A DNA stretch of 64,000 nucleotides from Closterium sp. NIES-65 (lineage: Eukaryota > Streptophyta > Zygnematophyceae > Desmidiales > Closteriaceae): contig CANXME010002675.1 of NCBI GenBank assembly GCA_948144175.1, positions 620,001 to 684,000 of the forward strand, read 5' to 3'. Below the pieces are notes generated by a model. It saw nothing but the letters and a program-made list of their open reading frames with translations, did no database searches and was not told where the DNA came from. Positions 1-64,000 of this stretch are shown one piece after another. Position numbers and translations under genes: made by a program. Numbering within the stretch: position 1 is the first letter of the stretch; the number at the start of each line of letters is the position of its first letter.

Positions 1-126
1 TCTGGAGCTGCTGAGCCTGGGGGTGCTGAATCTGGAGCTGCTGAGCCTGGGGTACTGAGTCTGGAGCTGCTGAGCCTGGGGATGCGGAGCCCGCGGCCGC
101 TGGACCTGCTCGTGTGGCGTCTAGCG
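1..126 (+). pseudogene. Element H polyprotein, linker between integrase and reverse transcriptase (left piece)
   Basis: The sequence repeats a unit encoding Gly-Ala-Glu-(Pro/Ser)-Gly, the same proline/glutamate/glycine-rich linker seen in element D at about 60850-61060. Around position 50 one G is missing from the usual five-G run, which shifts the frame within the repeat. The piece stops at the target duplication of element A and resumes at 6535. It has no catalytic residues. Confidence 0.8.
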
Positions 127-900
127 TGTTGTTCAGGATCCGTCACTTTGAGAGCTTACGACGAACTCATTACTCAACTAAACGCAAATCCGCTCAGTAG
201 GAAGTTGCGCCTTATACTTAGCTACCATCTCCAAGTTGAATCAGTCGTTAAGATGGTCTATAGAGTGAGAACAAAGTAAAAACGTCCAGCAGCCGCATGA
301 CTAGAATGGTGGAGGAAGTACAAGCATTAGAGCATATAGAAGTTGGAGTTGGGGACCTCCAAGAGAACCATGAGAGGGAAGGGGTTCTCCAAGAGCTAGG
401 GAAGGATGGTAAGAACCTTCCTAGCAGCAAGGATGCAACCCTCATCATGAGGTCCTTGAGGTGTCACATGCAAAATCCAATCTAGTTGGATTTTGCCTAG
501 GTGTTGCAACATTTGCAACCCATGCTAGAAACTTCTAGCCACCCCAATCCAAAAGTCAAAGTTGGCTTCCTAACCACCCAACCAAAGATCCCTTTATAGT
601 CATGTCCCAAGTAATCACCCAAATTAGATATAACCCCAAAAAGGTAATAAGAAATCCAAATCTTGGAAATCTTGTAACTTGGGCGATCTTGGTCGGAATA
701 AGGCGATCTTGGTATCGTTGGAAAGCTCTGGATTTCTCCTGCATGATCAAGCAGTTAGACTTGGAGAAAAACACAGAGATGATAATATCCAACAGCCATG
801 CACAATGACATACGCTCATGCAAATCATGCAAGCACAAATTGCACGAGCACTCGGCAGGACGTTAGGATGACATGCACTCAGAATGACGTGCATCCAACA
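127..900 (-). repeat. 3' LTR of element A
   Basis: Aligns with 5756-6529 at a constant offset of 5629 bases, with only a few substitutions. Ends are TGTTGTTCA and CCAACA in plus-strand reading. Short open frames inside it (about 60-110 codons) occur in both LTRs and are not considered genes. Confidence 0.95.
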
Positions 901-915
901 AACTCCCCCTCAGAC
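901..915 (-). other. Polypurine tract of element A
   Basis: Read on the minus strand this is GTCTGAGGGGGAGTT directly before the 3' LTR. It is the typical copia plus-strand priming tract. Confidence 0.8.
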
Positions 916-998
916 TAATGGACTGCATACACACACAATCACACACATGCATAGTCTCATGCACACAATCACTTGCATTCATGACACTGCTGCCCACA

Positions 999-3900
999 CT
1001 AGTGCAATGCCATGCCACACATCTTAGCACACTTCCAATGTGCGCTCTCGGGAAGTCTCTTGGTGAGAAAATCTGCCGCCTGCTTGCTAGCCTTCACATG
1101 GTGAAGCTCAACAGCTCCCTCCTTCACCATCTGCCTCACCCAGTGCCACTTAATCTTCATGTGCTTGTTCAGCCCATTCAGGATAGGATTATTGGCCATG
1201 CCAATAGCAGCCTCGCTGTCGGAGAAAAGTGGTGTAGGTCCCTCCTGTTCAGCTCCCATGTCCTCCAGCAGCTTCCTCAGGAGCACGATCTCCTTGATGG
1301 CATGGTACATCGCCATGTACTCTGCCTCTCCGGAAGACTGAGCAATCTCACTCTGCTTCTTGGACCTCCAGCTCACTGGTCCACCTCCGACCATGCACAC
1401 AAAGCCGCCAACCGATGACTGATCCTCATCCTCTGAGGCCCATGTGGCGTCGGTGAAGCACGACAGCTTCAAGGTACCAGGCGTGACCCCATCTGCTCCA
1501 ATCTGTTTCAGCTGGCCGCCAGCTGAAAACTGAACACCAGCAGATGCCGTTGATCCAAGGTAGCGCACCAAGCGCTTTGCCACCTCCAACTGCTCCACAG
1601 TGGGCCGTTGCACAACTCTGGCCAGCTGCCCCACTCCGAATGAAGCATCAGGTCGCGTATGCACAGCTGCATACATCACACTCCCAATGAGTGACTGGTA
1701 CTCATTCTGCTGCTCATCCTCAAGCACATCATCCTCCTCTGCTGCCTTCTTCAATTTGAAGCCTGCAGGGAACGGTGTCATCACAGTGCGACCCCTAGTC
1801 ACACCATACCGCTCCATGACACCAGAGATGTAGTGTGACTGATGCACCTTCAGCCACCTCCTCTCAACATCCCTCTCAATCTGCAGCCCCAAGTAGTAGT
1901 GGACATCCCCCAGCATCTTGCACTTGAAGTTGTCCATCAGCAGCTTCTGTGTCCTCTCAATCTGCTCCATGGAAGGTGAGAACAGCAGTATGTCGTCGAC
2001 ATACACCAGCAGCAAAAGCAGTTGCTCCCCCTCTCCAAGCAGAAACAAGCTGTGATCCGCCTGGGACGTCTTAAAGCCTCCACCCAGCAGCACCTCCTCC
2101 AGCTTCTCGTACCAACACCTGGGTGCTTGCTTAAGGCCATAGATGGCCTTCTTAAGCTTGCACACCCGGCTGGTCCCATCCTCATAGCCGTCGGGCTGCG
2201 CCATGTAGATATCCTCCAGCAGTACTCCATTGAGGAATGCAGTGGTGATATCCATCTGCTTCACGTGCCATCCCTTCACAGCTGCGCCAGCCATCAAAGT
2301 CCTCAGTGTCAATGGCTTAGCAACGGGAGCAAAGATCTCCCCAAAGTCGACCTTCTCCTTCTGCTGAAACCCCTTGGCGACCAAACGGCTCTTGAACCGC
2401 TCCAGCGCACCATCAGCACCACTCTTCACTTTGAAGACCCACTTGCTGCTGATCGGCCATCGCCCCTCGGGTAACTCAACAAGCTCCCAAGTCCCATTCT
2501 CAATGAGACTGTTGAACTCTGCATCCATGGCAGCCTTCCACTCCTCCGTCTGGGGTCCACTAAGTGCCTCCTCCACTGTGGCTGGTTCTCCAGGCAAGGG
2601 TGTGAAGAAACAGAACGCCATCTCCTCATCCTCTCCCTCATCCGCCTGAACCGCCATGGCACCTTGCTTGGGTCCTCCCAAACGGCTATACTTCAGCCTT
2701 GAGGGTGCTGCTGCCACTCTCTTCTCACGGGTTACAGTCTGCTGCCCATGTGGTGAAGCTCCTCTCTGCACACTCCTCTTGGTGACCTTGGTGTTTGCAG
2801 CAGGCTCGGGCTGAGATGGTGAGTCCACACGTGCCGACTCATCCTCCAACCCCTCCTCCGCAGTAGGACCAGCGCCTTGCTGCTCACCACCGCCACTGTG
2901 ATCACTGGTCAGCTCTGACCCAGGGAGATCCTCAAGGTGCAGCTGAACCTCCTCCACTGCAGACCGCTCAATCTCCTGCAGGCGCAGGCCAATATGCACC
3001 TGCTGCTGCTGCTGCCAGTCCTTGTACATGACGTCCTCCACAAACTTGACATCACGGCTGACCAGCGACTTCTTGCTCTTGGGGTCCCACATTAGCCACC
3101 CCTTCGAGTCAGGAGCCATCCCAAGATGGACAGCCCACACAGCAGCAACTTCCAGCTTGTGCCTCTGCTCCTTAGGCACCATCACAAGCCCCATGCAGCC
3201 CCACACACGCAACATGTCAATAGATGGCTTCTTCCCAAGCCAACGCTCGTACGGCACCCAATGCTTGTCACCAACATGCGTCAAGACCCTGTTCTTGACC
3301 GTGATGACATGGCGAACAGCATCAGGCCAGAACTTGTACGGCATCCCAGCAGCCCCCAACAAGGTCTTAGCCGCCTCCCCAATGGTCCGGTTGGCACGCT
3401 CAGCAATGCCGTTCTGCTGCGGTGTTCCAGGGCAGGTCAGCTGATGTCGGATGCCATTTCTCTTGAGGAACTTGGTGAATTCCGCTCCAAGGAACTCTCC
3501 ACCTCGGTCGCTCCTCAGCACCTTCACTAGCCGCATCGCTTGCCGCTCCACCATCGGCAACCAATCCTCCTTGATTGCCGCTGCAGCATCGCTCTTCTTG
3601 GACAAGGGACGCGCCCACGTGAAACGGCTCCATTCGTCCACCATGGTGAGGAAGTAGAGCACTCCCCCAGTCCCCTCAGTCCTCATAGGACCCACCAGGT
3701 CCATGTGCACCACCTCCAATGGTGCCTTCGCTGATCCCTCCGCTCGTGGAAATGGGAACTGCGCAAACTTGTTTTGCATGCACGCCTCGCAGCTGCCATA
3801 GTGAATGCCATCTCCTTGCAGTTGCAGCCCATGCACGCACTTCTCCTTGTGCATCACCTCTAGTGTAGAAACAGCCACGTGTGCGAGCCGCCGATGCCAA

Positions 3901-5483
3901 GTCTCCCAATCCGCTTGGCCCGAGGTAGCCGACGCCTTCACCGCCGCGCTTCCTCCAATCAGCTCCTCTCCTTGCACACCTTGCTGCTCCTCCTCGGTAA
4001 TGCTCTCCTCCATAGATGCCGCCATTGCCGCCTTGCCCGATTTCCGCCAAGGGAGGACCGGGATCTGCCACATCCGCTTGTGGATATCCCCTTTCCACTG
4101 CAGGTCCCAAATCAGCCGCTCATCGTTGTAGGCACGATAGCGCTCCGAGCCAATCGTCTCGGTGTTCACACCCGCATCTCCCAACCGGCCGGTAGATATC
4201 AGGTTCGCGCACAAGTCCGGCACCCACAGCACGTTCTTCAGCCCCACGAGCTCTCCATCCGCTCCCATGAACTTGGCGCATCCCATGCCCATGACCTTGG
4301 CCTTGGCGCCCGTCGCGGATGTGACTGTAGAGATGGGTGCGGGCTGAATCTCATCAAGTAGGTCCGCACGGGGAGTCATGTGCCAAGAGCTCCCGGAGTC
4401 AATCACCCAATGGGTGAGGGGGTGTAGGAGAACCTTGGCAGCCATAGCGTGGTCGGTTGCGCCTTCGTTCACGAAGAAGAAGAACCCGGCCTTCCGCTCC
4501 TCAGATTTGCCGCCTTTCTCCTCATCCTTCTCCTCTCCACTAGCTCCCATGACTCCCCCACTCCTTGTGCCACCACGCTGGTTGCTTGATGAAGGCGGGG
4601 TCCAATCTTTGGGTCGTTGGTAGCACTTCCGCCAACGATGTCCGCGCTTCTTGCAATAGAAGCACACCTCCCCTTGACCCCCGCCGCCATCCTCCTTAGG
4701 GTTATCCTTGTTCTTGCCCTTCCACTTCTTCTTGAAGCCACTCTTTCCACCTCCAACTCCATAGCCAGCCCCCTCCTCCGAGCGCTCCACACTCCGCCTC
4801 CGCAGGTCCTCCTCTAGGATGCGCGCGCGAATGTAATCCACGCTCCATTGGGGTTGTTGGGAGTTGAGGTTGATCGCTAGGGCAGACCATGACTCCGGCA
4901 GCCGTATCACGATCTCCACGCATTGCACGAGCTCCGGGTACACCACACCGCCTCCTTGGAGCTTCGTGAAGATGTCGCGCATCTCATCCAACACCGGTTG
5001 CATCGGCTCTCCATCAACGAACTTGATGTCGCGCAGCCGCCGCGCGAGTAGCACGATGCCGGTAGCATGTGTCGGTGAGTGCACATCCAGAAGCTTCCTC
5101 CAAGCCTTGGGGCCACACTCTGGATCACCCAAGAGGTCCTTGATGTGGTCAAGTTGCCGTCCGCCCACCGCTTGCACCATGAGCATGTACGCGTCGAACG
5201 ATCGCTTCATCCACGCTCCTTTCAGCTCCGCGGCCTCCGGCATCTTCTCCTTTCCCTCCACCAAATCCAATAGCTTGTATTGGGTATACATCAGCCTCAT
5301 GCGAAAACTCCAGTGCTCGTAGTCCTCCCCCATGAATTTCTCAATAGAGAAAGCTTTCACAGGATCCACGGTAGTAGGAGATGGTGTAGAAGAAGTAGGT
5401 AGCGTAGGGTTGGCTGGTTGGTGAGTCCCCACTCCTCCACCAGCAACTCCCCCTTGATCTCCTGCCTCTCTACTTCTATCCAT
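999..5483 (-). CDS. Copia gag-pol polyprotein (gag, protease, integrase, reverse transcriptase, RNase H)
   Basis: A single 1494-codon frame without stops. Order: gag domain of the UBN2 type (about residues 45-250), a canonical CCHC zinc knuckle (CX2CX4HX4C, about 273-286), aspartic protease with DSGS (about 363), integrase HHCC (WHRRLAH about 527, CEAC about 565) and DDE core (HMDLVGP, SDRGGEF, QQNGIAE; about 593-696), reverse transcriptase from WVFKVK (about 1015) with YVDD (about 1160), and RNase H (TDATWA about 1341, SDSEAA about 1423). The protease-integrase-RT order defines Ty1/copia. The polyprotein is normally cut by its own protease and acts in cytoplasmic particles. The start is the first ATG of the frame, 259 bases from the primer site. 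Length is normal for an autonomous copia element and all key catalytic motifs are present. Confidence 0.96.
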   Translation of the reverse strand: MDRSREAGDQGGVAGGGVGTHQPANPTLPTSSTPSPTTVDPVKAFSIEKFMGEDYEHWSFRMRLMYTQYKLLDLVEGKEKMPEAAELKGAWMKRSFDAYMLMVQAVGGRQLDHIKDLLGDPECGPKAWRKLLDVHSPTHATGIVLLARRLRDIKFVDGEPMQPVLDEMRDIFTKLQGGGVVYPELVQCVEIVIRLPESWSALAINLNSQQPQWSVDYIRARILEEDLRRRSVERSEEGAGYGVGGGKSGFKKKWKGKNKDNPKEDGGGGQGEVCFYCKKRGHRWRKCYQRPKDWTPPSSSNQRGGTRSGGVMGASGEEKDEEKGGKSEERKAGFFFFVNEGATDHAMAAKVLLHPLTHWVIDSGSSWHMTPRADLLDEIQPAPISTVTSATGAKAKVMGMGCAKFMGADGELVGLKNVLWVPDLCANLISTGRLGDAGVNTETIGSERYRAYNDERLIWDLQWKGDIHKRMWQIPVLPWRKSGKAAMAASMEESITEEEQQGVQGEELIGGSAAVKASATSGQADWETWHRRLAHVAVSTLEVMHKEKCVHGLQLQGDGIHYGSCEACMQNKFAQFPFPRAEGSAKAPLEVVHMDLVGPMRTEGTGGVLYFLTMVDEWSRFTWARPLSKKSDAAAAIKEDWLPMVERQAMRLVKVLRSDRGGEFLGAEFTKFLKRNGIRHQLTCPGTPQQNGIAERANRTIGEAAKTLLGAAGMPYKFWPDAVRHVITVKNRVLTHVGDKHWVPYERWLGKKPSIDMLRVWGCMGLVMVPKEQRHKLEVAAVWAVHLGMAPDSKGWLMWDPKSKKSLVSRDVKFVEDVMYKDWQQQQQVHIGLRLQEIERSAVEEVQLHLEDLPGSELTSDHSGGGEQQGAGPTAEEGLEDESARVDSPSQPEPAANTKVTKRSVQRGASPHGQQTVTREKRVAAAPSRLKYSRLGGPKQGAMAVQADEGEDEEMAFCFFTPLPGEPATVEEALSGPQTEEWKAAMDAEFNSLIENGTWELVELPEGRWPISSKWVFKVKSGADGALERFKSRLVAKGFQQKEKVDFGEIFAPVAKPLTLRTLMAGAAVKGWHVKQMDITTAFLNGVLLEDIYMAQPDGYEDGTSRVCKLKKAIYGLKQAPRCWYEKLEEVLLGGGFKTSQADHSLFLLGEGEQLLLLLVYVDDILLFSPSMEQIERTQKLLMDNFKCKMLGDVHYYLGLQIERDVERRWLKVHQSHYISGVMERYGVTRGRTVMTPFPAGFKLKKAAEEDDVLEDEQQNEYQSLIGSVMYAAVHTRPDASFGVGQLARVVQRPTVEQLEVAKRLVRYLGSTASAGVQFSAGGQLKQIGADGVTPGTLKLSCFTDATWASEDEDQSSVGGFVCMVGGGPVSWRSKKQSEIAQSSGEAEYMAMYHAIKEIVLLRKLLEDMGAEQEGPTPLFSDSEAAIGMANNPILNGLNKHMKIKWHWVRQMVKEGAVELHHVKASKQAADFLTKRLPESAHWKCAKMCGMALH

Positions 5484-5741
5484 CTCGCCACTAGCACCTC
5501 CAGAGTTCGTACCAACTATATTGAGGCCTTATGAACGGTGGAAACTTGAGAAATCGTTTGGAGAGAATTCTGCCAGAAATTTCGATTCTACGCAAATCAC
5601 CGTCGCGGACTGAATACTTCGAGTTAGAACGCGATGTGGCCACCAATCGAAAGTTCGCGAGCCGAGCTACTAGAAAATGGTCTCACTCGACAACATTGGT
5701 TGAGAATTCACGACGATTCGTCGTCTCAAAGTAGACTACCC

Positions 5742-5753
5742 GCTCTGATACCA
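5742..5753 (-). other. Primer-binding site of element A
   Basis: On the minus strand this reads TGGTATCAGAGC, two bases inside the 5' LTR. It is the standard plant copia site complementary to the 3' end of initiator methionine tRNA. This fixes the orientation of the element. Confidence 0.92.
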
Positions 5754-5755
5754 CT

Positions 5756-6529
5756 TGTTGTTCAAGATCCGTCACTTTGAGAGCTTACGACGAACTGATT
5801 ACTCAACTAAACGCAAATCCGCTCGGTAGGAAGTTGCGCCTTATACTTAGCTACCATCTCCAAGTTGAATCAGTCGTTAAGATGGTCTATAGAGTGAGAA
5901 CAAAGTAAAAACGTCCAGCAGCCGCATGACTAGAATGGTGGAGGAAGTACAAGCATTAGAGCATATAGAAGTTGGAGTTGGGGACCTCCAAGAGAACCAT
6001 GAGAGGGAAGGGGTTCTCCAAGAGCTAGGGAAGGATGGTAAGAACCTTCCTAGCAGCAAGGATGCAACCCTCATCATGAGGTCCTTGAGGTGTCACATGC
6101 AAAATCCAATCTAGTTGGATTTTGCCTAGGTGTTGCAACATTTGCAACCCATGCTAGAAACTTCTAGCCACCCCAATCCAAAAGTCAAAGTTGGCTTCCT
6201 AACCACCCAACCAAAGATCCCTTTATAGTCATGTCCCAAGTAATCACCCAAATTAGATATAACCCCAAAAAGGTAATAAGAAATCCAAATCTTGGAAATC
6301 TTGTAACTTGGGCGATCTTGGTCGGAATAAGGCGATCTTGGTATCGTTGGAAAGCTCTAGATTTCTCCTGCATGATCAAGCAGTTAGACTTGGAGAAAAA
6401 CACAGAGATGATAATATCCAACAGCCATGCACAATGACATACGCTCATGCAAATCATGCAAGCACAAATTGCACGAGCACTCGGCAGGACGTTAGGATGA
6501 CATGCACTCAGAATGACGTGCATCCAACA
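5756..6529 (-). repeat. 5' LTR of element A
   Basis: Partner of 127-900. On the minus strand it contains the element's promoter by position, although no TATA box was pinned down. It is followed directly by the right target duplication TAGCG at 6530-6534, after which the reading frame of element H resumes. Confidence 0.95.
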
Positions 6530-6534
6530 TAGCG

Positions 6535-9154
6535 GTGCTGGGCCTGGTGGTTCTCCGGGTGCTTCGTCTCGGCGGGAGCCACTCTCTCCACACGAGCTGC
6601 GCGAGTGGTTTGCCCGGTGCTGGAGGCGTACTGCTGGAGCTGGTGCTTCTTCGGCTACTGAGGGTGCTGGTGCGGCCGGTCTCGGAGGTGCTAGCCCTGG
6701 GAGTGCTGGAGCTGCTAGGCTTGCGAGTGCGACTGGAGTCAGAGCTGCTGAGGGTGTTGGCGCTGAGACTACTGCTGTCAGTCCTAGTGGCGGTCCTGCT
6801 GTGAGTGCTGCTGGTGCTGCTGGAGGTACTGGAGCTAGAGGTGCTGTTGGCGCTGGTGCTGCCACTGGGGGTGCTGGTGCTGTCTCTGCTGTGTCTGGAG
6901 TCGCCACGCGGCCTCGGCCGTACTTTGTTCCGCTCCTTCAGCAGGTTCTTGGTCTTCCTCCTCCCTTAGAGTGTCCACCGCCTGTCCAGTCACAGTCACA
7001 GTTACCGCCGGCCTCCCCACTGCCTGATCCTTCTCCCTACACTGGTCGTAGTGGAGGTCTTGCTGAGCGTCGTGAGCCTGCGTCTCGTCCTGCGTTGCTG
7101 GTTCGTACTGCTCGCGCTAGTGGTCGCGGTTCGCGTCACCGTCCTCCACCTGTCCCTGGCACGCACCGGATGTCTCTGCGATCGTCCATTGCTCCTCTGC
7201 GTGCCCATTCGCCTTCTCCTCCTAATCCTCTCTTCGTGCCCTTGCCGACCCGGAGTCGGACTCTCTTCGTGCTGCCAGTCCTACTGTCACGCGTCTCCTT
7301 GCTACTGTCGTCACTGACCCCTCTTTTGAGTCCACTGTTGCGTCTGCTCTTGTTGCTGAGCTCGTCGACTTTGCTGCTCGCTGTCGTCTAGACTACGATG
7401 CTAGTCTCGTTGCTGAGTCTGCGTCTGTCTGTCCTATGTCCGTCGGGGGTGAGTGTGCTCTTGGCACGGACGTCCTTGAGGACATGCAGGAAGAGTTCCA
7501 GTGTCTAGCTGCTGCTTCACCTCATCTCGTGTCCGTACTCCTTACCCCTGAGGGAGACCCAGATGCACTTGACATCCCAACTCCGCGCTCTTACGCCGAG
7601 GCTGTAGAGGGTCCCTACTCCTCTCAGGGGCAGGCAGCTATGGATGCAGAGATGGCTTCCTGGAAGTCCACAGGCACCTACGTTGACGCGGTTCCCCCAC
7701 CTGGGGCGAACATCGTCAGTGGCATGTGGATCTTCAGGGTGAAGCGGCCGCCGGGCTCTCCGCCTGTCTTCAAGGCGCGGTACGTGGCTCGTGGCTTCAG
7801 TCAGCGGCAGGGAGTCGACTACTTTCAGACCTTCTCTCCCACCCCAAACATGACCACTCTTCGGGTGCTGCTACACATAGCCGCTCAGCGTGACTACGAG
7901 CTTCACTCCCTTGACTTCAGCATTGCTTTCCTGCAGGGTAGCCTGCACGAGGAGATTTGGCTGCGCCGTCCACCTGGCTTCACTAGGACTTTCCCTCCTG
8001 GCACCCAGTGGAGCCTCTGACGGCCAGTCTACGGTCTCCGCCAGGCACCGCGCGAGTGGCACGACACACTGAGGACTACGCTTGCGGCTCTTGGGTTTGC
8101 TCCCTCTACTACTGACCCGTCGCTGTTTCTACGCACCGACACCTCTTTGCCGCCGTTCTACATCCTCGTGTACGTCGACGACTTGGTCTTTGCCACTGCT
8201 GACACTTCTGGACTCGCCCACGTGAAGTCCGAGCTGCAGAAGAGACACACGTGCACATACCTGGGTGAACTGCGCAGCTACCTTGGCTTGCAGATCACCC
8301 GGGACAGAGCACGCCGCACCATTACCCTGACTCAGTCACACATGGTGCAGCAGGTCCTTCAGCGCTTCGACTTCACGTACTCCTCGCCTCAGGCCACTCC
8401 TCTGCCTACTCGCCACTCGCTCTCAGCTCTGCCTTCGGATGAGTCCGTAGAGTCGAGTGGCCCGTACCCAGAGCTTGTTGGCTGCTTCATGTACCTGATG
8501 ACCTGCACACGACCTGACCTTGCATACCCTCTTAGCATTCTTGCACGCTATGTTGCTCCTGGGAGACACCGACCAGAGCACATGGCTGCAGCGAAGAGGG
8601 TGTTGCGCTACTTGTGCAGTACGTCGGGCATGGGGCTAGTGCTTGGAGGGCAGAGTCGAGTGGTCCTCACTGGGCACGCGGACGCTTCTTGGGCTGACGA
8701 CCAGGCTACGCAGCGGTCGTCACAGGGTTACACCTTCAGCCTTGGTTCCGGCTCTGTTTCGTGGCGGGCTACTCGCTCGTCTTCTGTTCTCGGCTCCAGT
8801 TGTGAGGCCGAGATCTACGCCGGGGCCATGGCTGCACAGGAGCTTCGCTGGCTCACCTACCTGCTGACTGACCTTGGAGAGCCGCCTCGTTCTCCTCCAG
8901 TCCTGTACGTAGACAACAAGGCCATGCTCGCCTTGTGTCGAGAGCAAAGAATGGAGCACAGAACAAAGCACATTGCTCTTCGCTACTTCCTTGCTCGTGA
9001 GCTACAGCAGCGTGGTCAGTTGCGGCTTGCGTACGTGGCCTCTGAGGCCAACACTGCTGATGTTTTCACCAAGGCACTTGCGCCTTGTGATCATCAGCGC
9101 TTCTGTACTCAGCTTGGTCTTGTGCCTGTCTTGCCTCACTTGCTCACTTCTTGA
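6535..9154 (+). pseudogene. Element H polyprotein, right piece (linker, reverse transcriptase, RNase H), broken
   Basis: Continuation of the H polyprotein after element A. A linker rich in Gly/Ala (about 6535-7200) contains SRREPLSPHELREWF, also present in D. The frame is lost near 7210-7400 and recovered by about 7436. The RT part has WIFRVK, the IAFLQGS segment and YVDD (about 8168-8182). A TGA at 8018-8020 replaces the arginine codon found at the same point in D. RNase H follows (GHADASWAD about 8674, YVDNKA about 8910) and the frame ends at 9154 with the same C-terminus as D. Frameshift, nonsense codon and the A insertion make it non-functional; most of the RT sequence is otherwise well preserved. 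Confidence 0.92.
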
Positions 9155-9370
9155 CTTTGCTTGTAATGTCACATATTTATACACCTGCTCTTGTTTGCTT
9201 AGCCTCTTATTTATATATATACATATGTGCTCCTGCATGTGAATTGGCCTTCTGGCCTTGAACTTGTGCTCGGAATGTGTGGTGACTTTGTGATCCACCC
9301 TGAGCTTTGCTTTGCTTTGCTTGACTGGTCTTGTGACCCCTTGTTCTCCCCCACTTTGCCTATGGGGGTG
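9155..9370 (+). other. 3' untranslated region and polypurine tract of element H
   Basis: No gene. This stretch matches the region after the D polyprotein (63676-63887), including CTTGTGCTCGGAATG, the GCTTTGCTTTGCTTG run and the terminal TATGGGGGTG before the LTR. Its conservation is useful because part of it also occurs in the non-coding element C. Confidence 0.85.
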
Positions 9371-9493
9371 TGTCAAATTATAATGTTGTCTAGGCTTTAG
9401 TGGGGTAGCCCATATGGGGTACACATTTCTAGGGTTGCATATTTGTATCACTTTCATTCCATGGTCAATTTCATTCTCGTTCTAATTTCCTCA
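9371..9493 (+). repeat. 3' LTR of element H
   Basis: Starts TGTCAAATTATAATG and ends TTCCTCA, 123 bp. It shares the layout of the D LTR (TGTC...TAGTGGGGTA...GGGGTACA...CTCA) but is clearly diverged. The end is set by the loss of similarity to D and by the start of the repeat copy at 9494. Confidence 0.75.
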
Positions 9494-9945
9494 TCAAATT
9501 CTCCTTGGGAGTACAATTTCCAAAATTACGTGATTGGTCGAAATTTGTTGTTTCGTGATAGGGCGAAATTCGCGCACATTGCAAATTTCGGAGCCAAGTA
9601 ATTATGGTCAACCAGAATCACTCTGCTTGACGAAACACTCGTCAAAATACTCGCTAAGTAATTCTGTCGACCAGCAATCCGTCGAAACACCGATTCTGCC
9701 AATCCCGTCTATCACAAAGGCTCGTCGTCGACGCCTTTTTACTCCTGCCGTAGAGCTCCTCTTATACAAAGCTTTGATCAAGCAGAGGAAATACTTCTAC
9801 CTCGACCAATTAATCTCATCGACAAACGACTCGTCGCACACAGATAAAAGTCTCCGAAGTCGCCGATGACCACGAAACGAACACCGTCTTGTTCCAAAAT
9901 GCATGGTCGACTTCGCCCAAGCAAGGGCGGGGCCTTTTCTCTTCG
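9494..9945. repeat. Long direct repeat, left copy
   Basis: About 450 bases that match 19399-19847 in the same orientation with roughly one difference in ten. The left edge coincides with the end of element H, so H inserted into this copy. The right edge is where the two copies diverge after CTCTTCG. It may be the remains of an LTR of the degraded element between the copies, but the ends are not TG/CA, so this is unproven. No coding potential was recognised. Confidence 0.75.
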
Positions 9946-10111
9946 GCACTCCCCTGCCTAGCTCACGCTTGGGCACCCACACACAAGGTCCACCCAGAAC
10001 CCAGAGGGATAGAATAGAAGGAGAAAATTCCTTCTACGTCCATCGAACACATAGCACGTAGATCACCGCACCAGGCTTGCAGAAAGGGCACGGCACCTAT
10101 TGCTGCATATC
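9946..10111. other. Unassigned spacer
   Basis: Lies between the left direct repeat and the RNase H remnant. I see no gene or recognisable repeat; it may be the 3' untranslated region of the remnant. Confidence 0.4.
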
Positions 10112-10647
10112 GTCTTACCCGTCGCCCACGTTGGCCAGACGCACTTGGCCGATTGCGATGGAGCACCGGTTGAAAGCCGGAGAATGCAGCGCCTTTGTCA
10201 GAAAATTTGCTGGCTGCTCGGAGGTCGGGATGTAATGCAGAGCAATCTTCCCGCGCTTCACCATCTGCTGCAGCCAGGCGTAGCGTTGCTCCATGTGCTT
10301 GAGGTTGCCCTTGAGCCCCAAGCCCTCTGCCACAGTGATCTTGGACTGGTTGTCCACGTGCAGAACAATTGGCTTCCTTGCGTCAAGCAGGCGAAACATT
10401 GCAAGGAGGAAACGCATATGGCGAGCCTCCTTGCCAGCTTCGATAGCTGCGACGTACCCCGATCCGGTCGACGAAAGCGTTGCGCAATTAAAGCGCTGGC
10501 CCGACCAGGAGACCGTGGCTCCCCCAAAGATAAAAACGTAGCCGCCCGTGCTTGTCCAATTCTGCTTGTCGCCAGCGTCGTCGGCATTTGCATAGCCGAC
10601 CAGACACAGCGACTCTGGTCTGCCGCCGAACTCCAGAGCATCGTCAC
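10112..10647 (-). pseudogene. Copia RNase H / polyprotein C-terminus remnant
   Basis: On the minus strand, across frames, the sequence reads LVGYANADDAGD, TSTGGYVF, TVSWSGQR, then LHVDNQSKITVAEG and TKALHSPAF, in the order of a copia RNase H domain and tail. The two halves lie in different frames (change near 10417) and no reverse transcriptase precedes them. The first acidic residues of the usual DADWA motif are altered to NADDAGD. It is a dead fragment of a lineage different from A, B and D. Confidence 0.75.
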
Positions 10648-10654
10648 GGGTTTA

Positions 10655-11050
10655 AGCGAGGTTGTGCATTGAATGGTATGAGGGAATGAGATAATATATA
10701 TTTCATGCTTATAGTAGGGTGTGAATGTTGAGTCATGATGTCGAATGTGTGTGTCGAGTCAATAGCGAGTTATCGCTATTCGTGTCCCGCGCGGTTTCTA
10801 TTTTGTCGCTTGTGTGCCTCGCGCGATTTCTATTTTGTCCTGTATCGAACGTTCGGCGTGTCGCAGGTGTGTGCAGCAGACCCATCAAGAACCCAAGGAT
10901 GAGTTTGTTGTGAAGAGCCAGAGCCTTGGTGTCAAGCCTCAAGTGATTTCGAAGCTCGCAAAAAAAAAGGTACACTTCAAGATGTTGAAGATAGTTACAT
11001 TACACTGTGTAGTGTAACATTTATGTTGGTGTAGACCCTTGATCATCATG
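10655..11050. other. Unassigned AT-richer insert with a palindrome
   Basis: Separates two copia fragments and matches neither. It contains two near copies of CGCGCGRTTTCTATTTTGTC (about 10785 and 10817) and a near-perfect palindrome at about 10993-11017 (GTTACATTACAC facing TGTAGTGTAAC). It might be the remnant of a short transposon or solo LTR; no flanking duplication was found. Confidence 0.35.
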
Positions 11051-11440
11051 TTGGGGATCTCCAACCTCGCCCATCCACCGCAGAGTGGGGGAGGTCTCCG
11101 GGTGGGAGACACGGGGCCAGAGGTTCAGTTGCGCAGCAGTGTATCGGACCGCAAACGGCCACAGAAAATAGGGAGCAGCCGCATGGACCAGGAAGGTGCG
11201 AGCAACCTCCATGACCAAGCCAATGCGGTGCTCTGCAATCCCATTCTGCTGCGGAGAGGCCGGAAGCGTGAGCGACTGGACAATGCCCTCAACAGCAGAG
11301 AAGTCCCAGAGGAGGGTGGAGGAAAACTCGCCACCTCGGTCAGAGTGCAGTGGCAGGACTGGGAGGTCCGTCTAAAACCGAGCTCGCAGCTGAAGACGAG
11401 CAGCGCGAATCCAGCGGATCAAGACATCACGGACCTCCGC
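11050..11440 (-). pseudogene. Integrase-core remnant of the B-type copia lineage
   Basis: The minus strand reads LHSDRGGEFSS, LPASPQQNGIAE, then EVARTFLVHAAAP and PFAVRYTAAQLNLWP, closely matching the integrase of element B (24100-24300). A frameshift and internal losses separate the parts, and the fragment stops right after GEVGD. It is a truncated copy with no associated LTR. Confidence 0.8.
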
Positions 11441-11474
11441 CTTGCTCCAGTTTACATCACCTCCGCATTCAAGG

Positions 11475-11790
11475 GTGTCTTGAGCAGGTTACCCAGTCGA
11501 CCCGGTCGACCACCAGGTGCTTTCGGTTCACCACCACTACCTCTGGTCGACCACCGGGTCCTTCCGGTCGACCACCAAGTCCCTTTGGTCTATCACAGCT
11601 CCCGACGAGCTACCCTGTGGTCGACGGACCCCTTCTGTCGACCAGAACCATCAGCGGTTGTCTTCGAGATCCCCTCGTCGACCGCTGCTCACTTGTCAGG
11701 TCGACAGACTGCTCCGTCGACCTCCCGGTCAAACTGTAGGTCGACGGACTGCTCTCGGTCAAGCTGCACATCGACCGGGACCCCCTAGTT
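11475..11790. repeat. GGTCGACC-rich irregular array, copy 1
   Basis: Dozens of GTCGAC/GGTCGACCACC motifs at 10-20 base spacing. The same array, including its start GAGCAGGTTACCC, recurs at about 13465-13930. In both places it adjoins an integrase C-terminus, so it is probably the low-complexity linker of that copia polyprotein (minus strand) that expanded. Confidence 0.7.
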
Positions 11791-13225
11791 CCCCTGGCTG
11801 TTGCTCCCCTGTCGGCTGCACCGCTGCTGCTGCCCTGTCGTCGACGGCTTCCCATCCTGGTCGACGAGCTTGGCGCCTTGTCGACCGCCGGCGATGCCAT
11901 GGGCCGGCGCCACAGGCGACGCCTCAAGGCTCCCCTCATCGTCGGTGGTCGACACAGGTGCCGACCCAGGCCGATCTGCGACGGGGAACGGAGGATCAAG
12001 GACAGGGGGAGGGGGAAGAACCTCCACAACATCCTCATCACAGGCTCTTCGACTTCGGCGAGCAACGGAATCGTCGACGTCGAGGTGTCCATCGGCGGGT
12101 GCGCCTGCGTCCGCTCCGACGCCGGCCCAAACTTCGCCTTTCACACCTCAAGCGACAGCGTCTCGTGGAAGATCACCTTCACCGACGTGACCACCTTGTT
12201 GTTGGTCAGGTCGAGCACCTCCCACCCCTTGCTTTCCTGCAACACACCCAGGTGAAGCCCCCAACGAGCCTTTGGCGCAGCTTCCCACCGTGCTGCTGCT
12301 CGGGAACCATGAACTGCACCATGCAGCCCCACACCCGCGCCAGCGTAAGGTCGGGCTTCTTCCCGGTCAGCAGCTGGTACGGAGTCGTCCCCGGCGGCGT
12401 CGTCGACCGCTCCAAGCAGTTGCGTACCCAGACAGCCTGTCGCAGAGCAAGATGCCACCAGTGGTGCCGCACGCCCATGTGCAGCACCATCGTCCGCACG
12501 GACTCGATGATCGTGCGCATCTCCCGCCCAGCCATGCTGTTCTGCTGCGGAGCATAGGGGCACGTCAGGTCGTGGACGATGCCCTTCGCGTCGACGAAGT
12601 TGGTGAACGCCTTCCCAAGGAACTCCGCTCCTCGATCGGAGCAAAGCGACAGCACCGATTTTTGCGTCTGTCGTTCCACCAGCACCAGCCACTTCTCGAA
12701 CTCCCGCAGCACGTTGTTCTTCTTAGCGACCGGCATTGCCCAAACAAACCGAGTATGGCGATCCTTCAGCAGCAGGAAGTACGAGCTGCCATCTCTGGCA
12801 GCCACCCGAAATGGCCCGCACAAGTCAATGTGCACGACAGCCAGTGCCTCCTCGGCGTCCGAGCCCTTGTCGGGGAAGGTGTGTCGCGCCAGCTTTCCTC
12901 CGACGCAGGAGACTCACGGCGGGTCTGCTCTGGTCGACGACATGATGTCGAGCCCAGTAGCAACATCATGCTTCGCCGAGCTCTTGATCGTGTCGACGTT
13001 AACGTGTGCGAGCCGCGCGTGCATCCTATCGGGGGACGTCTTCATCGCCGAGACGATCGTCCACAGAGCCACCACCTCGGTCGACGGCGACTGCGTCGAG
13101 CAGGGTCGAAGGTCGGTGCAGAGTACTCGCCCGGTGTAGCGTGCTCGACCGAGCACCTCCCTGCTTGCAGCGACAAGCAGCATCTCGTCGGCGTCGCCCT
13201 GCAACTGCACGCCATTCTCCTTTAG
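11791..13225 (-). pseudogene. Copia integrase and flanks, element L remnant
   Basis: Minus strand: GQLKENGVQLQGDADEM and HARLAHVNVDTIKSS (13210-12930, protease tail and integrase zinc-finger region), then HIDLCGPFRV and CSDRGAEFLGK, APQQNSMAGREM (12835-12500), and the C-terminal ARVWGCMVQFMVPE (about 12300). The D,D residues are present, but the glutamate region reads AGREM instead of AERE, and a frame change separates the zinc-finger part from the core. No gag or reverse transcriptase accompanies it. It is a close relative of the K remnant at 13940-17118, and both may come from one duplication. Confidence 0.8.
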
Positions 13226-13454
13226 CTGGCCACCTCGGTCGACGGCGTGCCAACGCTGCAGTAGATCGGCTGTCTAGCGTTGTCGCGTAGAACACAGCAG
13301 TGCGCAAGCTCGCAGGTGCGCGCAGACGATTGGCCCGACTTGCCTCGTTGGGCATCCGTCGGCTGTTTTCTGCGCCTGTCGAGCCACATCGACTTCGGGA
13401 TACCAGCCCGCAGTCGCCTTCGCCATCGCAACCTCGACGACGTTCGCGTGCCTC
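13226..13454. other. Unassigned spacer between the L and K remnants
   Basis: No recognisable domain on either strand; a junction between two copia fragments. Confidence 0.4.
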
Positions 13455-13935
13455 AGCAGAACTCGTCGAGCAGGTTACCCGGTCGACCCGGTCGACCACC
13501 AAGTGCTTGCGGTCGACCACCCTTGCCTCTGGTCGACCACCAGGTCCCTCTGGTCGACCACCAAGTCCCTCTGGTCGACCACACCTCCCGTCGAGCTACC
13601 CCCTGGTCGACGGACCCCTTCCGTCGACCAGAATCGTCAGCTGTTGTCGCCGAGCTCCCCTCGTCAACCGCTGCTCACTTGTCAGGTCGACGGACTGCTC
13701 CGTCAACCTCCCGGTCAAACTGCAGGTCGACGAACTGCTCTCGGTCGAGCTGCAGGTCGACGGGGACCCTCTGGTCGAGCTGCAGGTCGGCGGAGACCTC
13801 CAGGTCGAGCTGCAGGTCGACGGAGGCCTCCCGGTCGAGCTGCCCCTCCTGGTCGATGGCCCACCCGTCGCGCAGACCAGTCAGTTGCAGCTGTCGAGCT
13901 CCCTGGTCGACAGCAGCACCACAGCGGTCCCCTGC
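13455..13935. repeat. GGTCGACC-rich irregular array, copy 2
   Basis: Second copy of the array at 11475-11790 and longer, with an added series of GAGCTGCAGGTCGAC units (about 13740-13840). It follows the K integrase on the minus strand as its linker region. Confidence 0.7.
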
Positions 13936-14585
13936 AGCTAGACGATGCCTGTCGAGCAGATTTTCCACTATGAATGGTCGGCTGCTACTCCCGTACATCC
14001 GACCAAGTCGTCGGCGTTGCCCATGCGAGGGCGGGGCCAACACTCCATTCCTGTTAACAGCTCCAAGTCTCCCCTCATCGTTGGCGGCCGACGAGGGTAC
14101 AACGGGAGGAGGGAGTGGGACTTCCTCTACGTCCCCGTCATCATGCTTGTCAACGTCGGCGAGCGGTGGAGGCATCTCCGAGGAGGAATCCGGCGGCGAG
14201 GTAGACAGCGTCCTCGTCGATGCCGGCCCGTACCCTGCCTTCCACTTCTCCAGCGATAGGTTCTCGTAGAAGATTGCTTCGACCGTCGTGACGACTTTGT
14301 TGGCAGTCAGGTCGAGCACCTCCTTGCCCTTGCTCTCTAGCGACACGCCGAGGTGAAGACCCCATCGAGCCTTCGGCGCCAGTTTTCCGCCGCGCTGCTA
14401 CTCAGGGACCATGAACTGCACCATGCAGCCCCACACACGCGCGAGCGTTAAATCCGGCTTCGTCCTGAACAGCAGCTCGTGCAACATCATCCCCTTTGGC
14501 AGAGATGAATGCTCGAGGCAGTTGCAAACCCAAACAGCCTCTCGTAGAGCGAGGTGCCACCACTGATGCTTCACCCCCATGTGCA
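13936..14585 (-). pseudogene. Element K integrase C-terminus, part beyond the solo LTR
   Basis: Minus strand: HMGVKHQWWHLALREAVW, then ARVWGCMVQFMVPE (14590-14400) and LESKGKEVLDLTANKVV (about 14340), followed by the linker. It continues the integrase at 15243-15675 that was cut by the solo LTR. Stops interrupt the frame. Confidence 0.82.
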
Positions 14586-15237
14586 TGTCATGTGATGCTA
14601 TCACTTGCATTCACGACTGTCTGCCTCCCATCACATGTTCGTGCGTTGCATGCATGGTGTGAGCGTGTGTAAGAATTTGTGTTTGATGTGGTTTGGTTTT
14701 TCTGAGTGTGTGTGAATGTAATTTGGCTTGAGCAGATATCTGAAGTGACTCCTCTGCTCAAGAGCTTTCCGACGAACCAAGTATCGCTTCAATCGGAGCA
14801 CGAACAAGAAAGTTACGAACGTTGGAAGTTTGTATGCTTTTGATATGTGTGGCATGGGGTTTTCTTGGTTGGGGACTCTCTTGGCACCTTCCCTCTCGTC
14901 CTCCTCATCCCTTCCACATGGTTTAGTGCAACTCTAATTCTCTTGTGGGAACTTGTGTGAGACTCTTGTGATTGAGTTAAGTTCTTATGGCAGCATACCC
15001 CCCTGTGCGCCGAAATTGATAAGTCAAGATTTACTTCACCTCTTGATACGATTCAAATTGGGAATCGTAGCCACGGAATAGGGCTCCATCATATCTGAGT
15101 TAAGTGAAGTTTTGACTGTGAAATTTTCATCCACGGCGTTTCTTGTGAGCGCGACTATTCTGTCCAGAAATAGAGACCAACGATTTTGAGAAATTTAGGC
15201 ACCTAATCTTCATAGACTCTGTCTTTAGTCTCTAACA
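14586..15237. repeat. Solo LTR, 652 bp, with target duplication GTGCA
   Basis: An insert that begins TGTCATG and ends CTAACA lies inside the K integrase. GTGCA stands on both sides (14581-14585 and 15238-15242). Removing it rejoins the integrase frame region in the same way as the uninterrupted L copy at about 12470. TG/CA ends, a 5-bp duplication and no internal genes are the signature of a solo LTR left by recombination between two LTRs. No second copy of this LTR occurs in the window, so the family and orientation are unknown. Confidence 0.85.
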
Positions 15238-15242
15238 GTGCA

Positions 15243-17200
15243 GAAGCATTGTTCACACGGCCTCTACCACCGTGCGCCTCTCCCGCTCTGCCATCCCATT
15301 TTGCTGTGGAGTGTAGGGGCACGTCAGATTGTGGAGGATGCCTTTGTCTTCGACGAGGTCGGTGAAGGCGCGACCGAGGAACTCCCCTCCGCGGCCCGAA
15401 CGCAACTTCTTCACCGACTTCGACGTCTGCCGCTCCACCTCCTTCAGCCATTTTTCAAAGACAACCAGCACATCGCTTTTCTTCGCGATCGACCTCACCC
15501 ACACATTGCGAGTCTTCCTATCCTTCAGCAGAAGAAAGTAGAGGATACCGTCGTTGGCGGCCACCCGAAATGGCCCGCAGAGGTCGATGTGCACCACATC
15601 AAGCGCATTTTTGGCGTTCGATCCTTGGTCTGGGAAGGTGTGCCGTGCATGTCTACCGCGACGCAGGAGGCACACGACATATCAGCTACGGTTGACTTCT
15701 TGATGTCCAGACCAGTGGCAACCTCGTGTTTCGCCGAGCTCTTAACCGTGTCGACGCCGACGTACGCAAGCCGTGCGTGCAAGATGTCCGGTATCAACTT
15801 CGTCGCCGACGCAATAATCCGCATAGCTACTACCTCCGTCGAAGTCATCGTCGACTTCGTCGAGCAGGGGCGCAGGTCGGTGCAAAGAATTATGTCGGAG
15901 TAGCATGCTCTACCAAGGACATCGCCGGCAGAAGACACCAGCAGCATCTCTTCGCCGTCGTCCTGCAGCTTCACACTGTTCTCCTTGAGTTGGCCAGCAG
16001 AGAGCAGGTTCGCGTGCACACCCTGAACGTCGAGTACGTCGGGGATGAGGACCTGCTTCGCGGCCTCCCCTTGCAGAGCAACGGTGCCTCTGCCTTCGAT
16101 GCTCTGAAGTGCCCCGTTGAAGCCGCGGACGTGGCGAACGTCGCCGCTCGGCTGCATGTTGTCAAAGGCCTCCTTCGTCCCCATCAGATGGTGCGAGCAG
16201 CCGCTGTCGAGCAGCACAACAATCGGATTGGCCTGCACAGCAGCAGAGACCGCCTTGAAGTCTTTGCCAGCCTCCAGCGCTAGTGAGATCGTCGGCTCCA
16301 CCACGCTGACCATCGAGCAGGAAGCCTCCTCGCCACGAGCATTGCCGCCAGAGGAGTCAGCATCCTTTGTCGAAGTCGTCTTCGACGGCTGCTTCTCCTT
16401 GCGTGGCTGGTTGTCCCGATGACGACGGCCACCTTCTCCCTTTCAGCAGTTGGCGTCCCGGTCGTCATCAGACTCGTCTCGGTCGGGGCAGTCGTACGAG
16501 AGGTGGTCGGGAGCATCGCAGATGTAGCAACGGCGACCTTCTCGACGCGAGCCACTTCTGCCGGGATCTCCACCTTTCGCCGACTTCCCTCGGTCGGCGC
16601 CCTCCGTCAATTTCGCGTTCGACGACTTCCCACCACCGCCTCCAGTAGACTTCCCACGCTGCCCCTGTTGGCGTCCCCACTTCGCCGGGGCAACATAGTT
16701 GGCATGCGGAAGCAATTCCGCTGGTCGCTCAGATTCCTGCATGAACTCGTCCTGGATGATGTGGCTCCAAAGCGAGTCCTCGTTCAGAGTTTCGCGCGTG
16801 CCGGGAATTGTCAGCATCTGGCGCATCAGGTTGTAGCCTTAGGGGAGACCGTTGATGACATGGGTAACGTACGATGCCACTGAGTAGTCGACGCCGGCCA
16901 TCCGCAGATCGGACAAGACTCGCAGCGCTCGATTGAAGTACTCGGTCGCAGATTCTTGCTCCCCCATCCGAATGTTGGTCAACTTCTTCTCCAGTTGACT
17001 GGTCTAGAGGTCGTTGGTCGCTTTGTAGGTGCGTATGATGTACTGCCACGCTTGGTAACCAGCATCCACCCGTTGTCTGCACGACTTCAATGCAACCTGC
17101 ACCAGAGGTGAGCAACACCTCAAAATAACCATGAAGGTCAGTAGATGAGCATCGTGAAATTCCATCCAGACTTCAGAGTTGTCTGCGTCCTGTCAACGGG
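15243..17200 (-). pseudogene. Element K gag C-terminus, protease and integrase remnant
   Basis: Minus strand: gag with SATEYFNRALRVL (about 16940), CCHC zinc knuckle CYICDAPDHLSYDC (about 16530-16490), protease LLDSGCSHHLMG (about 16210), integrase zinc-finger region HARLAYVGVDT (about 15770) and CASC (about 15680), then HIDLCGPFRV (about 15590) and TPQQNGMAERE (about 15290). The second DDE aspartate is changed: RSGRGGEF replaces RSDRGGEF near 15400. Several stops and frame changes are present, for example in gag near 17005 and 16838. It is dead, and split on the left by the solo LTR. Confidence 0.85.
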
Positions 17201-17214
17201 AGTGTTGTAAGGCC

Positions 17215-18060
17215 CCGTCCTTGCTTTGGCGGAGCCAACCTTGTGGTCGGATGTGCGGGGGTTGCAGCCGACCCGCAGCAGTGGGCATGGGGGCCACTGC
17301 AAGGGCGCCAAGCTAGAGGGCGCCTGGCTGGAGGGCGCAGAGCAGGAGGACGCTGCCATGAACGCCTGGTTGGCGTCCCGGACGCCTGGACGGCGTCCTG
17401 GGAAGCTAGACGCCGAGTTGGGCGTCGCCACGACTACCCGGGCGCCTAGTCCACGTCGTGGGCGCCTGCACGGCGTCCTGGGGGTCCGGACGCTGACCTG
17501 GGCGTCCCGGGGGGCCCAGACACCGACCTGGGCGTCTGGTCGGCGTCCTGGGAGGAGGGACGCCGCTCTCGAGGTTTGCTCGACGTCTTGGGCGTCTGGA
17601 TGCCGACCAGGGGGTTCGGAAGGTGTCCTGGGCGCCTGGACGCCGGACTGGGGACGCCGGGCATGCGTGGCCGGCTACGGACTGCGCTGGTCGGCCAGCC
17701 GTGGTTGCCCGGTCCACCAGAATACCCGGGCGACATGCGCGAGTGTCGCCAGGGTGGAGTCTGCGAGGCCGACCTCGGGGGTGGTATCCCGAGGTCGACG
17801 TGGCTGGTGGGTGCAGTCGCTGGCGTGGAGTCTGCCAGGCGTCTGCGCTATGCTCGTGACAAGGTGTGGAGCGCCAACCAGCTGCGCGCACCTGCGAAGC
17901 AGGTGCACCGTTGTCCTGCGGGTGCAACGCTGTGCAGCCTACTTGCTGCACCGGTGGACTTGCAATGTTGGCGAACCACTACTCTACACCGCTGGAGCGG
18001 TGCGAGCACTGCTGCACTGGAGCGCGGTCGACCGTGCTGCGCTGGAGGTCGACCAGCAGC
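17215..18060. repeat. GC-rich tandem array (GGCGTCC/GACGCC units)
   Basis: A run of degenerate units built on TGGGCGTC and CTGGACGC, strongest between 17340 and 17660, followed by less regular GC-rich sequence. Open frames on both strands are low complexity and not believed to be genes. The array separates the C-terminal and N-terminal parts of the K gag, so it was probably inserted there; CAACGGGAG (17197) and CTCCCGTTG (18241) flank it as an inverted pair, which is only suggestive. Confidence 0.55.
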
Positions 18061-18255
18061 CTAGCTAGCACTGATGTAGTCTATGATGCCAATGTTGTTG
18101 CAACCATTATTTGTCATGTTTTCCTAGTGAAACTCTTGCCAATTCTTCCCGTGAACTAGCAAGCAGCGTGAACACAAGGAAACGACTAAGTGAACGAACG
18201 CAGAGATCACACGAGCACACGTGCCTAGCCCGTAGTCTAGCTCCCGTTGCAGTAG
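18061..18255. other. Unassigned spacer
   Basis: AT-richer sequence between the GC array and the gag remnant. Nothing was recognised. Confidence 0.35.
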
Positions 18256-18935
18256 TTATCTCCGCACGTTCGGCGTCGCAACATTGCCGTCGACAAACTT
18301 CTTTAATTCGGCGATCTCCAGCTGCAGCTCCATGGATTCAATCCACATGATCAAGTCTTGTCGACCTTCGAGCGACTTCGGCACAGCGATCTTGTTCGGC
18401 AAGAATTTAAACATTTGTATGCCGATCAAGTCTTGTCGACCTTCGAGCGACTTCGTCACAGCGATCTTGTTCGAGAAGAATTTAAACATTTGTATGCCGG
18501 CGCGATGCCTCCGTCTCGACCAGCCGACGCATGAGTCGCCGAAGTTGGCCTGACTCCACCCCGCAGATGAGATAAACGTCGACCATCGATGTTGCCGTTC
18601 GAGCTGCCTCCAATTGCAGACGATCGCAACACTTGCGCCTGCATTCCGCCAACGCTGCCGACGGCGGGCCAAATCACTCCGCGAACCCTCCTGCTTCTAC
18701 CGCCGACAACACTTCCACCATCGCCTTTGTTGTGCACGGTTTGGGGAGAGGCGGACGCGTCATCCACTTGTTTACGGGGAGGGGGGTGCTCACGCGCCCA
18801 CTGCGCATGAGTTCCAAGGAGCAGATTCTCCAAGTTCGCCTCGCCGTACCTGCCAGCCTCGTGGCGTGCCCGAACACCAGCCTCTCTTGCTTGTAGGGTA
18901 TCTTCTATGCCCGCTTCGACCATGGGGTCGACCAT
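18256..18935 (-). pseudogene. Possible gag N-terminus of element K, with an internal 75-bp duplication
   Basis: Minus strand: NKIAVPKSLEGRQDLIMW and MELQLEIAELKK resemble the N-terminal part of a copia gag. A 75-bp (25-codon) unit is present twice in tandem at 18349-18423 and 18424-18498, keeping the frame. Another frame on the same strand (start near 18935) may encode the preceding part. Assignment to gag is by position and weak similarity only. Confidence 0.45.
18349..18498. repeat. 75-bp tandem duplication
   Basis: Two copies starting GATCAAGTCTTGTCGACC, differing at about five positions (for example GGCACAG versus GTCACAG). It adds 25 codons in frame on the minus strand. Confidence 0.9.
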
Positions 18936-18961
18936 GGCGACTACGACGGCTGCCGGCCTAA

Positions 18962-19398
18962 CAACAACTTAGGTAATGAACGCACAAGTCGGCTATCTGA
19001 ACGTTCTAACGCGGGGCCGTCCACGCTCACAGCACCATGCGGAGAATACTATTCTACAGGAGAGCTTGAATAACGTGGGACACACGGTTAGAGTTCTGGC
19101 AGTGATTCTCAGAAGTGAACTTAGTTGCCTTGGTAGAATTCAAGCATAGTTCCACTAGCAAAAGTTCATAGAACAAGAATATGGTACAAGCAAGGAGAAC
19201 CAAACAGCTAAGACAATGAACCCTGTAGAAACGTTCCTCGACAAGCACCTAAATCTGTCGAGTCAGCAACGGCAGTTGAAACGACAAACACATGCATATT
19301 TCACCTGAGTTGGTAGTTGCTTAGGTTTACAACGTTCATAGTTGTGCACGTTTTTACTGTTAGTAAAAACGTGTTACAGGTTCAGTTTCCTTATTGAA
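18962..19398. other. Unassigned region with a perfect hairpin
   Basis: No gene seen. At 19347-19373 the arms CACGTTTTTACT and AGTAAAAACGTG are perfect complements around a 3-base loop. The region joins directly to the right copy of the long direct repeat and may be the rest of that repeat. Confidence 0.45.
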
Positions 19399-19847
19399 TC
19401 AAATTCTCCTTGGGAGTACAATTTCCAAAATTACGTGATTGGTCGAAATTTGTTGTTTCGTGATTGGGCAAAATTCGCGCACATTGCGAATTTCGGAGCC
19501 AAGTAATTCTGGTCAACCAGAATCATTCTACTTGACGAAACACTCGTCGAAATACTCGCCTAGTAATTTGTCGACCAGCAATCGGTCGAAACAGCAATTT
19601 TGCTAATTCCGTCTATCAGAATGGCTCGTCTTCGACGCCTTACTCCCGTCGGTGAGCTCCTCCTAGACGAAGACTTTGATCGAGCAGAGGAAACATTTCT
19701 ACCTCGACCAATTAATCTCGTCGACAAACGACTCGTCGCAGACAGATAAAAGTCACCGAAGTCGCCGATGACCACGAAACGAACACCGTCTTGTTCCGAA
19801 ATGCATGGTCGACTTCGCCCAAGCAAGGGCGGGGCCTTTTCTCTTCG
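19399..19847. repeat. Long direct repeat, right copy
   Basis: Matches 9494-9945. Unlike the left copy it is uninterrupted on its left, where TTATTGAA precedes TCAAATTCTCC, so it shows the sequence before element H inserted in the other copy. Confidence 0.75.
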
Positions 19848-20151
19848 ACAGAGGCATCCAGCAATGGTCGATGATGGGGCCTCCCAAGTCGGCGCCTCCT
19901 TCGTCGACCCCCCAAGGTGAAGACGGCCGCCGGTTCCCGTACCGACAGCGGCGTTGCAACGGCCTGACGCCCAAGCCAGCGTTGCCCCACCGCAGCCGGT
20001 CGACTGCACTTCCCGCGCACCTGCCCACGAAGTCGGCTCTGCCCAAGCGAGGACGAAGCCACGACACAACTCCCGTTGACAGTTTGTACTCGTCACAGAC
20101 AAACTCCCCATCATGCGTCAAAGGGTTGTTGTAGCTGTTGAATTGGACCTC
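19848..20151. other. Unassigned spacer before element C
   Basis: GC-rich sequence without recognised genes. It ends at the target duplication TTGTC of element C (20152-20156). Confidence 0.4.
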
Positions 20152-20156
20152 TTGTC

Positions 20157-20286
20157 TGTGAAGAATGAGGAATGAAAAAGAGAGGGGTTCACAAGCAAAC
20201 ATTGGGATACATATAGCAAACCCTAAAAGGGTTGTACTCACTATAGAGTACCCCACTGCAGACTAGAGAAACATAATATTCTGACA
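20157..20286 (-). repeat. 3' LTR of element C
   Basis: 130 bp, same length as 29062-29191 and differing at only a few positions (for example CACAAGC versus CACTAGC). It is followed by the purine tract (minus strand) at 20287-20302. Confidence 0.92.
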
Positions 20287-20302
20287 CACCCCCATAGTCA
20301 AA

Positions 20303-20438
20303 TGTCAGAATCAGAAACGAGAATGAATGACTAGAATGAGTGTTGGGTACAAATAGGTCAAACCTAACCCTAGAAATGTGTACCCACTATAGGCTAACCC
20401 ACTGTAGCCTAAACAAGCACATCATACAATGTTTGACA
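20303..20438 (-). repeat. 3' LTR of element B
   Basis: 136 bp, paired with 27404-27539. The adjacent CACCCCCATAGG is the complement of the polypurine tract. Confidence 0.93.
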
Positions 20439-20664
20439 CACCCCCATAGGCAAAGTGGGGGAGAAAAAGGGATCACAAGACCAGTCAAAGCAAAACAAAG
20501 CTCAGGGTGGATCTCAAGGATACCACACAAGTTCCGAGCACAAGCAAGCGGTCACAAGACCAGTTCACATGCAGATTTATAAAAGAACAAGAGATACAGT
20601 AATCACAACCTAGCAAGAGTAAGCATGCAGGTATATATATATAGAGATCACTGTACAAGCAAAG

Positions 20665-23600
20665 TCAAGAAGTGAGCAAATGAGGGACAGTAGGCACGAG
20701 GCCTAGAACAGTACAGAAGCGCTGATGGTCACAAGGCTAAAGCGCCTTAGTGAACACGTCAGCAGTGTTGGCCCGAGTGGCCACGTAACGCAGACAAAGC
20801 TGACCTCGCTGCTGCAGCTCTCGAGCAAGAAAGTAGCGCAGAGCAATGTGCTACGTCCTGTGCTCCAGTCTGTGCTCCCCACACAAGGCAATGGTGGCCT
20901 TGTTGTCGACGTACAGCACTGGAGGAGAACGAGGCTGCTGTCCAAGGTCAGTCAGCAGGTAGGTGAGCCAGCGAAGCTCCTGAGCAGCCATGGCCCCGGC
21001 GTAGATCTCAGCCTCACAGCTGGAGCTGAGAACAGAAGAAGAGCGAGTAGAACGCCAAGAGACAGAGCCAGAGCCAAGACTGAAGGTGTAACCCTGGGAC
21101 GACCGCTGAGTAGCCTGGTCGTCTGCCCAGGAAGCGTCTGAGTGCCCAGTGAGAACAGGCCGGTCTCGCCCTCCAAGCACTAGCCCCATGCCCGACGTAC
21201 TGCACAAGTAGCGCAACACCCTCTTAGCTGCATCCATGTGCTCCTTCCGGTGACGGCCGGGAGCGACATAGCGTGCTAAGATGCTGAGAGGGTATGCAAG
21301 GTCAGGTCGTGTGCAGGTCATCAGGTACATGAGGCAGCCCACAAGCTCTGGATACGGACCACTCGGCTCTACGGACTCATCCGAAGGCAGAGCTGAGAGC
21401 GAGTGTCCCGTAGGCAGAGGAGTGGACTGAGGCAAGGAGTACGTGAACCCGAAGCGTTGAAGGACCTGCTGCACCATGTGTGACTGAGTCAAGGTGATGG
21501 TGCGCCGTGCTCTGTCCCGGGTGATCCGCAAGCCAAGATAGCTTGTCAGTTCACCCAGGTCTGTGCACGTGTGTCTCTTCTGCAGCTCGGACTTCACGTA
21601 GGCGAGTCCAGCAGTGTCAGCTGTGGCAAAGACCAAGTCGTCTACGTACACGAGGATGTAGAACGGCGGCAGCGAGGGGTCGGTGCGTAGAAACAGCGAC
21701 GGGTCAGCAGTAGAAGGAGCGAACCCAAGAGCCGCAAGTGTAGTCCTCAGTGTGTCGTGCCACTCACGTGGCGCCTGGCGGAGACCGTAGACTGGCCGCC
21801 GGAGGCTCCACTGGGTACCAGGAGGGAACGACCCAGTGAAGCCAGGTGGGCGGCGCAGCCAGATCTCCTCGTGCAGGCTGCCCTGCAAAAAAGCTGTGCT
21901 GAAGTCTAGAGAGTGGAGCTCGTAGTCACGCTGAGCGGCGACGTGTAGCAGCATCCGAAGAGTGGTCATCTTCGGGGTCAGGGAGAAGGTCTGGAAGAAG
22001 TCAACTCCCTCTCGCTGACTGAAGCCTCGTGCAACGTAACGCGCCTTGAAGACAGGCGGAGAGCCCGGCGGCCGCTTCACCCTGAAAATCCACATGCCAC
22101 TGACGATGTTCGCCCTAGGTGGGGGAACCTCGTCGACGTAGGTGCCAGTGGACTTCCAAGAAGCCATCTCTGTGTCCATGGCTGACTGCCACTGAGAGGA
22201 TTAGGGACCGGCCATCGCCTCTGCGTAAGAGCGTGGGGTCGGGATGTCTGGTGCATCCGGGTCTCCCTCAGGGGCAACGAGCATGGACACGAGATGGGGC
22301 AAAGCAGCGGCAAGGCAACCAACCTCCTCCTGCTTGTCCTCAAGAACGTCCGTGCCAAGAGCACACTCACCCCCGACGGACGGAGGACAGACAGACTCAG
22401 ACTCAGCAACAAGACTCGCAGCGTAGTCTAGACGACACGCAGCTGCAAAGTTGACAAGCTCAGTGACTAAGGCAGACGCAGCAGCGGACTCAAAGGAAGG
22501 GTCAGTGACAACCGTAGCGAGGAGAAGTGTGAAAGTAGGACTGGCAGCGCGAAGGGTGTCTGACTCCGGGTCAGCAAGCGCAGGAAGAGAGGACGCAGGA
22601 GGCGACGGGAGAGCGACACGCTGCAGAGCAGTGGACTGACGAAGCGCCATCTGGTGAGTGCCTGGGACAGCAGGAGGACGCTGACGCTGGACACGACTAG
22701 CAGTGGTAGCAACACGAACAGGCGACGCTCGACGAGACGCAGGGGACACAGGACGTGAAGCAGGCTCACGTCTCTCAGCTAGACCTCCAGTCGGACCAGT
22801 GTACGGAGTAGGCACAGGGAGTGGGGAGGCAGTCGGTAACTGTGGCTGTGAATGGACAGACGGAGGACACTCAAAGGCAAGAGGAGGACACTGACTAAGA
22901 ACCTGCTGAAGGAGCGGAACGAAGTACGGCCGTGGCCGTGCAGCAACTCTCGAACCAGCAGAAGCTCCAGCGGCAGGGTCCTCAGCACCAGTAGAAGCTC
23001 CACCCTCCGGGTCCTCCACTCCAGCAGCAGCAGCAGCACCTCCAGCAGCAGCACCACCAGCAGCAGCAGCACCTCCAGCACCAGGGTCCTCAGTACGAGC
23101 AGCACCTCCAGCAGCACCGCCAGCAGCAGCAACACCTCCAGCACCAGGGTCCGCAGCACCCGCAGCAGCGTCAGCTCCGGGGACCCCAGCACCAGCAGCT
23201 CCACTCCGGAGACTGATGTGCCGAGCGTACCACTCTCGAAGCTGTGGGGAAGAGGGCGGCTCCCGCCGTGGTGGGGAAACACGAGTACCAACTCCAGTAG
23301 CACCACGAGCCCGAGACGCACCCCGCCGGAGGCTGCAGTACCGTGAGTACCACTCACGGAGCTGCTGCGAAGAGGGAGGTCCTCCAGGCGCCTCACAGTC
23401 AACTGCAACACAACCAGGCTCAGTACCCCCAGACTCAGCAACTCCAGGCTCAGTACCCTCAGACCCAGCACCCCCAGGCTCAGCACCCCCAATCTCAGTA
23501 CCTCCAGACTCAGCACCCCCAGGCTCAGCACCCCCAGTCTCAACACCCCCAGGCTCAGCACCCCCAGGCTCCGCCCGCTCAGGCTCCGCACGCTCAGGCT

Positions 23601-26600
23601 CCGCACGCTCAGGCTCAGCACCCCTAGCAAGACGCGAGTCGACAGCTACCTCGGCAGGCTCAACCGGGTCTACCTGAGAGACACCTGAGAGAGCGGCACC
23701 TTGAGGGGGGAGGGGGTCTACCACTGCAGCACCTGGCGCGAGGAAGAGAGGCGGGGGAGGGAGCGGGGCAGTGCGGTAGGGGAAGAGGCGGTAGAAGGGC
23801 ACGGACTCGTCAAAAGTGACGTCCTGAGAGGGGAAGACGCGGTGCGAGGCGGGGTGGTAAAACTGCTCGCCAGATGCATCCGGGGCAAAGCCAAGAAAGA
23901 CACAGGGAGCAGTGCGGGAGGAGAGCTTGTCCGCAGACGTGTCGCGAACAAAAGCTCGGGATCCCCAGACACGGAAGCGTGACGCATCGCCAACCTCCCC
24001 CGTCCACAGCAGTGTGGGCGAGGTCTCCGGAGCGGAGACACAGGGCCAGAGGTTGAGCTGATGCGCAGCGTACCGGACCGCAAACGGCCACAGAAAGTGG
24101 GGGGCAGCCGCGTGGACTAAGGAGGTACGAGCGACCTCCATGACCAAGCCAATGCGGCGCTCAGCAACCCCATTCTGCTGTGGAGAGGCCGGAAGCGTGA
24201 ACGACTTGCGAATGCCGTGCTCAGCACAGTAGGCTGCCAAGAGGTCGGAGGAGAACTCGCCACCTCTGTCAGAGTGCAAGCGCAGGACAGGAAACTCCGA
24301 GCGAAAACGCTCTCGCAGCTGAAGACGTGCTCTGCTGATCCAAGGGATCAGGACATCAGGGACTTCACCCTTGCTGCGCAAGGGGAAGACCGTGGTGTAG
24401 CGCGAGTAGTCGTCAACGACGATCAAGAAGTATCTCTCCTGGCCCTGACCACGGACGCGGGCTGGGCCCCACACGTCCATGTGGAGCGTCTGCAAAGGAG
24501 CAGTCGTCGGGGGGAACGAGGAGGAGTGAGGGGCAGCGCGCTGCCGCCCCTCGGCACAGGGAAGACAAGGAGGAGCAAGGGAGGGTGGGAGGGGAGGGAG
24601 GACCCAAGGAAGACCAGAGACAAGGTACCGGGCGTGCATGCCCCTAAGGCGTTGCACTGACGGGTGACCAAGTCGGTGGTGCCAGAGGACAGTCTTGTGC
24701 GCTAGAGAGCGACACGAGCAGGGGACAGACAGCTGACCTGACGCAGACGCAGACGCAGACGCCGCTACCTGAGGGGACTCAGTGGTCAGTGTGTACAGGT
24801 CCGACCCCGGCTGCCGAGTGAAGGTAGCCAGGTGACGGCCCGTCCGAGCACACGTGCAGTGTGTCACGCGCTCGTAGGCAGGGGTGAACTGGTGAACACC
24901 CCCATCCTGAAGCGCACAACCCGCCACCAAGTTCGTAGAGAACGAGGGGAGGTGAAGACCTGACAGTGTGCCCGACGGGACAGCAGGACAAGGAAGGAGG
25001 GTGGAGGAGGTCGCAATGACCGGTCCCCCAGAGGGGTCAGCGAGCGAGACAGCGACTGGTCGAGCAAGGGGCTCAAGAGCAGTGCGGTCACGAAAGAAAC
25101 AGCGCGAAGCGCCTGAGTCTATAGTGAAGGTGTGCAGTGCCTCAGTGGACTCAGTAGTACCTGGGGTGGCGGACACACAAGCACCTAGAGCAATAGCCTC
25201 ACCAGTACCTGGGGTAGCAGACACGCAAGCACCTAGGGCGGCAGCCTCACTCGTGCGGATGCCTGGGTCAGGCGGAACACTCAGGTACTGGTCCTCCTCT
25301 CCACTAATAGTCAATGCATACATTGCTTTGAGAATAACATCAAAATCAAGAGCATAGATATCGATATCCTTCTTGAGGAGATCAGCCCACTGAGGGAGCT
25401 CAGGAGCGTCAGGAAACTGAGCACGCCAAGCGTCATCTAGGCGAGAGAAGCAGCGCTGCGCAGTGTACGCCCTCCCGCACGTCTGTCCCTTGCGGCGACC
25501 AGTGCGGATGACGTACGTGCAGCTAAGGCTACCCCCCCCACCCCCGTGCTGTAAGTACCACTCACGAAGCTCCTGGGAGGACTGAGGGTGCTGCGCACTC
25601 TGGCCAGTGCCAGAGCCTCCACGACCACCACCGCCGCCTCCACCATGACCACCACCGCCCCTGCCGCCGCCACGTCCACTGCCGCCACCACCACCGCCCC
25701 CACCCCGGCCACCGCCGCCGCCGCTACCTCCACCACCCCCACCGCTGCCACTAGCCCCTCCAGCCCCGCCACCGCCCCCGCCGCTGCCACCACCCCCACC
25801 ACCGCCTCCCCCGCCGTCACCCCCACCGCCCTTGCCTCCCCTGCCCTTGCCGTTGCGGCGCCCGCTGGGAGCGGACGCAGAGCCGACCTGCTCAGCACCA
25901 AGAAGGTCGACAGCAGCAGCAGAGGCGACAGAGGGGAGGAGGGGGGAGGGGGAACACCCCTCGAAGAAAGGGGTGCGGGGGTCGCCACGAGAGGCACCTA
26001 CAGCTACAATACTCTTCTCAACTGCAAGTAGTTCCTTCTCTAGGGCGGCAATGGTGAGCTCAGTGGGGCAGCGAGCTAGGAAGTGGTCCTTGACTGTACG
26101 CAGAGTGTCAGGGAGGCGGGTGACTAGGTGGTAGAGAGTGAGCCAGAGCGGGGGAGGGTTGGAGGCAAGAAACTCAGCGGGCATGGCTGCACGGAAGCGG
26201 GCATCACTAGTACGGAGGTGAGTGATGAGGTCAGCGACTGTCTGGAAAGCGGACAGGTCGGGGAACAGGTAGGGAAGGGAGAGACAGCCTAGTGCAGCTG
26301 AGGCCGGGGAGGAGTAGCGCGCAACTACAGCAGTGTACAGGGCCTGCGCAGTCTGATGCTGGCCGAAGTGCTCACGCTCATCGACTGGCAGGGAGTTGCG
26401 AATGGCAAAGCGGGCGTGGGCATCGCGAGTCTGCCACTGCGAGCAAGCAGTAGCGGTAGCAGTAGTAGCAGGAGCAGGGACTGTGCCTAGTGCGTGATCG
26501 TACAGCGAGATATCCTCTCTGGCAGTGAGCTGGAGGAACAGGTGCAGATCATCGAGCCAGGTATCAAACTTAATCGGGCGGCCCTCAGTATCGAACGAGA

Positions 26601-26619
26601 GAACTGTAGGGCTAGCCAT
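20665..26619 (-). pseudogene. Element B gag-pol polyprotein with nonsense codons
   Basis: Starts at ATG 26619 (MASPTVLSFDTEG, matching the D start) and stays open for 1472 codons to a TAA at 22201, where D has a tyrosine codon (GPYSSQW). The same frame continues: WIFRVK, YVDD (about 21650), RNase H, a TAG at about 20851 where D has lysine (EHRTKH), another TAG near 20741 where D has alanine, and the final TGA at 20665. Upstream parts: gag (residues 1-230), glycine-rich stretch (about 254-343), DSGA protease (about 502), integrase HHRLGHPS (about 645), HMDVWGP, SDRGGEF and SPQQNGVAE (about 713-820). The zinc-knuckle position has CGRAYTAQRC, lacking the histidine. Each premature stop is a point change, so the decay is recent. 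Confidence 0.93.
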
Positions 26620-26679
26620 AGCTGAAGCAGTAGCAGTGGCAGCAGTAGTAGTAGCAGGAGTAGCAGTAGCAGCAGTGGT

Positions 26680-27310
26680 AGTAGCAGTAGGGCGGCGCGG
26701 CTCGGCTAGGGCGGCGCGGCTCGGCTAGGGCGGCGCGGCTCGGCTACGGCGGCGCGGCTCGGCCGGGTCGCGCGGCTCGGTCGGGTCGCGCGGTTCGGCT
26801 CGGTCCTAGAGGGGCGAGCGCGGGGCCGGGTGGGGCTGCTAAGTGAGAGCGCGGGGCCGTCCACGGCGAGGGCGAGGCCGTGGGGGGCCGTTCGGGGCTA
26901 GCGCGGGGCCGACGGGGTCCGTGAGAGGCTAGCGCGGGGCCGACGGGGGCCTTAGGGGGCTAGCGCGGGGCCGACGGGGGCCTTAGGAGGCTAGCGCGGG
27001 GCCGATCAGGGGCCTTAGGAGGCTAGCGAGGGGCTAGCGCGGGGCCGACGGGGGCCTTAGGAGGCTAGCGCGGGGCCGATCGGGGGCCTTAGGAGGCTAG
27101 CGCGGGGCTAGCGCGGGGCCGACGGGGGCCTTAGGAGGCTAGCGCGGGGCCGATCGGGGGCCGTGAGAGGCTAGCGCGGGGCCACACGGGGCCTTGAGAG
27201 GCTAGCGCCGGGCCGTAAGGGGCCTTAAGAGGGCGACGCGAGGGGCCGTGAGGGGCCTTAAGGGGCGACGCGAGAGGGCCTTAGGGGGCCTTAAGAACGA
27301 GGCGCTCGAG
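26680..27310 (-). repeat. GC-rich tandem array in the 5' leader of element B
   Basis: Units of about 30 bp built on GCTAGCGCGGGGCCGACG with GGGGCCTTAGGAG, preceded by GGCGCGGCTCGGCTAGG units (26690-26760). It lies between the 5' LTR and the gag start, where D carries a different GC-rich array. No coding function is claimed. Confidence 0.85.
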
Positions 27311-27390
27311 GCGCAGGAAAAAGGCGGCGCACGAGGGCGCGGCTAGCGGAAACGGTGGGCCCTATCGTTTCGGTCCTAGGTGGAACCTAG

Positions 27391-27403
27391 GCTCGTAATA
27401 CCA
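27391..27403 (-). other. Primer-binding site of element B
   Basis: Minus strand TGGTATTACGAGC directly beside the 5' LTR. It is a diverged initiator-Met-type site, similar to TGGTATCGAGC in D. Confidence 0.7.
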
Positions 27404-27539
27404 TGTCAGAATCAGAAACGAGAATGAATGACTAGAATGAGTGTTGGGTACAAATAGGTCAAACCTAACCCTAGAAATGTGTACCCACTATAGGCTAACC
27501 CACTGTAGCCTAAACAAGCACATCATACAATGTTTGACA
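27404..27539 (-). repeat. 5' LTR of element B
   Basis: 136 bp, paired with 20303-20438. Followed by the target duplication TCAAA and by sequence of element C. Confidence 0.93.
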
Positions 27540-27544
27540 TCAAA

Positions 27545-29049
27545 GTGGGGTGTAATCAGCACAACAAGCAAAGCACAACAAGCTCTGGGTGGATCACAAT
27601 GTCACCACACATTCTGAGCACAAGTACAAGAAGCAACAGTTCAAAATTCACAAATGTAGGCAAAGCTAGAGGCTTTCATAGAGGGCAAGTGTGGAGGAGG
27701 AGGGACTATGAGATGAGAGGAGGTAGTGGGCGGCAGCTGAAGCTGCTGGCACACGGCGCAACTGGAGCAACTGGCACACGGGCAACTGGAGCAACTAGCA
27801 CACTGGCAACTGGAGCAACTGGCACACGGGCTACTGGAGTAACTGGCTCCGCGACTAACTCTGAGCCGCAGGAGCAACGGACTCATGGGCGACTGGAGCA
27901 ATGGGCTCACGGGCGACTGGCGCAACGGGCTCACGGGCGACTGGCACAACGGTCTCACGGGCGACTGGAGCTGCGGGCTTTACGGCGGCCACCTCCTTCA
28001 ACCTCCCCAAACTATCCCACCCCCAATTCACACACCCCCTACTGCACCCCTAGGTTCACTCACACCCCACCCCCTAGCACCACTCCGTCGACTCCCACAT
28101 ACCCATCCCCCTCAGCGGCAGCTGCAGCAGTGGGAGACAGAGGAGGAGGAGGAGCAGGGGAGACCACACACCCGCCACCCCCCACTCGCCACCCCCAGAC
28201 CCTAACACAGGGCAAGGCAGGATGGCGGGTAGGGAGGTTAAGACGGGGGGGGAGGGGGGAAGGGGGGGGCCAACGCGCGGCCTCCCAGGGCGCCAAAGTA
28301 GGCGGCAGAATGGGCGACACTCGCCCCCCCCCCCCCCCCATGCGGCCCCCTCAGGTCGCCTCGACAGGCGACGGGAAAACAAGGGGGGGGGAGGGGGGGG
28401 GTGGTGCACGGGTCCCTGGTGCGCCGCGCCAGGCGACGAAGCATGGCCGGGGCGGGGCCGGGGCAGGGTCGGGGCAGGGCCGGGGCAGGGCCTCGATAGG
28501 GGCGGCGACGGGGCCGCAAAGGGCGGCGACGGGGCTGGTAGAGGCGGCGACAGGGCCGCTAGAGGCGGCGACGGGGCCGCGAAGAGCGGCGACGAAGCCG
28601 CTAGGGGCGGCGACGGGGCCGGTAGAGGCGGCGACGGGGCCACTAGAGGCGGCGACGGGGCCGCAAAGAGCGGCGACGGGGCCGCTAGGGGCGGCGACGG
28701 GGCCGCGAAGGGCGGCGACGTGGCCGCGAAGGGCGGCGACGGGGCCGCTAGGGGCGGCGACGGGACCGCTAGGGGCGGCGATGGGGCCGCGAAGGGGCCG
28801 CGAGGGGCCTGGAAGGGCGGCGACGCGCCGCGAAGGGGCTGCGAGGGGCCAAGAAGGGCAGCGATGGGGCCGCGAAGGGGCCGCGAGGGGCCTGGAAGGG
28901 CGGCAACGGGGCCGCGAAGGGGCCGCGAGGGGCCTAGAAGGGCGGCGACGGGGCTGCGAAGAGTAGCGCAAGGGGCACGCCACGGGGCGTGCAGCACATA
29001 GAGTAGCAGCGGAAGCAGTTAGGTGGGCCCACAGGCCATGAGCGTAGAT
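27545..29049 (-). other. Non-coding interior of element C
   Basis: No retrotransposon protein motif in any frame. Contents from the left: 3' untranslated region like that of D/H (27545-27620); CAACTGGAGCAACTGGCACACGG-like units (27740-27980); a block with CAGCTGCAGCAGTGGGA followed by GACAGAGGAGGAGG (about 28110-28160) that recurs in elements F and G; poly-G/C runs; and an array of about 21-bp GGCGGCGACGGGGCCGC units (28490-28960). Long open frames here are by-products of base composition. Confidence 0.8.
28490..28970. repeat. GGCGACGGGGCCGC tandem array
   Basis: About twenty degenerate units of 21-22 bp alternating GGCGGCGACGGGG with CCGC(G/T)A(A/G)G. It occupies the 5' leader position of element C. 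Confidence 0.85.
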
Positions 29050-29061
29050 GCTCTGGTAGCA
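29050..29061 (-). other. Primer-binding site of element C
   Basis: Minus strand TGCTACCAGAGC beside the 5' LTR, a two-base variant of the usual TGGTATCAGAGC. Confidence 0.65.
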
Positions 29062-29191
29062 TGTGAAGAATGAGGAATGAAAAAGAGAGGGGTTCACTAG
29101 CAAACATTGGGATAGATATAGCAAACCCTAAAAGGGTTGTACTCACTATAGAGTACCCCACTGCAGACTAGAGAAACATAATATTCTGACA
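29062..29191 (-). repeat. 5' LTR of element C
   Basis: 130 bp, partner of 20157-20286. Followed by the target duplication TTGTC (29192-29196). Confidence 0.92.
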
Positions 29192-29196
29192 TTGTC

Positions 29197-29891
29197 TAGG
29201 CGGAGGAGGAGAGACATATCAAAGGTGTCCTCGACTACTGCGCTTAGTGTGGCGGTGAACCCACATCGCCATGTTGCAGGTGACGTCACGAACGTTGTTT
29301 TTTTGGGTGGCCTTTCCGAGTCAACCTGAGGTGGTTTGCGTAGGGCAGACGGATGGTCCAGAAGACAGTCGGTTTGCCTAGCGCGAAAGTTCGGGGCCAT
29401 AGTTTGGGTTTTTGCGCGGCGCGAGGTCTTGTCGTGGTCCTGAGAGACAGCGTTCTGTGGAGTGTTTGATGGTCTTGCGGGTTTGCAGTAATATTGACGT
29501 CGGCATGAGTCGCGGGGTCATTGCTGATCGTGATGAGAATGAAAGGCTATTTGCTCGCAGCGCGCTCCCTATTCTTGGTTAATGTCCATATCTTGCTGCC
29601 CGTGCAGCAAGGTGGCGCAGAGGTGTGCTTATGAAATTATGCCCTGCTGGCAAAGCAGGGCTTTTCAGGGGTCCATTGGTGTCCCACGCCCCAAAGCACG
29701 ATCATTTTTTTTTTTGGCTTTAAGGAGATCCCTGGAGGAAAGCAGGCACCCTGAGGGGCAGGCGCTTCGTAGCAATATACTCGGTTGTGCAAAGCTCCGC
29801 AAACATTAGATTATGTTTGATTATGCTAAATATCACACATGTTACAATCTGGAATGTCCGTATCGTGTTGCCACGTGTAACCTTCGAGTGC
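29197..29891. other. Host sequence between retrotransposons, unassigned
   Basis: Lies between elements C and F and matches no repeat in the window. Short open frames on both strands (up to about 85 codons) carry no known motif. A T-run stands at 29706-29718. It may belong to a host gene or intergenic region. Confidence 0.4.
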
Positions 29892-29896
29892 GGTTA

Positions 29897-30137
29897 TATC
29901 GAAACTGAAACGAGAATGATCAAGTTTAACTAGGGCCTAGGCTTAGGAGCCTAGGCCCAACTAGGATGTCGAGTAGTTTGTGCCTAGGGTGAGAGTCGAG
30001 AAAGTTGGAAAGGATGGTTTCACTATAGGTTTCGAAGAACATATAGCAAAGGAAACAAATAAGGTGCACCACCAAACAAAGTTTATAATAGCTACACTAA
30101 CTACAGCTATAGGCAGTTACAAATATAAGTTCTGACA
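29897..30137 (-). repeat. 3' LTR of element F
   Basis: 241 bp with few differences from 30926-31166 (for example AAGGTGC versus AAAGTGC, and TAGGCAG versus TAGAGT near the end). Confidence 0.93.
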
Positions 30138-30925
30138 CTCCCCCATAACTGCCTGCAGCAGGTTTTTGTGCAGAATACAACCTGTAGGGGTACACATGCA
30201 AAATAATAAACAAGCAACAGCAGGTACTGCAGGCGGGCTAACACTAGGTGGTCACCCCCTCCATCTCCTCACCCTCCTCCTTCCCTTCCCCCACACTGCT
30301 GCATGAGCAGTAGAGAAGGGGGGAAGAGAGGAGAGGTGGAGGGACGGCTGCTGGTTGCCTCACACCCGCCACCCCGGTGCCACTCCCCCGTCTCCTCCAC
30401 ACCCTCACACCCTCCCCCCCAGCGGCAGCTGCAGCAGTGGGAACGAAAGGAGGAGGAGGGGAAGGGAAGGATACGACCCAACGCTCCAACACCCGCCACC
30501 CCCATACCCTCCCCCCCACGGCTGCAGGGAGACAAAGGAGGAGGGGGTGGGCGGGAAGAAAGCCGCACAGCGGCTACAATGTGTCGGCGCAGGTAGGTCA
30601 GGGGCGGCTGCAGTGAGAGCAGGTGCAGAGAGGCCCGTCGCGTGCCACGAGGCGCACGACGGGTAAGTTTAAGGTAAGGGAACCGTCGTGTGCCTCGGGG
30701 CGCACGACGAGCAGGGCACCGTCGCATGCCACGGGGCGCACGACGGGCAGGTTTAGGGCACCGTTGCGTGCCACGGGGCGCGCGACGGGCAGAGTAGGAG
30801 TCACTCGCCAACCGAGGGCGGGACAATAGAAAATCGCCACGCGCCCTAGGCGCGCGACCGGAAAAACGTAGCAGCGGAAGCATGAGGCGGGCCCACAGGC
30901 CAGGACGTAACTCGCTCTCATAGCA
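30138..30925 (-). other. Non-coding interior of element F
   Basis: Purine tract beside the left LTR, then the block CAGCTGCAGCAGTGGGA followed by GAGGAGGAGG (about 30424-30465) shared with C and G, then repeats of GTGCCACGGGGCGCACGACGG type (about 30630-30860). Open frames are low complexity. Confidence 0.8.
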
Positions 30926-31166
30926 TATCGAAACTGAAACGAGAATGATCAAGTTTAACTAGGGCCTAGGCTTAGGAGCCTAGGCCCAACTAGGATGTCG
31001 AGTAGTTTGTGCCTAGGGTGAGAGTCGAGAAAGTTGGAAAGGATGGTTTCACTATAGGTTTCGAAGAACATATAGCAAAGGAAACAAATAAAGTGCACCA
31101 CCAAACAAAGATTATAATAACTACACTAACTACAGCTACATAGAGTTACAAATATAAGTTCTGACA
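30926..31166 (-). repeat. 5' LTR of element F
   Basis: 241 bp, partner of 29897-30137, followed by the target duplication GGTTA. Confidence 0.93.
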
Positions 31167-31200
31167 GGTTACGGGGCGGTGAAGAGTCGAGACCGTTGAC

Positions 31201-31340
31201 TGTCAGAAACATAGGCGAGAATCAGAAACAGGAAAGAGGGCTTTCACTAGCAGGCAGTTGAGTACATATAGCGAACCTAATTTGGGTTGTACTCGCTATA
31301 GAGTACCCCAATGCAGGCTATACAAAATCACATTCTGACA
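31201..31340 (-). repeat. 3' LTR of element G
   Basis: 140 bp, partner of 40304-40445. Confidence 0.92.
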
Positions 31341-31891
31341 CACCTCCATAGTCAAAGTGGGGTATAATCAGCATAGCAAGCAGTCATAGAGCAGGTTCAC
31401 AAATACCTGCAAAGCTAGAGGCAGTCACAGAGGGCAACAGAGGATGAGGAGAGTCTGTGAGAGGAGTGGAGATACAAGGCAACGAGTAACGCCCCAGACA
31501 CACAGGCAATAGGAACGGCGCGCACGGTGGCTACCAGAGCAGGCAACCTACAGATTACAGGAGTAACTGGCTCCGCGCTAAGCTGCAGGAGCAACGGACC
31601 CACTGGCGACTGGCGCAGCAGGCTCGCTGGGCTACCGGAGTACTCAACCCCCGGACTACTGGCGCTGCTGACGTCACAACAGCTACCTCCGGTCAAACCT
31701 CCCCCAACTGTCCCACACCCCTTTCACACACCCCCTGCTGTACCCCTAGCGCTCCTCACCGCCACCCCCCTCGTACCACTCCGAGAGCTCCAACACATCC
31801 ACCCCCCTCAGCGTCAGCTGCAGCAATGGGAGACAGAGGAGGAGGAGGAGCAGGGGACGGCGCACACACTTGTCACCTCCATACTCGCCAT
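31341..31891 (-). other. Non-coding interior of element G, left part
   Basis: No gene. It carries sequence shared with element C, including GGAGTAACTGGCTCCGCG (about 31560; also about 27836 in C) and the CAGCTGCAGCAATGGGA block. It ends at the target duplication CCCCA of element E (31892-31896). Confidence 0.8.
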
Positions 31892-31896
31892 CCCCA

Positions 31897-32307
31897 TGTT
31901 AAAATATATACTGTGTAGCATGCCAACACATGTGACTGTACACCAATTGTGGTATACAAATGGGTTGGGACTACACCCAACTTTGGGTGTAGTCTTGCAC
32001 TTTGGGGTGCCAATCCACCCAATTGTGGTGGAGCCCCCAAATGCAACCCTCTTGACTTCTGGGTACCTCACTTCCCACAATTGAGGTTCCCCCAAGCCAA
32101 GTGGGCCTAGGGTTGCCTCACTTCTACAAAGTATGGGCAACCCAACCCACTTGACCTATGGTTCCCTCATCCCCCCAAGTGAGGTCAACCCAACCTATGG
32201 TCACTTTGATCCTTCCCTTCCATCCTTCCCTTCCAACCTTTCCTTCCAACCATGTATGCTAGGTTGCCTCTCTAATCCAATCACTTGTTCAATTCACAAT
32301 CTTCACA
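31897..32307 (+). repeat. 5' LTR of element E
   Basis: 411 bp, same length as 39262-39672, with fewer than about ten differences by eye (for example GGTATACAAATGG versus GGTGTACAGTTGG). Confidence 0.94.
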
Positions 32308-32318
32308 TGGTATAGAGC
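32308..32318 (+). other. Primer-binding site of element E
   Basis: TGGTATAGAGC directly after the 5' LTR, one change and one base shorter than the usual plant copia site. Confidence 0.75.
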
Positions 32319-33960
32319 TAGTTGTTCCTAAGCCTTTTCTCTCCCTCCCTCAAAGTTTTTCTTCCCCATAGGCCCACCCCATAGCCACAAACCCCCTATG
32401 TGTGGCTCAACCTAGCACCTCCTTGGCACGCCCTACGCCGTCGCCACTCTTCCCTCCCTCCTTGGCACAACCTACGCGAGTGCATCATCGCCCCCCGTCG
32501 CCGCGACACACCGTCACTGCCCCCCCCCCCCCCCCCCCCCCTTCTTTTTTTTCCGCCGCCGCGCCTTCTCTGGCGCCACCTGCGCATCCCGCCGCCACGC
32601 CTCGTCGCCGCCTCCTCCTCCCCCTGCAGCGACCCCCCGTCGCCGTCTCCCTCCCGCCGCCGCGCCTACTTCGGCGTCGCCCGCGCATCCCTCCACCGCG
32701 ACACCCCGTCGTCGCTTGCCCCTCCCGCTGCCGCGACGTCGCGTCGCCGCCTCCCCCTACCGCCGCCGCGCCTTCCTCGGCACCACCTGCGCATCCCGCC
32801 GTCGCGACGCCCCGTCGTCGCCTCCCGTCCCGCCGCCGCGATTTCGCGTCGCCGCCTGCGCACCCCATCACCGCGACCCCCCTGTCGCCGCCTATGCATC
32901 CCGCCGCCGCGACCCGCTCATCGCCGCCTGCACGATCCGCCGCCGCGACTTCGCGTTGCCGCCTACGCATCGCGCTGCCGCAACCTTCTCGTCGCCGCCT
33001 GCACGACCCGCCGCCGCGAATTCGCTTCGCCGCCTACACGACCCGCTGCCGCGACTTCGCGTCGCCGCCTGCGTATCTCGCCGCTGCAACCTTCTCGTTG
33101 CCGCCTTCACCCCTTGTCGCCACAATCTAAAGTCGCCGCCTGCGGGACCTTTTGCTGCGACGTGCTCGTCGCCGCCCGCACATCTCGTCGCCGCGACCTA
33201 AAAATTGCCGCCCCCGCATCTTACCGCCGCGATCTACTCGTCGCCGCCCGCGCATTTTGCCGCCTCGACTCCCTCGTCGCCACCCGCGCATTTCGCCGCC
33301 GCGCCTTCCTCGTAGCAGCCGCCTCATCCCTCAGCAGTAGCGTCATTGGCAGCAACAGCCCCGCCCACACCTACACATGCGTTCTCCCTCCCACTCCCCC
33401 TTTCCTCTTCCTCTCCTCCCACGCAGCAGCAGCCGAGACACCTCAGCAGCCACAACAGCAACAGCAGCAGCACCGGCAGCGGCGGCAGCAGCGGCAGCAG
33501 CTGCATCCACCATCTTCCTCCCCCTCCTCCCCTCCCTCCCCCTCTCCTCCCTCTCAGCACCATCAGCGGCAGCAGCGGCATCAGCGGCAGCAGCAGCAGC
33601 GGCGGCAGCAGTGGCAGCAGCTACATCCACCATCTTCCTCCCCCCTCCTCCCCTCCCCCCCCCCCCCCTCTCCTCCCTCTCAGCAGCAGCAGCGGCAGCA
33701 ACGGCATCAGCGGCTGCAGCGGCAGTAGCCGCAGCGGCGGCAGCAGCGGCAACAGCTGCATCCACCATCTTCCTCCCCCTCCTCCCCTCCCCCCCCCCCC
33801 CCTCCTCCCTCTACAGCGGCAGCAGCGGTAGCATCGGCAGCAGCGGCAGCAGCAGCAGCAGCGGCAGCATCAGCAGCAGCGGCAGCAGCAGCAGGAGCAG
33901 CCAAAGAAGACCTCCACTCCCCGCAGCAGCACCCCCCCCCCCCTCCCCCCCCCCGGCCCT
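32319..33960 (+). other. Leader of element E with low-complexity runs
   Basis: C-runs (32519-32541), CGCCGCCGCGAC-type repeats (32560-33310) and CAGCAGCGG runs (33430-33900). Very long open frames occur on both strands. A gag N-terminal extension may be encoded here, but no conserved domain starts before about 33960, so the true start codon is uncertain. Confidence 0.6.
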
Positions 33961-36900
33961 CCTCCCTCCAGCAGCCGATGCCGCATTCCTCCACGATCCC
34001 CGCAAATACCTCATCCGCAAGGCGGAGCATGAGGTTGCGGTACATAACTACGACTTCGCGGTAGCGGAACGCGCCAATCGCCTGGCGCTCCTTGATGAAT
34101 ACAATATGGCCATGGCGGACTACCTCCCTCGGAGCATCGCGTGGGCCACTGCTGATAACCGCGCCTGCACCATCCTCCTCGGCGCACTCCCTGGTACCCT
34201 CATGCGCCATTTCCAAGCTCGCGAGATGCGCGCCTCCCTCATCTGGGCCGAGCTCCAGGCGATGTTCGAGCGTCGCAACATCAGCTCTGTCGGCGCCCTG
34301 TTTCAGGAGTACTTCTCCACCACCCTCGCCACTTGTGATGGCGCAGTTGACTACGTGGGGCGCATGCAGGAGGTCGCTGATCGCCTTGCGGCACGCCAAG
34401 CTGCCCTCCCTGAGCCTCTGCAAATCCACCGCCTCCTCTACAACCTCACCTTGGACTACGAGTCCCGCCTCCATGCCTTCACTGAGGCCAACCCCATGGC
34501 CGGCCTCGACGACGTGGTCCAGTGGATCATTGACACGGAGGTCAAGATTTGTACCCCCGTTGTCAACCTTACCACCCCTCAGTCCTCCTCCTCCACCTCC
34601 CTCAACGCTACGCAGCCGCGCAACCAGGGTGGTCGCAGCGGCGGCGGCGGAGGCCGTGGTGGTGGCGGTGGTGGTGGAGGCCGTGGTGGTGGCGGTGGTG
34701 GTAGTGGTGGCCGTGGTGGCCGTGGTGCCGGTGGAGATGGTGCTGGCAGCGCCCCTGCTGGAGGACCTTCCGGTTCTGGTGGTGCTGTGACTCGAGGCGG
34801 ACGCCCTGGCACTCTCCCCCCATCCACATATGTGCGCCGCCATGGTCCCCATGCTGGTACCCCTTGCGGCCAGACCAACCATCCCCCCACCACGTGCTTT
34901 AAGGCACTCGACGACGCCTGGTTTGATCGAGGCAACACTGGCATCCCTCCTCGCTGGAACTCGATCGCACCTCGCCCCACCTTAGTGGATATTCAAACCC
35001 TCCCCTCTTTCCTCCTTGCTCACCCCCGCATGGTTACCCCCTCCCCACCCTCACAGCTGCAGCAGTTTCAGCAGCACCAGCAACAGCAGCACCTGTACTT
35101 CCACCAGCAGCAGCAACAGCCGCAGTTTCTCCAGCCCCAGCAGCCGCCGCCGCCGCAGTTCTTCCAGCCACCGCCACAGCAGCAGCAGCAGTTCCTTCCC
35201 CCACCCTGGCAGCAGCATTCACTCACCTTCGGCATGGCGGCCATGGCTGCTCATACCTCCCTTCCTCCTCCTCCCCCCTGGGGTTCCCTCCCCTCCCCCC
35301 TCCCAAGTGTTCCCGACACTTCTGGTAGATTCCTTGGTAATATCACTGTTGCACCGTCCGTTGCTGCCATGTATCCCTCTGCTATCAATGAGACTTCGTT
35401 TCAGTATCCCGTCCCACCCCCTCATCCCTCTTCTCCCACCCTGGACTTTGTCCTTGACAGTGGAGCCACTGAAACCGCACTGAAAGATGCTGGCACTCTC
35501 ACCCCACTACCACTTCCCACTCAAGTTCATGGAGCTGATTCCAGCTTTCCATTCCATGCACTCACCTTTCCACCCTCCCTTGCACTGCCTTCCCCTCCGG
35601 TAAGGTCACAGGTCTCCACATCCCCACTCTCCGCAACAACCTCCTCTCCCACCGTGAGCTCCAAGGTGTTGGTATCACTGCCATTTACCCCGGCTATGCC
35701 AATTACTGTGATCTCTACCCGACCTCCTCCGGTCGCTTCCTTCTCCGCATTCCGCTTTGCCCCCGCACTCGCCTCTACACACTCCGCACACCTCGCACAT
35801 CTTTCTGCCACGTCACCACTCGTTCCGATGCTTCCACCGGTCCACCTCCTCCTCCTTTACTTCCCCCTTCCCCTCCCACTCAAGTAACCTCTTCTCCCTC
35901 CCCACCATCCCCCTCCTCCCCTCCCGTTCCTTCCTTTACCCCATCTCCCTCCTCCGCTGCACTCTCCCACCCTGCTGTCCTCTTACACCACAGAATCGGC
36001 CATCCCAACTTCACCGCCCTTCGCACCACAGTCACCTCTCGCCTCCTCCGCAGCCTTCCTCCCGTCTTACCTCCCCTTTCGTCCTCCCCCCCCCCCCCCA
36101 TGCCCTTCATGCACTCACGGCAAGCTCAAACAGTCCGCCCACCACAGTCATCCCACCTTTGCTGCCGCCCCCATTGACCTTGTGCACATGGACCTCTGGG
36201 GCCCCTATCCCATCCGCTCCCGCCAGAGGCATCGGTGCATGCTCGTCCTCGTTGACGACCACAGCCGGTACTCCACCAACTTCTTCCTTCACACGAAAGA
36301 CCAGGTGCCGGCAGTGGTCATCAACTGGGCCGAACAGTGCCGCAATCACTTCAAACGCCCCATTGGCCTCCTTCACTCTGATGGTGGGGGTGAGTTCATC
36401 AATAACACCCTTGCCACATACTGCGCCACCTACGGCATCCAACAGACCTCCACCCTTCCCCATTCCCCTCAGCAGAACGGCATTGCTGAGAGCCGCATTT
36501 GTGAGATCACCAAGATTGCTCGCTGTCTCATTGCTCATGCCTCCACCCCTCCTTCCCTTTGGAGCTATGCCCTCCTCCACGCCGCTCTTCTCCTTAATCT
36601 CCGCTCCCACCCTCAGCATCCTTCCTCCTCCCCTACAGAGCTCTGGTCCAACGCAAAACCCGACGCTGCCGGCCTTCGCGTTTGGGGCTGCAAGGCCTTC
36701 GTTCTCATCCCACCCGCCGACCGCTCCCGCGCCGCTGGCAAGCTTGCTCCTCGCGCCCTGGAATGCGTTTACCTTGGGCACAATCGCAACTCCCTAGGCT
36801 ACCTCTTCCTCCACCGTCCCACCAATCGCCTCATCCGCAGCGGCGACGTCGTCTTCGACGAATCCGTCCCCTATTACTCCTCTCCTCCCCCTGATCCTCT

Positions 36901-37114
36901 CCCTCCTCCCACTCGTCCCCTTGCTTGGATCGACACCGTCCTCCCGCCCCTTCTCCCTCCAGCCCCTCTCCTCCCACTCGTCGCAGCTCCGCTCCCGCCC
37001 TCCTCCTCCGCCAATGTCTACAACCATGCCGCACCCGCTTCCCCCGCTCACTCGGCCGCACCCCCTCACCCCCCTCCCTCCCCCTCTCCCTCTCCCTCCT
37101 TCCAGCAGCCGGGT

Positions 37115-37152
<38 letters not shown>

Positions 37153-39218
37153 GCAGCAGCAACAGCAGCAGCAGCAGCAACCGGGACAGCAGCCGGGGCA
37201 ACAGCAGCAGCAGCAACCGGGCCAGCAGCAGCACCAGCAGCAGCAGCCGGGCCAGCAGTAGCAGCAGCCGGGCCAGGAGGAGCAGTAGCAGCGGCAGCCG
37301 GGACAGCAGCAGCAGCAGCGGCAGCCGCAGCAGCAGCTGCCTCAGCAGCAGCAGCCTCAACAGCCTCAGCAGCCGCAGCACCAACACGGTCAGCCGCAGC
37401 CGCAGCAACAAGGGCAGCAGCTTCAGCAGCACCAGCGACAGCAGCGGCGTCGGGCCACCTCCCGTTCCTCCTCCTTCCTCCTCCCTTACATCCATACCCG
37501 CTCTGTGGACAAAATCCTTGGGGCTCCTCCTCTTGCCTCCATTCAGCTCCTTGAGGACTCCCATGAGGAGTTTCTTAACATTCAGGAGCACACTCCTCTC
37601 CTTGCCGCCCTCTACCTTGACTTCCTGGGCTTTCCGGTCCTTGGCGCCACCACTACCCCCACCATCTTCACTCCCTCCACCTTCCAGGAAGCCATCACCT
37701 GCCCTGATGCGGATAAATGGATGGCAGCGATCTTCCTCAAGTGTGAGGCTTTCATTCGCAACGACTCCTTTGTCGATGTCCCTCTCCCTGCTGGCGCTAA
37801 TCTCGTTGACGGCAAATGGGTCTTTCGGGTGAAGAAGCTGCCGGGTGAGGAACCAGTATACAAGACCCGCTACTGCGCCAAGGGGTTCACGCAGACCTGG
37901 GCTGAGGACTACTGGTTCACCTACGCCCCCATCGCCAAACAACCCACCCTTCGCGCCGCCATGGACATTGGTGCACGTGACGACATGGAGATCGACTCCA
38001 TGGACGTCTCCAATGCGTTCCTGCAGGGTGACCTGCATGAGCGCATTTTCCTTCGGCGGCCCCCCGGGTTCCACGCAGCCTTTCCCGAGAACACTGTCTG
38101 GCAGCTGCGTCGCCCCGTCTACGGCTTGAAGCCGGCGCCGCGTGAGTGGCATGCGAAGCTGGCTTCCACCTTGGGGTCTCTTGGCTTCTCTGCTTCCCAC
38201 TCCGACGCCAGCCTCTTCATCCGCTCCTCCCCCCGCCGCTTCTTCATTCTAGTATATGTCGACGACATGATCTTGCTCTCTGACACCAAGGCCGACATGG
38301 AGCAGGTGAAGCTGTCGCTGCAGCAGTGGCTCAAGTGCAAGGACCTTGGCGGCCTCACTCACTACCTCGGCATGACCATCACGCGCAACCGCCCTTCTCG
38401 CACAATTACCCTCTCCGAGTCCCATTACATCAGGCAGGTCTTGGAGAAGTTCGACATGACGCAGGCCAAGCCTGTCTCCACCCCGCTCCCCTTTGGTCAC
38501 CAACTCGCTCCACCCACCTCCCCCACCTCCTCCCCCCACCCCTACGCCGAGCTCGTTGGGTCCTTGATGTACGCAATGATGTGCACCCGCCCCGACCTTG
38601 CCTACCCCCTACAGCGTGCTTGCTCACTTTGTCCGCACCGGTCGTCACTCTGAGGAGCACTGGAAAGCTGCCAAGCGGGTCCTCCACTACCTTCCCGGGA
38701 CCACGGACCTTGCCCTCACCCTCGGCGGCCCTTCCCGTCCCCTTCTCTCGGGCTTCAGTGACTCCTCCTGGGCCGACACGCAGCCGGACCGCCGCTCCTC
38801 CCAGGGCTACGGCTTCACCCTTGGCAGCAGCCTCATCAGCTGGCGCTCCACCCGCTCCTCCGCTATCTCTCTCTCCACCTGCGAGGTAGAGCTCTACGCT
38901 GGCACCATGGCCGCCCACGAGTCGCGCTGGCTCTACTTCCTTCTTGCAGAGCTTGGCGCCCCCTAGACGTGCCCCACTCTCTGGTGCGACAACGCCAGCA
39001 CCATCCATCTCACTCAGGACCCCGTCTATCACGCCCGCTCCAAGCACATCGAACTCCGCTACTTCTTCGTTCGCGAACTCGTCCAGAAGGGCCTCCTTGC
39101 CGTTCTCAAGATTGCAACCGAGGCCAACTTGGCCGACATCTTCACTAACGCCCTCCTTCGCCCCGCGCACTCTGCTTTCCTCCGCCTCATTGGCCTTGCT
39201 CGCCCGGGCGCCCCTTGA
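33377..39218 (+). pseudogene. Element E gag-pol polyprotein, broken
   Basis: A frame open from 33377 to 35887 holds gag (about 33980-34570: NRLALLDEYNMAMADYLP), a glycine-rich stretch, a zinc-knuckle-like CGQTNHPPTTC (about 34866) and DSGAT protease (about 35458). Homology then moves to another frame (GLHIPTLRNNLL, about 35612) and returns after a C-run near 36090, where CPSC, HMDLWGP, HSDGGGEF and SPQQNGIAE of integrase follow (36100-36490). Two TAG codons (37259, 37286) interrupt a glutamine-rich linker. RT has WVFRVK and YVDD (about 38260). A frameshift near 38612 and a TAG at 38964 precede the end of RNase H at 39218. Several stops sit where CAG glutamine is expected. The element is dead. 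Confidence 0.92.
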
Positions 39219-39261
39219 CTCAGGGGTTGTTCTCTTCTTGTGTTAGCATGCTAAGGAGTTG
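39219..39261 (+). other. 3' untranslated stretch of element E
   Basis: 43 bases between the polyprotein end and the 3' LTR. AAGGAGTTG next to the LTR is the likely, weak polypurine tract. Confidence 0.5.
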
Positions 39262-39672
39262 TGTTAAAATATATATTGTGTAGCATGCCAACACATGTGA
39301 CTGTACACCAATTGTGGTGTACAGTTGGGTTGGGACTACACCCAACTTTGGGTGTAGTCTTGCACTTTGGGGTGCCAATCCACCCAATTGTGGTGGAGCC
39401 CCCAAATGCAACCCTCTTGACTTGTGGGTACCTCACTTCCCACAATTGAGGTTCCCCCAAGCCAAGTGGGCCTAGGGTTGCCTCACATCTACAAAGTATG
39501 GGCAACCCAACCCACTTGACCTATGGTTCCCTCATCCCCCCAAGTGAGGTCAACCCAACCTATGGTCACTTTGATCCTTCCCTTCCATCCTTTCCTTCCA
39601 ACCTTTCCTTCCAACCATGTATGCTAGGTTGCCTCTCTAATCCAATCACTTGTTCAATTCACAATCTTCACA
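39262..39672 (+). repeat. 3' LTR of element E
   Basis: 411 bp, partner of 31897-32307, followed by the target duplication CCCCA at 39673-39677. Confidence 0.94.
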
Positions 39673-39677
39673 CCCCA

Positions 39678-40303
39678 AACCCTAACACAGGCAGCACGCG
39701 GCAGGAGAGAGTGCTGCAGCGGAGGCGGTGCTCGTGGTGAAGCGGGACGGTGCGCAGCGATGGGGCAAGCTGTACGGGCCGCGCAGGGGCCTGGCGCGGG
39801 CCGTACGAACCTCGCGCGGGTTGTACGGGCTGCACGCGGGCCTGGTGCCGCCCATACGAGTCGCTTGCGGGCCTGGCGCAGGCCGTACGGGCCCCCCGCG
39901 GGCCTGGCGCAGCCCATACGAGTCGCGCGCGGGCCTGGGGCAGGCCGTACGAGCCGCGCGCGGGCGTGGAGCAGGCCATACAGGCCGCGCGCGGGCCTGG
40001 CGTAGGTCGCGCTAGCCGCTTGGGGCGACGAGGGGCAACGCGCGGGTCCCTGGGGGCGCTGGGATGGGCGACGGGGGGCGACGCGCGGGTCGACGAGGCA
40101 GAAAACCGCTGCGCGCCTCGGGGCGCATGGCGGGCAGAAAACCGCCGCGCGCCCTGAGCGCTCGGCGGGCAGGAAACCGTCATGCGCCCCGAGCGTGTGG
40201 CGGGAAGAAAAAACGTCGCGCTCCCCGTGGCGCGCGACAGACAGGACAGCAGCGGAAGCTAACGGTGGGCCCACAGGCCAGGAGCGTAACCGTTCTGATG
40301 GCA
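39678..40303 (-). repeat. Right interior of element G with GC-rich array
   Basis: No gene. GGGCCTGGCGCAGGCCGTACG-like units of about 40-45 bp (39780-40010) are followed by CGCGCCTCGGGGCGC units. It occupies the 5' leader position of G. The primer-like site TGCCATCAGAAC (minus strand, 40292-40303) adjoins the LTR. Confidence 0.75.
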
Positions 40304-40445
40304 TGTCAGAAACATAGGCGAGAATCAGAAACTGGAAAGAGGGCTTTAACTAGCAGGTAGTTGAGTACATATAGCAAACCCTAATTCGGGCTGTACTCGC
40401 TATGGAGTACCCCACTGCAGGCTAGACAAACATCACATTCTGACA
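40304..40445 (-). repeat. 5' LTR of element G
   Basis: 142 bp, partner of 31201-31340, followed by TTGAC at 40446-40450. Confidence 0.92.
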
Positions 40446-41020
40446 TTGACTACCCGCGATTGTTGGCCTTTGAGTGGCTTTCGGGCTGTCGCGCGCTATA
40501 TATGAGCTTAACGCGATACTTGTACAAGGGGCGCTGCCTCGTTGTGAAGTGACGCGCCAAGAGAAACCATTGGGAATGCGGTTATTCCAACACTTTTCAT
40601 AACATGTTTTTGAAACTCGACAGTAGTGACTATAACAATACAATACAGCGGATTAGATTGGAATACTAGAGAATGTATTGTCTTTTTGCACTTTGAATAC
40701 TTCGTGCTCACTACCGTCTCTAAGTAGTGCCATTTCATTTGGTCTCCACCATCGCTTCAGCCATATTCGTTATGGGATTTCATAATTTCAGATTTTTCTT
40801 GAGAATTCCATATGGTACGGATTGTATTGATCAGCCATAGAAGTATACAAAATATAAGCTCCCCACACTTGTGTTTTTTCTTATAATCCATGGAGGTACT
40901 GTTTGTAGTTCATAGTATGTATTTCTATAATTACTGAAAATAGTATTTGTTTCGCACTAAACTGTATCGTGTGACTAATAATGCTGGTTTTCTTCCCGCG
41001 CCAATCAGCAGATAGGTTCG

Positions 41021-41230
41021 GGACTTGGAGCCAATGGGACACCAGCAAGCTAGAACCTGGCCTCCCTCATGGCTCCCGAACCAAAGCTGAGCCTCCAGCA
41101 AACCAAGCTTCTGAACCAATGGGTGGAGTTCTGAATCTGACAGCCTAGCTGTCCAAAGCATTCTCGAGATTTCCGCTGCTTGGTCTGATTTCGTTTCCAC
41201 GCGACGCGTTGAAAGGATCTTCCCTCCCAA
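41021..41230. repeat. Direct repeat upstream of the LRR gene, copy 1
   Basis: Starts GACTTGGAGCCAATGGGAC and aligns with 41801-42010 at an offset of 780 bases, about 90% identical. Each copy contains CCAAT and ACGCGACGCGTTG. Confidence 0.9.
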
Positions 41231-41800
41231 AAGTTCATTCAGGGCGTCCGGCTCAATCATTTCGGGAAATCTAGGACCTCCTTACGATCCGGGTTTCAAA
41301 ACTGAACACTGTACCTATAACGATCGCGCCTTGCTCGAGTCCACCCTTTCTGTCATTCTGGCGCGCGGACACCATCCCCCCATACAGACTTCAACAGTGC
41401 AGGAGCCGTGTGGCAACCAAGGTAACCAGTTCCCTCGTCAACCAAAGCGTTAGAATTTTCGCCAGGCCAACACTTCCACTATAGGTTTTGGCGAGTGTCA
41501 GGCGGCACATGCGAAATTAAGCGCGCGATACGATGGGCACTCCCTGTAGTGGGCAGGACGCGGCTCTGTACCATTGTTCGATGCGCACGCTGATTCCTGT
41601 AACGTGCGTCACACGATTTGAGGTACGTGCAGGGGTTGTGCCGTATCGTGAACGGGAGCTGATCGTGTCTGGCATTTTTGTAAAACTCAGTGTTACAACG
41701 CAAATTGTGGTAACTGAAGGGCTTTACGAGCACTAAATGAACGAGCTGGACACCTCCTTAGTTACAGTACTTGATTTTGTTTCTTTTGTTTCTTGTTCGT

Positions 41801-42010
41801 GACTTAGAGCCAATGGGACACCAGCAAGCCAGTTCCTGGCCTCCCTCACGGCTCCCGAACCGAAGCTGAGCCTGCAGCAAACCAAGCTGCTCAACCACTG
41901 AGTGGAGTTCTGAATCTGACAGCCTTGCCGTCCAAAGCATTTCCGAGATTTCCGCTGCTTGGTCTTATTTCGTTTCCACGCGACGCGTTGAAAGTATCTT
42001 TCCCTCCCAC
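41801..42010. repeat. Direct repeat upstream of the LRR gene, copy 2
   Basis: Starts GACTTAGAGCCAATGGGAC. It lies about 320-530 bases before the start codon at 42328, so this copy could be part of the promoter region. Confidence 0.9.
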
Positions 42011-42327
42011 AAGGTCAAACAAAGTTTGTTTCTTGGTTTTGTTCCTAGGAGCAGTTCCAAAACAGCTTGGTTCGCGGCGGCCGCCGGTCGAACAATCAGC
42101 AATAGAGCGGGCGCCGTGCAGACTCTCTTCACTCTCGATTGGGACTCTCGGTGGCGCACTCCCATTCGCCTTCGCACGCAGCCGTGTGAGCGTGGGGGTC
42201 GCGGGGGAGAGCGCCACGAACAGCTTGGCGAGTCGCGGCGGGCGAGTCAGCTCAACGGTGCGGCGCCGTGTAGCGCTCACCCTCGCGCCTCCAGCGGCGG
42301 CCGCGGTTGTGAGCCGTGAGGAATTTC

Positions 42328-42418
42328 ATGGAGCTACTATGGGTGCTCCGCGCGCTGGCACTCGCATGGTGCCTCGCCGTCCCTCTGGTCAACGCCCAGC
42401 CGCTTAAGGCGTCGCAAG
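42328..42418 (+). CDS. LRR gene exon 1: signal peptide
   Basis: ATG followed by a hydrophobic core (LLWVLRALALAWCLAVPL) and a plausible cleavage site VNA before Q. It ends with one base of a split codon at the donor AAG/GTGCGA, and that phase fits exon 2. An in-frame GTG twelve bases upstream is not a likely start. Confidence 0.8.
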
Positions 42419-42763
42419 GTGCGACGATGTCAATGCGCTACGCCCACTATGTTGAAATGAGGGTGTTATGTAGCAGCGGAATGCCCTTAACACAGCCAGA
42501 CAGTCGTTAGCGGAATGCCCTTAACACATCCCACAGGCGTTAGCGGAATGCCCACACTCGTCCCCCTGGTGGTGCCAACGTCCTCGTTGGCGAACTGCAG
42601 GGAGTCGCCCGCTGTAGTACTCCAAGAAGCGACTTCGCTGGCGGGGTCAGGCATATGGAGGACCTTTCGCTGGGTTCGCAACTGCGTCACGACATTCCAC
42701 GTCTCGCTCACAGCGGACAAATGAACCACCGGGATTCGAAACCTAGGCTCTGGTTTGTGTGTG

Positions 42764-42794
<31 letters not shown>

Positions 42795-45700
42795 TTTTGG
42801 CTTAGGACGTAAAATGCACTTTCAGTCCGGAGCACCGAGTCTGAGACTTGAGTTTTCTTGCGATGAATTGATGGCTCGGGACGAGCCATTCAGTCGGAAG
42901 CAGTTCATGATAATTGGCTGTGGCGTTTTGTGACAAGTGGTGGCGTTTTGTGGGGCTTCGTGGTTTGGTAACGTTTAGCCCTGCCCGTACTTGGGGAGCA
43001 CTGGGTGTCCTTCCTGACTGGAACCTGTTGGTTACCATCATTTTTTTTTTTTTTTTTTTTGGAGCGTTGCTATGTACCCCGGGCAATTGCTTGCTACGTG
43101 CGCTCCTCACGCCACGCCCCCTCCCACCCATCCCACCCAGACACACTTCCCTTTCATCTGATTCCTCCTGGCTACCTCCACACCCTCCAACACCCACCTC
43201 TCGTCTTGTCCCCTCTCCCCATTCCCCACGTCACCTCCACTCCACCAACCCGCAGTGCAATTCCTGCAGGACTGCAACACGGCATGGGGTCAGTCGTTGC
43301 CTGGTTGGGCGTACTCCAATCCGGACTGCAGCAGTGTAGAGGGCATCACATGCGACAGCAACGGAATGGTCTTGGAGTTGTGAGATTCAATCTGCACTCT
43401 AACTGAAGTGTGCTTGACGCTCGTGCGGGGGGGGGGTTGCCCCCTAAGTATGCGCATGCAGTGATCACCATGACGTGCGCGTGTGCTACCAACAAGGCCG
43501 CACCACACCACTCTTTCACTCTCCTGATCTGATGGTAACCATACGCCAGCACATGCTTGGGTGCTCTTGGGTGCTCTTGGGTGCATTTGGGTGCTCTTGG
43601 GTGTTCTTGGGTGCAGGAAGATACCCGAGCTCAACCTAAGCGGGTCCATTCCGAATTCCATCAGCAGCCTCCGCGAGCTCTCTATTCTGTACGTTCTCCA
43701 CTATGTTGGGCATTGGGCCCAAATGCATTGGTAGGGATGAGCAAGGGGCGAACACGAAACACGGTCGAGGCCTTGAAAATAAAGAGGATTAGGGTGTAAC
43801 ATTTTCAGTACACTTCGCTCATTTCCTTTGTCGCTATCTACAATTTGCCTCTCCTGTTCCCTCTCCTATGCCCAGCTCCAAGTATCTACAGAATCCAAGC
43901 CATTCGTGTTCATCGTTGCAGATATCTTCAGTACAATCAGCTCACTGGCTCAATCCCCGCTGCAATCGGCACCCTTACAAACCTGGAACAACTGTAAGCA
44001 GGAACGAGCAAGTACTGTACTCGAACCGGTTCAGGCCAAACCTGGTCGAACCGGGAGGTGTAGTCAAACAGGGCCAGCCTAAACTGCATGTGGAAAAACA
44101 CACTTAATGTGCATAATGTGCACAAGGAGGAACTGGTTCAGTAACGCTTGAGAAATGATCCACAAACTGTTAAGAACCAAGTGCAAGATGCTATGTTATT
44201 ATAATCTGAAAAAGCTGAAGTGAAAGGAGTTGGTTTGGAGAGATGCTGTGCCTCAAGGAGATCTGAAAAGCTCAATGTCTCTTGCAGAGGATTCTCATGC
44301 AACACTTAGATGTTCGTGTAGAGCGAACCGAACATGTTCGCTGTTCGCCCGTTGCTCATGTCTAGATTAGGGTGTAACATTTTCAGTACACTTCGCTCAT
44401 TTCCTTTTGTCGCTATCTACAATTTGCCTCTCCTGTTCCCTCTCCTATGCCCAGTTGCCTCCGCAAATTATGATGTGCCTTGGGCCACGCTTAGAACACG
44501 TCTGTCCTCACTTCTCCTACCCCTTTCTATCCCCTGCCATCGTCAACACACATCTTATGGAGAAAGTCTATCGCACAGCCTTTCATGCCTCTGTTACATT
44601 TTCAGGAATTTCGCCTCTCAATGGAGTTGCTTTTTCCTATCCCTGCTCGTTTCCATGCAATCTTCAGCTCGTTGTATCTGACTGATGCATGCCCATTCGT
44701 GTTCACCACCGCAGATTGCTTGATCATAATCGGCTGACTGGCTCAATCCCTACTGCAATTGGCAACCTTGCAAACCTAAAAAGCCTGTAAGTAGGCAAGA
44801 GCACATACCCAACCCAAATTGTTCAGGTCAAACCTGGTCGAACTGGCGGCATGAATAGTTTGACCCTTGTCGGGCCACGACTAGACCTAGTAGGTTTCCG
44901 GTGAGGGTAATATACGTGGCCCTGACATTGTTTTCGAAAATAAGTACTATTGATGTTCATTTACGTCGCAGATTTCGCCGATCCGTCGAACGTGGCCAGA
45001 AGTGACCACGTTCGAATGTACGTGCTCGGGCACGTTCATCAACAGATTCAACTTTCGTTCTACTGCCATTTCTTGGGCAATTGGCAGTTTTCACTCGGTT
45101 CGATGTTCAAGCGCTCACATCCGAACCTCAATGGGTTTGAATCGCACTGGTGCAGCTCGTGCTGAACCGGTTTAAGAACTTAAGTATGTAAGCACCTGAG
45201 TACCTAATGCTCCAAAATCTGTACAACACAGATGTAACTAGATCATTGTTACTTGGAATGGGAAAGGAAAGTGAGCTCCAAGGTTGCGTTGCTATGTAGT
45301 GGGACCCACCACGGGGTTTGATTCGCACGACTACTTCTATTTGGGGGAACAGGTTCGACCTGAAATAGATCGATAAGAAAAATGCCCCTAATTGAGGCAA
45401 ACCAGTTCCCAAGCAGCATGTCTCTCCTCACTTCCCCTACCACCATCTACTCTTTGCCAATGTCAGTTTACATCCCACAATCAATGTCGTTCTGCACATC
45501 ATGCCTCTGTTGCATTTCCATAAAGTTCGCCTCCAACAGAGTATCTTCCTCCTGTCTCCAGCTCGTTTCCATGCAAGCTTGAGCTTCCTGTATCTACCGC
45601 ATGCCCATGCATGCTCATTGTGGCAGAGGACTTTCTAGCAATAAACTCACTGGTGTGATTCCCACTGCAGTAAGCTGCCTTGTAAAGCTAAATTACATGT

Positions 45701-48700
45701 AAGCCCCGTTGCTTGGCCGTGTTTCCCTTGTGCCCGTCTCCTCCATGATTTTCCCTCCATGTGATGTGTGTAAGCCACATAGCTTGGGTACAATCTGTAA
45801 GAACTTGAGGTAGAATTTTCTCTCCACTCCTTCATTTCCTTTGTCATTATCGTGTAATCTTTGGGTGTCTGTCTCGATAGACAGAAAAGTACTTAGGGTA
45901 TCTTTCAAAACATGGTCGAGGCCTTGAAAATAAAGAGGATTAGGGTGTAACATTTTCAGTACACTTCGCTCATTTCCTTTTGTCGCTATCTACATTTTGC
46001 CTCTCCTGTTCCCTCTCCTATGCTTAATTTCCTCTGCAAATTATGATGTGCCTTGGGCCACGCTAAGAACACGTCTCTCCTCACTTCTCCTGCTCATTTC
46101 TATCCCCTGCCATCGTCAACACACATCTTATGGAGAAAGTCTATCGCACAGCCTTTCATGCCTCTGTTACATTTTCAGGAATTTCGCCTCTCAATGGAGT
46201 TGCTTTTTCCTATCCCTGCTCGTTTCCATGCAATCTTCAGCTCGTCGTATCTGAATGATGCATGCCCATTCGTATTCACCACCGCAGATGGCTTGATCAG
46301 AATCAGCTCACTGGCTCAATCCCTACTGCAATTGGCAACCTTGCAAACCTAGAACGCCTGTAAGTAGGCAAAGAGTAGACATGAGCAAAAATTCGAACCC
46401 CTGTTCGGTTCGGCTTCGAAGTGTTCGACTCGAACGTGTTCGACTGTTTTTTTTTCCCAAAATTGTTCGTGACGAACACCTTTGTGTTCGTCACAAACAC
46501 GTTCGACTGTTCGAGTGTTCGTGTGCAGACAAATGCACAAACACCTAGTTGTTCGCGAACACAATGTGTTCGTCGCAAACACCTGGGTGCTCGAGGGAAA
46601 ATTAGGCGCGTCAAAGTTTCACGCGCTGGATCTTAGAGGGGAAAGCTACGATGAGCTCAATCGGCGATAATGCATAAAGGATGGCATTCCGCCCCCTACC
46701 CATGGTTAAAATTTCACATTGTGGCTGGAAACGTTAGGTATAAGGTTGGATATGGGTAGGAGACGGTTAAAAAAGGAACTGAGGGCATTTCGGTTTAGGT
46801 TGGAGTTTAGCAAGGCAAAATTGGATATCCACCAGATCTGCGCCAAGCCTAACTATATCTGTTGTAGGGCTATAGGGAACGTGATATTGCTTCTAGTACA
46901 CTCGCACTGCCTGAATGTGACTATAATGAAAGAATCCCCCAAGGCAAACTGTTCGAGTTCGAGTCAAACACCTTAGTGTTCGGCCTTGCCTAAAAAATGT
47001 TCGACCCTATACTCGGACGGGGAACACTAACATTTAAGAAAACCGTTCGAGTCACACGTGTTTGGTTCGGTTCGAGTTGACCAAGTGTTCGCAAACTGTT
47101 CGAAACAAACGTGTTCGGTTCGCCCGTTGCTCATGTCTAGGCAAGAGCAGATACGGAACCCGAATTGTTCAGGTCGAACCTGGTCGAACTGGCGGCATGA
47201 AGACGAGGGGTGGAAGCAGAGAGAGGAGGAAATGGTCGGTCTTTGTGATCTTCCGAATGCAGCTCTCAATGACGCCATTCTCCTTAGGGGAGTACGGGAG
47301 GGTGTGAGTCTGATCTGGTGGATGCCATACGCGGCACAGTAGGAGACAGGCAGGGGTCTTGTTAAGAGAACTCTTTTCTGCCGTTGAGTGCAAGGCTGTT
47401 CTGTCCTATTGATGACCACAGCAGATGCCTCACCTTGGTATGAAGGAACAAGGTCGAGGAGTACCTGTTAGACGTGAGCAACAGGAAGACTCGAACATGT
47501 TCTTACGAACAGTTTCGAACGCGTGAGATACCTGAACCAAACTCGAACGGTTCAATTCCAAACTCGCTATGAAGGGGGGGATTCGTGGTTAACCCGTTTG
47601 TTAACGATCCGCTATGTAGGGGTCGATTCGTGGTCCGATTATAGATTAACAAACCAAACCGATTGTTCCCGACCTAGTGAGCTCCGATACCAAACCAAAC
47701 CAATTTGATCTGGTTAATATCCTTCAACATCACACTACTTGTAACGCTTTAAATGAACCAAATTGACAAACAAACTGGTTTATCACAAATCAGTTCGTCA
47801 CAAACTAGTTTCATAAAATAATGGTTTGGTTCAGGTAATACCGAACCGAACCAAAGTTCGATCGGTTCTCGCGTATAGTCACATCAAGCACAATAGGTCC
47901 ACAGTAGAAAAACAGACCCAATGTGCACAATATGCAATAGTGGGGGAAACGGCTGTTGAGCAGCTGAGGAGAGGAAAACAAGGAGGTGGAAACAGTGAGC
48001 AGCGACCAGGTGCAGCAGATGATGGAGGAGAGGGAGTAGGAGAGGGGGGGGGGGGGGGGGGGGGGGTTCGGGTGGGTTGGGAGAGCAAAAGGCGAGTACG
48101 AGGCAGGCTTCAGCGGCCGAGGTAGTGCGCAGGCAGGTCCCAACTGCAACGAGGGCAACTCGGGGTTGAGGGCATGCGGTTCGAAGTAGAGGGTGTGCGG
48201 TTTGGATTTGCGGGCACGGATGCCATAGTTGAGGTCGCAGCGGGTGTATTTGAGGTCGTGTGGAAAGCACGCACGCCATAGTCAAAGCGCACGCGCGCGC
48301 GTGCTTAATAATAAGGGAACGGATACAACGCGATAGAGTTAAATGCGCGGACAGTGGGAACAAGACTGGGAGAAACAGGAGGAGAATTGTCAAACAAATA
48401 GTAGGAATTGCTCAGAGGAAGAATCCCAGAGAGGAGATTTCCTACATTTCCAAGGATGTAGTTTTAAGGCCTAGTCTCTGCACAACCTTTGTAATCTTCT
48501 CTCCATTCCTTTCATTTCCTTTTGTTGCTATCTTGACTTCGCGTTGCCCTTTCCCTTTCCTATGCTCAATCCCCGCACAAATTATGATTTGACTTGGAGC
48601 AAGAACACGCCTCTCCTCAATTTTCTTGCCCCCATCTATCCCATGCCATTGTCAAAACACATCTCATGGACAAAGTCCATTGCACAGCCTTACATTGATA

Positions 48701-51700
48701 GGAATTTCGCCTGCCAATAAAGTTAGCTTGCTCTTATACCAGCGCATTTCCATGCAATCTTCAGCTCCCTGTATCTGACTCATGCATGCCCCGTTGTGAT
48801 CATTGGCGCAGAAATCTTTACGAAAATCAGCTCACTGGCTCAATCCCCACTGCAATCACCAACCTTGCAAACCTAGTCGTCATGTAAGTAGAGATGAGCA
48901 GGTGGTGGTGAGCCCTGTAGAAGATGGATAGGTGAACATCAGGGCACAATGGGAAGAAGATCATATCCTTAGCGAGAAGATGGTACAAGCCTCAGAGGCG
49001 AGGCAGAGTGTTCTCTAATCATAATATCTTGGGAAGTAGTGTAGCCATAGATGTATGGCTGAACACTTGAGAGGCTAGCTGCCGCCCTAAAAGTTGAGGG
49101 CAAGGCTTGCCAACCTTGCCAAGCTAACAAGTGAGGCCTCTTGTTGCACATGCAGGCTAGGCTGGAACATATGGCATATCATAGGGGCCAGAAATGTGAA
49201 TAAAGAATGCCAGAAATGTGAATATGGAACATATGGCACATCATAAGTGGCAAGGCCAGCAGTGACCACACTTCACAGTAGTTGAGTGTAGTGGGGTATG
49301 GACATGCCATGGTGAGCATAATATGAGAGGAGAAAGTGCAGTGTCTAAACTGAACCACTTTGGTTTGAAACAAACTAGCTCGTGATTGGATGTTAGAGTG
49401 GCCAAACCCAAACCTGATTGGGTTTGAGCCCCACTAATCAGAGCCGAACCGTTCAAGTTCGGTTGCCTGGACCGAATGTAAACAACAGTGTACTGAAGCA
49501 GCCGTAGGCTGCCTACTGATTCAAAATCAGTACGACACACACATAACTAGCGTGTTGTTACTGGAGACGTTGAATTGCCATATAATGGGATCCGCTGTTC
49601 CACTGAGTCTAAGTTGCGCAATCGTCAATTCAAGGGTAACCTGTTCGACCCGAAACTCGAGCTTCTTGTATGCTCGACCCGTTCATCATTGCAGGTCACT
49701 CATCTTTGCAAGCTTCTTGCGTCCTTCTCTTCCTCCCTTCACAGCACTCTCCTCATCAAACCTCCATTTTTCGTTTTCTGTTTTTATTCCTCTATATAGT
49801 TTCTGCCTCTCTGATTCCCTCTCCCGTGCTCTCTTCCTTGGGCCATTCTATATGTCAATGGCACTCCTTGGGGCACACAAAGTGCATGTTGCTCCTCACA
49901 TCTTCTGCCCCCACCTATCCTATGCCAGCGTTAGCTCACATCCACGAACAATGTCCATGTTGTTGCCTTTCATTCCTTCGTTGCATTCTCGGAAATCTCG
50001 CCTTCTAGTGGAGCTGCGCTGGTTGAGCTTCCTGTGTCTACGACATGCGCATTCATGCCCATCGTGGCAGAGATTTCAGTAGCAATCGACTCACTGGCAC
50101 AATTCCAGCTTCAATGGGGAACTTCGCAGACCTGACTTATTTGTGAGCTCCCGTCAAGGCCTATGCTTGGCTGTACTCTTGCCTATTCTCGTCTCTAGTG
50201 TCCGCCATTTCTCCTTCTTTTGATGCTAGTCCTGGCGTATGCACTCCATTCTTCTCTCTTCCTTCTTATCCAGGTCTCTCATGTGTTCGTCCTCGTGACC
50301 ATTCTACGCGAGGATGACACTGGGGCACTTAAAGAGCACATCTTTCCTCACTTCTCGTGTCCCCATCTATCCCCTGCCACTGTCCGCACATCTCATCGAC
50401 AATGTCCATCGTGCTGCGTTTCATGCCTTTGTTGCATTCGAAGTAATTTCGCATCGTAATGGAGTTGCTTGTTCCAACTGAGCTTGGTGCCATGCAAACT
50501 TGAGGTTCCTGCATCCACTGCATGCCCATTCATGAGCAAATCCCGAACACGAACGAGCTTGGGTCGATCGTCTATTGAACTCGTTTAGCGGGCGAACTGA
50601 ACGTGTTTGGTTTCGGCCCAAAAGCTTCTATAAATTTTTTGTCGGAGTGTTAGTCTTTGTAGGTGAACACTTATGTATTTGCCTCGAACACCACAATCAT
50701 GTTCGAGGCAAACATGTTTGTGTGTGTTCGCCTAGGGGGTGCATTTCGCTACAGTCACATTACAGACGACATTAAATTCTTCAATGTACTTGAGAACCTT
50801 ACTCCTTGAATATTTCGATTACAACGATTGTCAATGAAATGAAGCCCCATCAAGGTATAACGGAGGAGGACCTAGCTAGGCGGGAACCTCAGTAGGCGAG
50901 GTTGGGTGCTGGTCTGGAAATGCCAAGCCCGAAGGCAATGCGAGTCAGTGGCCTCGGGAGGCGAGGTCATCGGATCGAGCCTAGTCTTCCAAAAAGGTGA
51001 AGCGTTGTTGCGTAAGCTCAGAAAGGAGTAGAAGTTTGAGGCATCACCTTACCTCGTAGGCATCACCTTACCTCGTAGGCATCACGTTTGCAAAAAACGT
51101 TCGTCCCGAACCGAATCAACTCGGTCGAGCAGTTTGACGCATCACCTTACCTCTTAGGCAACACCTCGTACCCACCCAAGCAAACCACGCACCTACCCAC
51201 TTGCATATGGGTGTGGTGTGAAGTTGAAGGTTCATTTTAGGGCGAGTTCATTTTACAGCATTCCGTTCAGGGTTTAGCTCCATCTGCATGACTTAGGCGT
51301 GTAGGGCTCTTAAAGGCAATTAGGGGCTGTTCTTTGATAATAGGTTCAATATGGCCACATCATGGGGAGCAGGCAACCAGGCCGTGAGAGAGAGGCCAGG
51401 TCCAAGCGTGACCCTTTTGCTCCCGTGACCCGACGTCGGCGATTTTGGTAGTTGAACAGAACCTGTTCGTGTTTGGGTCGATTCTGACCTTCCAGATCTT
51501 GAACCTCCAGATCTTGAACCTCCAGATCTTGAACCTCCAGATCTTGAACCTCCAGATCTTGAACCTCCAGATTTTGAACCTCCAGATCTTGAACCTCCAG
51601 ATCTTGAACCTCCAGATCTTGAACCTCCAGATCTTGAACCTCCAGATCTTGAACCTCCAGATCTTGAACCTCCAGATCGTGAACCTCCAGATCTTGAACC

Positions 51701-54700
51701 TCCAGATCTTGAACCTCCAGATCTTGAACCTCCAGATCTTGAACCTCTCCATTGCATGTTTTTGTTTGTTTGTAACAAACAGGTTCGTTTTGACTAGGAA
51801 AGAAGTTTGACAAGGCTTGGCGAACCTGTTTGGGTCCGGTTCATGCTCATGTCTAGGTTGGGGTGTTGCTTTTTGCTGCTATAGTGTCTTTCCCTTTTGT
51901 CTTCCTTTTCCTTGCGCAAATTGCGAGGTACCTTAGGGAAAGCATGGAACACGTCTTTCCTCACTTCCGGTCCCTTTGTATCCTCTGCCATTGGCAGCAC
52001 ACATCTCACAGACAAAGTCCATTGCTCAGCATTTCATGCCTCTGTTGCAACATCTGCAATTTTTCCTCCTAAAGGAGTTGCTTGCTCCTTTCCTTTCTCG
52101 TTGTGCAATCGTCAGCTCCAAGTATAATGCCATTCGTGTTCATCGTTGCAGATATCTTCAGTACAATCAGCTCACTGGCTCAATCCCCGCTGCAATCGGC
52201 ACCCTTACAAACCTGGAACACCTGTAAGCAGGAACGAGCAAGTACTGTACTCGAACCGGTTTAGGCCAAACCTGGTCAAACCGGGAGGTGTAGTCAAACA
52301 GGGCCAGCCTAAACTGCATGTGGAAAAACACACTTAATGTGCATAATGTGCACAAGGAGGAACTGGTTCAGTAATGCTTGAGAAATGATCCACAAACTGT
52401 TAAGAACCAAAGAGCAAGATGCTATGTTATCATAATCTGAAAAAGCTGAAGTGAAAGGAGTTGGTTTGGAGAGATGCTGTGCTTCAAGGAGATCTGAAAA
52501 GCTCAATGTCTCTTGCAGAGGATTCTCATGCAACACTTAGATGTTCGTGTAGAGCGAACCGAACATGTTCGCTGTTCGCCCGTTGCTCATGTCTAGATTA
52601 GGGTGTAACATTTTCAGTACACTTCGCTCATTTCCTTTTGTCGCTATCTACAATTTGCCTCTCCTGTTCCCTCTCCTATGCCCAGTTGCCTCCGCAAATT
52701 ATGATGTGCCTTGGGCCACGCTAAGAACACGTCTGTCCTCACTTCTCCTACCCCTTTCTATCCCCTGCCATCGTCAACACACATCTTATGGAGAAAGTCT
52801 ATAGCACAGCCTTTCATGCCTCTGTTACATTTTCAGGAATTTCGCCTCTCAATGGAGTTGCTTTTTCCTATCCCTGCTCGTTTCCATGCAATCTTCAGCT
52901 CGTCGTAACTGACTGATGCATGCCCATTCGTGTTCACCACCGCAGATTGCTTGATCATAATCGGCTCACTGGCTCAATCCCTACTGCAATTGGCAACCTT
53001 GCAAACCTAAAAAGCCTGTAAGTAGGCAAGAGCACATACCGAACCCAAATTGTTCAGGTCAAACCTGGTCGAACTGGCGGCATGAATAGTTTGACCCTTG
53101 TCGGGCCACGACTAGACCTAGTAGGTTTCCGGTGAGGGTAATATACGTGGCCCTGAAATTGTTTTCGAAAATAAGTACTATTGATGTTCGTTTACGTCGC
53201 AGATTTCGCCGATCCGTCGAACGTGGCCAGAAGTGACCACGTTCAAATGTACGTGCTTGCGCACGTTCATCAACAGATTCAACTTTCGTTCTACTGCCAT
53301 TTCTTGGGCAATTGGCAGTTTTCACTCGGCGAGGCGAGCTGAGTAGAAAAATACTCACTTTTTACTCGTTACAAAGAGATGAGGAAGAAAACCGACTTTG
53401 TCAACCTGTCACGCCGGAATCACATTGAGCAATTACATGTTCGTCTATTGCTTCTTCTTTATGCAATACAGCCCCTTGGCTTTCCAGTCATTGCAACGAT
53501 TCTCTTTTTCACACCTTGTGTTCATTGCAGACATCTTAATAACAATCAGCTCACTGGCTCAATCCCCACTACAATCAGCATGGTTACAAATCTAGAAGGC
53601 CTGTAAGTATGCATGTGCAAGTGCCGAACCCAAACCGGTTCCGTCGAACCTGGTCGAATTGGCGGGCGTAGTTGAACGAAGCGAAGCACTTTGTTTCGGA
53701 TTGAACCAGCCTAACAGCTTATGGTTCGATGTTCAAGCGCTCACATCCGAACCTCAATGGGTTTGAATCGCACTGGTGCAGCTCGTGCTGAACCGGTTTA
53801 AGAACTTAAGTATGTAAGCACCTGAGTACCTAATGCTCCAAAATCTGTACAACACAGATGTAACTAGATCATTGTTACTTGGAATGGGAAAGGAAAGTGA
53901 GCTCCAAGGTTGCGTTGCTATGTAGTGGGACCCACCGCGGAGTTTGATTCGCACGACCACTTCTATTTGGGGGAACAAGTTCGACCTGAAATAGATCTAT
54001 AAGAAAAATGTCCCTAATTGAGGCAAACCAGTTCCCAAGCAGCATGTCTCTCCTCACTTCCCCTACCACCATCTACTCTTTGCCAATGTCAGTTTACATC
54101 CCACAATCAATGTCGTTCTGCACATCATGCCTCTGTTGCATTTCCATAAAGTTCGCTCCAACAGAGTATCTTCCTCCTGTCTCCAGCTCGTTTCCATGCA
54201 AGCTTGAGCTTCCTGTATCTACCGCATGCCCATGCATGCTCATTGTGGCAGAGGGCTTTCTAGCAATCAACTCACTGGTGTGATTCCCACTGCAGTAAGC
54301 TGCCTTGTAAAGCTAAATTACATGTAAGCCCCGTTACTTGGCCGTGTTTCCCTTGTGCCCGTCCCCTCCATGATTTTCCCTCCATGACTTTCCTTCCATG
54401 TGATGTGTGTAAGCCACATTGCTTGGGTACAATCTGTAAGAACTTGAGGTAGATTTTTCTCTCCCCTCCTTCATTTTCTTTGTCATTTTCGTGTAATCTC
54501 TGGGTGTCTGTCTCGATAGACAGAATAGTGGATATCTTTGAAAACACGGTCGAGGCCTTGAAAATAAAGAGGATTAGGGTGTAACATTTTCAGTACGCTT
54601 CGCTCATTTCCTTTCGTCACTATCTACAATTTGCCTCTCCTGTTCCCTCTCCTATGCTTAATTGCCTCTGCAAATTATGATGTGCCTTGGGCCACGCTAA

Positions 54701-54993
54701 GAACACGTCTATCCTCACTTCTCCTACCCCTTTCTATCCCCTGCCATCGTCAACACACATCTTATGGAGAAAGTCTATCGCACAGCCTTTCATGCCTCTG
54801 TTACATTTTCAGGAATTTCGCCTCTCAATGGAGTTGCTTTTTCCTATCCCTGCTCGTTTCCATGCAATCTTCAGCTCGTCGTATCTGAATGATGCATGCC
54901 CATTCGTGTTCACCACCGCAGATGGCTTGATCAGAATCAGCTCACTGGCTCAATCCCTATTGCAATTGGCAACCTTGCAAACCTAGAACGCCT
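42328..54993 (+). CDS. Leucine-rich-repeat receptor-like protein, 14 exons seen, 3' end not reached
   Basis: Predicted secreted or membrane-anchored plant-type LRR protein that would bind a ligand through its extracellular repeats. Exon 1 encodes a signal peptide, exon 2 the N-terminal cap, and exons 3-14 one 24-residue LRR each. Exons: 42328-42418, 43256-43379, 43617-43688, 43922-43993, 44715-44786, 45627-45698, 46288-46359, 48812-48883, 50071-50142, 52152-52223, 52946-53017, 53531-53602, 54252-54323, 54922-54993. All splice sites are AG/GT, phases fit throughout and the joined frame is open for about 359 residues. The repeat consensus is LxxNxLTGxIPxxIxxLxxL, the plant-specific class. No transmembrane segment or kinase domain occurs up to 56513, so receptor kinase versus receptor-like protein is undecided. 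Element D follows in the next intron or in the gene's 3' part. Confidence 0.85.
42757..42798. repeat. (GT)n followed by poly-T microsatellite in intron 1
   Basis: About ten GT units run into about twenty T. A second T-run lies at about 43040-43060. Confidence 0.9.
43256..43379 (+). CDS. LRR gene exon 2: N-terminal cap (LRRNT)
   Basis: 124 nt. FLQDCNTAWGQSLPGW and NPDCSSVEGITCD show the tryptophan and paired cysteines typical of the plant LRR N-terminal cap. Acceptor CGCAG, donor GTGAGA; phase 1 in, phase 2 out. Confidence 0.85.
43561..43615. repeat. Decamer array GGGTGCTCTT at the end of intron 2
   Basis: Five degenerate copies run directly into the acceptor GTGCAG of exon 3, replacing a normal pyrimidine tract. 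Confidence 0.75.
43617..43688 (+). CDS. LRR gene exon 3 (LRR 1)
   Basis: 72 nt, NLSGSIPNSISSLREL; donor GTACGT. First repeat after the cap, with the most divergent sequence. Confidence 0.8.
43922..43993 (+). CDS. LRR gene exon 4 (LRR 2)
   Basis: 72 nt, NQLTGSIPAAIGTLTNLEQL; acceptor TTGCAG, donor GTAAGC. Pair of exon 10 with one base changed. Confidence 0.87.
44715..44786 (+). CDS. LRR gene exon 5 (LRR 3)
   Basis: 72 nt, NRLTGSIPTAIGNLANLKSL; acceptor CCGCAG, donor GTAAGT. Pair of exon 11. Confidence 0.87.
45627..45698 (+). CDS. LRR gene exon 6 (LRR 4)
   Basis: 72 nt, NKLTGVIPTAVSCLVKLNY; acceptor GGCAG, donor GTAAGC. Pair of exon 13. An internal GCAG/GTAAGC-like string is in the middle of the exon (ACTGCAGTAAGC) and might act as a cryptic site. 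Confidence 0.83.
46288..46359 (+). CDS. LRR gene exon 7 (LRR 5)
   Basis: 72 nt, NQLTGSIPTAIGNLANLERL; acceptor CCGCAG, donor GTAAGT. Pair of exon 14. Confidence 0.87.
46385..46600. repeat. GTTCG/CGAAC-rich cluster in intron 7
   Basis: Many TGTTCG and CGAACAC motifs in both orientations, including the palindrome GTTCGTGACGAAC. Nearly the same cluster is at 55018-55235 and a further one at 46945-47125. It may be a decayed mobile repeat. Confidence 0.7.
47190..47440 (-). pseudogene. Copia integrase fragment in intron 7
   Basis: Minus strand, across frames: CAAYGIHQ, then PYSPKENGVIESCIRKITKT, matching the integrase region of element E (YCATYGIQQ, SPQQNGIAESRICEITK). No other part of an element surrounds it. 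The same fragment occurs at 55824-56074, so it was present before the segmental duplication. Confidence 0.75.
48045..48066. repeat. Poly-G run
   Basis: About 22 consecutive G in the intron before exon 8, in the stretch that copy 2 of the duplication lacks. Confidence 0.9.
48812..48883 (+). CDS. LRR gene exon 8 (LRR 6)
   Basis: 72 nt, NQLTGSIPTAITNLANLVV; acceptor GCGCAG, donor GTAAGT. Not part of the duplicated block. Confidence 0.85.
50071..50142 (+). CDS. LRR gene exon 9 (LRR 7)
   Basis: 72 nt, NRLTGTIPASMGNFADLTYL; acceptor GGCAG, donor GTGAGC. Unique in the window and diverged from the other repeats. Confidence 0.85.
50215..50535 (+). pseudogene. Orphan LRR cassette without its exon
   Basis: The stretch resembles the intron segment that precedes the other LRR exons (TTTCATGCCT, TGTTGCATTC, AATGGAGTTGCTT, CATGCCCATTCATG), but where an acceptor and a 72-nt exon should follow (about 50535) the sequence breaks into unrelated GAACACGAACG-rich DNA. 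It appears to be a cassette that lost its exon. Confidence 0.6.
51491..51745. repeat. 15-bp minisatellite, 17 copies
   Basis: TCCAGATCTTGAACC repeated 17 times with only two variant units (AGATTTTG and AGATCGTG), in the intron between exons 9 and 10. Because 15 is a multiple of three, all six frames stay open for long stretches; these frames are not genes. There are no spacers, so it is not CRISPR-like. Confidence 0.97.
52152..52223 (+). CDS. LRR gene exon 10 (LRR 8)
   Basis: 72 nt, NQLTGSIPAAIGTLTNLEHL. Differs from exon 4 by one base, giving His for Gln. Confidence 0.87.
52946..53017 (+). CDS. LRR gene exon 11 (LRR 9)
   Basis: 72 nt, one silent base different from exon 5. Confidence 0.87.
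53531..53602 (+). CDS. LRR gene exon 12 (LRR 10), only in copy 2
   Basis: 72 nt, NQLTGSIPTTISMVTNLEGL; acceptor TTGCAG, donor GTAAGT. It lies in the 395-bp segment missing from copy 1. Confidence 0.86.
54252..54323 (+). CDS. LRR gene exon 13 (LRR 11)
   Basis: 72 nt, pair of exon 6 with Gln for Lys after the Asn of the repeat. Confidence 0.83.
54922..54993 (+). CDS. LRR gene exon 14 (LRR 12), last exon seen
   Basis: 72 nt, pair of exon 7 with IPIAIG for IPTAIG. It ends in phase 2, so at least one further exon is required; none was found before element D. Confidence 0.86.
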
Positions 54994-55017
54994 GTAAGTA
55001 GGCAAGAGTAGACATGA

Positions 55018-55235
55018 GCAAAAATTCGAACCCCTGTTCGGTTCGGCTTCGAAGTGTTCGACTCGAACGTGTTCGACTGTTTTTTTTTTTCCCAAAATTG
55101 TTCGTGACGAACACCGTTGTGTTCGTCACAAACACGTTCGACTGTTCGAGTGTTCATGTGCAGAAAAATGCACAAACACCTAGGTGTTCGCTAACACAAT
55201 GTGTTCGTCACAAACACCCGGGTGTTCGAGGGAAA
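55018..55235. repeat. GTTCG/CGAAC-rich cluster, second copy
   Basis: Counterpart of 46385-46600 after exon 14, with a few substitutions and a different T-run length. Confidence 0.7.
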
Positions 55236-55823
55236 ATTAGGCGCGTCAAAGTTTCACGCGCTGGATCTTAAAGGGGAAAGCGACGATGAGCCCAATCGGC
55301 GATAAAGCCTAAGGATGGCATTCCGCCCCCTACCCACGGTTAAAATTTCACATTGTGGCCGGAAATGTTAGGTATAAGGTTGGATAAGGGTAGGAGACGG
55401 TTAAAAAAGGAACTGAGGGCATTTCGGTTTAGGTTGGAGTTTAGCAAGGCAAAATTGGATATCCACCAGATCTGCGCCAAGCCTAACTATATCTGTTGTA
55501 GGGCTATAGGGAACGTGATATTGCTTCTAGTACACTCGCACTGCCTGAATGTGACTATAATGAAAGAATCCCCCAAGGCAAACTGTTCGAGTTCGAGTCA
55601 AACACCTTAGTGTTCGGCCTTGCCTAAAAAATGTTCGACCCTATACTCGGACGGGGAACACTAACATTTAAGAAAACCGTTCGAGTCACACGTGTTTGGT
55701 TCGGTTCGAGTTGACCAAGTGTTCGCAAACTGTTCGAAACAAACGTGTTCGGTTCGCCCGTTGCTCATGTCTAGGCAAGAGCAGATACGGAACCCGAATT
55801 GTTCAGGTCGAACCTGGTCGAAC

Positions 55824-56074
55824 TGGCGGCATGAAGACGAGGGGTGGAAGCAGAGAGAGGAGGAAATGGTCGGTCTTTGTGATCTTCCGAATGCAGCTCT
55901 CAATGACGCCATTCTCCTTAGGGGAGTACGGGAGGGTGTGAGTCTGATCTGGTGGATGCCATACGCGGCACAGTAGGAGGCAGGCAGGGGTCTTGTTTAG
56001 AGAACTCTTTTCTGCCGTTGAGTGCAAGGCTGTTCTGTCCTATTGATGACCATAGCAGATGCCTCGACCTTGGT
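55824..56074 (-). pseudogene. Copia integrase fragment, second copy
   Basis: Counterpart of 47190-47440 with only a few changes. Same E-like integrase segment, no other element parts. Confidence 0.75.
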
Positions 56075-56513
56075 ATGAAGGAACAAGGTCGAGGAGTACC
56101 TGTTAGACGTGAGCAACGGGAGGACTCGAACATGTTCTTACGAACAGTTTCGAACGCGTGAGATACCTGAACCAAACTCGAACGGTTCAATTCCAAACTC
56201 GCTATGAAGGGGGGGATTCGTGGTTAACCCGTTTGTTAACGATCCGCTGTGTAGGGGTCGATTCGTGGTTCGATTATAGATTAACAAACCAAACCGATTG
56301 TTCCTGAGCTAGTGCGCTTCGATACTAAACCAAACCGATTCGATTTGGTTGATATCCTTCACATCGCACTACTTGTGACGCTTTAAACGAACCAAATTGA
56401 CAAACTAACTGGTTTATCACAAATCAGTTCGTCACAAACTAGTTTCATAAAAAAATGGTTTGGTTCAGGTAATACCGAAAGCACGCACGCCATATGCGAA
56501 GCGCACACGCGCG

Positions 56514-56644
56514 TGTCAGAACATATAGCTTACTTGTTTCTGTAGGCTATAGTGGGGTATCCCATAAGGGGTACAACCCAATCAGGGTTTCCTATTTGTA
56601 CTCACTTCGTTCATAGTCATTTCATCCTCGTTCATTTCTTCTCA
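56514..56644 (+). repeat. 5' LTR of element D
   Basis: 131 bp, TGTCAGAACATATAG...CTTCTCA. The motifs GGCTATAGTGGGGTA and GGGGTACAACCC are shared in diverged form with the LTRs of B, C, G and H. Confidence 0.93.
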
Positions 56645-56655
56645 TGGTATCGAGC
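56645..56655 (+). other. Primer-binding site of element D
   Basis: TGGTATCGAGC directly after the 5' LTR, one base shorter than the usual TGGTATCAGAGC. Confidence 0.8.
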
Positions 56656-56769
56656 AGGTTCCCCTGTGGGAACTGTTCGTAGGGCCCACCACCGCTACCG
56701 CTTAACTTTTTTTTTCTGCCCGGAGCGCGCTACGGGCCCTCGTACTTCCTTTTTTTTCGATCTGCCCTA

Positions 56770-57640
56770 GTGCTCTGACGGCCGCCCGCCCTAGCGCCCG
56801 AGCGCCGCCGCCCTTGCGCCCTGACGGCCGCCCGCCCTAGCGCCCTGACGGCCGCCCGCCCTAGCGCCCTGACGGCCGCCCGCCCTAGCGCCCTGACGGC
56901 CGCCCGCCCTAGCGCCCGAGCGCCGCCCGCCCTAGCGCCCGAGCGCCGCCCGCCCTAGCGCCCGAGCGCCGCCCGCCCTAGCGCCCGAGCGCCGCCCGCC
57001 CTAGCGCCCTAACGGCCGCCCGCCCTAGCGCCAGTGCGCCGCTCGCCCTAGCGCCCTGACGGCCGCCCGCCCTAGCGCCCGTGCGCCACTCGCCCTAGCG
57101 CCCTGACGGCCGCCCGCCCTAGAGCCCTGTCGGCCGCCCGCCCTAGCACCCGAGCGCCGCCCGCCCTAGCGCCCGAGCGCAGCCCGCCCTAGCGCCCTGA
57201 CGGCCGCCCGCCCTAGCGCCCGTGCGCCGCTCGCCCTAGCGCCCGAGCGCCGCCCGCCCTTTCGCCCTTACGGCCGCCCGCCCTGACGCCTGAGCGCCGT
57301 CCGTCGTCGCCCCAGCGCCCTAGCGCCCGACGCCCGCGAGCCGCCCGTCGCAGCCGCCCGTGAGCTGCCTGTACGCCGCCCGGCGAGCCTCCCGTGCACC
57401 CGCCGTCCCTGAGCCGCCCGCGCCGCCGTCCCTGAGCCGCCTGTGCAGCCGCCCGCGAGCCGCCAGCGAGCTGCCCGTCGCGACGCCCGCGCCGCACGAG
57501 CCGCCCGTACACCTGAGCCGCCCGAGCCGCCCGAGCCGCCCGCGCCGCCCCAGCAACCCGAGCCGCCCGAGCCGCCCGAGCCGCCCGAGCCGCCCGAGCC
57601 GCCCGAGCCGCCCGCGCCGCCCCAGCGACCCGAGCCGAGC
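56770..57640 (+). repeat. GC-rich arrays in the 5' leader of element D
   Basis: Units of about 24 bp, GGCCGCCCGCCCTAGCGCC with CTGAC or GAGCGCC variants (56770-57270), then GAGCCGCC units of 9 bp (57500-57620). Open frames on both strands here are low complexity and not counted as genes. Confidence 0.9.
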
Positions 57641-57756
57641 TCCTGCTCCTGCGTGGCTGCTGCTGCTCGGAGGCGTGCGCAGCTGCTGTTCTGCCGAGTT
57701 GCTGAGCCGCTGTGCTACCCGACTCTTCGTGCCCGGTGAGACAATCAGCTGCTGCA

Positions 57757-58821
57757 ATGGCCACCCCCAGTGTCCTGTCTTTTGACACTGAGGGTCGCGC
57801 CATTGACTTTCCAGTCTGGATTGAGGACCTGCAGCTGTACTTACTGTGCGATGCGATCGATGAGGTTTCTCTCTTTGACTTTGTCTCTGGAGCTGTCCCT
57901 GCCCCTCCTGCTGATGCTGACCCTGCTGTTCGCTCCAAGTGGGCCACACGCGATGCTGCTGCACGTCTTGCTGTGCGTCGCCACCTCCCTTCCTCCGAGC
58001 GTGCCCACTTTAGTCAGTGCAAGACCGCTCAGGCCTTGTACGACGCTGTAGTTACACGCTACTCCTCCCCTTCCTCCGCTACGCTGAGCCGCCTCATGCT
58101 ACCGTTTCTCTTCCCTGACCTCGCTGCCTTTCCCACTGTCGCTGACCTCGTTACCCACCTCCGCGCTAGTGACGCTCGCTACCGCACTGCCCTTCCTGCT
58201 GAGTTCCGCGCCGCAAACCCTCCTCCCATGTACATCACTCTCTACTTTCTTGTCACCCGTCTCCCTGAGTCCCTTCGTGTCGTTAGGGACCAGTTTCTCT
58301 CTGTCTGTCCCACCACCCTCACTGTCGACCTCCTTGAGGAGTCCCTGCTAGCGGCTGAGAAGAGCATCGTCGCTGTAGGGGCCTCTCGGGGTGACCCTCG
58401 CACCCCCATCTTTGAGGGGTGTTCTCCTTCCCCCCTGCTGCCCTCTGTCGCCTCTGCCGCTGCGGCCGACCTCGCTGGTTTTGAGTCGGTCGGTGCGGCG
58501 TCTGCCCCCAGCGGTAGACGCCGCTCTGGCAAGGGCAAGGGGGGCAAGGGAGCGGGTGGAGCTAGAGGGGGCAGTGGAGGCGGAGGAGGTGGGGGTGGCG
58601 GAGGGAGTGGGGGTGGCGGTGGAGGTGGTGGCGGGAGTGGAGGTACTGGTGGAGGCGGTGGAGGCGGAGGTGGCGGCGGAGGCGGTGGCGGAGGAGGCGG
58701 GGGCGAGGGTACCGGTGGGGGCGGTGGCGGTGGAGACGGGGGTGGCGGTGGAGGCGGGAGTGGCGGTGGCGGCGGGGGTCGGAGTGGCTCGTCCCAGCGG
58801 AGCAGCTCTGGGGGTGGCCAG

Positions 58822-58853
<32 letters not shown>

Positions 58854-61800
58854 CTCTCGCACCGTCCCCGCCCCTCAGCAGCTCCGTAAGTGGTACTTGC
58901 AGCGTCAGCGTGGTGGTGCGTTTGGTCCCTGCCCCTACGTTCTTCGCACCGGTGACCGTGCGGGGGAGAGGTGTGGAGGCACCCACGCAGCCCGCCGCTG
59001 CTTTGGCCGCCTGACCGACGCTTGGCGTCAGCAGTTTCCGGAGGCCGCTGAAATCCCCCACTGGGGGGAGCTGTCTAGGGCTGGTGTAGCCATTTATGAT
59101 CTTGACTTTGATGCTATTCTTTCTGCTATGTATGCTGTGACTGTTAGTGATGAGGATGACTGTTACCGGTGTTTCCCGCCCGACCCGGGCATTGGTACTG
59201 CTGCGTCAGATGCTAGTGAGGCTGCTGCTCTAGGTGCCAGTGCGTCTGTGCTCTCAGGTACTGGTGAGTTTGCCCTCTCAGGTACTGTGTCGGCTTCGGC
59301 CTCTCACACCTTCACCCTTGACTCTGGAGCGTCTCGCTCCTTCTTTCGGGACCGCACCACTCTCACGCCGCTGAGTCGGCCGGTTGCGGTGTCCCTGGCT
59401 GACCCCTCTGGGGGGCCTGTCCTGTCTCGCTTCTCCACGGTCCTTCCGTGTCCTGCGGCCCCCTCTGGCACCCTGTCTGGTCTCTACCTCCCCTCGTTCT
59501 CGACGAACCTGGTGAGTGGTGCTGACCTACAGGATGCGGGTGTCCACCAGTTCACTCCTGCTCGTCAGCGAGTGACCCACTGCACGGAGGCTAGCACGGG
59601 ACGCCACCTGGCTACGTTTACACGTCGGCCAGGGTCGAGCCTGTACACACTGACCACTGCTTCTCCTCCAGGTGCTGAGTCTGGTAGGGTCCCTTCGTCT
59701 GGTCAGGTGTTTGCCGCAGCGTCCAGGTCTGGTCCTGAGTCTGCCCCCTGTTCGTGTCGTCGTCTGTCTCACGAGACCCTCCTCTGGCACCACCGCCTTG
59801 GCCACCCCTCTCTGCTTCGGCTCAGAGGCATGGCCTCCCGTCTTCTTGTGTCTGGTCTCCCCCGGTCTCTACCTCCCCTTCCTCAGGGCCCTGGCCCTGC
59901 CTGTGTCCCCTGTGTCGAGGGGCGCCAGCGTGCTGCCCCTCACTCCTCCCAGTTTCCTCCGACAGAGGCCCCGTTGCAGACGCTTCACATGGACGTGTGG
60001 GGCCCAGCCCGCGTCCGTGGACAGGGTCAGGAGCGCTACTTCCTGCTCGTTGTTGACGACTACTCGCGTTACACCACGGTCTTCCCCTTGCGCAGCAAGG
60101 GTGAGGTCACTGAGGTGCTGATCGACTGGATCCGCGCAGCTCGTCTTCAGCTCAGGCAGAGCTTTGGCTCCGACTTTCCTGTGTTGCGTCTGCACTCGGA
60201 CAGAGGCGGAGAGTTCTCCTCTGGCCTTCTGCGTGCCTACTGTCGTGCACGAGGCATCCGCCAGTCCTTCACGCTTCCGGACTCCCCGCAGCAAAATGGG
60301 ATTGCTGAGCGCCGCATTGGCATGGTCATGGACGTCGCCCGTACGTCCATGATGCATGCGGCTGCCCCCCATTTTCTGTGGCCGTTTGCGGTCAGGTACG
60401 CCGCGCATCAGATCAACCTCCACCCCAGGGTCTCCAGGCCGGAGACCTCCCCAGCCCTGCTGTGGACGGGGAAGGTTGGCGATGCGTCGGCGTTCCGGGT
60501 CTGGGGATCTCGGGCGTTTGTCCGCGACTTGTCTGCGGACAAGCTGTCCCCTCGCGCTGCTCCCTGCGTCTTCCTGGGGTTCCCCCCCGACGCCCCTGGG
60601 TGGCAGTTCTACCACCCCACCTCTCGACGTGTTCTGTCCTCCCAGGACGTCACGTTCGACAAGTCGGTACCCTACTACCGCCTCTTCCCCTACCGCACTC
60701 CGTCCCTCCCCCCACCCCCGCTCTTCTTGGTACCAGGTCCCCCCCCGGTAGACCCCCTCCCCCCTCAGGGTCCTGCCCCTTCAGGTGTGTCCCAGGTAGA
60801 CGCGGTCGAGCCTGTCGAGGTCACTGGTGACTCTGGTGCTGCTGCGGGAGCTGAGCCTGGGGGTGCGGAGCCTGGGGGTGCGGAGTCTGGGGGTGCTGTG
60901 CCTGGGGGTGCGGAGCCTGGGGGTGCGGAGTCTGGGGGTGCTGAGCCTGGGGGTGCTGAGCCTGGAGGTGCCGAGCCTGGGGGTGCTGAGCCTGGGGGTG
61001 CTGAGCCTGGGGGTGCTGAGCCTGGGGGTGCTGAGCCTGGGGGTGCTGTGCCTGGGGGTGCTTCGTCTCGCCGGGAGCCACTCTCCCCACAGGAGCTGCG
61101 TGAGTGGTTTGCCAGGCGCTGGAGGCGTGCTGCTGGTGCTGGTGGTTCTTCGGCTGCAGAGGGTACTGCTGCCGCGCGTCCCGGAGGTGCTCGTACTGTG
61201 GGTGCTGGAGCTGCTGGGTCTGAGGGTTCTCCTGGAGCTGGTGCTGCTGAGGGTGTTGGCGCTGTGCGTGCCGCTGGCGGTCCGACTGACAGTGCTCCTG
61301 GTGCTGCTGCTGGAGGTTCTGGTGCTGCTGCTAGAGGTTCTGGTGCTGCTGGAGGTGCTACTGTAGTGGGTGCTCCTGCTGGGGGTACTGGTGCTGTTCC
61401 TGCTGTTTCTGGCGTCGCCGCGCGGCCCCGACCGTACTTCGTTCCGCTCCTGCAGCAGGTTCTTGGTCTTACACCTCCTCCTCCCTTAGAGGGTCCGCAG
61501 CCTGTCCGGTCACAGCCACAGCTACAGCCTGCCTCCCCTTTGCCTGCTCCTTCTCCCTACGCTGGTCCGACTGGAGGTCTTACTGAGCGTCGTGAGCCTG
61601 CGTCTCGTCCTGCGTTGCCTGTTCGTACTGAGCGCGCTAGTGGTCGCGGGTCGCGTCAGCGTCCTCCTCCTGTCCCTGGCACGCACCGGATGTCACTGCG
61701 TCCGTCCACTGCTCCTCTACGTGCCCCTTTGCCTTCTCCTCCTGCTTCCTCTCTTCCTGCTCTTGCCGACCCGGAGTCGGACTCTCTTCGTGCTGCCAGT

Positions 61801-63675
61801 CCTACTGTCACGCGTCTTCTTGCTACTGCTGTCACTGACTCTTCCTTCGGGTCGTCTGCTGCGTCTGCCCTTGTCACTGAGCTTGTCGACTTTGCTGCGC
61901 GCTGTCGTCTAGACTACGCTGCCAGTCTTGTCGGTGAGTCTGAGTCTGCGTGTCCTCCGTCCGTCGGGGGTGAGTGTGCCCTCGGCACGGACGTCCTTGA
62001 GGACAGGCAGGAGGAGTTCCAGTGTCTGGCAGCCGCTTCACCTCATCTCGCGTCTGTACTGCTAGCCCCTGAGGGAGACCCGGATGCACCAGACATCCCG
62101 ACTCCGCGCTCTTACGCGGAGGCGATAGAGGGTCCCTACTCCTCTCAGTGGCAGGCAGCTACGGATGCAGAGATGGCTTCCTGGAAGTCCACAGGCACCT
62201 ACGTCGACGCTGTTCCCCCTCTTGGGGCGAACATCGTCAGTGGCATGTGGATTTTCAGGGTGAAGCGGCCGCCGGGTTCACCGCCTGTCTTCAAGGCGCG
62301 TTACGTGGCTCGTGGCTTCAGTCAGCGGCAGGGGGTTGACTACTTTCAGACCTTCTCCCCCACCCCGAAGATGACTACTCTTCGGGTTCTGCTGCACGTT
62401 GCTGCTCACCGTGACTACGAGCTGCACTCTCTCGACTTCAGCACAGCTTTCTTGCAGGGCAGTCTGCACGAGGAGATCTGGCTGCGTCGCCCACCTGGCT
62501 TCACTGGGTCTTTCCCTCCTGGTACCCAGTGGAGTCTCCGGCGTCCAGTCTACGGTCTCCGCCAGGCGCCTCGTGAGTGGCACGACACACTGAGGACTAC
62601 GCTCGCGGCACTTGGGTTTGCTCCGTCTACTGCCGACCCGTCGCTGTTTCTGCGCACCGACACCTCTCTGCCGCCGTTCTACATCCTCGTGTACGTCGAC
62701 GACTTGGTCTTTGCCACAGCTGACACTGCTGGACTCGCCTACGTGAAGTCTGAGCTGCAGAAGAGACACACGTGCACTGACCTGGGTGAACTGCGTAGCT
62801 ACCTTGGCTTGCAGATCACCCGGGACAGAGCGCGCCGCACCATTACCCTGACTCAGTCACACATGGTGCAGCAGGTCCTTCAGCGCTTCGGCTTCACGTA
62901 CTCCTCGCCTCAGGCCACTCCTCTGCCTACTCGCCACTCACTCTCAGCTCTGCCTTCGGATGAGTCCGTAGAGTCGAGTGGCCCGTTTGCAGAGCTTGTT
63001 GGCTGCCTCATGTACCTGATGACCTGCACACGTCCTGACCTTGCATACCCTCTTAGCATTCTCGCACGCTATGTTGCTCCTGGGAGACACCGACCAGAGC
63101 ACATGGCTGCATCGAAGAGGGTGTTGCGCTACTTGTGCAGCACGTCGGGCATGGGGCTAGTGCTTGGAGGGCGCAGTCCAGTGGTCCTCACTGGGCACGC
63201 AGACGCTTCTTGGGCTGACGACCAGGCTACGCAGCGGTCGTCACAGGGTTACACCTTCAGCCTTGGTTCCGGCTCGGTTTCGTGGCGGGCTACCCGCTTG
63301 TCTTCTGTTCTCGGCTCCAGTTGTGAGGCTGAGATCTACGCTGGGGCTATGGCTGCGCAGGAGTTACGTTGGCTCACCTACCTGCTGACCGACCTTGGAG
63401 AGCAGCCTCGTTCTCCTCCAGTCCTGTATGTAGACAACAAGGCCATGCTGGCCTTGTGTCGAGAGCAGCGACTGGAGCACAGAACGAAGCACATTGCTCT
63501 CCGCTACTTTCTTGCTCGTGAGCTACAGCAGCGTGGACAGTTGCGACTTGCGTACGTGGCCTCTGAGGCCAACACTGCTGATGTCTTCACCAAGGCACTT
63601 GCGCCTTGTGATCATCAGCGTTGTTGCACGCAGTTGGGTCTTGTGCCTGTCTTGCCTCACTTGCTCTCCTCTTGA
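57757..63675 (+). CDS. Copia gag-pol polyprotein of element D, intact
   Basis: 1972 codons from the ATG of MATPSVLSFDTEG; the frame is open 15 codons further upstream, but element B starts at the same Met. Order: gag (residues 1-235), about 110 residues of nearly pure glycine with serine (about 265-350) and a short glutamine run, an incomplete zinc knuckle (CGGTHAARRC, about 410), DSGA protease (about 522), integrase HHRLGHPS (about 677), CVPC, HMDVWGP (about 745), SDRGGEF (about 814) and SPQQNGIAE (about 845), a Gly-Ala-Glu-Pro repeat linker (about 1030-1105), reverse transcriptase WIFRVK (about 1498) with YVDD (about 1646), and RNase H (GHADASWAD about 1814, YVDNKA about 1891). All protease, integrase, RT and RNase H motifs are present. 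It is longer than most copia polyproteins because of the glycine and linker repeats. It is a candidate supplier of proteins for C, F and G. Confidence 0.96.
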
Positions 63676-63887
63676 CCTTGCTTGTACCTTCGCCTATATA
63701 TACTCTTGTTCTTGCTTGTTTGCCTCTTGTATATCTCTATATATGATCTTGCATGTGAACTGGCCTTCTGGCCTTTGAACTTGTGCTCGGAATGCGTGGT
63801 GACTTTGTGATCCACCCTGAGCTTTGCTTTGCTTTGCTTGACTGGTCTTGTGACCCCTTGTTCTCCCCCACTTTGCCTATGGGGGTG
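63676..63887 (+). other. 3' untranslated region and polypurine tract of element D
   Basis: Matches 9155-9370 of element H and, in part, the interior of C. It ends with TATGGGGGTG directly before the 3' LTR. Confidence 0.85.
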
Positions 63888-64000
63888 TGTCAGAACATAT
63901 AGCTTACTTGTTTCTGTAGGCTATAGTGGGGTATCCCATAAGGGGTACAACCCAATCAGGGTTTCCTATTTGTACTCACTTCGTTCATAGTCATTTCATC
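63888..64000 (+). repeat. 3' LTR of element D, cut by the window end
   Basis: 113 bases identical to 56514-56626. The remaining 18 bases or so and the right target duplication are not visible. Confidence 0.93.

Follow-up and report, generated by a model that had tools for sequence, protein, structure and literature searches.

The window, that is, the whole 64,000-nucleotide stretch of Closterium sp. NIES-65 DNA analysed here (contig CANXME010002675.1), holds three short LTR elements, C, F and G, all on the minus strand, together with the longer elements B, D, E and H. D and H are autonomous-type elements that we take to be copias, their open reading frames having been listed and intercompared. 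Leader counts give letters of tRNA-iMet matched in line.

20157..20286, minus: C 3' LTR; duplication TTGTC at 20152-20156
20287..20296, minus: C terminal polypurine tract, TATGGGGGTG
20303..27539, minus: D, copia of autonomous type inserted in C (TCAAA duplicated); its leader runs down from 27403, 56/75 tRNA letters
27540..27660, minus: C 3' untranslated region common to D and H
28083..28203, minus: C shared block
28996..29061 (end approximate), minus: C primer-binding site (PBS) and antisense tRNA-iMet leader; 54/75 letters; z 5.2 past the first 12 nt
29062..29191, minus: C 5' LTR (130 bp); duplication TTGTC at 29192-29196
29897..30137, minus: F 3' LTR; duplication GGTTA at 29892-29896
30138..30147, minus: F terminal polypurine tract, TATGGGGGAG
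30256..30344, minus: F long hairpin, downstream of the block; stretch 30255-30362 at -59.9 kcal/mol, z -3.5, 0/200 shuffles as low
30392..30510, minus: F shared block, containing a polypurine-tract copy, TATGGGGGTG, at 30497-30506
30870..30925 (end approximate), minus: F PBS and antisense tRNA-iMet leader; 48/75 letters; z 4.8
30926..31166, minus: F 5' LTR (241 bp); duplication GGTTA at 31167-31171
31201..31340, minus: G 3' LTR; duplication TTGAC at 31196-31200
31341..31350, minus: G terminal polypurine tract, TATGGAGGTG
31775..31885, minus: G shared block, containing a polypurine-tract copy, TATGGAGGTG, at 31874-31883
31897..39672, plus: E, a further copia, inserted in G (CCCCA duplicated); leader without antisense tRNA (z -0.3)
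40238..40303 (end approximate), minus: G PBS and antisense tRNA-iMet leader; 52/75 letters; z 6.7
40304..40445, minus: G 5' LTR (142 bp); duplication TTGAC at 40446-40450
56514..64000, plus: H, autonomous-type copia, truncated in its 3' LTR where the window stops; leader starting at 56645, 49/75 letters; polypurine tract 63878-63887

The duplications of D, E and G were read by eye, the script boundaries being one base off at an end. C, F and G each combine the paired LTRs, PBS, polypurine tract and target-site duplication of an LTR retrotransposon. The two LTRs are identical at 128 of 130 positions in C, at 236 of 239 aligned sites in F (4 gap columns) and at 131 of 140 in G (3 gap columns), as they are at all 135 sites compared in D; the F LTRs end in TG...TA, not TG...CA. 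With their guests subtracted arithmetically, and not from a reconstructed guest-free sequence, C, F and G measure 1793, 1270 and 1464 bp, which bears out the sizes of about 1.8, 1.27 and 1.46 kb given in an earlier note on this DNA. Paired LTRs and exact 5-bp duplications likewise confirm its view that these are genuine LTR elements, short and non-coding.

All three belong to a large, TRIM-like group of non-autonomous LTR retrotransposons whose block is present in thousands of copies. A 25-letter core of the block has 3,846 exact copies in the 874-Mb genome (reversed control, 0), and genome-wide pattern counts return 1,238 exact polypurine tracts joined to a C/G-type LTR start and 22,560 autonomous-type 3' ends. 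From 80 loci drawn with the C, G and F LTRs, which are the best 40 candidates per LTR query rather than a random sample and include segmental duplicates, 18 have no block. An exact 5-bp duplication flanks 19 of the 27 elements listed outside the window, a count that allows boundaries to move by up to 4 bases and includes some segmental duplicates.

The block had been described as common to C, F and G, and CAGCTGCAGCARTGGGA without mismatch does occur once in each (at 28119, 30426 and 31815, respectively) and nowhere else in the 64-kb window, exact copies in D and H being absent from that search; allowing up to 3 mismatches raises the count in the window to 16, where the expectation is 0.82. 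In the comparison of C/G with F, it is the leader and the block that stand out as islands. Simple-sequence convergence was rejected as the source of the block on the strength of the exact 25-mer counts and of the fixed place of the core. Of the C/G-type 3' ends, 42 fall on contigs that appear among the listed matches for both the core and the 3' end. In 12 of these 42 the exact core lies 503-598 bp upstream, in the same orientation, against 0.06 expected at flat density; none of the 42 has it on the wrong strand or side, and the remaining 30 are without an exact core there.

It is possible, though on balance doubtful, that the block region offers a second place for plus-strand priming, reminiscent of the Sireviruses, in which multiple tracts lie within 0.5 kb of the 3' LTR (PMC2829016, in its available portion). 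Of 41 distinct block segments, 33 entered the alignment and 39 had flanks long enough for a tract scan; exact TATGGGGGTG lies within 110 nt upstream of the core in 21 of these 39. Furthermore, this tract, with A or G at the sixth letter, occurs seven times in the window, five times before 3' LTR starts and twice in the blocks of F and G. However, 18 of the 39 copies contain no exact tract, C copies have a variant (TCTGGGGGTG or TTTGGGGGTG), the most conserved core is not accounted for by the tract, and a tract resemblance arises more easily because the region is G-rich.

The earlier note's suggestion of a packaging or dimerisation signal, formed by folded RNA at the block, appears unlikely. 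A conserved, fixed distance from the 3' LTR and presence in otherwise different elements would suit such a signal. However, the compensating-change check does not bear out a conserved pairing structure, since 0 of 19 consensus pairs changed on both sides, in an alignment whose copies were picked by an exact 11-mer, so that columns there are invariant by construction and copies lacking it were dropped. Fold z-scores are only -1.6 (F), -1.0 (C) and +1.4 (G), the block shows no excess pairing with the leader or the tRNA, and the exact copy is missing from D and H. Rfam at a loose E-value on seven loci returned only miRNA-type matches, far below gathering.

Which autonomous element could serve C, F and G? 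As previously reported, the 3' region and the TATGGGGGTG tract are common to C, D and H and the C LTR is laid out like that of D; in fact, the C and G branches both share LTR type and layout, polypurine tract and 3' region with D and H. F, whose LTR and 3' region are unlike those of D/H, has mainly leader and block in common with C and G; the three form one related non-coding group. The priming sites of helper and passenger differ: passenger PBSs are mostly TGCTATCAGAGC, those of D/H TGGTATCGAGC, TGGTATAGAGC or TGGTATTACGAGC. B had been placed in the same lineage and named as a helper; it proves to be a different copia and is ruled out in that role, because its pol matches D/H-type loci at only about 26-40%, its LTR is of another kind and its leader is without the shared sequence.

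No autonomous carrier of a C- or G-type LTR was found through the pattern counts and the 80 best LTR-matched loci. Among the 22,560 autonomous-type 3' ends, a C-type LTR start follows the autonomous 3' region in five and a G-type start in none. Inspection found an autonomous element with a C LTR in none of the five: two (L082 and L086) have H-like LTRs, one (L085) continues into an inverted H-like LTR, one (L084) is two adjoining elements and one (L083) a local rearrangement. In 5 of the 80 LTR-fetched loci, a C/G/F-type LTR is preceded, at no more than 1.5 kb and in the same orientation, by a D/H-type RNase H end; in four (L002, L009, L045 and L066) the copia's own LTR sits between the two, and for the fifth, L068, the evidence is that the F copy, 821 bp from that end, has two LTRs and a duplication of its own.

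These results bear on the idea that C, F and G are recent, independent internal-deletion derivatives of individual D/H-type copias without a signal of their own. The 3' region and polypurine tract that C and G have in common with D/H would fit such an origin, as would one rearranged cluster in which an H pol fragment and a C2-type LTR meet at that 3' region. Nevertheless, the LTR tree puts its six autonomous rows and the passengers on opposite sides of one branch (support 90/99), block and TGCTATCAGAGC site are common among passengers and not with D/H, and pol matches in the inspected loci could be assigned to elements that lie beside, around or inside the short ones. This origin is therefore disfavoured and seems quite improbable. 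On sequence grounds, the reading of C and G as passengers with D/H as putative helpers is well supported; for F the support is weaker, and its helper may be another copia branch. The features shared by passengers and D/H could also reflect ancestry without present use.

A better candidate than the block for a handle shared with the helper, missed in the earlier note, is the leader, also found in D and H. From the PBS on it reproduces the genome's own tRNA-iMet in antisense, collinearly and over nearly the full length; there are 25 exact genes for this tRNA (ARAGORN reads tRNA-Met, anticodon CAT, in both copies fetched). Scored against tRNA-iMet alone among this genome's tRNAs, all 33 passenger-type leaders match past the first 12 nt at p<0.01 (47-62 of 75 letters), as do 6 of 11 autonomous-type leaders (39-56 of 75), with 10 of 11 at p<0.05 and one not significant; the median is 50 letters in autonomous versus 55 in passenger leaders. 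Fifteen leaders have 48-61 of 75 tRNA letters in line, and in the passengers, D and H the match runs through the T, anticodon and D arms. Leader-tRNA duplex energy gives z-scores of -3.0 to -7.7 in all nine lineage leaders against +0.8 for E and 0.0 for B, two copias whose leaders lack the antisense tRNA. An LTR element outside the lineage (in L011) matches weakly (p 0.04), and sense and reversed tRNA controls score far more poorly (best sense p 0.04, in two rows). Pairing of the 3' region with the tRNA, as in Ty3, shows no excess. GGGCCC was considered as a dimerisation palindrome and dropped, as the tRNA anticodon arm accounts for it, although it may have a palindrome function. That the likeness reflects nothing more than shared ancestry of the leaders, G+C-rich and with a short PBS but of no tRNA origin, is very improbable. 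The 5 of 11 autonomous-type leaders with p of at least 0.01 would suit that view, but the match is collinear across three arms in passengers, D and H, the controls are far poorer, and E and B fail.

Taken together, the best explanation, to which we give a probability of roughly 0.7 on comparative sequence evidence, is that C, F and G are TRIM-like passengers with an antisense tRNA-iMet leader, mobilised by D/H-type machinery. D/H-type Gag-Pol would take their RNA into particles and copy it into DNA, which a D/H-type integrase would then insert, since C, F and G display the same cues: extended tRNA contact, plus-strand primer and LTR ends. The leader most likely arose either from a reverse transcriptase copying the primer tRNA beyond the usual stop or because extra tRNA contacts were selected, as in Ty1. 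The block would be a cis module particular to the group and may provide an additional region for plus-strand priming, because about half of its copies contain an exact polypurine-tract copy. More tentatively, and with somewhat less than even odds, the lineage may have absorbed its whole primer, reverse transcription having run through tRNA-iMet to the 5' end and left an antisense copy that serves as a long primer-and-packaging handle, shared by the passengers and kept better in them than in the helpers.

Several known systems resemble this one in part. As far as the available text of PMC10886601 goes, TRIMs occur in green algae, a lycophyte and land plants, are thought to move in trans, and have short LTRs, a PBS and a polypurine tract and no proteins, as do C, F and G, with no coding capacity for retrotransposition in the loci inspected. 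However, TRIMs total under 1000 bp, whereas the elements in the window span 1270-1793 bp (1.27-1.8 kb) and the 27 listed elsewhere 965-1650 bp (26 of 27 above 1000 bp), and C, F and G also have a shared block and a near-full-length antisense tRNA leader. The same text describes Helenus and Ajax as non-autonomous LTR elements tied to small-RNA genes, with 5-bp duplications in Ajax and in plant and fungal Helenus; Helenus has its tRNA-like sequence within the LTR, whereas in the present elements the tRNA likeness is antisense and placed downstream of the LTR, collinear with the PBS, and no tRNA was detected in the window. Nor did the window give an Rfam match at gathering score to the 5S rRNA of Cassandra LTRs or to the hammerhead ribozyme by which retrozymes are recognised in the text available. 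Ty1 and Ty3 also use a tRNA-iMet primer with contacts past the acceptor end, a complementarity found here in sequence and duplex energy. Ty1, in the consulted part of PMC4974528, makes separate T- and D-arm contacts; here a single antisense copy, collinear with the tRNA, continues across the anticodon arm, and putative helper and passengers have it in common. The ta-TRIM and its candidate helper lennie were paired from LTR ends and an 8-base PBS in common (PMC4558846, available part); here about 50-60 matched tRNA letters are joined by a common 3' region and by exclusion counts over the whole genome. Sireviruses likewise have extra polypurine tracts near the 3' LTR, but their octamer is AGGGGGAG and they are coding Ty1/copia elements (PMC2829016, same portion); unlike in Sireviruses, D and H have no extra exact tract in the window.

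Helpers of protein-less LTR elements are rarely identified, according to the accessible text of PMC4558846, and what makes such an element recognisable to its helper is an open question. Here, a putative helper and its passengers share one long cis feature that is absent from the other copias in the window, alongside a conserved block found only in the passengers and large copy numbers. The leader suggests that a retroelement can copy in its whole primer tRNA, which, if true, would directly explain the conserved leader motifs.

The window (G000:C2377:620001-684000, from an assembly of 874 Mb in 2400 contigs) contains three short non-coding LTR elements that the earlier note had taken for passengers of copia elements, and the paired LTRs and exact 5-bp target-site duplications it described are present in each:

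C, minus strand, 1793 bp without its guest, the copia D, which has its own duplication
F, minus strand, 1270 bp
G, minus strand, 1464 bp without its guest, the copia E, which has its own duplication

The conserved segment common to the three (the block) likewise occurs as reported, once without mismatch in each and at no other site in the window. A hairpin with arms of ~35-40 bases lies between the block and the 3' LTR of F (30256-30344). At 43757-56479 of the window, G+C is partly lower and there is a long internal duplication of ~97% identity.

These elements belong to a large family. The genome-wide search proposed earlier yields 3,846 exact block cores (1854+1992) versus 0 for the reversed control; among four copies drawn from this list, three carry further LTR subtypes and the fourth (locus L096) has a block without a recognised LTR. 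Relatives were collected with the C, G and F LTRs, taking the top matches of each (30, 30 and 20 loci, 80 in total), which are close relatives and no random sample because the best 40 candidates per LTR query were scored, and which include segmental duplicates or haplotype copies (L032/L033, L020/L022, L049/L051/L052, L040/L041). BLAST detects the block in 21/30 C-LTR and 26/30 G-LTR loci, some loci being both LTRs of one element, and in 15/20 F-LTR loci. The other 18 of the 80 show none; in L002, L032 and L033 a guest sits between LTR and block, and L009 has only a solo LTR. Exact 5-bp duplications, with LTR ends allowed a shift of at most 4 bases, flank 19 of the 27 listed elements having two LTRs in the locus (length range 965-1650 bp). 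The solo C-type LTR with CTGCG on either flank (L009:1501-1631) is a sign that C internals are removed through LTR-LTR recombination.

The autonomous-type copias D and H represent the putative helper lineage. This lineage is hugely amplified: all 150 hits scored for the H RNase H end, out of 61,287 first-look candidates, are at 100%, and 22,560 sites join the autonomous 3' region to a polypurine tract (PPT) and an LTR start. C/G-type PPT and LTR starts number 1,238 in the genome, and the autonomous 3' region is joined to a C-type LTR start five times and to a G-type start never. Candidate carriers of the C LTR were rejected on inspection: the LTRs of L082 and L086 are H-like, L085 leads into an inverted H-like LTR, in L084 a separate element of the C-like LTR subtype C2 comes after an H-like end, and in L083 the shared 3' region is where local tandem rearrangement has fused an H pol fragment to a C2-type LTR. 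Conversely, 5/80 loci have a D/H-type RNase H end in the same orientation as a C/G/F LTR and no more than 1.5 kb upstream of it; L002 is D inside the window's C, in L009, L045 and L066 the copia's own PPT and LTR intervene, and in L068 the F copy downstream is complete with its own duplication. Full-length gag-pol copies with C or G LTRs, the case the earlier note set against its own reading, were thus not found in these checks. Near-identical C2-type 3' ends cluster at ~744-845 kb of contig G000:C852 (L083, L089) and on C520; in the copy read, the shared 3' region is the point of fusion between an H pol fragment and a C2 end, and the two LTR copies agree in all of 137 letters.

The proposed LTR tree (19 rows, in part with LTR ends misplaced by a few bases) places the six autonomous LTRs together on one side of a branch with support 90/99, the bootstrap not being settled and 11/16 inner branches weak. 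Taken together, carrier counts, locus checks and tree suggest that the passengers are an old sister group rather than recent deletion products. With a C-like 3' half and a 5' leader nearer G, C2 copies look mosaic.

When 12 natural copies (C, C2, G and F) are aligned, C or G resembles F in two islands: identity is 63-79% directly after the primer binding site (PBS), over a pair of 40-column windows, and 60-74% in four windows surrounding the block, versus below 50% in most other windows (a few isolated ones reach 50-63%). This marks the block as a true module. C and G also have LTR and 3' region in common. The RNA structure suggested for the block did not emerge, as 0/19 pairs covary and there is no fold excess. 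The exact polypurine tract TATGGGGGTG lies within 110 nt upstream of the block core in 21/39 distinct copies; if its sixth letter may be either A or G, it occurs seven times in the window, five ahead of 3' LTR starts and two inside the blocks of F and G. The window's G has the variant TATGGAGGTG in both internal (31874) and terminal (31341) tract, so that copying between them might have occurred; one further listed G copy, L060, has it at the terminal tract. A junction of E LTR and G-like block fragment occurs twice on this contig at 97% identity (L003:1-378 and L031:2122-2499), in the window's G and next to a further C copy, through duplication, recombination or repeated insertion.

The reverse complement of the leader, the stretch from the PBS on, resembles tRNA-iMet, whose genes in this genome are similar to the plant form. 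An iMet-like sequence occurs exactly at 25 places in the genome and with one mismatch at 7, and ARAGORN called both genes fetched tRNA-Met(CAT). Fifteen leaders match antisense iMet+CCA in line at 48-61/75 letters, through T, anticodon and D arms. Tested against dinucleotide shuffles on the part beyond the first 12 nt, with type set by PBS form and related copies not independent, passenger-type leaders reach p<0.01 in 33/33 cases (47-62 letters); the 11 autonomous-type leaders (39-56 letters) divide into 6 with p<0.01, 4 further with p<0.05 and 1 that is not significant. Controls with sense or reversed tRNA fit much less well (two rows give a sense p of 0.04), neither copia B nor copia E passes, a further LTR element whose PBS is iMet-like (in L011) gives p 0.04, and duplex energies agree with sequence matching. 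A seven-letter anticodon-loop gap in the alignments of the window's C and G, both F leaders and the C2 copy of L090 leaves a GTGGGCCC motif. PBS letters 1-3 are TGC or TGG in F copies; TGG, in 2/9 readable F leaders, would be the form expected from a CCA-ended primer. Leaders of the lineage have, behind the PBS, a motif like GGGCCC...CTTCCGCT, which passengers and D preserve best, and a stretch that folds into a hairpin in G-type and autonomous leaders, not F (mean z -1.4 over 44 against mononucleotide shuffles).

A complete 347-bp LTR element (L024:216-562; 139 + 69 + 139 bp, duplication GCCCA), with relatives in L004, L011 and L072, has between its LTRs a PBS, the sequence GGATTCGAATCC (GGGTTCGAATCC in L004), which is like a tRNA T arm, and a PPT; its LTR end resembles a tRNA D arm, and ARAGORN called no tRNA in it. 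Earlier papers describe TRIMs in algae and a lycophyte (PMC4717578), tRNA-like LTRs in Helenus (PMC10886601) and multiple PPTs in Sireviruses (PMC2829016). A full-length antisense tRNA leader was not found in a literature search thin on subscription papers, which is therefore no proof of novelty.

Shared cis features, their counts and the lack of any autonomous carrier found for C and G are what the analysis demonstrates. An origin of the leader by reverse transcription through the primer tRNA would account for its collinearity with iMet. The leader could alternatively stem from selection for extra tRNA contacts, as described for Ty1 (PMC4974528). From these sequence features, we propose that iMet primes passenger reverse transcription, that D/H Gag would package passenger RNA and D/H integrase insert it, and that the tRNA leader would give passengers and helpers a concrete common handle.
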